Of a stretch of DNA of 39,944 nt, positions 1 to 39,944 are shown one piece after another. Where the stretch lies: contig CADDZE010000036.1 of the NCBI GenBank assembly GCA_902812465.1, positions 1 to 39,944 of the forward strand, in the 5' to 3' direction. The position numbers were made by a program, and so were the translations under genes. The DNA is from Acidobacteriota bacterium (lineage in GTDB: Bacteria > Acidobacteriota > Terriglobia > UBA7540). The first letter of the stretch is position 1. Each line of letters starts with the position of its first letter. The notes under the pieces were generated by a model. The model worked only from the letters and a program-made list of their open reading frames with translations. It made no database searches and was not told the DNA's origin.

Positions 1-311
1 CAAATGTCGTGCTCTTCCCCCAGCTTCTCGTGAAAGTGACGCACGTTGAAGTCCGCATATTGCTCCCGGTAGAGTCGCAGCACTTCTTCGGCCAACTCCA
101 TCGGCACCCGCTTCGGACTCGGCCTTTGTTGCCGCCGGTCGAACAGCCCGTCGTAACCGTGCTCCTCATACCGCCGCTTCCAGCGCCGCATGCTCCGGCC
201 CGAACTTCCCACAATCTCCGCGGCCTGCCACCATGTGATTCGTTTCGCCATCGCGCGCAAAATCACTTCCTGTACTTTCCTCGTCCGCTCCCAGGCGGCT
301 TCCGAGTATCG
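1..311 (-). CDS. ISNCY-like transposase, N-terminal part, runs off the window
   Basis: On the minus strand the frame is open from 311 down to base 1. It reads through KVQEVILRAMAKRITWWQAA, a helix-turn-helix stretch (IVGSSGRSMRRWKRRY), then HGYDGLFDRR and FNVRHFHEKLGEEH. From family knowledge this order is typical of the N-terminus of ISNCY-type transposases, which normally run to over 400 residues. Only about the first 100 residues are inside the window. ATG at 251 is the first ATG, but the conserved segment begins upstream of it and is closed by a TGA at 312-314. The true start is therefore a GTG/TTG near 260-266, or the 5' end is frameshifted. No inverted repeat of the element could be assigned with confidence. 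Family assignment is from memory of sequence pattern. Confidence 0.72.
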
Positions 312-429
312 TCACCTTCTGCCTCCCTCCCGACAGAATGCCCGATTCCCCTCGCCGCCTTCAGCCGACAGATCACGGCTCATTCATCCGGACATTTAAT
401 GTGCTAACGACACAACTCAGGTCAAGTCT

Positions 430-458
430 TTGACAAAGCCCGCGACTGCTGATAGAGT
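430..458 (+). promoter_or_regulatory. sigma-70 type promoter for the cold-shock gene
   Basis: A perfect -35 box TTGACA (430-435) is followed after 17 bases by TAGAGT (453-458), which matches four of six positions of TATAAT. Transcription would start near 465, leaving a leader of about 80 bases before the ATG at 548. Long leaders are common for cold-shock genes, though I cannot see a recognised cold-box. Confidence 0.5.
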
Positions 459-547
459 GGCGCTCGCGTAGGGGTTTTCTTCGCTGGCTTCGCTCTTCGT
501 TCCGACCTGCCTAGAACGCTTTCCCCTCTTACGCAGACGAGGTCTCT

Positions 548-751
548 ATGCGAGGCACGATCAAGAGGTTGATCCGCGACCGCGGCTTCGGTTTTATCCG
601 GGCGGTTGATGGCCAGGAAGTATTCTTTCATCGCAGCAGCCTGCAGGACTTGAATTTCGATACTCTCAGGGAAGGAGAGAGCGTCGAATTTGAGATCGAG
701 CAGGGGCAAAAGGGGCCGCGAGCAGCCAAAGTCCGAGCCAGTCAGAGCTGA
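548..751 (+). CDS. Cold-shock domain protein (CspA family)
   Basis: This 67-residue protein is a single cold-shock domain, a small beta-barrel that binds single-stranded RNA or DNA and melts secondary structure. The RNP1-like motif GFGFI lies at residues 13-17 and the RNP2-like motif VFFH at 25-28, followed by the usual acidic segment (GESVEFEIEQGQKGP) and a conserved-type ending with A-x-x-V. Length is normal for the family. The first strand differs from E. coli CspA (GTIKRLIRDRG instead of GTVKWFNxxKG), so the aromatic Trp and Phe of the first strand are missing. The start ATG has GAGG five bases upstream. It stands alone between an insertion-sequence fragment and a decayed hydrolase gene, with its own promoter at 430-458. 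Confidence 0.88.
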   Translation: MRGTIKRLIRDRGFGFIRAVDGQEVFFHRSSLQDLNFDTLREGESVEFEIEQGQKGPRAAKVRASQS

Positions 752-912
752 TCTGCTTGCCGCTGCATCCGGCCCGGCCTGACTAAGCTTCCCAGCCAGC
801 GGCGAACGAAGCAGGGATCATGGTGGCAGCGGTCAAGCGCGCCCTGGGCTGCCTGCAGCCGAAATGAAAGACGAGAGCCGATGACGCCTGCACCCCTGAA
901 ACAAATAGGGGG

Positions 913-2617
913 CTAAGGCGTGAAAGTTCGGTAGAAGAACTTGCCCGATAATTCGGCGCGCAACGTTTTGCCACCGATCGGCGTGTCGAATCGGATGCGT
1001 TCAGGCGTGGGTTCGCTGCCGAGCTGAAAATAACCTGGCTCGGCGGGCTTCAGTTGGGTTTCGCTGCCGTCTGAGTCGATCATCCACAGCTTGCCCTGCC
1101 GCGCGACGATGCGGAAGTTACTGAACCAGTGATCCTCGGACCGGTAGTGGCCCACGTAGGTTTCCCAATCGGGGCGATCGTGAAATACCTTGGGGCCGAC
1201 ATAGCGGGCGTTGACGAACCAGTCGGGCCAAAAGTGGCTTCAGCCACGTGGCCGTCCTGCAGGCCGAAGCGCAGCAGAAACAGGGCAAAATCGGGGTGAC
1301 TTACGTAGAACGCATCCTTGCCGCGCGGCTCCAGCACAATGCGGTCTTGCCCGTGGACCAGCAGCAGCTGGCTGCCGCTGGTGATCAGTTGTAGTTGCTT
1401 TCCGTTGGGCGAAGTATAGGTTCCTTCGTAGTCCGTGGGTGATCGCCGTGCGTTGGATCGACTGGCTCCGGAAAAGGAGGCAGCGTCTCTCCGCGCAGGG
1501 CGGCGCGCAGTTAGTCGAGGGCGAAGCCGGCCACCGGGTTGGGGTTGCCCGGACCGTTTACGAAGACCACCGCACCCAAGCCATCGTCGAGGTCTCCCTC
1601 CATACGGGACGTATATCCGATCATGCCGCCCCCGTGTCCAAACATCGTGTGGCCATGGGCGTGCCTCACGGCTAAGCCGTAGCCGTAGGACCAGTCGCTG
1701 TCCATCTTTGCCCACGGCTGAACCAGAAACCGAAAGCTCTCCTGGAAGAGGACGCGCCCACGCGGCCCTTGTCCGCGGTTGAGCAACATGCGCAGGTAAG
1801 CTGCGAGATCGGAGGCGGTGGCAGCCATGCTGCCGTCCCCCGCGCCGTATTCCAGCCAAGGCGCCTCGACCAGGGGCTCGCCGCGATATGTTGGGCGGTC
1901 GTCAAAGAAGGGAATGTAGCCCACTGCCAGGCGGCTACGCATGCTGTTGGTGATCGCAGCTTCACTCGAATCCATCCCTAGAGGTGCAAGGATCTGCTCG
2001 TGGATCACCTCGGCGTAAGGACGGTGATAGAGGGCTTCGACCAAGTACCCAGGCACTTGGAAGCCTATATTCGAGTAATAGAAGCGCGTGCCCGGCGCGT
2101 ATCCAGTGGAGCGCTCGTGCAGCGCCACCGCTGTGTAAAGCGACGAGGGAACGTCATCGCGATCAGCGGGCAGGCCGGCCGTGTGGGTCAGCAAATCGTG
2201 AACGGTGATGCGGCGATACTGGCTATGGATCTTGAACCACGGAAGGTAGTCGGTCAAGGGCCGGCGCAAGTCAAGGCGGCCCTGTTCCCGCTGCTGAAGC
2301 AGCGCGATAGCGGTGAAGGATTTCGAAATGGAGCCGATCTCGAACAGCGTTTGCGGCGTGAGGGGCACCTTCGCCTTCCGATCCGCGAACCCGTAGGCGG
2401 AAACACGGAGCAAACCACGGCGGCTGGTCAGCGCAACGGCCATGCCCGGCGTGCCCGCTTGTTTCGTGTAAGCGGCGATGAATTTATCCAGGCGGTCGTA
2501 AGCTTCAGCGAAGCGCAGCGCCTCGTCCTGTGGGGTGGCCGTGCACGCGAAGAGCAAGGCGGCTATCATCGCCCAAAGAGGATTGCCAGCGAGGCGTCCA
2601 ATACTGGGATGTTTCAT
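913..2617 (-). pseudogene. Decayed serine beta-lactamase-like hydrolase (class C / DD-peptidase fold)
   Basis: The first open part (2617 down to 1511) encodes 368 residues with a signal-peptide-like N-terminus and the catalytic signatures of the beta-lactamase/transpeptidase family: S96-I-S-K99, the Y-S-N motif in YYSNIGF, and HGGG in place of KTG. Such proteins are exported esterases or peptidases. The frame is cut by TAA at 1511-1513, yet the same frame continues with family-like sequence (LRAALRGETLPPFPEPVDPT). Around 1440-1465 the similarity jumps to another frame (DYEGTYTSPNGKQLQL), and near 1223-1228 it jumps again (FWPDWFVNARYVGPKVFHDR, then GHYRSEDHWFSNFRIVARQG) to a stop at 913. So one nonsense change and two frame changes separate the catalytic domain from its C-terminal accessory domain. 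A clear ribosome site (GGAAGGAGA) precedes the ATG. The catalytic domain may still be made; sequencing error is the alternative explanation. Confidence 0.8.
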
Positions 2618-2676
2618 TGGTGTCTCCTTCCAAAACGGTGCCGGGAGCTCCGATCAGACGTGCCCGACCGTGCTAC

Positions 2677-2698
2677 ACCTTGGTTTTAGCTACAAGGT
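2677..2698 (-). other. Small inverted repeat between fliJ and the hydrolase pseudogene
   Basis: ACCTTG and CAAGGT form a 6-bp stem with a 10-base loop directly after the fliJ stop codon. On the minus strand it is not followed by a T-run, so it is at most a weak or factor-dependent end of the flagellar operon. The pseudogene's own ribosome site lies downstream. Confidence 0.25.
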
Positions 2699-2702
2699 TA
2701 GA

Positions 2703-3164
2703 TTATGAAAGAGCGGAGGGATATTTTGCCAGGTAGCCTAGCCGCATGACGAACAGCTCATCTAGCATCTGTTGGTGACGCCGTTCTTGTAAGCGGGTGT
2801 ACACCTGCCAGTGCCGGTGGCGCAGGTTCTCGATCACTTGGCGACGTCGTTGGGCGGCAAGGAACGCTTGTTGCTGCTGAATTCGCTGCTGTTCCAGGAC
2901 GGCAATCGCTTCCGCCACGGCGGCGCGGCGCCTATCCCGAATGGCCAGCTCACCCCGATAAAGGTGAAGTTCGGCTCCCTGCATTCCGGATTCAAGGGCT
3001 TCGGCCATTCTCCTGCAGATCGCCCGCCGGGCCTCGGTCATTTCGTGGTGGTCCCTTCGCAGCTGCATGATTCGTGCGGACAGGCTCAGCAGGCACAGCC
3101 GTTCGGCCTGCTCCAAGCTCTGGCGCAGTCGCAGCACGGGTTGAAGGGGAAAGCGGAAGGGCAT
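2703..3164 (-). CDS. fliJ: Flagellar export chaperone/stalk protein FliJ
   Basis: A 153-residue, highly charged, almost wholly alpha-helical protein that begins MPFRFPLQPVLRLRQ, the typical FliJ opening, and continues as a coiled coil rich in Arg, Glu and Gln (for example residues 85-125). FliJ is the soluble stalk inside the FliI ATPase ring; it links the ATPase to the export gate and recycles chaperones. Length agrees with the family (about 145-155). It is the last gene of the flagellar run, following fliI after a 177-base gap that is longer than the other junctions. FliJ sequences are poorly conserved, so the call rests on N-terminal pattern, coiled-coil composition and position after fliI. 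Confidence 0.85.
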   Translation of the reverse strand: MPFRFPLQPVLRLRQSLEQAERLCLLSLSARIMQLRRDHHEMTEARRAICRRMAEALESGMQGAELHLYRGELAIRDRRRAAVAEAIAVLEQQRIQQQQAFLAAQRRRQVIENLRHRHWQVYTRLQERRHQQMLDELFVMRLGYLAKYPSALS

Positions 3165-3330
3165 GGTCTATCCGCCCAAACCAAGATTTGGATAGGGAAC
3201 GCGCTCGTGGTTCTTGGACATTCCCACTCTATTCTTTGCTACTCGTCTTGAGTCGTTTGTACACATGAGCGGCATACTCAAGCTCGCGACCGGTGGCAGA
3301 CCTCTGCCTCCTTACACCTGACTTCCGACT

Positions 3331-3350
3331 CCCGGTTGCGGTTAACCGGG
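3331..3350 (-). other. Hairpin overlapping the fliI stop codon
   Basis: CCCGGTT and AACCGGG form a perfect 7-bp stem with a 6-base loop, and the TAA stop of fliI lies inside it. On the minus strand no T-run follows, so it does not look like an intrinsic terminator; it may protect or shape the mRNA between fliI and fliJ. Confidence 0.3.
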
Positions 3351-4679
3351 CAGGGCCATCAGGTTGGCCAGGGTCTGCTCCAGGGGGGCCAACTCGTCGG
3401 CGCGTTGCTGTAAGAAGCCGTTGATGACCGGCATGGCGACGACAGCTTGGTCCAGCACGAGGTCCAAGCCTTTCTGGTAGGCACCGACGCGTATTAAGTC
3501 CTCTGAGCCCGCGTAGGTAGCCATTAGCCTTCGCACGCGATGCGCCTTCTCAAGGTGCTCGGTGGCGGCGACGGCGGGCATCAACCGGCTTAGGCTGTCG
3601 AGGACGGAAATAGCTGGGTAGTGATTCTGCGCAGCCAGGCGGCGGTCGAGCACGATGTGCCCGTCCAGCAGGGCCCGGACTGCATCGACCAGGGGATCCT
3701 GTTGATCGTCACCTTCCATGAGAACCGTGTAGAAGCCCGTGATACTGCCCGTGGAGAAACGGCCGGCGCGCTCGATGACTCTTGCCAGCAAAGTGAAGAC
3801 GGAGGGCGTGTAGCCTTTGGCCGTGGGCGGCTCGCCGGCGGCCAGACCGATCTCGCGCTGAGCCATGGCCACGCGGGTGAGCGAATCCACCACCAGTAAC
3901 ACCTGTTTACCGAGCGAGCAGAAGTATTCGGCGATGGTAGATGCCGCGAGGGCAGCGCGGATGCGAAGGAGTGGCGATTGATCGGAGGTGGAGACGACGA
4001 CGACAGAACGAGTGCGCCCTTCTTCACCCAGCGCCTTCTCCAGAAACTCCCGCACTTCGCGGCCGCGTTCTCCCACTAGCCCCAGCACGGTCAGATCCGC
4101 GGCGCTGCCACGCGCCATCATCCCGATCAGTGTGCTTTTGCCCACGCCGCTGCCGCCGAAAACGCCCAACCGCTGGCCCCGGCCGCAGGTGATGAAGGCG
4201 TCGATGGCCCGCACGCCGCAGCCCAGCGCTTCAGTGATGGGCTGCCGCTCGAGGGCGGGCCGGGGCGAGGGATTCAATGGCCAGGCGTCCGGCGTCCGAG
4301 GCGGCGGACCCCAGTCCAAAGGCTGTCCGGTGGCGTCGATCACCCGGCCGAGCAGATCCGTGCCCACGCGGAGAGCTGGCTGCTCTCCCCATGTGGCGAT
4401 ACGGTCTCCGTAGCGGATCCCTCCGGGGCGCTCGAGTGGCATCGAGAGCACGGTCGGTCCGCGAAAGCCGACCACTTCACCGGGAAAAACCTTTCCGGAG
4501 CTGTCCACAATCACGCAGCACTCCCCCACCGAGCAGCGGGGTCCTTCGGACTCCACGACTTGGCCCAGGGCCTTGGTCACGCGGCCCCACCAGCGCACCG
4601 GGGCAGTCTGGCTGAGGCGTTCGAAGTAAGGACTAAGCAATCCGTCTTGCATAGCGGTGGGACGCCGAGTGTTTGGCAC
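3342..4679 (-). CDS. fliI: Flagellum-specific ATPase FliI
   Basis: A 445-residue F1-beta-like ATPase that powers type III export of flagellar subunits at the inner membrane, with FliH and FliJ. The P-loop GGSGVGKST lies at residues 175-183, Walker B ends at D265 (VLLVVDSLTR), and the family segment GEPPTAKGYTPSVF follows. The C-terminal helical domain ends QTLANLMALPG. Length is normal. The frame opens with GTG at 4679, seven bases after the fliH stop; the ATG at 4652 (MQDGLLSPYFERL) fits the usual FliI N-terminus better, and neither has a strong ribosome site. It lies between fliH and fliJ as in canonical flagellar operons. Confidence 0.96.
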   Translation of the reverse strand: MPNTRRPTAMQDGLLSPYFERLSQTAPVRWWGRVTKALGQVVESEGPRCSVGECCVIVDSSGKVFPGEVVGFRGPTVLSMPLERPGGIRYGDRIATWGEQPALRVGTDLLGRVIDATGQPLDWGPPPRTPDAWPLNPSPRPALERQPITEALGCGVRAIDAFITCGRGQRLGVFGGSGVGKSTLIGMMARGSAADLTVLGLVGERGREVREFLEKALGEEGRTRSVVVVSTSDQSPLLRIRAALAASTIAEYFCSLGKQVLLVVDSLTRVAMAQREIGLAAGEPPTAKGYTPSVFTLLARVIERAGRFSTGSITGFYTVLMEGDDQQDPLVDAVRALLDGHIVLDRRLAAQNHYPAISVLDSLSRLMPAVAATEHLEKAHRVRRLMATYAGSEDLIRVGAYQKGLDLVLDQAVVAMPVINGFLQQRADELAPLEQTLANLMALPG

Positions 4680-4685
4680 GCCGGC

Positions 4686-5417
4686 CTAGTGATCGCGCAG
4701 AGCCAGCAAATCTACGAATCCCCGCTCGATCTCCTTGAGCTGGGCATCCAAAGAAAGATCGGCGCTTCCAACTTCCGATTCGAGCAGACACCGAGGGCCA
4801 TCGAGCGCTGGATCAGCAACGACTTCAGGCAACGGGTTTAATTTCACTTGGGTTTTCACCCAGTAGCGCCACTGGTCAGCCTCGGCCGCGGGAACGCGAA
4901 GCCGGATGGCCGTTCCTTCGGCCATCCTATCCAGCGCCACCCGCACAGCACCCGCCAGCAGCAGCGGGTCAACCTGGGCCTCGCGGACCAAAATTTTGCG
5001 GGCAATGGCCAGGGTCAGGCTGACGACCTCGCGCTCGAGTTTGCGGAAGTATTGCTCGCGCGCCTGCTGGAATTGCTGCAGGGCTTCGCCCAAAGCGGCG
5101 CGGGCGGCCTCCACCTTTGGCTCCCACAGCGCCCGCTCCTGCGCGCGGCCTTCGGCGAATCCAGCCTCGCGCGCCTGATTCTCTCGTTCACGCACTTCCA
5201 ACTCCGTGTAGAGCCGCTCAGGTTCGTCGCGATCGGGATTGCGCGCACCGCCTGGCTCCCAATCCGGCCAGGGTTGCGACACCTTAGCCTCGGCGGATGG
5301 TGCGGATTCGCTCACTTCGGAGGAGAGCTGGTTCCCGTTCACGGGCGGATAGGTAAGCGCCTGTATGCGATGCGATAAGCGATCGTGTGGGGGCAGAATG
5401 CGCGGTCTAGACCACAT
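4686..5417 (-). CDS. fliH: Flagellar assembly protein FliH
   Basis: FliH binds FliI and anchors the export ATPase to the C-ring. The protein is about 243 residues with a Pro-rich variable N-terminus, a long charged helix (VRERENQAREAGFAEGRAQE and the stretch after it, including AREQYFRKLEREV), then a conserved C-terminal domain (SLTLAIARKILVREAQVDP through CLLESEVGSADLSLDAQLKE), the FliH/YscL/V-ATPase-E-like pattern. The frame can be extended to 5435, but ATG at 5417 has GCGAGG at a good distance and gives only an 11-base overlap with the end of fliG; ATG at 5423 is also possible. The short overlap suggests translational coupling to fliG. Confidence 0.92.
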   Translation of the reverse strand: MWSRPRILPPHDRLSHRIQALTYPPVNGNQLSSEVSESAPSAEAKVSQPWPDWEPGGARNPDRDEPERLYTELEVRERENQAREAGFAEGRAQERALWEPKVEAARAALGEALQQFQQAREQYFRKLEREVVSLTLAIARKILVREAQVDPLLLAGAVRVALDRMAEGTAIRLRVPAAEADQWRYWVKTQVKLNPLPEVVADPALDGPRCLLESEVGSADLSLDAQLKEIERGFVDLLALRDH

Positions 5418-6450
5418 AGGCATCCTCGCCCTCACTCCGCAGTGAAAGCTGGCCTTCGGCTTCCATCTGGCGTGCTACGGCCACAATTTCCTGCTGGGCC
5501 TGCGCTACTTCGCGTGCGCGCATGGGACCCAAGACGTCCATATCCTCCTTCAGCATCTCGGCGGCGCGCGACGACATGGTTTTGAAAATGTGGCCGCGCA
5601 GGTCGGGAGAGGCGCCTTTGAGAGCTACGGCAAGGGTCTTTTTGTCCACGCGCTTCAGCAGCTCGCGCAACCCGCTTTCAGGGACAGTGAGCAGGTCTTC
5701 AAATGTAAAAAGCACGTTGCGGATCGCCAGTGCCAGCTCAGGATTGCTTTGCTCAATCGACTCGAGGATGGCCTTGCTGTTTTCTGGACTCATCTGGTTG
5801 AGGATGTCGGCCACGGCATTCAAACCACCGAAGGCGTGACGTTCTTCGGGTGTGCCCATGGCTTCGAGTTTGCGGCGCAGCACCCAAGAGATCTTCTGCA
5901 CCATCTCGGCGGAAAGGTGACGCGTCCGAGCCAGGCGCTCGACCACAGCCGTCCGCGTCTCGATCGGTAGGAGGGATAGCAGCGCGGTGGCGGACTTGAC
6001 TCCGAGGTGCGCCAGCAGCAGGGCGATGGTCTGTGGCTGCTCGCCCTGGATAAACTTCGCCAGCTGCTGCGGATCCGAGCGGCGGAGGGCGTCCACCTCC
6101 GTCCCGGCCGCTCCCGGTGGAATGGCCTGCTCCAGCAGCCGCTTCGAACCCACTTCGCCGAAAGCCTTTACCAGGAGCCTTTCGGCGTACTGAGGTCCGC
6201 CGCGTAGTACGCGGCTTTGGCTCTCGGCGAGCTTCTGGTAGTCCGCGAGCACCTGGTCAGCCGTTTCCTGGGAGACATAGTCGATTTCCGAGATCTCCTT
6301 GGTAAGACGCTCGACGTCCGCTGGCGGGAGATGGCGAAAGACCTCGCCAGCGGCCTTCTCGCCCAGTACCAGCAGAAGGATGGCCGCACGCCGGACTCCC
6401 GTCAGCTCGGGTTGCGCTTCGCGGGCTGATGTGTGCACTGCTTCTGCCAT
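5407..6450 (-). CDS. fliG: Flagellar motor switch protein FliG
   Basis: FliG sits on the MS ring and carries the charged helix against which MotA/MotB generate torque; it also sets rotation direction with FliM and FliN. The 347 residues contain the three Armadillo-like domains: the N-terminal FliF-binding part (VRRAAILLLVLGEKAAGEVF), the middle domain with EQPQTIALLLAHL (the EHPQ-type FliM-binding motif, here EQPQ) and the C-terminal torque domain ending DVLGPMRAREVAQAQQEIVA. The segment RVDKKTLAVALKGASPDLRG carries the charged torque-helix residues. The start follows the fliF stop by 11 bases. Length is normal (about 330-350). Confidence 0.97.
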   Translation of the reverse strand: MAEAVHTSAREAQPELTGVRRAAILLLVLGEKAAGEVFRHLPPADVERLTKEISEIDYVSQETADQVLADYQKLAESQSRVLRGGPQYAERLLVKAFGEVGSKRLLEQAIPPGAAGTEVDALRRSDPQQLAKFIQGEQPQTIALLLAHLGVKSATALLSLLPIETRTAVVERLARTRHLSAEMVQKISWVLRRKLEAMGTPEERHAFGGLNAVADILNQMSPENSKAILESIEQSNPELALAIRNVLFTFEDLLTVPESGLRELLKRVDKKTLAVALKGASPDLRGHIFKTMSSRAAEMLKEDMDVLGPMRAREVAQAQQEIVAVARQMEAEGQLSLRSEGEDAYVV

Positions 6451-6461
6451 CGGCTATCCGC

Positions 6462-8129
6462 TCATTCCCGCAGCCAGGTCTCGATGACGCGGCTGGCATC
6501 CGCCGGAGCCTTCTCGACTTGGGCCGCGACAAGGTCGCGGAGTGTCGGTGCGGCCGTGGAGGCCGGCGACGGAGGAGGCAGGCTGGCCATCGTCTCGGCA
6601 GCCGCCGCCCCGGGTGCGGCGAGGCCCGCCTCGCCGGCGAGTGCGGGAGTTGGCGCAGAAGGCAAGGAAGCGGTGGCCAAGCTTTCCGGCAGGCTGCGCC
6701 ACCCTGCCACCAGCTGGTTCTTCAGTGGCCGCAGTACCAGCCAGTACGTCATTCCAAAGAGAAGTGCCAGGGCCAGCCACCGAATCAGGGGCGTCCACTG
6801 GTTCACTAGCGGAGCAATCCTTTGTGCCAGACCTGCGGGTTTCGCGGCCTCCAGCGGAGCTGAGCTGAACGAGACGTTCTCAACTGCCAGGACGTCTCCT
6901 CGCGCGGGATCCATCCCGATCGCCGCTGAGGCCAGAGCTTCAATCTTCTTCATCTCCTCCGGGGTTCGGGCCCGCCGCACCACAGTGCTTTTGCCGTTTT
7001 CGGTCTTGGTCTCTGCCGCGTCGTCTACCAGCACGGCCGCAGAAATGCGCTTGATGTTGCCTGGCGGGGTGACGGTGTGGCGAACAGTCTTACCCACGGC
7101 GAAGGTCTTGCTCTCGCTGCGCTGTCCTTCCACCGCCGTTCCCGAGTCGGTGTCAGCGGAAGCCGCCGTAGCGGGCTGGGCGCCGGCGGGAGCAGCCTGA
7201 GGCACGTTGCTGGGCGTTCCCGGGACGCCTTGGGGCTCGGTATCCTCCGATTGATCAGAAGTGATCTGTGACGTGAGCACCACGGAGTCCTTAGGGTCAT
7301 AGACCTCGGAGGTGTCTTCACTAGACCCCAGATTGTATTCCACTGTGATGCGTGCCCGGACTTGGTCGGCGCCTACGATGGGGGCGAGCGTGGCCACCAC
7401 CTTGTCGGCGAGCGCCGTCTCCAGCTCAGCCGCTCGCTGCGAAGGAGCGGGGGCGCCGCCGCGGACCAGCGGTACGTAACCGTTCGCGTCCACCACCGTT
7501 ACGTTCTCTGGCGGCAGATTGTCGACCGCGCTCGACACGAGGTAAGTGATGGCGTTCATCGATTGTTCGGAGAGCCGTGCACCACGCAGCCGCACCAGCA
7601 CGGCGGCCTTGGCTTCCCGCTGCCGCTCAATGAACAGCGACTCATGGGGCATCACCAAGTGGACGCGCGCCGCCGCTACATCGCTGAGAGACTCGATGGT
7701 GCGCTCTAGCTCGCCTTCGAGCGCCCTCTGGTAGTTCACCTGCTCGGCAAAGTCGCTGCCCGCCCAGTTGGTCTTGTCAAACAGCTCGAAGCCCTGCCGG
7801 CCGGTCTGTGGCAGGCCCTCAGCCGCCAGAGCCAGACGTGCACGGTCGATTGAGCTGGCCGGAACGCGCAGAGTTCCGTTGGGAGCGATATCGCTAGGAA
7901 TGTTCAACGAGGCTAGCCGTTGAACGATGGTCTGAGCTTCAGCCGGTGAGAGGCCGGAGTAGAGCGTCTGGTACTGTCCTCTCTCCATGAGCGTGATAAA
8001 GAGCCAGAGTGTGCCGATCACGACGACAACACTAAGGCCTAGCATCACACGCTGCTTCAGGCTCAGCCCGCGGAAGAAGGTGCGGGCCTGCCGTGCAATC
8101 TGGGGAAGGTTGAGGGCCATCTCAGCCAT
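6462..8129 (-). CDS. fliF: Flagellar M-ring protein FliF
   Basis: FliF forms the MS ring in the inner membrane, the first built piece of the basal body. The 555-residue protein has a first membrane segment at about residues 27-48 (LGLSVVVVIGTLWLFITLM), the ring-building YscJ/FliF domains (SGLSPAEAQTIVQRL, VHLVMPHESLFIERQREAKA, VDNLPPENVTVVDANG), a Pro/Ala/Ser-rich linker (around residues 290-330), a second membrane segment near 447-467 (WLALALLFGMTYWLVL) and a short cytoplasmic FliG-binding tail ending ASRVIETWLRE. ATG at 8129 is followed by another ATG three codons on. No strong ribosome site is visible. The downstream fliG begins 11 bases after the stop. Confidence 0.97.
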   Translation of the reverse strand: MAEMALNLPQIARQARTFFRGLSLKQRVMLGLSVVVVIGTLWLFITLMERGQYQTLYSGLSPAEAQTIVQRLASLNIPSDIAPNGTLRVPASSIDRARLALAAEGLPQTGRQGFELFDKTNWAGSDFAEQVNYQRALEGELERTIESLSDVAAARVHLVMPHESLFIERQREAKAAVLVRLRGARLSEQSMNAITYLVSSAVDNLPPENVTVVDANGYVPLVRGGAPAPSQRAAELETALADKVVATLAPIVGADQVRARITVEYNLGSSEDTSEVYDPKDSVVLTSQITSDQSEDTEPQGVPGTPSNVPQAAPAGAQPATAASADTDSGTAVEGQRSESKTFAVGKTVRHTVTPPGNIKRISAAVLVDDAAETKTENGKSTVVRRARTPEEMKKIEALASAAIGMDPARGDVLAVENVSFSSAPLEAAKPAGLAQRIAPLVNQWTPLIRWLALALLFGMTYWLVLRPLKNQLVAGWRSLPESLATASLPSAPTPALAGEAGLAAPGAAAAETMASLPPPSPASTAAPTLRDLVAAQVEKAPADASRVIETWLRE

Positions 8130-8239
8130 GGCACTTGATGGTTAAGGCTTGTGGCGGGTGGTCGGCGAAGAGCACGAGCTCAGCGAGGTTCTCTTGTCTC
8201 CTGTGTGCGGCCACGAGCCACGGAGCGCTGCCTATTTCT

Positions 8240-8554
8240 CTAAAACTGCATGTTGGCAATGTCCTGGTACGCCTTCACGATCTTATTGCGCACCTGCATC
8301 ATCAATTGGAAGGAGAGGTCCGCCTTCTCCACCGAAATCATGACCGAGTGGACATCCACGCTCTTGCCGCTCACAAAGTCGGCTACTTTCTGGTCGGCCT
8401 GGGCCTGCAGGTCCTCTATCTGTTGCAGGGTGTTCTGCAGATTTTCCGAGAACGCGGACGGTTGCGCTTCCCGTGGACCACTAGCCGGCCGCTGAATATC
8501 CCGCTGAAATTGGGCGGGGTCGATAGGTGCCATTCCCTGGATTGTGTTGCTCAT
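8240..8554 (-). CDS. fliE: Flagellar hook-basal body protein FliE
   Basis: A 104-residue FliE, which joins the MS ring to the rod and is exported early by the type III apparatus. The variable N-terminus is followed by the conserved C-terminal helices KSVDVHSVMISVEKADLSFQ and LMMQVRNKIVKAYQDIANMQF. The last segment, R-N-K-x-x-x-A-Y-x-[DE]-I-x-x-M, is the most diagnostic FliE feature. Length is normal. It stands between flgC (149-base gap) and fliF (110-base gap). Confidence 0.96.
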   Translation of the reverse strand: MSNTIQGMAPIDPAQFQRDIQRPASGPREAQPSAFSENLQNTLQQIEDLQAQADQKVADFVSGKSVDVHSVMISVEKADLSFQLMMQVRNKIVKAYQDIANMQF

Positions 8555-8613
8555 CGGGAGTTCCGGGTTCCGTTAACAGAAATTTAAGGGTTTTGCTGGG
8601 GGCGACCGCGACA

Positions 8614-8629
8614 CGCTGAGGTATCAGCG
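8614..8629 (-). other. Tetraloop hairpin between flgC and fliE
   Basis: CGCTGA-GGTA-TCAGCG is a perfect 6-bp stem with a 4-base loop in the 149-base gap between flgC and fliE. It has no T-run. It may affect mRNA processing between the rod genes and fliE; function is unknown. Confidence 0.3.
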
Positions 8630-8703
8630 CGGCCCCGGGACCCCTTCGCGCGGAGCTGGTGTGTCGAGCGCCAGCCCCGCGCAGCTGACCCCCCTTCAGC
8701 ACA

Positions 8704-9147
8704 TCAACTGGTGAGAATGTTTAGCGACTGCAGAATCATCTGCTTGGTTGCCTGTACAGCGGAAACATTTAACTGGTAGGCGCGGGCGGCGCCCATTAAG
8801 TCGACCATTTCCTCGATGGGATTAATGTCCGGATAAGCCACATAGCCCTGGCCGTCCGCGTCGGGATGCGACGGGTCGTAGCGGCGTACCGGGGGAGCCG
8901 GGTCGGTGATCACGCGTTCGATGCGTACACCTTCCACGGGCACATCGCGGAGGCCGCCTAGAGTGCGCGCGAAGTCGCCGTCACGCACCGGCGCTGCGCC
9001 GAAGACGACTTCTTTGCGGCGATATGGGCCACCCGCCGGCGTCCGGGTGGTCTCGGCGTTCGCCAAGTTGCTGGCGACCACTTCCGCTCGCTCGCGCTCG
9101 GCTTTCAAGGCTGAAGCGCTCACATCCAAAAGGCTGAATAAGTTCAT
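8704..9147 (-). CDS. flgC: Flagellar basal-body rod protein FlgC
   Basis: FlgC is one of the proximal rod proteins. The 147 residues carry the N-terminal rod-family motif (FSLLDVSASALKAERERAEV followed by VASNLANAETTRTP) and the conserved C-terminus (YPDINPIEEMVDLMGAARAY, then QLNVSAVQATKQMILQSLNI). The YV-x-YPD-x-NP segment is characteristic of FlgC. The ATG is three bases after the flgB stop and has AAGGGAG seven bases upstream, so flgB and flgC are probably coupled. Confidence 0.97.
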   Translation of the reverse strand: MNLFSLLDVSASALKAERERAEVVASNLANAETTRTPAGGPYRRKEVVFGAAPVRDGDFARTLGGLRDVPVEGVRIERVITDPAPPVRRYDPSHPDADGQGYVAYPDINPIEEMVDLMGAARAYQLNVSAVQATKQMILQSLNILTS

Positions 9148-9150
9148 GAC

Positions 9151-9507
9151 TTAACTCCCTTCGCGGATCGCCGACAAGATGCGCTGGTAGCCATTGCGCA
9201 GTAACTGGACGGCAATCCGAAACTCGAGCTGGGTCTGTGCCAGCAGCATGCTCTCGCGATCCATGCTGACATTGTTGCCGTCCGGACGCTCGATCAGACC
9301 CCGCACCTCTCGAACCTGGGGTGCGGGGTCGTCAGCACCGAGCGCCATTTCGGCGCGGCGAAGCTCGTCGCGGAAATTGATGTCGCGTGTGCGAAAGCCT
9401 GGCGTGTCGATATTGGCCATGTTGCCGACGACAAGAGCCTGGCGCTTGGCCACCAGGTCGAGGAAATGTTCAATGCGGTCCATCAGAGCAGGGTTCATCC
9501 AGCTCAT
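9151..9507 (-). CDS. flgB: Flagellar basal-body rod protein FlgB
   Basis: A 118-residue proximal rod protein. The rod-family stretch reads RQALVVGNMANIDTPGFRTR, and the FlgB-type C-terminus reads VSMDRESMLLAQTQLEFRIA followed by VQLLRNGYQRIL. It begins 22 bases after the stop of the FleR-like activator gene, with GGAGG four bases before the ATG. It is therefore likely co-transcribed with the regulators upstream. It is the first structural gene of the run flgB-flgC-fliEFGHIJ. Confidence 0.97.
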   Translation of the reverse strand: MSWMNPALMDRIEHFLDLVAKRQALVVGNMANIDTPGFRTRDINFRDELRRAEMALGADDPAPQVREVRGLIERPDGNNVSMDRESMLLAQTQLEFRIAVQLLRNGYQRILSAIREGS

Positions 9508-9529
9508 AAGGCCTCCAGGGCCGCGGCCG

Positions 9530-10861
9530 TCATGCTTCTGACTGCTTGGCGAAGGTCTCGCGGCGTGGGAGTCCGTACTCCCGGATCTTGTTGCGGATGG
9601 TGCGCAAGCTTATCCCCATCATGCTGGCGGCGCGGGTGCGGTTGCCGCCGGTTGCCTCGAGGGTGCGCAACAGCAACTGGCGCTCGGCCTCGCGCAAAGT
9701 TAAGCCCGCCTGGAGGGCGCTCACTCGCTGCCATTCCCGCGAGGGCCCCATATCTTCCAGAGCCTCCGCGCCGATCACCGGACCCGCGCTGAGCACCAGG
9801 GCGCGACGCACAAAGTTCTCGAGCTCGCGCACGTTGCCTGGCCAGTTGTACAGCCGGAGGCGTTCCAGCAAATCGCTGGAAAACCGCACCGGCCCCCGAT
9901 TGGCTGGGGCGTAGCGACGCAGAAAGTATTCCGCCAGTACCGGGATGTCCGCCGACCGCTCGCGCAGCGGCGGGATGGCCAGGGGGATGACGTGGAGCCG
10001 GTAGTAGAGATCGGCGCGAAACTTGCCCTCGCTTACCAAGTCGCGCAGCGAGCGGTTGGTGGTAGCGATGACCCGCACATTGACCCGCACAGGATGCGTA
10101 TCCCCCAGGCGGTCAACTTCCCGTTCCTGGAGCACGCGCAGCAACTTGGGCTGTAGGCTGAGAGGCATCTCGCCGACTTCATCCAGCAGGAGCGTGCCGC
10201 CGTTTGCCAGTTCGAATTTGCCCGGCTTCGCCGCGGTGGCGCCGGTGAACGCGCCCTTGACGTGCCCGAAGAGTTCGCTCTCCAGCAAGGTCTCGGGGAA
10301 GGCGGCGCAGTTAACCGCCACAAAGGGGGCGCGGGCTCGCGGGCTGGTGCGATGAATGAACCGCGCCAGTACCTCCTTGCCGGTGCCGCTTTCAGCCTCG
10401 ATGAGAATGTCCGCGTCCGTTGCCGCCGCCTGCCGCGCCCTTTGGAGCACGGCGCGAAAGATCGGCGAGGTTCCCGCAAGGGGCTCCTCGGCTATGCCTT
10501 CAATGCCTGCCACGGCCCGCTCGGCTTTCTCATGCAACTGCTCAAAGGAGACAGGCTTCAGCAGGTAGTCCGACGCCCCTTGCTGCATGGCCGCCACGGC
10601 ATCGGGCACCGTGCCAAAGGCCGTCAGCACGATGATGGCTGTCTTGGGGGCTATGGCGCGGATGCCTTGCATCACGTCGATGCCGGATCCGTCCGGCATG
10701 CGCATGTCGGTAACCACAAGCGGGCAAGGGAAAGCGCGGAAGGTTGCCAGGGCGTCATGCCTCCCGTGGGCGGTGCGCACGGACCAGCCTCGCTTGCGGA
10801 AGCTGGCTTCCAGCGCGGCGCGCATCGGTGCTTCGTCGTCGACGACCAGTACTTGTTTCAC
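9530..10861 (-). CDS. Sigma-54 activator, FleR/FlrC/NtrC type response regulator
   Basis: A complete 443-residue bacterial enhancer-binding protein. The receiver domain has the acidic pair D8-D9, phospho-acceptor D52 (VVTDMRMPDGSG) and K102. The AAA+ domain has the P-loop ESGTGKE near 157-163, with Ala in place of the usual first Gly, and the sigma-54 contact loop GAFTGA at 203-208. The C-terminal Fis-type helix-turn-helix reads ATGGNRTRAASMMGISLRTI. It should activate sigma-54 promoters after phosphorylation, most likely by the kinase encoded just upstream (10968-12014). The frame is open farther upstream to 11023, but the receiver homology begins at the GTG at 10861, which has TAGGGA before it. 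flgB follows after 22 bases, which argues for a flagellar role like FleR, FlrC or FlbD of other species. Confidence 0.93.
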   Translation of the reverse strand: MKQVLVVDDEAPMRAALEASFRKRGWSVRTAHGRHDALATFRAFPCPLVVTDMRMPDGSGIDVMQGIRAIAPKTAIIVLTAFGTVPDAVAAMQQGASDYLLKPVSFEQLHEKAERAVAGIEGIAEEPLAGTSPIFRAVLQRARQAAATDADILIEAESGTGKEVLARFIHRTSPRARAPFVAVNCAAFPETLLESELFGHVKGAFTGATAAKPGKFELANGGTLLLDEVGEMPLSLQPKLLRVLQEREVDRLGDTHPVRVNVRVIATTNRSLRDLVSEGKFRADLYYRLHVIPLAIPPLRERSADIPVLAEYFLRRYAPANRGPVRFSSDLLERLRLYNWPGNVRELENFVRRALVLSAGPVIGAEALEDMGPSREWQRVSALQAGLTLREAERQLLLRTLEATGGNRTRAASMMGISLRTIRNKIREYGLPRRETFAKQSEA

Positions 10862-10967
10862 GCGAGTTTCCCTACTCGATGCCAACCTTGAACTTTGCCC
10901 TGTGGCCCGGTGCTCCGGGGACCCCAGCGCTGCCAGAGCCCCCGTCGCGAAGTGACGTTCACGAGCT

Positions 10968-12014
10968 CTACGCCGCGGGCAAACACAGAGTAAACTTCGT
11001 GCCCTTCCCCAGGACACTCTCAACCTGAAGAACGCCGTCGTGCTGCTCGACGATTCTTTTGCTGACCGTCAGGCCCAAACCCGGGCTCCCCTGTCGTGTC
11101 GTGAACCCCGCTTCGAAGATTTGCGCCAGGCGCTCCGGCGGTATACCAGGACCAGAGTCTTCAAATTCGATCTGCACAGGGTCGGCTGCGCCAAGCCGCG
11201 GCGGCTTTAGCCGGATGACCAGCGAGTGGCCCGGCTGCATGGCGCGAAACGCGTTGATCGCGAGGTTGAAGAACACCTGCTGCAGCGCGTAAGGGTCGGC
11301 CAGAATGGCCACTTCACCATCAGGCGGCTCGAAGATCACGCCGACGCTTCGCTGCAGAGCCAAGGGCTGCAGGAACTCCACCGTACCCGCAAGAAGTTGG
11401 GCCGCATCCACCCGTAAACGCTCGACGGGTGCCTGCGTGTAGAACCGAAGAACGTTGTTGACGGTGGCGGCGAGTGCGCGCAAGCCAGCCAGCAAGTGCA
11501 CGGCCCATTGCGACACGTCGGCCCGGTCGCGGCAGGCATCTTTGATCAGCTCGGCGAAAAGCTCCATACTGCCTAGCGGGTTGCGGATCTCGTGTGCCAG
11601 AACCGCCGCCATCTCACCCAAAGCTTGCAGCCGCCGCACTCGCTCACCGGAGAGATCATTCCTGGGAGCAGCCGGCGACGGGGAGTCTGGCTGACCGGCG
11701 GCGGTAACAGAATGGTCCTCCGCGCCGTCTGCTCGCGTATCCTGAGCTCGCTGCCTGCTCTCCGGACCCTTTGGACTAGGCAAGTGAACAGGCTTGGAAT
11801 GGCCAGGCGAAAACCTCAGAATGGCTATCCCATCCTGGACTGGACGTTGAACTGACGGAGAGCCCGACAGGGGATCTGTGACCAGCGGCACCGCAGAGAC
11901 CCGTTGCCGGGCAGGCAAGGCTGGCATAAGGCCACCGTAAACAGCACGGAAGCTGCCAAGCCTGAGCGCCGTGATTAAGATTTCTCTCATGCGCCGCTCT
12001 GCCGGCCACACCAT
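10968..12014 (-). CDS. Soluble sensor histidine kinase, FleS/FlgS-like
   Basis: About 348 residues, with no membrane segment. The first 115 or so residues are low-complexity (Pro, Arg, Ser rich) and unrecognised, with no clear PAS domain. The kinase core is complete: H-box AAVLAHEIRNPLGSMELF with H141, N-box QVFFNLAINAFRAM, G1 box DSGPGIP and G2 box GSPGLGLTVSKRIV. It should autophosphorylate and pass phosphate to the FleR-like activator whose gene starts about 105 bases downstream. The frame extends to 12083, but that would overlap the preceding gene by 53 bases. ATG at 12014 leaves a 16-base gap; ATG at 11990 is also possible. Flagellar role is inferred from position. Confidence 0.88.
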   Translation of the reverse strand: MVWPAERRMREILITALRLGSFRAVYGGLMPALPARQRVSAVPLVTDPLSGSPSVQRPVQDGIAILRFSPGHSKPVHLPSPKGPESRQRAQDTRADGAEDHSVTAAGQPDSPSPAAPRNDLSGERVRRLQALGEMAAVLAHEIRNPLGSMELFAELIKDACRDRADVSQWAVHLLAGLRALAATVNNVLRFYTQAPVERLRVDAAQLLAGTVEFLQPLALQRSVGVIFEPPDGEVAILADPYALQQVFFNLAINAFRAMQPGHSLVIRLKPPRLGAADPVQIEFEDSGPGIPPERLAQIFEAGFTTRQGSPGLGLTVSKRIVEQHDGVLQVESVLGKGTKFTLCLPAA

Positions 12015-12030
12015 TCCATCGGTCGCCGCT

Positions 12031-13299
12031 TCATTTCCAGGGCGTCTGCAGACAGATGTGCTCGGGCCCGATTTCCTGAGCATCCTCAGACAGGATGAAG
12101 GCCCGTTCCATCACGTGCCTGAGCTCGCGGACATTTCCTAGCCAGCGATGCTGCTCGAGCAGCTTCCCGGCGGCAGGAGAGATTGCCTTAGGTGGAGTCC
12201 GTGCTTCTGCGCACAGCTCGGCGAGAAATGCAACGCCAAGGGGAAGAATATCCTGGACGCGCTTGCGCAGCGGCAGGATGTCAATGGGAAACACGGAGAT
12301 GCGGTAGTAGAGGTCTTCGCGGAAGACCTTTTCGGCGACGCGGCGTGAAAGGTCGGCGTTGGTGGCCGCAATCACGCGGACGTCCACGCGGATGATGTCT
12401 GAGCCTCCTAGCCGTTGCACCTCGCCCTCCTGAAGAAAGCGGAGCAGCTTCGCTTGCATGCTTAGCGGGAGCTCTCCCACCTCGTCCAGGAAGAGCGTGC
12501 CGCCATGGGCAGCGTGGATGCGGCCCAGGCGTGACTGAAAGGCACCCGTAAACGCCCCGCGGGCGTAGCCGAACAGCTCGGCTTCGAGCAGCGTCTCGGG
12601 AATCGCGGCGCAGTTGACGGCGATGAAGGGCTGCCTAGAACGCGGGCCCAGCAGGTGAATGGCTCGTGCCACGAGTTCCTTGCCGGTGCCCGTCTCGCCC
12701 GTGACCAGAACGGTGGTGGGGCGCGGAGCCACTAGGCGTGCCAGCCGGTAGACGCGCTGCATGGCTTTGCTGCTTCCGATCATGCCGGGTAGCGGCTCGG
12801 CCGTTCTCGCCCCAGGCTGAGATTCCGATGAAAAGCGAGCGAGCGGATGAGCGGCGAACCGCGATGACGCAGCCTTGTCCAGGGGAAGGGCGGAGTCAGC
12901 CGGCGTGCCTCCGCTGGGATTCGTTTCCGTCCCACGGAGACCGCGGCGCGCGCTCCGCAACTGCTCCAGGAGCTCCTCGATGTGGCCAGTCGCGGGCGCG
13001 GACCCTACTGGAACCGCGCCTTGGGAATCCACGACCACCACTTCGACCTGGGGATGCCGATGGCGAATGGTGCTGACCAACTCACCGGCGTCGAGGTCGG
13101 GGAGCCAGCGGTCAAGGAGCAAGATGCGGCACCTGCCCGCCTCGATCTTAGCCAGTGCGTCGGCCCCTCCCTCGGCCTCCTCGACGGAGCACTGGGATGA
13201 GCGCAGCAGGTCCAGCAGTTGCCGGCGAAAGGCCGGGTTGGAGCTGGCGACTACGGCACTTAACGCATCACTCAGTAGCGGTGACTCTAGCCAGGACAT
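12031..13299 (-). CDS. Sigma-54 activator lacking a DNA-binding domain, degenerate receiver (FlgR-like)
   Basis: A 422-residue protein with a receiver-like domain, a linker of about 50 residues and a full sigma-54 AAA+ domain: P-loop GETGTGKE at 201-208, GAFTGA at 248-253, Walker B LFLDEVGE near 269-276, arginine-finger region FREDLYYRISVFP. It ends right after the AAA+ lid (EIGPEHICLQTPWK), so the Fis helix-turn-helix normally found is missing. The receiver keeps D63 (LLLDRWLPD), but the acidic pair after strand 1 is replaced by S19-S20 and the strand-5 Lys is absent. Activators without a DNA-binding domain are known, such as FlgR of Helicobacter pylori, and act from solution. The downstream sequence in other frames shows no lost HTH. 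It may pair with the full activator, perhaps as a mixed oligomer. No clear ribosome site is seen at the ATG. Confidence 0.88.
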   Translation of the reverse strand: MSWLESPLLSDALSAVVASSNPAFRRQLLDLLRSSQCSVEEAEGGADALAKIEAGRCRILLLDRWLPDLDAGELVSTIRHRHPQVEVVVVDSQGAVPVGSAPATGHIEELLEQLRSARRGLRGTETNPSGGTPADSALPLDKAASSRFAAHPLARFSSESQPGARTAEPLPGMIGSSKAMQRVYRLARLVAPRPTTVLVTGETGTGKELVARAIHLLGPRSRQPFIAVNCAAIPETLLEAELFGYARGAFTGAFQSRLGRIHAAHGGTLFLDEVGELPLSMQAKLLRFLQEGEVQRLGGSDIIRVDVRVIAATNADLSRRVAEKVFREDLYYRISVFPIDILPLRKRVQDILPLGVAFLAELCAEARTPPKAISPAAGKLLEQHRWLGNVRELRHVMERAFILSEDAQEIGPEHICLQTPWK

Positions 13300-13416
13300 A
13301 GGAGCAAGACCTGAAGGGCCAGGGCTGAAGGCCGAACAATCGGCCCCAGAACCATGGATTCGTTGGATTAGCGCCGCGCTAGCTTGTTGGCTTGATGCCT
13401 CGATCCCTTTCGCTGC

Positions 13417-14145
13417 TCACCGGCGGCGCCAGTTCCTCTCGCGGCTCAGCGGCAGCGTCATCCGGACCATGCAGCCTTCCCCGAAGCGCGGCCGGACCTC
13501 GAACGTTCCGCCCAGGGATTCGATCATCCGGCGGGCCACCACCCAGTTCGACGCCTTTTCGGGGCCGCTGTCCAGACCCGGCGCGACGACGGACCAATCG
13601 AGGTCCTCCGTGGAGCAAGGACCCTGGTCCGAGATGGCCACGATGGCTGCGTGTTTGTTGGTCGAAACGGCGATTTCAATGTCGGATCTCCGCGGGCTGC
13701 GGGCCAACGCGCGGTCCAGGGTCTTGGTGATGGCCTTCTCGAAGCGACTCCACGATGTCTTCACATAGCACTCCCGCTCGGCCCTTATTTGGATCCCTAC
13801 GCCCAACCGGTCGGCGATGGGCGTCAAAACTTCGGCAGCACGGCTGACCACTTCGACCAGAGGCACGTCATGGCTGCCGGAGGCGGGTCGACGCATCTCT
13901 TCCATTTCGCGAAACGAGTGCACCACGCGGCTCAAGCGATCTAGCTCGATCAGCGATGCTTCCAGCAGGGCGCGATACTCCGCCGCAGTGTGCTCTGACT
14001 GAAGCACTAATTCCATCTCCCCTTGTAGGACGGTCAGCGGCTGGCTGAGCTGGTGCACCAGAGTGGCAGCCAGGTCGGAGGACCTGGGGCGTGTCCGCTG
14101 GCTGCGCGTCTCGTGTATGGACCCGGTTCGGGCATGGCGACCCAT
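13417..14145 (-). CDS. Degenerate histidine-kinase-like protein
   Basis: A 242-residue soluble protein with a recognisable dimerisation/phosphotransfer helix, LAATLVHQLSQPLTVLQGEM, with H31 followed by Gln-Leu rather than Glu-Leu/Ile. The ATP-binding half is eroded. The N-box position reads FEKAITKTLDRALARS without the catalytic Asn, G1 reads SDQGPCSTE instead of D-x-G-x-G, and no Gly-rich G2 lid is present (ASNWVVARRMIESLGGTFEV keeps only the end of that region). The C-terminus RPRFGEGCMVRMTLPL is still kinase-like. It may act as a phosphotransfer or docking partner rather than a kinase. A strong ribosome site (AAAGGAGG) lies ahead of the ATG. It follows the OmpR-type regulator gene by 89 bases. 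Confidence 0.8.
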   Translation of the reverse strand: MGRHARTGSIHETRSQRTRPRSSDLAATLVHQLSQPLTVLQGEMELVLQSEHTAAEYRALLEASLIELDRLSRVVHSFREMEEMRRPASGSHDVPLVEVVSRAAEVLTPIADRLGVGIQIRAERECYVKTSWSRFEKAITKTLDRALARSPRRSDIEIAVSTNKHAAIVAISDQGPCSTEDLDWSVVAPGLDSGPEKASNWVVARRMIESLGGTFEVRPRFGEGCMVRMTLPLSRERNWRRR

Positions 14146-14234
14146 TGATTCCCATCCTCCTTTCTGCGAGCGCTCCGGAAGCCATCTTCTTCACCGAACC
14201 AGAAGATGGCATGTGCAGCGCGACTTCTGTGTGT

Positions 14235-14933
14235 TTACGACCGACTCGGTTCTGCTGATGTCCCCACGCGGTAACCTTTGCCGCGAACTGTGTGAATGAG
14301 CTTGGTTTCGAACCCTTCGTCAATCTTCTTGCGCAGGTAGTTGATGTAGACATCTACGACGTTCGTCATCGTGTCGCCCGCCAGCTTCCACACGTGCTCG
14401 ATGATGGAGGCACGTGACGCGCAGCGGCCGCCTTGTTTCATCAGGAATTCGAGCAGTGCAAACTCCTTCGGTGTTAGCTCAATGGTCCTGCCGCCGCGCC
14501 GCACTAAGCGCTCCACCCGGTTCAGTTCCAGGTCCGCGACGCGCAATCGTGCATCCTGGGCAGGACCCCTTCGCCGCAGCAAAGCACGAAGGCGAGCGGC
14601 GAGTTCTGAGTAGGCGAATGGCTTGGGCAAAAAGTCGTCTGCTCCCAGGTCCAGGGTCTGCACCTTGTCCTCAAAGCAGGATCGTGAAGTTAGCACCAGC
14701 ACGGGCAGAAGCGAGTCCTTGGCCCGCAGATATTTCAGGACTTCCAAGCCGTCGGTGCCGGGCAAATTGAGGTCCAGCACCATCAGGTCGTAACCTCCTG
14801 CTTCCAGGCGCTTCTTCGCTTCGTTTCCATCTGCCACCAACTCCGCTTGGTAATGCTCGGCTTCGAGACTCTTCTCGAGAAATCTCCCGACCGGGCCGTC
14901 ATCCTCGACGATTAGCACCCGATAAGGCATCAT
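14235..14933 (-). CDS. OmpR/PhoB-family response regulator
   Basis: A 232-residue two-domain regulator. The receiver has D11-D12, phospho-acceptor D54 (MVLDLNLPGTDG) and K104 (LPKPFAY). The C-terminal winged helix contains IELTPKEFALLEFLM, VVDVYINYLRKKID and IHTVRGKGYRVG, all typical of OmpR/PhoB proteins. It should bind direct-repeat DNA sites as a dimer when phosphorylated. Either of two adjacent ATGs (14933, 14930) can serve; neither has a visible Shine-Dalgarno sequence. It is the first gene of the regulatory run leading to flgB, and the 528 bases upstream hold no gene. The only kinase-like neighbour (13417-14145) is degenerate, so the true phosphate donor may be elsewhere. Confidence 0.94.
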   Translation of the reverse strand: MMPYRVLIVEDDGPVGRFLEKSLEAEHYQAELVADGNEAKKRLEAGGYDLMVLDLNLPGTDGLEVLKYLRAKDSLLPVLVLTSRSCFEDKVQTLDLGADDFLPKPFAYSELAARLRALLRRRGPAQDARLRVADLELNRVERLVRRGGRTIELTPKEFALLEFLMKQGGRCASRASIIEHVWKLAGDTMTNVVDVYINYLRKKIDEGFETKLIHTVRGKGYRVGTSAEPSRS

Positions 14934-14957
14934 TGGTTAAATAAAGCGCCTTAAGCT

Positions 14958-14989
14958 CGGCACCGACGGAAACGCTAAAGTCGGCGCCG
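14958..14989 (-). promoter_or_regulatory. Hairpin in the presumed leader of the OmpR-type gene
   Basis: On the minus strand CGGCGCCGAC pairs with GTCGGTGCCG (10 bp including one G-U) around a 12-base loop, 25 bases before the start codon. Read on the plus strand it has one A-C mismatch and is followed by GTTTATT, so a weak plus-strand terminator is the alternative. It may regulate translation or be an operator. Confidence 0.4.
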
Positions 14990-15005
14990 GTTTATTATCG
15001 CGGGT

Positions 15006-15034
15006 ACATTAACTCATTATTAAATCACTTTCAA
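15006..15034 (-). promoter_or_regulatory. Candidate sigma-70 type promoter of the regulatory operon
   Basis: On the minus strand TTGAAA (15034-15029) is followed after 17 bases by TAATGT (15011-15006), in an AT-rich patch unusual for this window. The -35 matches five of six positions; the -10 matches only three. The transcript would carry a leader of roughly 65 bases with the hairpin at 14958-14989. Confidence 0.3.
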
Positions 15035-15372
15035 GTACCTAAATGCGGTTGGAGGGCTCTAAACGGATGCCTCCTACCGGCAACCTCAAGAATGCGCCCG
15101 CGGGGAGAGTGAAAGATCGGGGTAGGAGGCTCAGGCGTCGACTGCCAGCTTGGGTGTTCTTCGCGTATCTCCCTTAGGAATAAACATTTAATTGCTGCTG
15201 CCTCCCTCAGCTGAACTGACGCCCTGCTGCTGGCTCCCTGAAGAAGCCCTTGCGCTAGAGAATCAACACGCTTTCCCTGGGAGGGCTTGCTCCTCAGGCG
15301 GCCTACTAAGCCTCAGACGCTTCCCCGAAGTGAAAGAGGGGTTCAGAAGCTTCTCAGGAATACCCCGTAGAA

Positions 15373-15399
15373 GCGTGTAACCACGCTTTACACGCGTGG
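15373..15399. other. Two mutually exclusive hairpins downstream of motB
   Basis: GCGTGTAA (15373-15380) pairs with TTACACGC (15388-15395). CCACGC (15381-15386), which is the first loop, can instead pair with GCGTGG (15394-15399). Only one can form at a time. No T-run is adjacent on either strand, so simple intrinsic termination is not indicated. Confidence 0.4.
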
Positions 15400-15410
15400 T
15401 AGCGGGGGCG

Positions 15411-15460
15411 GTAGGCCTATTCCCTTGGTGGCGATTCGGAGGGCCCTCAATGAGGCCTAC
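15411..15460. other. Inverted repeat immediately after the motB stop codon
   Basis: GTAGGCCT (15411-15418) and AGGCCTAC (15453-15460) are perfect 8-base complements separated by 34 bases, one base past the motB stop codon. The spacer includes the GGGCCC palindrome. It may mark the 3' end of the flbD-motA-motB transcript or be a protein-binding site. Confidence 0.35.
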
Positions 15461-15461
15461 G

Positions 15462-16310
15462 TTAGGAATGTGGAGGCGGAGAGTGATGTGTTGCTAAGCC
15501 TCCGGGTGAATCGGCGGACGGGAGCGCGGCAGGTGCTAGCACAACGATATCTACCCTCCGGTTCAAGGCGCGTCCTTCAGGTGTAGTGTTAGTGGCGACA
15601 GGGCGGTACTCCGCATAGCCGGCAGCGGACAGCCGCCAGGGAGAGACTCCATAACGGGAGATCAGCAGCTCCACAATGCGGGTTGCGCGGGCGGTGGACA
15701 ATTCCCAGTTGGAAGCGAAGTTCGCGTTATGGATAGGAACGTCGTCCGTGTGACCCTCCACGCGAAGAGATTCCGGCCGGTTCCGCAAAATGTTTGCGAT
15801 CCGGGCCAGGACCTCGTCTGCTCCCGGACGAAGCGTGGCCGAGCCGCTGTCAAAGAAGCCCACCTCTTGCAGACTGATCACCATCCCCTCGCGCGTCCTC
15901 CTGACGTTCACCAAGCCGCGGTTGATTTCGTGGGACAACACACGCTCGAGTTCGGCTTGCATCTGGGACTGCGCGGGGTTGGAGCCTGCCGGTATCGGTC
16001 CGCCCGTTGGCGACGAGACGACACGACCGAGGGCTTCGGTGCGCGCCGCGTTTTCCACCATTTGGACGTTTGAGAACGGCATTGGCTCTGAGGCCGCCAG
16101 CGCGGCCCGCGTGTTCGACGCCTCAAAGATGCCCATCGACTGAAACGCCACCTGAATGGCCAGGGCGATTTTGCCCACCTTTCGCTTATCCACCTGCGAG
16201 GAGGCAAACATGACCACAAAGAACGCAAAGAGCAAAGTGATAAAGTCTGCGTATGAGACAAGCCACCGCTCGTGATTGGCGTGGCTTGCATGCTTCTTCC
16301 TGCGGCTCAT
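15462..16310 (-). CDS. motB: Flagellar motor stator protein MotB
   Basis: MotB couples ion flow through the stator to rotation and anchors it to peptidoglycan. The 282 residues start with a basic tail, then one membrane helix SYADFITLLFAFFVVMFASS carrying the ion-binding D22. A periplasmic plug/linker and an OmpA-type peptidoglycan-binding domain follow (RVEGHTDDVPIHNANFASNW, ELSTARATRIVELL, GRALNRRVDIVVL). Length and order match MotB. The ATG overlaps the motA stop by four bases (ATGA), so translation is coupled. Protons are the likelier ion by default, but the sequence does not settle this. It is the last gene before the 528-base gene-free region. Confidence 0.96.
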   Translation of the reverse strand: MSRRKKHASHANHERWLVSYADFITLLFAFFVVMFASSQVDKRKVGKIALAIQVAFQSMGIFEASNTRAALAASEPMPFSNVQMVENAARTEALGRVVSSPTGGPIPAGSNPAQSQMQAELERVLSHEINRGLVNVRRTREGMVISLQEVGFFDSGSATLRPGADEVLARIANILRNRPESLRVEGHTDDVPIHNANFASNWELSTARATRIVELLISRYGVSPWRLSAAGYAEYRPVATNTTPEGRALNRRVDIVVLAPAALPSADSPGGLATHHSPPPHS

Positions 16311-17080
16311 TTGGCCTGCTCCAAGGCTTTGGCGCGCTCCTGGCCGAGGAAGCCGCGCAGCTTCGTCTCCACCATACGCGGATTCATGCCCTCGAGGATT
16401 GAGATGACGCCCTCGAGGATCATCTCGCGCGTCAATTGTTCCTCGCGGATGCGAATCTTGAGTTTGCCGCCGGAGGGCAAAAAGAAGATGTTAGCGGAGG
16501 CGACGCCATAGATGGTGGCCACGAAGGCCACCGCGATGCCGCGCCCGACCTCTTCGATATTGTCCAAGTGCTGCATCACTTGGATCAGGCCGAGGACAGC
16601 GCCGATAATGCCGATGGTGGGCGCGAAGCCTCCCGCCGACTCGAACACCTGGGGGAGCTTCTCTTCGTGCTCAGCTTGATTCTCCATTTCAAGCTCCATG
16701 ATCTTGCGGAGTTCCTGGGGCTCCGTGCCGTCGACAGCCAACATGAGAGATTTCTTAAGAAACGGGTTCTGAATTTGTTCCAAGTCGCGGTCCAGCGCCA
16801 CAATGCCTTCCTTGCGGGCTTTGTTGGCATAGCCGACGATCTCGGTAATAAGCGCTTCCATGTTGGTCGAGCGCTCGAAGAAGACGTGCGCCAAGCGGGC
16901 GAAGCTTGCCATCACCACAGGGAGCGGGAACTGGATCATCACCGCGCCGATTGTGCCCCCCAAGACGATCATGGCGGCGGTGGGTTGTAAAATCTGGCTA
17001 ATCTTGCCGCCCTCGATGGTCATCCCGCCCAGAATACCGGCGGCGGCAAGAAGAAGTCCGCCAAGGGTCGCCTTATCCAC
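16307..17080 (-). CDS. motA: Flagellar motor stator protein MotA
   Basis: The 257-residue stator subunit has four membrane segments: near residues 5-22 (LGGLLLAAAGILGGM), 33-52 (PTAAMIVLGGTIGAVMIQF), about 150-172 (GGFAPTIGIIGAVLGLIQVM) and about 180-200 (GRGIAVAFVATIYGVASANI). The proline of FAPTIGIIGAVLGL is the conserved one in segment 3. The large cytoplasmic loop (YANKARKEGIVALDRDLEQI and beyond) carries the charged residues that contact FliG. It lies between flbD (12 bases upstream) and motB (4-base overlap). MotP/PomA types of similar size differ little; the gene-symbol choice follows the proton-type convention. Confidence 0.95.
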   Translation of the reverse strand: MDKATLGGLLLAAAGILGGMTIEGGKISQILQPTAAMIVLGGTIGAVMIQFPLPVVMASFARLAHVFFERSTNMEALITEIVGYANKARKEGIVALDRDLEQIQNPFLKKSLMLAVDGTEPQELRKIMELEMENQAEHEEKLPQVFESAGGFAPTIGIIGAVLGLIQVMQHLDNIEEVGRGIAVAFVATIYGVASANIFFLPSGGKLKIRIREEQLTREMILEGVISILEGMNPRMVETKLRGFLGQERAKALEQAK

Positions 17081-17092
17081 TGGGTCGGCACC

Positions 17093-17350
17093 TCACTTGC
17101 TCGTTTCGGGTTCGCCGTCGCGTTGAGCGCCTGACCAAGCCGCGATGGGAGGAAGGGAGCCTAAGGAGGTTGGCAGTAGCCGCTGCCGGAACTTAACGAT
17201 CTGCTCCAGAATCTCTTCCGTGCTTTCCAGCACTACCACCTTCTCTCCGTTTATCAAGGTAATGACCGTGTCCGGCGCGTTCTCGATGAACTCAATGAGG
17301 TCTGAGTTCACCACCAGCGGTTGACGGTTAAGCCGTGTCAAGCGAATCAT
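17093..17350 (-). CDS. flbD: FlbD family flagellar protein
   Basis: An 85-residue soluble protein of the small FlbD family (distinct from the Caulobacter regulator of the same name). The diagnostic core is MIRLTRLNRQPLVVNSDLIE, FIENAPDTVITLINGEKVVV and ESTEEILEQIVKFRQRLLP; the last 25 residues are a variable tail. Its biochemical role is not settled; it is almost always found next to motA and motB or with basal-body genes. The frame is open to 17407, but family proteins begin at the ATG at 17350, which has CAGGGTGA just upstream. motA begins 12 bases after its stop. Confidence 0.93.
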   Translation of the reverse strand: MIRLTRLNRQPLVVNSDLIEFIENAPDTVITLINGEKVVVLESTEEILEQIVKFRQRLLPTSLGSLPPIAAWSGAQRDGEPETSK

Positions 17351-17741
17351 GTTCACCCTGTCTTCCCTTCGGCCAGCGGTTGTGCACACGAATAGTTCCC
17401 GCGCCACAAGCCCCGTTTCTCTCTATCGGCGGATCGGCGCAAAACTTCGCAGCACGGACCTGAGGTCGTGTGCATCTCGCCTCATTCCCGGCATTCGCAA
17501 TGCCAACTCGGCTTCGCGCCGATATCATTAATTTCGGGGCACAGCAGCCCTCTGGCTCCCATTCGTGCCAGCCCGCCGCGCCTCTTTGAGCCCGCTGAAG
17601 GGGTGGTCCCCGGCGTGCAATCAAAGCGGGTGTGGAGAGCCAAAGACCTGAGTATCCGTATTGCCTCCGGCAAGTCCTACCCACAATCCGGGCGGGAATT
17701 GCCGTCAGCGTGCCGGATTCGCCAACTCGAGGGGAGAAGGC
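17351..17741. other. Divergent intergenic region between flbD and the first glycosyltransferase
   Basis: No protein-like frame is seen in these 391 bases. They hold the divergent control signals for flbD-motAB (minus) and the glycosyltransferase genes (plus): a candidate sigma-28 -10 element at 17423-17430 and a perfect 6-bp palindrome GGCATT-CGC-AATGCC at 17491-17505. A GCCGATAT on the plus strand at 17518-17525 lacks a matching TAAA. Confidence 0.5.
17423..17449 (-). promoter_or_regulatory. Candidate sigma-28 promoter for flbD-motA-motB
   Basis: On the minus strand GCCGATAG (17430-17423) is identical to the -10 element in front of the flagellin gene. Fifteen bases upstream lies CGAA (17449-17446) rather than TAAA, so the -35 is poor. 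Transcription would start near 17416, about 66 bases before flbD. Motor genes are sigma-28 dependent in several bacteria, which supports but does not prove this. Confidence 0.4.
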
Positions 17742-19019
17742 TTGACTTCATCCAGCATTCAGACATTAACAGCGGAAAGCAGTTTAAACAGCCTAGTGAG
17801 CCAGGTGGCGGGTGGGGCGTTAGCGGATAAAGGCACGTGCGGTACGCCGCCGGAAGGACAGCCGGTGTCGCCGAGCCCTGAGGCAACGGCCGCGCCTCCT
17901 GGGATTGCCTTTCAGACCTTCATCTATAACGCCAGTGGCTATGCCGAGGAGGCTTACGCCATCGTACTGGGGTTGGCCCGCCGCGGCCTTCCCGTCCGGC
18001 TGCTTCCCCAACTGGCAGGGTCCGACAAGTGTCACCTGCTCGCTTCCCAAGCTCGGGCGACGCTTGAGGTCCTAAAGAACCGAAAGATCGACCTGGCCCG
18101 CGGCGTTTACTTCCAACATGTCCCGGCCTACGCCTTTAACGTTCACCTCTCAGGGCGCTACCGCGTCGGCAGGACGATGTTTGAAAGTGATCGCCTGCCT
18201 GATGGCTGGGCAGAGCGCTGCCAGGCGATGGACGAGGTTTGGGTACCCAGCAGCTTCAACCAGCACACGTTCGCTGCCAGCGGTGTGGATGCTCACCGAT
18301 TGCGCGTGGTGCCGGCTGGCGTGGATACTAAGCTCTTCCGACCCGGCGCACCCCCTCTTTCATTGCCACAAGCTCGCGGCTTCAATTTCTTGTCGATCTT
18401 CGAGTGGACGCCGCGCAAGGCGCCTGAAGTTTTGCTCGAAGCGTACTTGCGAGAGTTCAAGCCGGATGAGGACGTTTGTCTAGTGCTCAAGACCTATCAG
18501 CACCACGACCCGCTAGAGGACGTCGAGGCCAAGATCCTCTACTACATCGAGCACGAGGTTGGGCTCCAGCTGGAGGATGCCCCCTCCATCGTTCTTTTGA
18601 GCGGCTCGATAGAGCAGGAGCGCATGCCGCACCTTTACTGCGCTTGCCAGGGCTTCGTCTTGCCCAGCCGCGGGGAAGGCTACGGCCGCCCGTATCTGGA
18701 AGCCATGGCGTGTGGTTTGCCGGTCATTGCCACCCGCTGGAGCGGCCAACTGGACTTCCTTAGCGACGCCAACAGCTATCTGGTGGAGATCGAGGGTCTT
18801 ACAGCAGCTCCCCCGGACGTCAGCACCGATCTTTACTTCGGTCACTACTGGGCTCAGCCGAGCGTCGAGAGCCTGCGCCAACAGATGCGTCGCGTGTTTA
18901 CCCACCCCGAGGAAGCTCGCCAAAAGGCGGCCATTGGCCGCGAGCTGATGGTGCGCGAATGGGACTGGGAGGTGGTCCTCGAGCGCTGGGTGGAGGAGTT
19001 TCGGCGTCTACTGGAGTAG
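17742..19019 (+). CDS. GT4-type (GT-B fold) glycosyltransferase
   Basis: About 425 residues; a retaining GT-B glycosyltransferase that would use a nucleotide sugar in the cytoplasm. Family signatures are MDEVWVPSSFNQHTFAASGV, VVPAGVDTKLFRPG, the acceptor-side FLSIFEWTPRKAPEVLLEAY, and the donor-binding end PSRGEGYGRPYLEAMACGLP (E-x7-E type motif). No membrane segment or signal peptide is seen. The longest frame opens with TTG at 17661 without a ribosome site. TTG at 17742 has GGGGAGAAGG just before it and is preferred; the conserved part begins only around residue 55 from there. Its neighbours are two further glycosyltransferases and flagellin, which suggests filament glycosylation (inference). 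Confidence 0.88.
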   Translation: MTSSSIQTLTAESSLNSLVSQVAGGALADKGTCGTPPEGQPVSPSPEATAAPPGIAFQTFIYNASGYAEEAYAIVLGLARRGLPVRLLPQLAGSDKCHLLASQARATLEVLKNRKIDLARGVYFQHVPAYAFNVHLSGRYRVGRTMFESDRLPDGWAERCQAMDEVWVPSSFNQHTFAASGVDAHRLRVVPAGVDTKLFRPGAPPLSLPQARGFNFLSIFEWTPRKAPEVLLEAYLREFKPDEDVCLVLKTYQHHDPLEDVEAKILYYIEHEVGLQLEDAPSIVLLSGSIEQERMPHLYCACQGFVLPSRGEGYGRPYLEAMACGLPVIATRWSGQLDFLSDANSYLVEIEGLTAAPPDVSTDLYFGHYWAQPSVESLRQQMRRVFTHPEEARQKAAIGRELMVREWDWEVVLERWVEEFRRLLE

Positions 19020-19100
19020 CGAGTAACACAGCCCGGGCACGAGGCGAAGCTGGAGCGGATAACGCAAAACAAGTCCCGCGCTACGCATGGAGGAGGACGC

Positions 19101-21365
19101 TTGCCGGTCTACGCCGTGGATGGACAGTCCCTGGCGGTGAACGCCGCCTACCAACGCAGTCCGGTTGTGGCGCTCGCCACGGACTGCCATGCCGGTACGG
19201 TTCCGAGGGCCGTTGAAGCGGTGGCGCAGTTCAGCGTATCTGATCCCGTGAGGGTCATGAACCACCACCTGGTGCCCGCGGGGGCGGACGGAGTCGTGAT
19301 CTGGCTGAAAGGCGATAAGTTGCTGCAGGGAAGTCCGGCCGCAATCCGGCGCACCCTTCTCGCTCCCTCGAGCCGTACGTTCGTTCCGGTGCACCTGCCT
19401 TGCCTGCCTGAACTGGATTTGATCGGGCTACAGCCACGTATATTTACTTCGCGGCCAGCGTCGGACCGCGTTAGCCAGAGCTACCGGGTGGCGGCTGACC
19501 CTTGCTCTTCGTCGGAGATGGAAGACACCCTGCGCGACCTTCCCGAAGACTGGGGTCAACTCTATGCAGCACTCTTGGCGAGCTCACGCGACCCGCAGGG
19601 GGCCGCAAGCAGGTTGGCGCGCGCGGCTGATACCACCTCCCTCGCAGCACCCTTTCGCGCCTTGGCTTGGCGCAACCTGGCAGTGCTCTTGCTGCGCTAC
19701 GCGGACTTCTCGACGGCTGAGCGCCTACTCGCCGCCGGCCTGGGCGTCTTTCCCGACTATAGCGAGCTGCTTTACCTGAAGGGGCTCGTGGCGCTGCGCC
19801 AAGGGAGCATCCAGGAGGCCTGGACCTCCCTTTGCAACGCGGCCGAGAGCACCGCTTGCGTCTCCGTGAGCGGCGGCTGGCAGGCTTTCGGCCATTTGCA
19901 GTGGCTCTTGGCCTCCATGGCGGAGCAGGCGGGCAATTTAGAAGCAGCGCTCCCCTACTATCTGCGCGCCGTACGACTAACTCCCGCCCACCAGCCGTCT
20001 CTGCTCTCGATTCTGAAGAGGCGCTGGCCTGCCCCTGCTGTCGCGGTGGTGCAACCGATCCTTTGCGGCGTCGCTCGCCGAGAGCCGCAGTATCTGGAAG
20101 CAGTGTTTTATTTTTTGCTCCTGCACCGCCAGACGGACGCCGCGCGCCGGCTGCTCCATCAGGCGCAGCTTCCCGAAGACCGGCACCAGTTTCTGCAGAG
20201 CAAGCTGGATCAGGTGGCGGTTGCCCAGCAGCCCGGCCCCCGTCTGCAAGGCGCGAAGGCGGGGGTCTGCCTCACCGGTCCCTTCCTCGCGCACTCCAGT
20301 GTGGCCCGAATTAATCGCGAACTCGCCGCCATCCTGGTCCAGGATCCTGAGCTGGATTTGGAATTGCGTCCTCACGGCTGGGTCTCGCTCCCCGGCGCGG
20401 CGCCCACCCAGGACCAGGTGGTGAAGGTGGGGTTGAAGAACCTCGTTCCAGGCCTGGATCTGACGCTTCGTCTGCATTGGCCGCCGGACTTCTCGCCTCC
20501 TGCCCGCGGCAAGCTCGCAGTGCTGCTGCCGTGGGAATTCGGAGGCTTGCCGCGCCGCTGGGTGGCGGAGATCGAGCGCCACGTGGACGAGCTTTGGGTG
20601 CCGTCTAATTTCGTGCGAAGCGTGGCGCTGGGCGCGGGAATCAGCGAACGTCAGATTCACGTGATTCCCTATGGCCTCGACCCCGAGGTGTTCAGGCCCC
20701 TCGGCCCTGCGTGGCGTCCGGCAGGGTGCCGAACCTTTATCTTCCTTTTTGTCGGGGGAGCCATTCAGCGCAAGGGGATTGACCTGCTCGTTCAGGCCTA
20801 CCGCGAAGCCTTCGCGGCGACCGATGACGTGAGCTTGGTTGTTAAGGATATTGGTTCGAGCACGTTTTATCGTCACGCTTCCTGGGTTGGAAGACTGCAG
20901 GAGCTGGCGCGAAGCCCAGGCTATCCTCACCTGGTGGTGATCGCGGAAGAAATGGACGACCAGAGGCTCGCCGCCCTCTACCGCGGTTGTGATGTGCTGG
21001 TGCTGCCTTACCGGGGCGAGGGCTTCGGTATGCCCCTGATTGAGGCTATGGCCTGCGGCAAGCCAGTCCTCACGACGGGGCTCGGCCCAGCTCGCGATTT
21101 CTGCCACCCCGATCATGCCTGGTTTGTTCCGGCCCGTGTCGTGCCCGTGGCAGACGAGCCTCCGCCCTTCGGGGAAATGGCTGGCGACTACACATGGTTT
21201 GAGCCCGACGTCGGTGAACTGGCGCGCCTGCTGCGTTACGCCTACGCGCACCCGGGCGAGGCGGCCGCGCGGGGCAGGGAAGCGGCCAGCCGAATTCGCG
21301 CGTCACATGCCTGGCCGGTTCTTGCGCCACTTTACCTTGAGCGTGTGCACGCGCTGATCGCTTAA
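19101..21365 (+). CDS. Three-part protein: unknown N-terminal domain, TPR repeats, GT4-type glycosyltransferase
   Basis: A 754-residue cytoplasmic protein. Residues 1 to about 130 form a domain I do not recognise (MPVYAVDGQSLAVN to RIFTSRPASD). Residues about 150-370 are helical TPR-like repeats (RNLAVLLLRYADFSTAERLL, YLKGLVALRQGSIQEAWTSL, EQAGNLEAALPYYLRAVRLT). From about 385 a GT-B glycosyltransferase follows, with HVDELWVPSNFVRSVALGAG, VIPYGLDPEVFRPLG, FLFVGGAIQRKGIDLLVQAY and PYRGEGFGMPLIEAMACGKP. The start is TTG at 19101 with a strong GGAGGAGG site. The TPR part probably holds a protein acceptor. It resembles the preceding protein in its glycosyltransferase half. Probably in one operon with its neighbours (gap 81 bases). 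Confidence 0.87.
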   Translation: MPVYAVDGQSLAVNAAYQRSPVVALATDCHAGTVPRAVEAVAQFSVSDPVRVMNHHLVPAGADGVVIWLKGDKLLQGSPAAIRRTLLAPSSRTFVPVHLPCLPELDLIGLQPRIFTSRPASDRVSQSYRVAADPCSSSEMEDTLRDLPEDWGQLYAALLASSRDPQGAASRLARAADTTSLAAPFRALAWRNLAVLLLRYADFSTAERLLAAGLGVFPDYSELLYLKGLVALRQGSIQEAWTSLCNAAESTACVSVSGGWQAFGHLQWLLASMAEQAGNLEAALPYYLRAVRLTPAHQPSLLSILKRRWPAPAVAVVQPILCGVARREPQYLEAVFYFLLLHRQTDAARRLLHQAQLPEDRHQFLQSKLDQVAVAQQPGPRLQGAKAGVCLTGPFLAHSSVARINRELAAILVQDPELDLELRPHGWVSLPGAAPTQDQVVKVGLKNLVPGLDLTLRLHWPPDFSPPARGKLAVLLPWEFGGLPRRWVAEIERHVDELWVPSNFVRSVALGAGISERQIHVIPYGLDPEVFRPLGPAWRPAGCRTFIFLFVGGAIQRKGIDLLVQAYREAFAATDDVSLVVKDIGSSTFYRHASWVGRLQELARSPGYPHLVVIAEEMDDQRLAALYRGCDVLVLPYRGEGFGMPLIEAMACGKPVLTTGLGPARDFCHPDHAWFVPARVVPVADEPPPFGEMAGDYTWFEPDVGELARLLRYAYAHPGEAAARGREAASRIRASHAWPVLAPLYLERVHALIA

Positions 21366-21466
21366 GGGCGGCCCGTGGGTGGCGCGAGCCGCGCCGCCGA
21401 GCCGGGAGAAAAGCGGCAGCAGCTGATCCAGTTCAGGGCAGGCCCGAGCTGGCGCTGCGGGAGTTT

Positions 21467-22837
21467 GTGCCCTCCATGTCCACCCTCGCCCTGTCGATGA
21501 TTGTGCGCGACGCCGAAGCCACGCTCGCTTCCTGTTTGGAGAGCGTCCGCGCCGCTGTGGACGAAATCGTCATCGGCGACACTGGTTCGAGTGACTCGAC
21601 CCCCGCCATCGCCGCCCGTTATGGTGCCAGGTTCTATTCGATTCCCTGGGAAAACGATTTTGCCCGAGCCCGCAACCTCGTGCTGGAGCAGGTGCGTGCT
21701 GACTGGGTGTTGGCTCTGGATGCCGACGAAGTGCTGGATGAGGAAGGCGTGTGCCATCTCCGTTCGCACCTCGATAACCCAGGCATCGCCGGTTACATCG
21801 TGCCCATCTGGAACTACGTATGGCGGACCGCTGACTACCTGTGGGACAAGCCGGCTCAACCCAATCCCGGGCGGCTTGAGGCGGCGCGCCGCTACCCGGC
21901 TTACGTCGAGCATGAGAATGTGCGGTTGTTCCGGCGTCATCCGCAAATTCGTTTTGTGGGCCGCATTCATGAGACGGTGGGAACCTGTATCCAGCGCGCC
22001 GGTTTGACGCTCGGCCGCGCCGCTTTCATCATCCACCACTTCGGGCTGGCGGCGACTCCGGAACAGCAGCTGGAGAAGCATCTTCGCTACCTCGAGCTGA
22101 GCCGCCTGAAGGCGCGCGAAATGCCCGGCAACGCCCAGGCGCAATTCGAGCTCGGCGTCGAGCTTTTCAAGCAGCCGCTGCGTACCCAAGAAGCGCTTGC
22201 GTGCTTCGAGCGCGCCCGTGAGCTCGATGCCCGACTCTCACCCGCTTGGGTTTTCTCGGCGCTGGCTCTGATGCGGCTTCAGCGTGACGCGGAGGCTTTG
22301 GCTTGTCTGAAGCGCGCCAGGGGCTCAAGCGGCTCGTCGGCACTTATCGCCCAGACGGAGGGAGACGCGCACTATAACCTCGGCGACTTTGACACGGCTT
22401 GCCGCGCCTACGGCCGCGCCCTGGCCTGTCCGGAGAGCACGGCCGAGGTGGAGAGCAAACTGGGCCTGGCCGAGGTGCGCGCCGGCCGAACCGAATCGGG
22501 GCTTGGGCACTTGCGAAGAGCTCTCGAGCGCGAGCCGGCCGCCAGCGCTCACTACGACCGGTTGATCAGTGCCCTGGTCTGGCTCAACCGCTTGGCGGAG
22601 GCAGCGGAGGTGGCCGAACACAAGCTGAAGGCCATCGACCCTCCGCCTGAGGCCTTCCTCCGAGCTGCAAGCCTCCGTGCGCGATGCGGCGACTGGACGC
22701 GAGCCATCGAACTGCTTGGCACAGGCCTGCGCCGCTTTCCCCAGGCCCCACGGCTCCAGCAGGCCCTTAGCGAATTGCAGGCGGCAGAGGGATGCAAAAA
22801 GGCGGAGCTCTCGGAAACGAGTACCAAAGTACTATGA
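21467..22837 (+). CDS. GT2-family glycosyltransferase with C-terminal TPR repeats
   Basis: A 456-residue protein. The N-terminal GT-A domain (residues 5 to about 210) reads LALSMIVRDAEATLASCLES, VDEIVIGDTGSSDST, and has the metal-binding D85-A-D87 in WVLALDADEVLDEEG; this subgroup acts on proteins or lipids from the cytoplasm. From about residue 215 the chain is TPR repeats (NAQAQFELGVELFKQPLRTQ, EALACFERARELDARLSPAW, DAHYNLGDFDTACRAYGRAL, GLAEVRAGRTESGLGHLRRA). GTG at 21467 and ATG at 21476 are both possible starts; the GGGAG upstream is too near one and too far from the other. The gene stops 149 bases before flagellin. A role in flagellin glycosylation is inferred from position only. Confidence 0.88.
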   Translation: MPSMSTLALSMIVRDAEATLASCLESVRAAVDEIVIGDTGSSDSTPAIAARYGARFYSIPWENDFARARNLVLEQVRADWVLALDADEVLDEEGVCHLRSHLDNPGIAGYIVPIWNYVWRTADYLWDKPAQPNPGRLEAARRYPAYVEHENVRLFRRHPQIRFVGRIHETVGTCIQRAGLTLGRAAFIIHHFGLAATPEQQLEKHLRYLELSRLKAREMPGNAQAQFELGVELFKQPLRTQEALACFERARELDARLSPAWVFSALALMRLQRDAEALACLKRARGSSGSSALIAQTEGDAHYNLGDFDTACRAYGRALACPESTAEVESKLGLAEVRAGRTESGLGHLRRALEREPAASAHYDRLISALVWLNRLAEAAEVAEHKLKAIDPPPEAFLRAASLRARCGDWTRAIELLGTGLRRFPQAPRLQQALSELQAAEGCKKAELSETSTKVL

Positions 22838-22854
22838 CGAAAGCCCCGGATGAT

Positions 22855-22881
22855 TAAAGCGATCGCTATCCTTGCCGATAG
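22855..22881 (+). promoter_or_regulatory. Sigma-28 (FliA) promoter of the flagellin gene
   Basis: TAAA (22855-22858), exactly 15 bases, then GCCGATAG (22874-22881). The classic sigma-28 consensus is TAAA-N15-GCCGATAA, so eleven of twelve defined positions match, with the correct spacing. Transcription should start near 22888, giving a leader of about 100 bases. The promoter begins 17 bases after the preceding stop codon, so flagellin is transcribed separately from the glycosyltransferases. A sigma-28 gene is therefore expected elsewhere in the genome. Confidence 0.88.
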
Positions 22882-22917
22882 ACCTAGTTGGCTTGAACCC
22901 GTGGTGCCGGTACAGCA

Positions 22918-22945
22918 CGGGAGCACCCAATCTTAAGTGCTCCCG
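22918..22945 (+). promoter_or_regulatory. Hairpin in the flagellin mRNA leader
   Basis: CGGGAGCAC (22918-22926) and GTGCTCCCG (22937-22945) form a perfect 9-bp stem with a 10-base loop, 41 bases before the flagellin start. The upstream GGTGC near 22903-22907 can instead pair with GCACC (22923-22927), so two alternative folds exist. No T-run follows. It may stabilise the mRNA or control translation, as leader elements of flagellin genes do in other bacteria. Confidence 0.5.
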
Positions 22946-22986
22946 CCAAAGAACAGGCCCCGGATCACTCAAGGAGAAGCGAATTA

Positions 22987-23802
22987 ATGGGACTCAGCCT
23001 ACTGAACAACATCGCCTCGTTGCAAGGTCAAAACCAGATCAGCCTCGTGTCCAGGTCGTTGCAGACCACCTTGTTCCGCCTGTCGTCTGGTTCACGGCTC
23101 AATTCGGGGGCGGATGATCCGGCCGGACTGTCCATTGCCGACCTGGAACAAGCCAGCATCAACGCCCTGCAGCAATCGGCCAGCAACGCGAATACTGGCA
23201 TCGGCCTCGCGCAGACGGCCGACGGCTCCTTTGCCCAGGTGACAACGCTGCTAGACCGGGCGGTGACGATCGCTACCGAAGCGGCGAACGGCGGCCTCAG
23301 CGCCAACCAGTTTACCGCGCTGGACAACGAGTTTACCGCCATCAAGAACGAAATCGACCGCATCGGCACGTCGACCACTTTCAACAACACGTCGGTGTTC
23401 TCTGCCGCTACCACCAGCATCTTTCTCAGTGACGCAGGTGCTAGCAGCTTCATTGGCATCACCATTGGCACCCTTAGTTCCTCCGGCCTGGGGCTGAACG
23501 GTACAGACCTGCTCACCACGGCCGACGCCCAATCCGCGCTCTCGGCGATCGATGCTGCCGTCGGTACCGTGGCGCTCGATCGAGGCAAACTGGGCGCCGC
23601 GCTGAACCGCCTGCAGAGCGCGCAGAACGTCATCCAGACGCAGGTGCAGAACATTAGCGCTGCAGAGGACTTGATTCGCGCTGCTAATATCCCCCAGGAA
23701 GTCTCCAACCTGGCCAAGTACTCGGTGCTGGAGCAAACCGGCATCGCCGCCTTGACCCAGGCGAACCAGGTGACACAGTCGATCCTGGGTCTGTTCCGGT
23801 AG
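22987..23802 (+). CDS. fliC: Flagellin (short, D0-D1 type)
   Basis: A 271-residue filament protein containing only the two conserved ends. The N-terminal D0/D1 part reads MGLSLLNNIASLQGQNQISL, LQTTLFRLSSGSRLNSGADD and PAGLSIADLEQASINALQQS. The C-terminal part reads GKLGAALNRLQSAQNVIQTQ, NISAAEDLIRAANIPQEVSN and IAALTQANQVTQSILGLFR. The middle is only about 80 Ser/Thr/Gly-rich residues, so D2/D3 outer domains are absent. The Ser/Thr-rich stretch (TSTTFNNTSVFSAATTSIFL) offers possible O-glycosylation sites. AAGGAGAA lies upstream of the ATG. It has its own sigma-28 promoter and is followed by flaG. Confidence 0.96.
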   Translation: MGLSLLNNIASLQGQNQISLVSRSLQTTLFRLSSGSRLNSGADDPAGLSIADLEQASINALQQSASNANTGIGLAQTADGSFAQVTTLLDRAVTIATEAANGGLSANQFTALDNEFTAIKNEIDRIGTSTTFNNTSVFSAATTSIFLSDAGASSFIGITIGTLSSSGLGLNGTDLLTTADAQSALSAIDAAVGTVALDRGKLGAALNRLQSAQNVIQTQVQNISAAEDLIRAANIPQEVSNLAKYSVLEQTGIAALTQANQVTQSILGLFR

Positions 23803-23823
23803 TTTGGGGGGAGCCACGGCCGG

Positions 23824-23849
23824 GGAGGCGAAATCGGCGTCGCGCCTCC
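23824..23849 (+). terminator. GC-rich hairpin after the flagellin gene (possible partial terminator)
   Basis: GGAGGCG (23824-23830) and CGCCTCC (23843-23849) form a 7-bp stem with a 12-base loop, 21 bases past the flagellin stop. There is no T-run, so it may instead protect the flagellin mRNA 3' end or reduce read-through into flaG. Confidence 0.35.
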
Positions 23850-23874
23850 TCTGCCGCCGGGTAACTAACACTCG

Positions 23875-24339
23875 ATGAGACTCGACGCTGTTCAAGCCGC
23901 CTCCGAGTTAAGCGGCGGGGGGCGTGTTGCGGTTTCTGAGCAACCCGTGCCCCCCGCCCAGGAGGTCCTGGTCCGCCCGCGGCATGTTTCCCCGGCTCGC
24001 GTCCCGGCCGACGTGCGTCAGGCCACGGGGGCCGGAACGCCAGCGCCGGCTGAGGACGCTGTCCAAGCTCGAGACCGTGTCGAGTTGTCCCAGCCTAAGT
24101 TGCCCGTCGAACGCAACATCGTTTACAAGGTCGACCAAGTCAGCCACGAGCTCTATTTTCAGATCGTAGACAGCCGGTCGGGAAAAGTCGTTTCGCAAGT
24201 CCCGCCGGAAGCGGTGCTGGCGGAGGAACGCCACATCACCCAGCTCCTCGACAACCTGCAGAAGGTGCGGGAGCAAGAACAGCAACAGAACCATTCAGCA
24301 GCCAAGCCGCGGACGGAGCGGTCAGGGAACAGGAGCTAG
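23875..24339 (+). CDS. flaG: FlaG family protein
   Basis: A 154-residue protein whose C-terminal part carries the FlaG signature: VERNIVYKVDQVSHELYFQI, VDSRSGKVVSQVPPEAVL, then a charged helix (HITQLLDNLQKVREQEQQQN). The first 75 residues are a variable Pro/Ala-rich segment. FlaG proteins influence filament length; the mechanism is not well defined. It lies between flagellin and fliD, the usual FlaG place, and ends two bases before the fliD start. No strong ribosome site is seen at the ATG. Confidence 0.92.
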   Translation: MRLDAVQAASELSGGGRVAVSEQPVPPAQEVLVRPRHVSPARVPADVRQATGAGTPAPAEDAVQARDRVELSQPKLPVERNIVYKVDQVSHELYFQIVDSRSGKVVSQVPPEAVLAEERHITQLLDNLQKVREQEQQQNHSAAKPRTERSGNRS

Positions 24340-24341
24340 GT

Positions 24342-25712
24342 GTGGGTAGCGGCGGATTCGGAGTCAATCTCAACACGGCGGGCACGGGTCTGGGAACGGG
24401 CATCGATGTGCAGAGCACCGTCCAGCAACTCGTGCAGGCGCTGCGGGCTCCCGAGCAGCCCCTGCTGCAGCAGCAGAGCCTTTTCACCTCGCAAGCTTCC
24501 GCGCTCAACAACATCACCGGCCTGCTGAACTCGCTCCAGGAAGCGGTCCAATCGTTGCAGGACCCAGCCGGTCCACTGGCGGCGCGCCTTGCCACCTCCT
24601 CCAATGAGAACGTGCTGAGGGCGTCAGCGGCGCCGGGAACGGCACTGGGGAGCCACACCATCGTCGTTAACTCCCTGGCTACCACCTCGTCCTATTACAG
24701 CGGGGCGCTGGCCACCGGCGACACCACCTTCGGCACGGGCCAGTTCACCCTGCAGGTGGGTTCCAACGCGCCGGTGGTGATCAACGTCGACAACACGAAC
24801 AACACTCTGAACTCGCTGGCCAGCTCCATCAACAGCCAGAATCTCGGCGTGACGGCCAGTGTCCTCACCGATGTTACTGGAGCACGCCTCTCCCTTGTCA
24901 GCAATACGAGCGGAGCCGCGGGCGACCTCACCATTTCGGGCAACACCACGGGCCTGAGCCTGACCAAGGGTGTGACTGGCGTGAACGCCTCTTTGACGGT
25001 CGACGGCGTCAACATTCAGAGTGCCAGCAACACGGTGAAGGGCGCCATCCCGGGCGTCACCCTGAATCTCATCGGGACGTCGTCGGCGCCCGTCACGCTG
25101 GCGATTACGCCGGATACGAATCAGGCGGCGAACGCCATCAACAGCTTCGTCTCCGCCTACAACGCCGTCGCGCAGGCCATCAACTCGCAGTTCACCTACA
25201 CGCCGGGCACCACCAATCAGCCGCCGCTGTTCGCCGATTCGACGCTGGCGGGGGTGCAGCTGAGTCTGGCCAACGATGTGAATTTTTCCCTTAGTGGCAA
25301 CGGGGGCATCACTAACCTTGCGTCCCTGGGCGTCAACCTGCAGCAAGACGGTACCCTGTCCGTGGACAGCAGCGCCCTCAACGCCGCCCTGAACAACAGC
25401 TACGCTAACGTTCAGGCCTTCTTTCAGCAGAGCGGCCCACAGGGCGGATTTGCAACCCATTTCGCCAACGACCTGGCGGCTCAAACCGATCCCACGCGCG
25501 GCCCGCTGTTTATCGATCTGCAAGGCGTCAACTCCAGCAAGACTGCCGTTGCCGACGAGATCAACAACTTCGAGGCGCAGATCGCGCAGCAGCAGCAAGC
25601 GCTCCTGGTCGAGTACAGCCAGGTCAACGCAACGCTGCAAACGCTGCCGCTGTTGCTCGAGCAAATTCAGAGCCAGCTGAGCGGGCTCGGCCAGGTTACT
25701 TCTTCACGCTGA
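24342..25712 (+). CDS. fliD: Flagellar filament cap protein FliD
   Basis: FliD forms the cap on the growing filament and helps fold flagellin. The 456-residue protein starts with GTG at 24342, two bases after flaG, with AGGAG upstream. The N-terminal FliD domain reads GTGIDVQSTVQQLVQALRAP, the central domain repeats beta-rich blocks (GSHTIVVNSLATTSSYYSGA, NTLNSLASSINSQNLGVTAS), and the C-terminal FliD domain reads AINSFVSAYNAVAQAINSQF, ADSTLAGVQLSLAN and SLGVNLQQDGTLSVDSSALN, ending in a coiled coil (EINNFEAQIAQQQQALLVEY). The chain is rich in Asn, Ser and Thr. Length is typical. Confidence 0.96.
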   Translation: MGSGGFGVNLNTAGTGLGTGIDVQSTVQQLVQALRAPEQPLLQQQSLFTSQASALNNITGLLNSLQEAVQSLQDPAGPLAARLATSSNENVLRASAAPGTALGSHTIVVNSLATTSSYYSGALATGDTTFGTGQFTLQVGSNAPVVINVDNTNNTLNSLASSINSQNLGVTASVLTDVTGARLSLVSNTSGAAGDLTISGNTTGLSLTKGVTGVNASLTVDGVNIQSASNTVKGAIPGVTLNLIGTSSAPVTLAITPDTNQAANAINSFVSAYNAVAQAINSQFTYTPGTTNQPPLFADSTLAGVQLSLANDVNFSLSGNGGITNLASLGVNLQQDGTLSVDSSALNAALNNSYANVQAFFQQSGPQGGFATHFANDLAAQTDPTRGPLFIDLQGVNSSKTAVADEINNFEAQIAQQQQALLVEYSQVNATLQTLPLLLEQIQSQLSGLGQVTSSR

Positions 25713-25756
25713 GGACTCGGATTGCCTGCGCCTCCGACGCATAACAAGCTGCGGCG

Positions 25757-26194
25757 ATGAAGACGAATCCTGCCCAAACCTACCGCGTGCTATCGGCGCA
25801 AAGTTCGAACCCGGTCGGCATCGTCGTGCAAGCATACGACCAGATCCTGATGGCCATCTACGCCGCCATACGCGCCATCGAGCAACGCGATATTGAAACC
25901 AAGACGGCTGAGCTCAACCGCGCGCTGGCGCTGATGGCCCACCTGCAAGGCGCCCTGGACTTCGAGCGGGGCGGCAAGGTGGCCAAAAACCTCGAAACGT
26001 TCTATATCGTCCAGCGGGGCCAGATTCTGGCGGCCAGCGCCCAACTCTCCACCGAGTTGCTGCGCTCGGTCGCTGAGGCTTTTCGTTCGATGCGCGAGGC
26101 TTGGGAAGAAGTGGAGCGTTCCGTCAGCGTAGCGGTTGCTTCCACCCGGCCTTCGCCATCGCCGTCCGTGGAGCCCGCCGGCTGGCAAGCCTGA
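25757..26194 (+). CDS. fliS: Flagellin export chaperone FliS
   Basis: A 145-residue helical chaperone that keeps flagellin unpolymerised until export. Conserved FliS pieces are YRVLSAQSSNPVGIVVQAYD, ILMAIYAAIRAIEQRDIETK, AHLQGALDFERGGKVAKNLE and TFYIVQRGQILAAS. The last 25 residues are a Ser/Pro tail not typical of the family. This 3' end overlaps the hybrid kinase gene on the other strand by 71 bases (26124-26194). Last gene of the flagellin-flaG-fliD-fliS run, 44 bases after fliD. Confidence 0.95.
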   Translation: MKTNPAQTYRVLSAQSSNPVGIVVQAYDQILMAIYAAIRAIEQRDIETKTAELNRALALMAHLQGALDFERGGKVAKNLETFYIVQRGQILAASAQLSTELLRSVAEAFRSMREAWEEVERSVSVAVASTRPSPSPSVEPAGWQA

Positions 26195-27398
26195 CACCAC
26201 GGCGTCGATGTACGGCTGCGCCTGGCTCGCGGGCTCCTCCCTCGAGCGCCAGCATCCGCTCCACACAACTCACCAGCTCGCTAGGCCTGAACGGCTTAGG
26301 CAGAAAAACGTATGAGTCCCCGGGCGTGGCGGGCGGGGCATAGCCCGACATCAACAAAACTTTCAGCTGAGGCTGCCTGCGCCTCAGGCGCCGCGCCAAA
26401 GTAGATCCGCTTCCATCGGGGAGCGCAAGGTCCGCCACCAGCAGGTCAACGCGGGCGCCGCGACCCGAGGCAAGCTTCAGCGCCTGGATGCCACCCCGGG
26501 CTTCGATTACCTCGTAGCCTTGCCCCCGCAGGATTTTGGAGGTTACTTCCCGAAGCCTTGCATTGTCTTCCACCACCAGAACCGTACCGCGCCCGGGGGC
26601 CAGGGCTTTGACGCTGCTCAAGGCGGATTCCTGGCTGGCATTCTGCCGCCCGTCCGCTGCGCAGCGCCACCGGATCCTGAAGGTGGTGCCATGTCCGGGC
26701 TGGCTTTCGAGCGCCAGCGTGGCCCGGTTGCGCTCTACCAGTTCCTTGACCACCACTAGCCCGATGCCGGTGCCCGCGCCCGGCAACTTGGTGCTGAATC
26801 CTGCCTCGAAGGCGCGGCGGCGTGTTGTCCCGCCCATCCCGCATCCTGTGTCAGTGATAGCCAGCTCGGCGTAATCCTGGCCACTCGGCGCCTGCGAGGA
26901 CAGGTTCGCGGGCGCAGGGCGGCGGATGCCTGAGGGATGCGACCTGCGGTGGCGGACGGTTAACGTCAGCGTGCCGCCCTGCGGCATGGCATCGCGCGCG
27001 TTCAGCGCTAGATTCAAGATTACGCGGGCAACATCGGTTGGATCCGCGGCGATCCAGGCCGGTCGCCGCGGAAGGCGGCTAATCACTCGCACCTGATGGC
27101 CGAGCATCGGTGTAAGGATCCCTGCCATTCGCTCAACCAGGCGGTTCAGCTCGACGGGCTGGCGAACGTGGCTGCTCTCGAACTGGGCGGTCCGCCTTGC
27201 CAAAGAGCTCGCTATTTCGCCGGCTGCCTGCAGACTACGGAGCAGCGGCTGCAGGCGCGCATCGCCCGCGAACTTGCGCAGCGTGAATTCACAACTCCCC
27301 AACATGGCTGACAGGAGGTTGTTCAGGTCGTGGATGAGCCCTTCGAGGTCGGAGAAGCGGTCAGGCACCCGGGAGTTGGGGGAAGCTCGCCGCGCCAT
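26124..27398 (-). CDS. Soluble hybrid histidine kinase with C-terminal receiver
   Basis: A 424-residue protein with no membrane segment or sensory domain. The H-box is LEGLIHDLNNLLSAMLG, of the HDxNN type found in many hybrid kinases. The ATPase part has ILNLALNARDAMPQGG (N-box), ITDTGCGM (G1) and GAGTGIGLVVVKELVE (G2). After a short linker comes a receiver (VLVVEDNARLREVTSKILRG, LLVADLALPDGSGSTL, FLPKPFRPSEL). The chain then continues about 40 residues into an Arg-rich tail (RRGVRLASRRAPRTAMAKAG) that is the antisense of the fliS 3' end. Input would have to come from a partner protein. Function unknown; adjacency to fliS makes a link to motility possible but unproven. Confidence 0.88.
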   Translation of the reverse strand: MARRASPNSRVPDRFSDLEGLIHDLNNLLSAMLGSCEFTLRKFAGDARLQPLLRSLQAAGEIASSLARRTAQFESSHVRQPVELNRLVERMAGILTPMLGHQVRVISRLPRRPAWIAADPTDVARVILNLALNARDAMPQGGTLTLTVRHRRSHPSGIRRPAPANLSSQAPSGQDYAELAITDTGCGMGGTTRRRAFEAGFSTKLPGAGTGIGLVVVKELVERNRATLALESQPGHGTTFRIRWRCAADGRQNASQESALSSVKALAPGRGTVLVVEDNARLREVTSKILRGQGYEVIEARGGIQALKLASGRGARVDLLVADLALPDGSGSTLARRLRRRQPQLKVLLMSGYAPPATPGDSYVFLPKPFRPSELVSCVERMLALEGGAREPGAAVHRRRGVRLASRRAPRTAMAKAGWKQPLR

Positions 27399-27494
27399 TT
27401 ACTGATGAGTATACAAGGCCGGCAAGCTGGGTGGCAAGGGAGGATCCTCCTCCCGCGGTCCCTGGTCAGCAAACGAGAAGCCTCGCGCCGCGTC

Positions 27495-28397
27495 TTACAG
27501 CGCCTGAGCGATCGCGGCGCTCAGCTCCTGCCCGGATACGAAGCCGACCCAGTGATGCAGGATCCTTCCCTGCCGGTCGATCAAAAAGAGGGTGGGGAAG
27601 ATCGAGATTTTGCCGAAGGCATCGTCGCTCTCCTTGGTCCAGGCGACGATGGGAAAGTGAATGCCAGTCTTGCGCGCATAGCGAAGGCGGTCAGCATCCG
27701 TGTAATTAAGACCGAGCAGATTATCGGCATTGGCACCCACCATCACCAGCCCGCGACCAGCGAACTGCTGATCGAGACGCACCAGCTGCGGGGCTTCCTT
27801 CATGCAAGGCGGGCAGCCGGTGAACCACACGTAGAGCAGAACGACCTTGCCGCGCAGCGTGGCCGAATCGACGACGTTTCCCTCCAGCGATTTCAGCTTA
27901 AACTCCGGCGCCGGCTTGCCCTCCCAGCCTGCGAGCTGATGCTCGACGGCCTGCCCGAACTGGGGATCAGCGCGAATCGCTGCCACGTCCACATGAGTCA
28001 CCTCGCCGGTGCGCGGGTCGCGCGTTAAAAAGTGCGGAACGCGCGGATCGGCCTCCATCACGCGCAGCAGCACGTCCGCCGCCCCTGCGGCATGCAGGTC
28101 AAACTGCTGTTCAATCTCGCGCAGGCTAGGCGGCTTGCCGAACTTCTCTTGGTACTGGGCGAGGAATAGCGGGATGCGGAAGAAAGCGTTGTAGAGCTTA
28201 TTGAGCTCCTGATGCTCTTCTGGGGTGGTGAAGACGTTGTTATAGAGTTGAGTCACGATCAGCGGCTGGCCAGGGTGGACGTGCTCGCGGAGGTAATTCA
28301 GGATGCGCGCCTCGACATCCGGCTGCGCAACCAGAAGCACGCTGGCCAGGAAGAGAATCGTCCACGTGGGGAGAAGAATTCGCGTAATGGGCTGCAT
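27495..28397 (-). CDS. Exported TlpA/ResA-like thioredoxin-fold protein with extra N-terminal domain
   Basis: A 300-residue protein starting MQPITRILLPTWTILFLASV, a signal peptide or anchor. Residues about 28-155 form a helical domain that I do not recognise (YLREHVHPGQPLIVTQLYNN, FRIPLFLAQYQEKFGKPPSL). Residues about 160-300 are a redoxin domain: GKPAPEFKLKSLEGNVVD, then WFTGCPPCMKEAPQL with the C195-P-P-C198 pair, and KISIFPTLFLIDRQGRILHH with the cis-proline. It should act in the cell envelope as a thiol-disulphide reductase or peroxidase-like protein. A longer frame reaches 28667 but overlaps the esterase gene and lacks homology. It is last in a run of three exported proteins. Confidence 0.86.
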   Translation of the reverse strand: MQPITRILLPTWTILFLASVLLVAQPDVEARILNYLREHVHPGQPLIVTQLYNNVFTTPEEHQELNKLYNAFFRIPLFLAQYQEKFGKPPSLREIEQQFDLHAAGAADVLLRVMEADPRVPHFLTRDPRTGEVTHVDVAAIRADPQFGQAVEHQLAGWEGKPAPEFKLKSLEGNVVDSATLRGKVVLLYVWFTGCPPCMKEAPQLVRLDQQFAGRGLVMVGANADNLLGLNYTDADRLRYARKTGIHFPIVAWTKESDDAFGKISIFPTLFLIDRQGRILHHWVGFVSGQELSAAIAQAL

Positions 28398-28443
28398 AGT
28401 GATTTTGAAAACTGCCGGGGCTGCGACCGCGGCGTGCCAGCGA

Positions 28444-29400
28444 TTAGCGGCTTTTCCGGGGCGGCTGAGGTGAATCGGCTGCCCTGCCGAGACCGAAGCA
28501 CTTCCATTCAAAAAGCAAGGCATATTGCATGTACTGATTGAGATAACTCCAGCCGTGATCGCCGGGCCGCAGTACGAATTCGTGGGGAAAGCCGTTGGCG
28601 CTGAGGATGCGGTCGAGCATTTCATTGCCTTCTTGAAAGCCGTAACGGTCATGATCCCCAACATCAAAATAGAGCTTCAGACCGCTGAACTTTTGGGTGT
28701 GAGAGGCCAGGGTCAGCGGGTTGTTGGCTTCGAAGTAGGCTTCGTTCAAGGGGAAGCCGAAAGGTTCCTGGAGCACGCGGGCATAGAACCCCCACCGTCC
28801 CTCGCTCGGGAGGGGATTGGGAAACTTGGGGATCAGTGCCGCACTCTGCGCACTGACTGAGCCAAACACGTCCGCATGCTTCATGGCCAGGTGCAAGGCC
28901 CCAAACCCGCCCATCGAGGTACCGCTGATGCCGCGTTCGGCCGCTGCTGGGAGTGTGCGGTAGGTCTTGTCGATGGTGGGAACGAACTCCTGAATGAAGA
29001 AGTCCTCGTAACGCTTGCGCCCGTCGTAGGAGTTGATGTAGAAGGTGTGGTCGCCGTCCGGCATCACCACCAGGAACTCCCCGAGCTTCCCTTGGGCCAA
29101 CAGATTGTCGAGGATTTCTTTGCCCCCTTTGTCCACCCAGCTTCGCTCATTCTCAAAGAGGCCGTGCAGGTAATAGAGGGTGGGGTAGCGGCGGTTCGGG
29201 GACGAGGTGTAGTCTGCCGGAAGGGCCACACAATAGTCCACTGGCTGCCCAAGAATCGAGCTGTTCACCGACGCACAGTCAACCTTGGTAGGACCCAGGC
29301 GGTTCGCCTGCACGGGAAACGACGGTAACGCGACAGCGAGGGCGGCCGCGGCGGCGAGACTGGCAGGCAGGTGGATCCATTGTGACAGGGATCGCTGCAT
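28444..29400 (-). CDS. Exported alpha/beta-hydrolase, esterase D / mycolyltransferase-like
   Basis: A 318-residue secreted serine hydrolase. The signal peptide is about residues 1-32 (LAAAAALAVALPSFPVQA). The catalytic triad is readable: Ser162 in GISGTSMGGFGALHLA, Asp near 249-251 in LYFDVGDHDRYGF, and His282 in RPGDHGWSYLNQY. PTLYYLHGLFENERSWVDKG provides the oxyanion region. Such proteins cleave ester bonds of sugars, feruloyl groups or lipids; the substrate cannot be read from sequence. It is 46 bases upstream of the thioredoxin-like gene and starts two bases after the small hypothetical gene, so the three are probably co-transcribed. Confidence 0.88.
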   Translation of the reverse strand: MQRSLSQWIHLPASLAAAAALAVALPSFPVQANRLGPTKVDCASVNSSILGQPVDYCVALPADYTSSPNRRYPTLYYLHGLFENERSWVDKGGKEILDNLLAQGKLGEFLVVMPDGDHTFYINSYDGRKRYEDFFIQEFVPTIDKTYRTLPAAAERGISGTSMGGFGALHLAMKHADVFGSVSAQSAALIPKFPNPLPSEGRWGFYARVLQEPFGFPLNEAYFEANNPLTLASHTQKFSGLKLYFDVGDHDRYGFQEGNEMLDRILSANGFPHEFVLRPGDHGWSYLNQYMQYALLFEWKCFGLGRAADSPQPPRKSR

Positions 29401-29402
29401 AG

Positions 29403-29918
29403 CTATTGAGGCGTGGGACTCGAGGCGTGCGAGCGATCCACCCCCACGTATACGGACGTTTTGCCGCTCTTCGAGGTTACGCCTACTGCGCCGCCCGCCT
29501 GCCGGGTGCTGGAACCAGCGGCTCCCGCCATGCCGTAGACCTTGCCATGGACCTTTGCCGGCTTGCTCTTGCTATCTGGGCCCGCTGCCGTTACACCGCC
29601 GGCGACGTCTGCGGCACGAAACTCACTTACGGTGTCGCCTGCGAGGGGTAGATTGCTGCCTTTCACCTCCTGGCCTTGGGACAGATCGTGAGCCGCCTTT
29701 TGGGCGATCGTGGCCGTGCTCACGTGACCTACGTCCTCGAGCTTGACCTTCGCCGCAGCGCCATGCTGCTTGGCCTCTGGCGGCGAATGCGGCTGTTTCT
29801 GTGAGTCCTTCGGGGTTGCGGCTGGCTGGTTCTGCCTGGCGAATGCTGCCGGCGTGATCGAGAGGCGTAACAGGAAGAAGGCGGCGCCCCACCCGTTGAG
29901 TCTGCCGCTGCGCTTCAT
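29403..29918 (-). CDS. Small exported hypothetical protein
   Basis: A 171-residue protein I do not recognise. It begins with a signal peptide (MKRSGRLNGWGAAFFLLRLS to about residue 28, ITPAAFARQ), followed by a disordered Pro/Gln/Lys stretch (QNQPAATPKDSQKQPHSPPE) and a Gly/Ala/Lys/Thr-rich C-terminal half (KVHGKVYGMAGAAGSSTRQA, VGVTSKSGKTSVYVGVDRSH). The frame opens with TTG at 29930, but ATG at 29918 has GAGAAGAG just upstream. It is first in the minus-strand run ahead of the esterase (two-base gap) and the thioredoxin-like gene. Codon use looks like its neighbours. A tethered linker or surface protein is possible. Confidence 0.7.
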   Translation of the reverse strand: MKRSGRLNGWGAAFFLLRLSITPAAFARQNQPAATPKDSQKQPHSPPEAKQHGAAAKVKLEDVGHVSTATIAQKAAHDLSQGQEVKGSNLPLAGDTVSEFRAADVAGGVTAAGPDSKSKPAKVHGKVYGMAGAAGSSTRQAGGAVGVTSKSGKTSVYVGVDRSHASSPTPQ

Positions 29919-30364
29919 AACTCTTCTCAACTTCGGCCTTTCCAGTTTACCCCCTCGGCGCCGGTCGCCCCAGCAATACAGATGCGGACAGGCCCCATTC
30001 TTACCCGAACGGGGAGGCGGGTCAAGGGATCAAGCCGGCGAAGACCGCTGCAGAAGCCCGATCGTCTGGCGTGTGCTGAAAACGCCGACCCTGTATTTTC
30101 AATCGCTTATCCGGTTCGTTTTGTCAAATTACTATTTCGCCTGCACGTCGGCCCGTGGCGCCGTTGACCCCGGTATACAAGGTTTACAAGCTAGACCGGT
30201 CTGACAGAGCTGACGAAGTGGACAAAGGCGCCCTCGTTTGGGTTCGGCCGACCCCGTCTGCTCGCCGGTGTGTTCCACGCTGAGGCGCACTTGAGGAGCG
30301 CCCTTGGACAAACCGCTGGATCCCGGCTTATTCTGGAGGGCAAACGTCTGTTGGAGGCCATGCC
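29919..30364. other. Divergent intergenic region upstream of the phosphoketolase gene
   Basis: These 446 bases between divergent genes hold no convincing protein frame. The middle part (30085-30140) is AT-richer than its surroundings and could hold promoters for either side. One candidate promoter for phosphoketolase lies at 30305-30334. No tRNA or riboswitch pattern is seen. Confidence 0.45.
30305..30334 (+). promoter_or_regulatory. Candidate promoter of the phosphoketolase gene
   Basis: TGGACA (five of six -35 positions) and TATTCT (four of six -10 positions) are separated by 18 bases. Transcription would start near 30341, a leader of only about 24 bases that still includes the GGAGG ribosome site at about 30353. 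Weak without supporting data. Confidence 0.3.
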
Positions 30365-32764
30365 ATGTCCAGTCCTGAATCCGCCGCGACGGCAACCGGG
30401 AAGATCGTCCTTTCTCAGCAGCCGCTCTCCCCCGAGGAGTTGCAGAAGACGAATGCTTACTGGCGCGCGGCGAACTACCTTTCGGTAGGCCAGATCTATC
30501 TGCTGGACAACCCCCTACTGCGTGAACCACTCCGGGTTGAGCACGTGAAGCCCCGCCTGTTGGGCCACTGGGGCACCACACCCGGGCTCAACCTCATCTA
30601 TGTCCACCTGAACCGGCTCATCAAGAAGTACGACCTCAACGTGATCTTCATCACCGGTCCGGGCCATGGTGGTCCCGCGTTAGTGGCCAACACGTATCTG
30701 GAAGGCACCTACTCGGAGGTTTATCCGAACGTCTCCCAAGATGTTGAAGGCTTGAAGCGGCTTTTCAAGCAGTTTTCCTTTCCGGGTGGGATTCCCAGCC
30801 ACGCTGCGCCGGAGACGCCGGGTTCCATCCACGAAGGGGGCGAACTCGGCTATGCCTTAGCGCACGCGTGCGGTGCCGCGTTTGATAATCCGGATCTGCT
30901 GGTCTGCTGTGTGGTTGGCGATGGCGAGGCAGAGACCGGTCCCCTGGCGGCCAGCTGGCACTCCAACAAGTTCCTGAACCCTGCCCGCGACGGTGCCGTG
31001 CTGCCCATCCTGCACCTGAACGGCTACAAGATCGCCGGCCCTACGGTACTTGCCCGGTTAGAGGCAGACGAGTTGCTTCGGCTATTCGAGGGCTACGGCT
31101 ATCGGCCTTACTTCGTCGAGGGCGATGACCCCGAGATGGTGCACCAGTTGATGGCGGGTACGCTGGAGGAGATCCTGGCCGAGATCCGGCGCATTCAGGA
31201 GGCGGCGCGCCGCGACGGGCAGGTGAAGCGCCCACAGTGGCCCCTGTTGATCCTGCGCACGCCCAAGGGATGGACGGGCCCAAAGGTGGTGGACGGCCAG
31301 CCAGTGGAGGGCACCTTCCGCTCCCACCAGGTTCCCCTAGCCGACCTGGCTAGCAAACCGGACCACCTCAAGATGCTTGAGGACTGGATGAAGAGCTACC
31401 GGCCGGAGGAGCTTTTCGATGCGAACGGGAAACTGAAGGCCGAGCTGGCGGAACTGGCGCCGCGCGGGGATCGCCGCATGGGCGCGAATCCTCACGCCAA
31501 CGGAGGCATCCTGCTGCGCGAACTGCGCATGCCGGATTTTCGCGATTACGCGGTAAGCGTCTCCAAGCGAGGGTCGGTGCGGGCGGAAGCTACGCGAGTC
31601 CTGGGCGAGTTCATTCGTGACGTGATGCGGCTGAACCCGAGCAACTTTCGCCTCTTCGGCCCCGATGAAACGTCGTCCAACCGTCTGCAGGCCGTGTTTG
31701 AAGTAGCCGACCGCATGTCGATGGCGCGCATTCTTCCCACGGATGATCACGTCTCGCACGATGGTCGGGTGATGGAAGTGCTCAGCGAGCACTTATGCCA
31801 AGGCTGGCTCGAAGGGTACTTGCTCACTGGCCGTCACGGTCTCTTCTCCTGCTACGAAGCCTTCATCCACATCGTCGACTCGATGTTCAATCAGCACGCC
31901 AAGTGGCTAAAGGCATGCCGCCATATTCCCTGGCGGCGCCCCATCGCCTCGCTCAACTACTTGCTGACCTCGCACGTCTGGCGGCAGGACCACAACGGCT
32001 TTAGCCACCAGGATCCCGGCTTCATCGATCACGTGGTGAATAAGAAGGCTGAAATCGTGCGAGTCTACCTTCCGCCCGACGCCAACACGCTGCTCTCGGT
32101 GGCCGACCACTGCCTGCGCAGCCGCAACTACGTGAACGTCATCGTGGCGGGCAAGCACCCGGAGTTGCAATGGCTGAGCATGCAGGAAGCCATCCGCCAC
32201 TGCACCAAAGGACTCGGCATTTGGGACTGGGCGAGCAACGACCAGGGTACGGAACCCGACGTGGTCATGGCCTGCTGCGGCGACGTGCCCACGCTGGAGA
32301 CGCTGGCCGCCGTGGACCTGCTACGGCAGCACCTGCCGGACCTCAGGGTACGGGTGGTGAATGTGGTCGACTTGATGACTTTGCAGCCCTCGACCGAGCA
32401 TCCCCACGGCCTCGCCGATAAGGAGTACGATGGCATCTTCACCGCGGACAAGCCGATCATCTTCGCCTTTCACGGCTACCCCTGGCTCATCCACCGGCTT
32501 GTCTACCGGCGGCGCAACCAGCGGCTTCACGTGCGGGGCTACAAGGAAGAGGGAACCGTGACCACCCCCTTTGACATGTGCGTGCTCAATGAGATCGACC
32601 GCTTCCACCTGGCCATCGACGTGCTCGATCGCGTCGAGCGCCTGCACAACGTGGTCGGCCACTTGCGCGAGATGCTTCGCAACAAACTGATCGACCATCG
32701 CAGCTGCATCACCCAGCACGGTGAGGACATGCCCGAAGTGAAAGACTGGGTGTGGCCGTATTAG
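30365..32764 (+). CDS. xfp: Phosphoketolase (xylulose-5-phosphate / fructose-6-phosphate)
   Basis: A 799-residue thiamine-diphosphate enzyme that splits xylulose 5-phosphate (and often fructose 6-phosphate) with inorganic phosphate into acetyl phosphate plus glyceraldehyde 3-phosphate or erythrose 4-phosphate, in the cytoplasm. Clear family segments are [60 protein letters not shown], the cofactor site [58 protein letters not shown] and the C-terminal [13 protein letters not shown]. Length is normal (790-825). The start ATG has GGAGG seven bases upstream. Acetate kinase follows in the same direction, giving a complete route to acetate and ATP. Confidence 0.97.
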
Positions 32765-32825
32765 GGAGGTCGCGAACGGCCCGCTCTGCTTTCGGGGGCC
32801 AGTGCTGCACTTGCGGAGCCCTGGT

Positions 32826-32849
32826 GGCGCGCGCACGATGCGCCCCTAC
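32826..32849. repeat. Possible REP-like palindromic fragment
   Basis: GGCGC and GCGCC flank GCGCACGAT, and the adjoining CCCTACA completes a string that reads TGTAGGGGCGCATCGTGCGC on the minus strand. TAGGGGCGC-type palindromic strings recur as intergenic repeats in some bacterial genomes. Only one copy is visible in this window, so repeat status is not shown. Confidence 0.3.
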
Positions 32850-32923
32850 AAGGACACTCCCACGCTCTTTTCTTGCCGCAGGGTTGGCCTGCGGGTCGGC
32901 GTGAGCGCGTCCGCTTGCCTCGC

Positions 32924-34177
32924 ATGAAAATCCTGGTGATCAACTCCGGGAGCTCGTCGCTCAAATTCCAATTGATCGAAACCAGTCCGGAGCAGATCGC
33001 GGCCCACTCTGACCGCGTGCTGGCTAAGGGGGTCGTGGAGCGGATTGGCAGCGCGGGTGCGGCGATGACCTGCGAGTTTCCCGCCGGCTCCGGCGGCCCC
33101 GTCGCGGCGCCCCCCCAACGCCTCAGTCGCCCCCTACGGGAGCACCGGCAAGCCCTGGAGGCCGCCCTCGAATGCTTGAGGCAATCACCGGGCGGGCTGC
33201 GTGACGTCCAAAAGATCGAGGGGGTCGGCCACCGTGTGGTGCATGGCGGCGAGCGATTCCAGGAGTCGGTGCTGATGGACGAGGACGTGGTGCGCGGCAT
33301 CGAGAGCTGTTCTGAACTGGCTCCCCTTCACAATCCCAACAACCTCAAGGGATATTGGGCTACGCGAGAGCTGTTGCCCCAGGCCCAGCACGTGGCCGTG
33401 TTCGACACGGCTTTCCACCACACGCTGCCGCCGCCGGCCTTTCACTACGGGATTCCCTACGCGTACTACGCCCGCCACCGGGTGCGCCGCTACGGTTTTC
33501 ACGGCACCTCCCACCGCTACCTGTCCTACCGGTTCGCACAAATTCACGGCAGGACGCGCCACGACTATAAGCTGATCACCTGCCACCTCGGCAGCGGCTG
33601 CTCAGTGTGCGCCATCGACCGTGGCCGCTCGGTTGACACATCCATGGGGTTCACGCCGCTGGAAGGCTTGCTGATGGGCACGCGCAGCGGCGACGTCGAC
33701 CCTGGCGTGCTCACCTATTTGCTGCACAGGGAAGGCCTGACGCCGCTGGACCTCGAGTCGATGCTGAACCAGCACGCCGGCCTGAAGGGGCTTTCCGGCG
33801 TTTCGGACGATATGCGCGATCTGCTGGAGGCGAGCCGGCAGGGCAACCAGCAGGCCGCGCTGGCTATCGATGTCTTTTGCTACCGGGTGAGAAAGTACAT
33901 CGGCGCCTATCTGGCAGTGCTCAGTGGCGCCCATGCCATTATTTTCGGCGGCGGCATTGGTGAGCATGCCCCGGCGATTCGAGCCCGAATCTGCGATTCC
34001 TTAGAGGCTCTGGGTATCCGCCTCGATGCGGCGAAAAACGCCGCCACGGTGGCCCGCGAGGGCGAAATCAGCAGCGGCCAGAGCGGGATCCGGGTGTGGG
34101 TGATTCCAACAAACGAAGAGCTGATGATCGCCCGTGACACCTTGCGGTGCATCCTCGGAATTCCGCATCCCGCTTGA
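32924..34177 (+). CDS. ackA: Acetate kinase
   Basis: A 417-residue enzyme that converts acetyl phosphate and ADP to acetate and ATP. The ASKHA-fold signatures are all present: MKILVINSGSSSLKFQ at the N-terminus, GVGHRVVHGGERF, PLHNPNNLKGYWA, VAVFDTAFHHTLPP, YGFHGTSHRYLSYR, CHLGSGCSVCAIDRGRSVDT, MGTRSGDVDPGVLTYLL and IIFGGGIGEHAPAIRA. The frame is open from 32873, but the family start is the ATG at 32924; no strong ribosome site is visible. It follows phosphoketolase by 159 bases in the same direction. Length is slightly above the usual 400 because of an Arg/Pro-rich insertion near residues 50-75. Confidence 0.96.
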   Translation: MKILVINSGSSSLKFQLIETSPEQIAAHSDRVLAKGVVERIGSAGAAMTCEFPAGSGGPVAAPPQRLSRPLREHRQALEAALECLRQSPGGLRDVQKIEGVGHRVVHGGERFQESVLMDEDVVRGIESCSELAPLHNPNNLKGYWATRELLPQAQHVAVFDTAFHHTLPPPAFHYGIPYAYYARHRVRRYGFHGTSHRYLSYRFAQIHGRTRHDYKLITCHLGSGCSVCAIDRGRSVDTSMGFTPLEGLLMGTRSGDVDPGVLTYLLHREGLTPLDLESMLNQHAGLKGLSGVSDDMRDLLEASRQGNQQAALAIDVFCYRVRKYIGAYLAVLSGAHAIIFGGGIGEHAPAIRARICDSLEALGIRLDAAKNAATVAREGEISSGQSGIRVWVIPTNEELMIARDTLRCILGIPHPA

Positions 34178-34327
34178 CGCCTGGGACCTCCGGTATTGGC
34201 GCCCGGCGCCTGGGGGTGGATAGTGCGCCGAGAGCTGCATCCGCGCTGAGCGCTACAATAGCCGGCCGGGTGCCTTCGGGTTCCGCGAGCACGCCTGGTA
34301 AGCGCGTCGAGGGTCGCCACCTCGCAA

Positions 34328-34356
34328 TTGACACTGGGTTGCCTTTTCGATAGGCT
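34328..34356 (+). promoter_or_regulatory. Sigma-70 type promoter before the TPR gene
   Basis: A perfect -35 box TTGACA (34328-34333) and TAGGCT (34351-34356) at the ideal 17-base spacing. The -10 keeps the first, second and last key bases. The start would be near 34363, 36 bases before the ATG. Confidence 0.5.
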
Positions 34357-34398
34357 CAAAGCGTCGAGGGGGAAGGCTCGTAAGGGAGTGTGGCAATC

Positions 34399-35283
34399 AT
34401 GAATCGGTTCACAGGGTTAGTGCTCTCGATGGTGATGGGATCGTGCGGGATCGGAATAGCGGGGCAGCCGGCGGTGGCGCCAGCCGCGAGCCAGCAGGCC
34501 GAGTCCAGCACCGGTCAGCCGCAGGGCAAACAAGGTAATACCGCTCCGGCCGCGTCAATCACCCCGGAGGAGCGGACGGCGTTTCAGGCGATTCAGAACG
34601 AGCTGGATCCCGCGCGGCAGCTCCAACTCGTCGACGATTTCGCCAAGAAGTATCCTCACAGCCCGCTGCTTACCGATGTCTACTTTTTCGGGGCCATCGC
34701 CTCACAGCAGAAGGGCAACATTCAGGGCGTCATTGACTACGGCGAGAAGAGCTTGCAGTTGAATGGCAACAACCTGCGCACGCTGCTGGTGCTTTCCTCG
34801 GTCCTGCCGCAGCCGCAAGCTTCCAAAACAGACGCTGACAAAGCGAAGAATCTGGCGGCAGCCGAGGCCGATGCCAACAAAGCGTTGCAGCTGATTGCTC
34901 AGCTCCCTAAGCCGCCTAACCAGACGGACGAACAGTTTCAAAAGATCAAGCAGTCGCTGAATGGCGGCGCTCACGCCGCGCTGGGGATGGTTCACCTGGT
35001 GCGGGCGACGGAAGGCCTGTCCGGCCCGGACACCCAAGAGTTGGCCAAGTCAGAGGAAGAATACAAGGCTGCTGTCTCCGTTCCCAACCCCGAGCCCGAA
35101 GCCTACTACCGGCTGGGGGAAGCCTACCGCATGGACGGAAAGATCGACGAGGCCATCGACGCGTTTACGAAGGCCTCCCAGCTCGGCCAAGGCGGACCCA
35201 TCCAGACTTACGCCGACCAGCAGATTAAGACACTGAAGCAGCAGAAAGAAAAGACACAGGCTAAGCCGCCTGATAAGCCCTGA
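34399..35283 (+). CDS. Exported TPR-repeat protein
   Basis: A 294-residue protein with a signal peptide-like start (MNRFTGLVLSMVMGSCGIGI, then AGQPAVA). The cysteine in MGSCGIG could make it a lipoprotein, though the box is not classical. A Gln/Ala/Pro-rich linker follows (APAASQQAESSTGQPQGKQG). Residues about 60-280 are TPR-like helices (AFQAIQNELDPARQLQLVDD, DVYFFGAIASQQKGNIQGVI, YYRLGEAYRMDGKIDEAIDA). The C-terminus is Lys/Gln rich (QQKEKTQAKPPDKP). TPR proteins bind partner proteins; which one is unknown. GTG at 34390 is an alternative start; ATG at 34399 has GGGAG ten bases upstream. It has its own promoter at 34328-34356. Confidence 0.82.
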   Translation: MNRFTGLVLSMVMGSCGIGIAGQPAVAPAASQQAESSTGQPQGKQGNTAPAASITPEERTAFQAIQNELDPARQLQLVDDFAKKYPHSPLLTDVYFFGAIASQQKGNIQGVIDYGEKSLQLNGNNLRTLLVLSSVLPQPQASKTDADKAKNLAAAEADANKALQLIAQLPKPPNQTDEQFQKIKQSLNGGAHAALGMVHLVRATEGLSGPDTQELAKSEEEYKAAVSVPNPEPEAYYRLGEAYRMDGKIDEAIDAFTKASQLGQGGPIQTYADQQIKTLKQQKEKTQAKPPDKP

Positions 35284-35454
35284 CCACCGCGGCCGGGGTC
35301 CGGGAAGGGACGTCGCGTCCACCAAGGAGCCAGCCGCTGAGAGAATCGGGTGCGCCTCTCGAGGAGCCGAAGCTGAAGGGATACTGCCAAGCAGAGCCGG
35401 GGCAGGTTTCCTCCGTTCTCGCGGTGCAGGGCTGGTCAAAGCCTCAAGCGGAGC

Positions 35455-36159
35455 ATGGGCAAACCCGGCTGGGAAGAATTGCAGAAACTGATCGGCTATG
35501 CCTTCCGCGACCCTCAGCTATTGCTCGAGGCCCTCACTCACTCATCGTATGCGCGAGAAGCGTCGCGCCCGAGCCGCGACAATGAGCAGCTAGAGTTTCT
35601 GGGCGATGCAGTCCTCAACTTTGTCGTCAGCGTGCGCCTGGCGGATGAATTTCCGCAGTACGAAGAGGGCAAGCTCTCCCGTGCCCGCGCCCGGTTAGTG
35701 GCGGCGGAGCACTTGGCCTCAGTAGCCGCTACGCTGGGTCTGGGCCAGTATCTGCGGCTCGGCCGCGGCGAGGAGAAGACCGGAGGCCGCGACAAATCCA
35801 GGCTGCTGGTGGACGCGCTGGAAGCCCTGATCGCCGCCATCTACCGCGACGGGGGATTGCGGGCCGCCCAGCGCTTTATCCGAAATTTCATCCTGCCAGA
35901 GAACCTGAGCGCCGTGGCCAACGAACTCTTCTCGGTGGATTACAAATCGGCGTTGCAAGAAAGCTTGCAAGCGCGCCACCTCGGCCCGGCCACTTACCGG
36001 GTGGTGGCCGAGACCGGTCCGGAACACCGTAAGACGTTTACCATCGAAGCGGTTGCCGCCGAAAACTTGGTGGCCCGCGGCACAGGCCCTAGCAAGAAGA
36101 TCGCCGAGCAGCAGGCTGCCAAGGTTTTGCTGGAGCGTTTTCGGGAAGCCACCGAATGA
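35455..36159 (+). CDS. rnc: Ribonuclease III
   Basis: A 234-residue double-strand-specific endoribonuclease that processes rRNA precursors and structured mRNAs in the cytoplasm. The catalytic RNase III signature NEQLEFLGDAVL lies at residues 43-54, with E47 and D51; the second metal pair is D120/E123 in LLVDALEALIAAIYRDGG. The C-terminal double-stranded RNA-binding domain runs from about 160 (VDYKSALQESLQARHLGPAT) to GTGPSKKIAEQQAAKVLLER. Length and layout are normal. The ATG is followed by GKPGWEELQKLIGYAFRDPQ as in other family members. Upstream spacing is 171 bases. lepB follows in the same direction. Confidence 0.97.
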   Translation: MGKPGWEELQKLIGYAFRDPQLLLEALTHSSYAREASRPSRDNEQLEFLGDAVLNFVVSVRLADEFPQYEEGKLSRARARLVAAEHLASVAATLGLGQYLRLGRGEEKTGGRDKSRLLVDALEALIAAIYRDGGLRAAQRFIRNFILPENLSAVANELFSVDYKSALQESLQARHLGPATYRVVAETGPEHRKTFTIEAVAAENLVARGTGPSKKIAEQQAAKVLLERFREATE

Positions 36160-36317
36160 CGCGCACACGAGCAGGCTGCGGGCTACCCGGGCTGGGTCCC
36201 TGAGACCCTTGGCAGTTGTGGCGCCGCAGCGTGGCGCTGCATGCCGGGTCTCCCTTGGCAGCGCCCTCGTCGCTCTTGAGGCAATGGGCTCGCCGTGCCA
36301 CGGGTCGAGACTGTAGC

Positions 36318-37097
36318 ATGACCGGACAGGAACCAGCCGCCTACCGAAAGTCGTCCCTGCGCGACACCTTTGAGTCGCTAGTGGTCACCGTCATCCTTGC
36401 AATCTTCGGTACCACGTTTGTGGTGCAGGCCTTCAAGATTCCCACCGGCTCAATGGAAAACACGCTGCTGATCGGCGACCACTTGCTGGTGAATAAGTTT
36501 GCATTTGCCTACCAACCGGGATGGCTGCGCCACATTTTGCCCTACCGCGAGCTCCGTCGCGGCGACGTGCTGGTCTTCAAGTTTCCCGGCACCCCCGGGG
36601 AGGCGCAGGAGCCCGGGGAGCATTTCGTTAAGCGGCTGATCGGCCTGCCGGGCGACCGGATCCGCATCGTGAACCGGCAGGTTTTCGTCAACGGGCAGGC
36701 GCTGCAGGAGCCTTACGTGCGACACTACGCGCCCAGTGTCCCGTTCCGGGGTGACAATTTCCCGCCCCTCGAGATGGTGGAAACGCGTTCAGCGGCCGAA
36801 TTGCGCTGGAGCGAAGAGATCCAGGATTACATGCGGAACGGCGAGCTGGTCGTGCCACCGGCGAACTACTTTGCCATGGGGGACAACCGCGAGAACAGTT
36901 GGGACAGCCGGTTCTGGGGCTTTGTACCTCGCACCCTGATTACCGGCCGTCCGCTCCTGATTTACTGGTCCTTCGAGACGCCGGAAGGCGAGTACGAACG
37001 CAATTCGCTCGGCGACCGCCTCTCCCAAATGGTGGATTTGATCATCCACTTTCCCACTAAGACGCGCTGGCGGCGCACACTGCGGCTGGTGCGCTGA
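36318..37097 (+). CDS. lepB: Signal peptidase I
   Basis: A 259-residue membrane serine protease that removes Sec and Tat signal peptides at the outer face of the inner membrane. One N-terminal membrane helix (ESLVVTVILAIFGTTFVVQA, about 19-38) precedes the catalytic Ser45 in IPTGSMENTLLIGDH. The general base is Lys105 in HFVKRLIGLPGDRIRIV, and box E reads YFAMGDNRENSWDSRFWGFV. All family boxes are present. The frame is open from 36216, but that part has no homology; ATG at 36318 fits the family. No strong ribosome site is visible. The AsmA-like gene starts 51 bases downstream. Confidence 0.96.
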   Translation: MTGQEPAAYRKSSLRDTFESLVVTVILAIFGTTFVVQAFKIPTGSMENTLLIGDHLLVNKFAFAYQPGWLRHILPYRELRRGDVLVFKFPGTPGEAQEPGEHFVKRLIGLPGDRIRIVNRQVFVNGQALQEPYVRHYAPSVPFRGDNFPPLEMVETRSAAELRWSEEIQDYMRNGELVVPPANYFAMGDNRENSWDSRFWGFVPRTLITGRPLLIYWSFETPEGEYERNSLGDRLSQMVDLIIHFPTKTRWRRTLRLVR

Positions 37098-37148
37098 GGT
37101 TTGGAGGGGCCAGGCGTAACCGCCCCAGCTCGGCAAACGGGTGAATGA

Positions 37149-39779
37149 GTGAAACCTCTCTCGCGGCAGCGTGCCCGCTTGATTCTCGGCGCCCTCGGTC
37201 TGTTAGCCCTGCTGGCTCTTTTACTCCCCTCGCTGCTGAACGTTGACCCGTACCGCGCCCGGTTGCGACTGGCGCTCGAACGTAAGTTAATGCGCAAGGT
37301 CGATTTCGGCCGATTGTCCCTGCACCTTTTGCCCCGCCCCAGCCTGGATATCGCCGACGTGGTGATTGAGGAGGATCCAAACTTCGGCGCGGAACCCTTC
37401 GCTCGCGCCGACCGCATTAGCTGTGACCTTCGCTGGCGGAGTCTGTGGCATTCGCGCCTGGACATTGCCCAGCTTTACCTGGAAAATCCCACGCTCAACC
37501 TGGTTCGCAAGGCCGACGGCGAGTGGAACGTGGGGAGCTTTCTGAAGACCGCTAACCCCGCTTCGCCCTCGCCCGCCTCCCCGGCGGCGGAGGACCTGGA
37601 CCTAGTGGCTGACGGCGGGCGCCTCAACTTCAAGGTAGGCAACGTCAAGAAGCCGCTCGCGGTCACCGACCTTGCCGCCCGCCTTACCTTCCGGCGGCAG
37701 GAAGGCCAAATTCGATTCCGACTGACCGGTAATCCCGTCCGCGCCGACTTGGCTCTGCCCACGCCCGGCACGGTCGAGGTGGCAGGCGACTGGATGCCCG
37801 GGCCTGACCTGCAAGGCCCCCTGGACGCGACGCTGCGAACACGCGGGTCACTCCTATACGACTGGATTCCCTTGCTGACCGGGCGGAACCCGGGCATCTA
37901 CGGCGAGCTGGACTCGGTGCTGAGGCTGACTGGGTCCGTCTCCCAGCTTCGCTTGGAAGGGCAAGGTCGGCTCTCCCAACTTCATCGCTGGGAATCGTTG
38001 CCACCGGCGGCTGAGCTCCCAGTCGAGCTTTATATGCGTGGCAACTTGGACCGCCGCCGTGGGCGCGCCTCCATTGAGGCCCTCGATGCGAGCTTTGGAG
38101 GATCACGCCTCCACTTGAGTGGCACCCTGCAACCGTTAGCTACTGCGCCGCAGGCGGATGTGGTGCTGGCGGTGGAGCGCGCGCGGCTGGAGGACCTCGA
38201 AGCTCTAGCGCGCCGACTGTTCGGCCGGCCGGGGCCCGTGGTGTCGTCCGGCAGGGTTGATGGCTTGGTGGCCGTTCAGGGTGTTTGGCCAGCATTACGC
38301 TACGGAGGCTTTCTAACGGGACAGCAGGTGGCGTTCTCTGCCGCTGGGAGAGCCTGGCGGGTGCCCGAAGTCGATCTCAAACTCGACCATCAACAAGTTC
38401 GGGTGTTGCCCGTGCGTATGGTACTCGGCCCACACCTCGAGCTGGGAGCGGAAGGCAAACTCCAGCTGCCTCCGCTGCCGCATCCGGCGCGCGGGGGGAA
38501 AGGGAACCCGCCTCTCTACGACTTCGAGATTTCGCTTCAGAATGCTCCCCTACATGATCTTTTGGCCCTGGCGCGGGAACTGGGGTCGCCAGCCGCCGCC
38601 CCCCTGGATGCTGAAGGCTTCGGCACCGCCGCCGTGCGCCTGACGGGGCACGCGTGGCCGCGGACGCAGGCGGCGCTGCTCGCCGGCCTCACGGGTGAGG
38701 GTGAGCTTCGCCGCGCCCGCCTCCTTCTCCCTGGCCTAAACCAGCCTGTCGAGCTTCGGCGCGCCCACCTTGAGATTCAGGGTGACCGGGTGATGGTGCG
38801 TCCTTTGGCCGGAGCGGTAGGTTCGACATCGTTCGTGGCGGTGCTCCAGCATCAAGGCGAGCGCCAGGCACCTTGGAGCTTCGATTTGCGCGTCGAGCGC
38901 CTCAGCGTCGAGGAGGGCGCAGCTTGGTTTGAGGCGCTAGGGCATCCTTCGCCGCCTTCGCTACTCGAGCGCATTCCTTTCCTCCGCTCGCTGGCGGCGC
39001 GGCGATCGGCGCGCTCCAGCCTGTTCGCGGCACTCGACGCGCAGGGGCAGTTTTCGGCGGCAGTAGTCAGCTACCGCTCGGTGGTGCTGCGTGACTTCCG
39101 CGCCCGGGCCGATATCAGCGACCGGAAGCTTCGGTTTCTGGATGCGAGCTTCCGTGCGGGGAGCGGTCACGGCGCGGGCGGCTTGGAGGTGAACTTGGCG
39201 GACCTCCCGGCGGCGGTGGCTGTGGACGTTCGCCTCGACTCGATGAAGATCCAGGGTCTGACTGCATACCTCCCCTCGGCCTTGCGGGGAATGCGTGGAA
39301 CGTGCTCCGCGCGGGCCCATCTCGTGGGGCGGGGGCTGTCGCGGCCGGAGCTGGCCGCGAGCCTGATGGGCCGTGGCACGCTGAGCCTGCGGAACGTCTC
39401 GCTGGGAGGATTCGATCCCGTGTTGGCCGTGGCTCGTGCCAATGCCTGGAATGACATCGCACCTTCGCGCGCCGAATGCACCCTGCACTCGGCGTCCATT
39501 GATTTCAGTGTGCGCGGAGGAACGATAACTTTCCAAAGTCATCCCCTGGAGATTCGCGGGGCCCGTTTCGAACTCCGAGGTATCGCGGACGAGCACGGAT
39601 CCATCAATATTGACGTCCGCGCGGATCTGCACCCTCTTGTTTGTCGGCGGGCCAAAGGGTCTGCAGGGGCCGATTCGAGCGTGAGGAGCTTGCGTCTCGC
39701 CGGCCCGCTGCGCAGGCTGCGTCTGCTTGAGGTACTCGAAAGCCATGACGCAAAGATCGAGACTCGCCGCACGCAATGA
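37149..39779 (+). CDS. AsmA-family protein
   Basis: An 876-residue protein with an N-terminal membrane anchor (LILGALGLLALLALLLPSLL, about 11-30) and a large periplasmic part made of beta-rich repeats. The first domain after the anchor (PYRARLRLALERKLMRKVDF, GRLSLHLLPRPSLDIADVVI, then ARADRISCDLRWRSLWHSRL, DIAQLYLENPTLNLVRKADG, EWNVGSF) is the standard AsmA N-terminal pattern. The C-terminal region (GLTAYLPSALRGMRGTCSAR, LMGRGTLSLRNVSLGGFDPV) fits the AsmA C-terminal half. AsmA-like proteins are thought to bridge the envelope and move phospholipids to the outer membrane. The start is GTG at 37149 without a strong ribosome site. It follows lepB by 51 bases and is probably in the same operon. 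Confidence 0.88.
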   Translation: MKPLSRQRARLILGALGLLALLALLLPSLLNVDPYRARLRLALERKLMRKVDFGRLSLHLLPRPSLDIADVVIEEDPNFGAEPFARADRISCDLRWRSLWHSRLDIAQLYLENPTLNLVRKADGEWNVGSFLKTANPASPSPASPAAEDLDLVADGGRLNFKVGNVKKPLAVTDLAARLTFRRQEGQIRFRLTGNPVRADLALPTPGTVEVAGDWMPGPDLQGPLDATLRTRGSLLYDWIPLLTGRNPGIYGELDSVLRLTGSVSQLRLEGQGRLSQLHRWESLPPAAELPVELYMRGNLDRRRGRASIEALDASFGGSRLHLSGTLQPLATAPQADVVLAVERARLEDLEALARRLFGRPGPVVSSGRVDGLVAVQGVWPALRYGGFLTGQQVAFSAAGRAWRVPEVDLKLDHQQVRVLPVRMVLGPHLELGAEGKLQLPPLPHPARGGKGNPPLYDFEISLQNAPLHDLLALARELGSPAAAPLDAEGFGTAAVRLTGHAWPRTQAALLAGLTGEGELRRARLLLPGLNQPVELRRAHLEIQGDRVMVRPLAGAVGSTSFVAVLQHQGERQAPWSFDLRVERLSVEEGAAWFEALGHPSPPSLLERIPFLRSLAARRSARSSLFAALDAQGQFSAAVVSYRSVVLRDFRARADISDRKLRFLDASFRAGSGHGAGGLEVNLADLPAAVAVDVRLDSMKIQGLTAYLPSALRGMRGTCSARAHLVGRGLSRPELAASLMGRGTLSLRNVSLGGFDPVLAVARANAWNDIAPSRAECTLHSASIDFSVRGGTITFQSHPLEIRGARFELRGIADEHGSINIDVRADLHPLVCRRAKGSAGADSSVRSLRLAGPLRRLRLLEVLESHDAKIETRRTQ

Positions 39780-39825
39780 TGCACGCGGCCTGGGAATCGA
39801 GATCCTTTGTCGTTTTGGAGGTCGG

Positions 39826-39944
39826 ATGTCAGTCGCGGTAAATAAACGTGAGGCGTGGTTGCTGCTGTTGGTGGCAATCCTGGTGGCAGTTTCAACCGCG
39901 GCGGCGGCGGAGGCGCCGCTGATCGATCCGGGTCTGTTCAAGGG
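39826..39944 (+). CDS. N-terminal part of an exported protein, runs off the window
   Basis: ATG at 39826 has GGAG seven bases upstream and opens a frame that continues to the window end (39 codons). It starts with a basic N-region and a strong hydrophobic core (MSVAVNKREAWLLLLVAILV, then AVSTAAAAEAPLIDPGLFK), a clear signal peptide with a likely cleavage after AAAA or AEA. The mature part visible is too short to identify. It starts 46 bases after the AsmA-like gene and is likely in the same operon. Confidence 0.65.
   Translation, partial: MSVAVNKREAWLLLLVAILVAVSTAAAAEAPLIDPGLFK

Follow-up and report, generated by a model that had tools for sequence, protein, structure and literature searches.

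What do three consecutive glycosyltransferase genes, two of them encoding fusions to TPR repeats, contribute to a bacterium in which they directly precede the flagellin gene? The window, i.e. the whole stretch of 39,944 nucleotides that was analyzed (contig CADDZE010000036.1), comes from an Acidobacteriota genome of 3.9 Mb in 190 contigs (G000). Judged from comparative genomics alone, a flagellin glycosylation cassette is by far the best reading of the three genes, and all three enzymes probably act on flagellin. A sequence-only reading had already proposed such a module, and this proposal gained strong comparative support from synteny, from insertion between flbD and fliC, from sugar-modifying genes in the same slot of relatives and from the apparent likeness of one enzyme to GmaR.

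The features of the locus are compiled in Table 1. ORF analysis confirmed that the three genes lie head to tail on the forward strand just before the flagellin gene. The flbD-motA-motB genes are divergent and upstream of them (Pfam). A flagellar cluster with genes for FliF, FliG, FliH, FliI and FliJ as well as for sigma-54 activators and histidine kinases occupies the upstream part of the window. The order of the cassette is not due to chance, because it recurs in other genera. According to the ORF list, the first frame starts at either 17661 or 17742 and ends at 19019 (+); inspection of the DNA revealed good ribosome sites in front of TTG 17742 and TTG 19101. GT2-TPR starts at GTG 21467 or at ATG 21476, and relatives use the ATG position in the alignment.

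Table 1. Features of the flagellin locus, with positions counted from the first letter of the window
Feature	Position	Strand	Basis
GT4a, single-domain GT-B family 4 glycosyltransferase, 425 aa, TTG start	17742..19019	+	Pfam
X-TPR-GT4b, 754-aa fusion (X 1-150, TPR ~155-375, GT4 ~385-754)	19101..21365	+	Pfam
X, N-terminal domain of X-TPR-GT4b, no recognised fold	19101..19550	+	conserved in 11 aligned homologues
GT2-TPR, GmaR-like glycosyltransferase, 456 aa (GT2 ~7-200, TPR ~210-440)	21467..22837	+	Pfam, phmmer
sigma-28-like promoter before fliC	22855..22881	+	1 mismatch to TAAA-N15-GCCGATAA
8-bp hairpin, fliC leader, predicted	22919..22944	+	fold z -2.1
fliC, 271-aa flagellin without large outer domain, likely acceptor	22987..23802	+	Flagellin_N 1e-25, Flagellin_C 5e-16
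flaG	23875..24339	+	PF03646 5e-6
fliD, filament cap	24342..25712	+	Pfam
fliS, flagellin chaperone	25757..26194	+	Pfam
flbD, opposite edge of insertion slot	17093..17407	-	PF06289 1e-25, FlbD-fliC gap analysis
motA	16307..17080	-	Pfam
motB	15462..16310	-	Pfam

Pfam searches bore out the domains assigned in the sequence-only reading: a lone GT4, an unknown part of 150 residues followed by TPR and GT4, and GT2 followed by TPR. GT4a matched PF13692 (8e-14) and PF00534 (5e-12). In X-TPR-GT4b, the TPR part was detected by PF13428 (7e-7, residues ~155-297) and the GT4 part by PF00534 (1.3e-19, residues 546-677). Homologues of this fusion are 38-46% identical to it, and Glu640 and Glu648 (E640 and E648), which we take to be the GT4 E-x7-E motif, were invariant in all eight aligned sequences. 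GT2-TPR matched PF00535 (2.5e-18, residues 12-157) and PF13428 (6e-12, residues ~220-440); D85, D87 and E88, presumably its GT2 DxD motif, were invariant in 7 of 7 aligned sequences. Where inspected, X-TPR-GT4b and GT2-TPR keep the residues that would be expected of active enzymes. The structure model of GT2-TPR had a pLDDT of 66.8, and its best 50 Foldseek matches were TPR and TPR-like proteins, including OGT.

Pfam searches with 11 members of the X domain yielded nothing meaningful, residues 1-150 of the window's own protein matching no family at all, and PDB contained no meaningful match either. AlphaFold modeled X with a pLDDT of ~25-38; the model of the complete X-TPR-GT4b (mean pLDDT 56.5) was too poor for a structure search. 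By eye X resembled a decayed GT2 domain, an idea that was rejected upon alignment to the GT2 domain with hhalign (probability 0.2%, E 0.28). Both the X domain, which has no Pfam or PDB relative, and the X-TPR-GT4 build are new.

An X-TPR profile was run against 299 Terriglobia (Acidobacteriota) genomes at a threshold of 1e-6 and matched 24 of them. Ten genomes were dropped as their matches (2e-10 and weaker) covered the TPR alone. The other 14, all matched at 1e-37 or better, fall in five family groups; they include G454, where the gene is cut by the contig and the later part alone is present, and G544 and G334, which lack part of the X start. Three relatives with X-TPR-GT4, on CADDZC010000030.1, JAKBLM010000009.1 and JASHON010000147.1, are designated Acidobacteria or Terriglobia MAGs, and the window is assigned to Terriglobia through this kinship. 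In a sample of 297 genomes from across the phylum, with few or no members of the carrier families, X alone was found in a single genome, the window's own. When the complete protein was searched against this sample with BLAST, the matches listed outside the own genome covered the GT4 domain only, and the same held for the matches listed in plasmids. The co-occurrence of the fusions with flagellin in other genomes, suggested earlier as a check, was evident: Flagellin_N was detected in 14 of 14 X-TPR-GT4 carriers vs 160 of the 299 class genomes overall. Within the window's own family, X-TPR-GT4 occurs in 7 of 14 flagellin-positive genomes and in no flagellin-negative one. A GT2-TPR profile applied at 1e-30 gave matches in 32 of the 299 class genomes; in 29 of these the match spanned most of the length. 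GT2-TPR was present in every one of the 14 X-TPR-GT4 genomes and is the constant element of the cassette. It was also seen in G480, a genome without detected flagellin, which counts against the cassette reading.

The DNA around all 14 X-TPR-GT4 loci was inspected, and in 12 of them the gene lies among flagellar genes. A consistent link to a polysaccharide locus, named beforehand as an outcome that would speak against the module, was sought and none was seen. In six loci (L056-L061), the glycosyltransferase cassette stands before fliC-fliD-fliS, and motAB/flbD flank it on the opposite side wherever the stretch is long enough. Three others (L084, L086 and L088, the last one cut) are arranged as in the window. 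In L062, X-TPR-GT4 is beside flbD-motAB and fliC is on a different contig; in L087 it is beside the FliF operon. One exception is a 5.8-kb contig with the three glycosyltransferases and one further frame (L083). The other is L085 of G364, where the GT4a/X-TPR-GT4 pair is located away from flagellin with a CheB gene upstream, and this placement off the flagellin locus runs counter to the cassette reading. GT4a adjoins X-TPR-GT4 in 11 of the 14 loci; in 10 other genomes this counterpart is 49-60% identical.

GT2-TPR is encoded on the same stretch as X-TPR-GT4 in 12 of 14 cases, including an intact copy in G334. In 14 class genomes, the window's own included (G000, G300, G306, G309, G310, G320, G334, G364, G369, G404, G424, G454, G525 and G544), it immediately precedes fliC in the same orientation; in G364 and G544 this is at another place than X-TPR-GT4. 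It is the divergent neighbor of fliC in G367 and G376, lies beyond motAB in G241 and beside motAB in G317 (fliC elsewhere), and is found at a contig end in G370. Several genomes of family f2 carry it far from fliC, again an observation against the cassette reading. X-TPR-GT4 is absent from G424 and G525; behind GT2-TPR, their slot is occupied by a protein of 1.3 kaa combining methyltransferase, GT4 and GT2 domains, to which TPR is added in one of these genomes. GT2-TPR thus precedes fliC where the two GT4 enzymes are absent (G424, G525) or elsewhere (G364, G544), as would be expected if it alone acted on flagellin and GT4a and X-TPR-GT4b served another pathway sharing the locus. We consider this improbable, because the 1.3-kaa protein looks like a substitute for the extension machinery and because GT2-TPR accompanies X-TPR-GT4 in 14 of 14 genomes. 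Action of all three enzymes on flagellin remains the preferred reading.

The distance between FlbD and fliC was 1.6-10.2 kb in 11 of the 12 cassette genomes where it was measurable (the twelfth, G241, had 212 bp) vs a median of 151 bp in the 50 other genomes, 47 of which had less than 1.5 kb. The cassette therefore fills one fixed junction. Additional genes were found in or next to the slots of relatives: an NAD-dependent epimerase (L056), FkbM methyltransferases (L057, L085, L086), non-FkbM methyltransferases (L058, L059, L107), a GDP-mannose dehydratase plus a DegT aminotransferase (L084), and a GHMP kinase with a nucleotidyltransferase (L060) or alone (L108, L110). These are genes that a glycan pathway would bring. 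With glycosyltransferases inserted into one constant position among the flagellar genes and a content that varies among relatives, the cassette is laid out like a flagellin glycosylation island. None of these genes is found in the window, and its cassette contains no sugar-nucleotide gene. The latter point weighs against the cassette reading, and the donors must therefore come from elsewhere in the genome.

A site resembling a sigma-28 promoter precedes fliC (Table 1); the pattern, for which we assumed the sigma-28 consensus, is also given as TAAA-N15-GCCGATAG, with one mismatch. Most of the genomes inspected have a similar site ~90-180 bp in front of fliC. Because of this recurrence in relatives, fliC probably has its own promoter, and the cassette is then not simply one operon with fliC, a further point against the cassette reading. 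A search in front of the cassette revealed no sigma-28-like site. Across the window, sites of sigma-54 type were no more frequent than by chance, and Rfam gave no match.

The acceptor candidate was compared across the class. FliC length was scored in 94 of the 160 flagellin-positive genomes, taking the best-scoring listed flagellins rather than a random choice; G380 and G480 had no flagellin available for scoring, and the GT2-TPR fragments of G398, G346 and G562 did not count as GT2-TPR. All 27 genomes with a full-length GT2-TPR anywhere had short flagellins (265-307 aa) and none had a long one. Of the 67 without it, 16 had short and 51 long flagellins, 50 of the latter measuring 369-1041 aa and the remaining one being that of G398, where a 177-aa frame corresponding to the last TPR part of GT2-TPR sits between flbD and a 421-aa FliC. 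Fisher's test gave 1e-12 when kinship was ignored. On a FliD tree of 78 genomes, nine independent pairs differed in GT2-TPR on well-supported branches; the short flagellin went with GT2-TPR in 5-7 of them and the opposite occurred in 0 (median p 0.03, range 0.016-0.0625). Only four pairs (p 0.25-0.5) were left when locus-adjacent copies alone were considered, a set that includes G317, G241, G367, G376 (the latter two divergent from fliC) and G370 (contig end). In eight of the 67 genomes without full-length GT2-TPR, all with long flagellins, a profile made here detected an FlmG-like TPR-GT-B protein near fliC (TPR plus GT9-like; G327, G330, G347, G377, G397, G401, G452, G488). The Pfam GT9 match of such proteins was weak and near the cut-off (6e-5 to 2e-3; four proteins from three genomes). 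Their position suggests that some long flagellins are glycosylated too. The idea that a glycan replaces the flagellin outer domain was rejected, as the kinship-controlled pairs are borderline, FlmG-like proteins occur by long flagellins, and Geobacillus shows no length pattern (PMC5109656). What remains is a division of transferase kinds according to flagellin size rather than a trade-off.

The middle of the window flagellin had been described as Ser/Thr-rich. Its central 51 residues (134-184) do contain 35% Ser plus Thr, a value within the range of the class's short flagellins with or without the cassette. The feature is weaker than described and not distinctive, an observation against the cassette reading. 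The median central Ser plus Thr content of short flagellins was 40.4% where GT2-TPR lies within or next to the flagellar locus (23 flagellins) vs 33.9% without it (16; p 0.002, uncorrected for kinship); the former set, too, includes G317, G241, G367, G376 and G370. Ser/Thr content is weakly indicative, being compatible with flagellin glycosylation.

The enzymes could instead serve another target, such as a surface polysaccharide, FliD, FlaG or another secreted protein, and be sited at fliC for regulation. The X-TPR-GT4/GT4a pair away from fliC in G364 and the GT2-TPR of flagellin-less G480 would agree with this, which we nevertheless regard as decidedly unlikely in view of the 12 of 14 X-TPR-GT4 loci among flagellar genes and of a GT2-TPR presence that tracks the flagellin size class.

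For a cassette acting on flagellin we infer the acceptor, the order of steps, the linkage, the roles of the TPR parts and of X and the enzyme activity itself as follows. GT2-TPR, like GmaR, would most likely act in the cytoplasm and put the first sugar on Ser/Thr of the exposed FliC loop while its TPR part grips flagellin. Judged by their conservation in cassette-bearing genomes, T131, T135, S136, T142, T143, S144 and T162 are candidate sites in this loop. GT4a and X-TPR-GT4b would then lengthen the sugar, and X-TPR-GT4b, whose TPR may likewise hold flagellin, would also read the protein via X and TPR. Decorated FliC would be passed to FliS and exported. A bolder proposal, doubtful as a whole, has two parts that must hold jointly. 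X-TPR-GT4b would be a new kind of protein-reading chain extender, with X and TPR recognizing FliC that bears the first sugar, such that the later sugar is protein-controlled. In addition, the kind of TPR-transferase in Terriglobia would be matched to the flagellin, GT2-TPR to short ones (27/27) and FlmG-like TPR-GT9 to long ones (8/8), the loss of GT2-TPR having left the remnant by the 421-aa flagellin of G398. If the cassette reading is true, three enzymes would form a minimal system whose protein-binding repeats may steer initiation as well as extension; short flagellins with GT2-TPR, long ones with TPR-GT9 and the decayed copy would form a natural comparison for what sets a filament's transferase.

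How does the cassette relate to known systems? The closest counterpart of GT2-TPR is GmaR from Listeria, which also has an N-terminal GT2 followed by TPR. The glycosyltransferase halves are related (phmmer against the GmaR domain 22ao, 5e-23), and GmaR is, as we take it, likewise encoded next to flagellin. GmaR differs in length, and GT2-TPR has two GT4 partners and belongs to another phylum. GmaR is bifunctional, transfers GlcNAc onto flagellin and comprises TPR, linker and antirepressor parts within 637 residues (PMC9638930). That GT2-TPR is a flagellar regulator in the manner of the GmaR antirepressor is very improbable: the bifunctionality of GmaR (PMC9638930) and a location among sigma-54 activators and histidine kinases favor it, but 456 vs 637 aa leave no room for the antirepressor part, the DxD-type residues are invariant, two more glycosyltransferases and, in relatives, sugar-modifying genes travel with GT2-TPR, and MogR was unmatched in the own genome, a weak point as the control of that search was also without match anywhere. 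As a flagellin glycosyltransferase, GT2-TPR would work like the glycosyltransferase half of GmaR, and it is not classed as GmaR. SunS, a peptide S-glycosyltransferase, shares a GT2 domain of one broad group (7msp, phmmer 3e-9); GT2-TPR is set apart by its flagellar context and by a TIGR04195 score far under the family cut-off (7e-11, 41.6 vs 350 bits).

In Caulobacter FlmG, TPR is joined to a GT-B domain in a flagellin context as in X-TPR-GT4b. The FlmG layout, an N-terminal TPR leading directly into GT-B with nothing before it, is not that of X-TPR-GT4b, which has X before the TPR and a GT4 as its GT-B part; it is that of the separate TPR-GT9-like proteins near fliC in some long-flagellin relatives. 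The TPR part of FlmG binds flagellins, whose efficient glycosylation depends on it (PMC7591256), and the C-terminal TPR of Maf-1 is reported to serve for flagellin (PMC13317340). By analogy with GmaR, FlmG and Maf-1, the TPR of GT2-TPR would hold flagellin. Maf-type PF01973 had no match in the own genome in a search whose control matched only in 4 archaea, and PF03102 (NeuB-type) gave two weak partial matches, perhaps to different enzymes sharing that fold. No description of flagellin glycosylation in Acidobacteriota was found in the literature searched, which left subscription journals mostly uncovered.

In Clostridium, enzymes combining GT2 with TPR are predicted to be flagellin transferases (PMC13317340), and islands of Geobacillus and Clostridium carry GT2 and GT4 enzymes together with FkbM and other methyltransferases in one constant flagellar slot (PMC5109656, PMC13317340). 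The cassette shares the GT2 and GT4 kinds with these islands, and methyltransferases and FkbM appear in its relatives' slots; it differs in its slot, FlbD|fliC, and in that it may consist of three glycosyltransferases only. As flagellin glycosyltransferases with TPR and flagellar-slot islands are already known, the class of system to which the cassette would belong is a known one.

In genome G398, only the last repeats of GT2-TPR, the GmaR-like glycosyltransferase, were retained, between flbD and the gene for a 421-aa flagellin; the glycosyltransferase cassette has decayed in place there. Genome G480 harbors a GT2-TPR gene next to those for a response regulator and a DUF6600 protein, and no flagellin was found in this genome. 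Behind GT2-TPR, the slot at the FlbD-fliC junction was occupied in two relatives by 1.3-kaa proteins that combine a methyltransferase domain with GT4 and GT2 domains; the L108 protein also contains TPR.

In the window, the fliC leader contains a perfect 8-bp hairpin (fold z -2.1), located downstream of the sigma-28-like site and ahead of the start codon. The flagellar genes are interspersed with regulatory genes, which encode two sigma-54 activators, two histidine kinases, and one OmpR-type regulator, and an acetate kinase gene adjoins a phosphoketolase gene.

Coordinates of the features (L, DNA stretch from a relative)
Feature	Location
GT2-TPR, G480	L106:7908-9419
GT2-TPR remnant, G398	L135:4168-4701
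1.3-kaa proteins	L107:7491-11465; L108:8962-12915
Decarboxylase-TPR	L121:2771-5869; L116:7850-11269
fliC leader hairpin	window 22919-22944
Regulatory genes	window 9530-14933
Acetate kinase, phosphoketolase	window 30365-34177

A TPR-fused pyridoxal-dependent decarboxylase was encoded divergently to a long flagellin gene in L121 and L116 (own family, genus g168), adjoining TPR-GT9-like (FlmG-like) proteins in L121. It is unusual to see an amino-acid decarboxylase with TPR beside flagellin, and this arrangement may indicate that flagellin is modified with an amine-bearing group.
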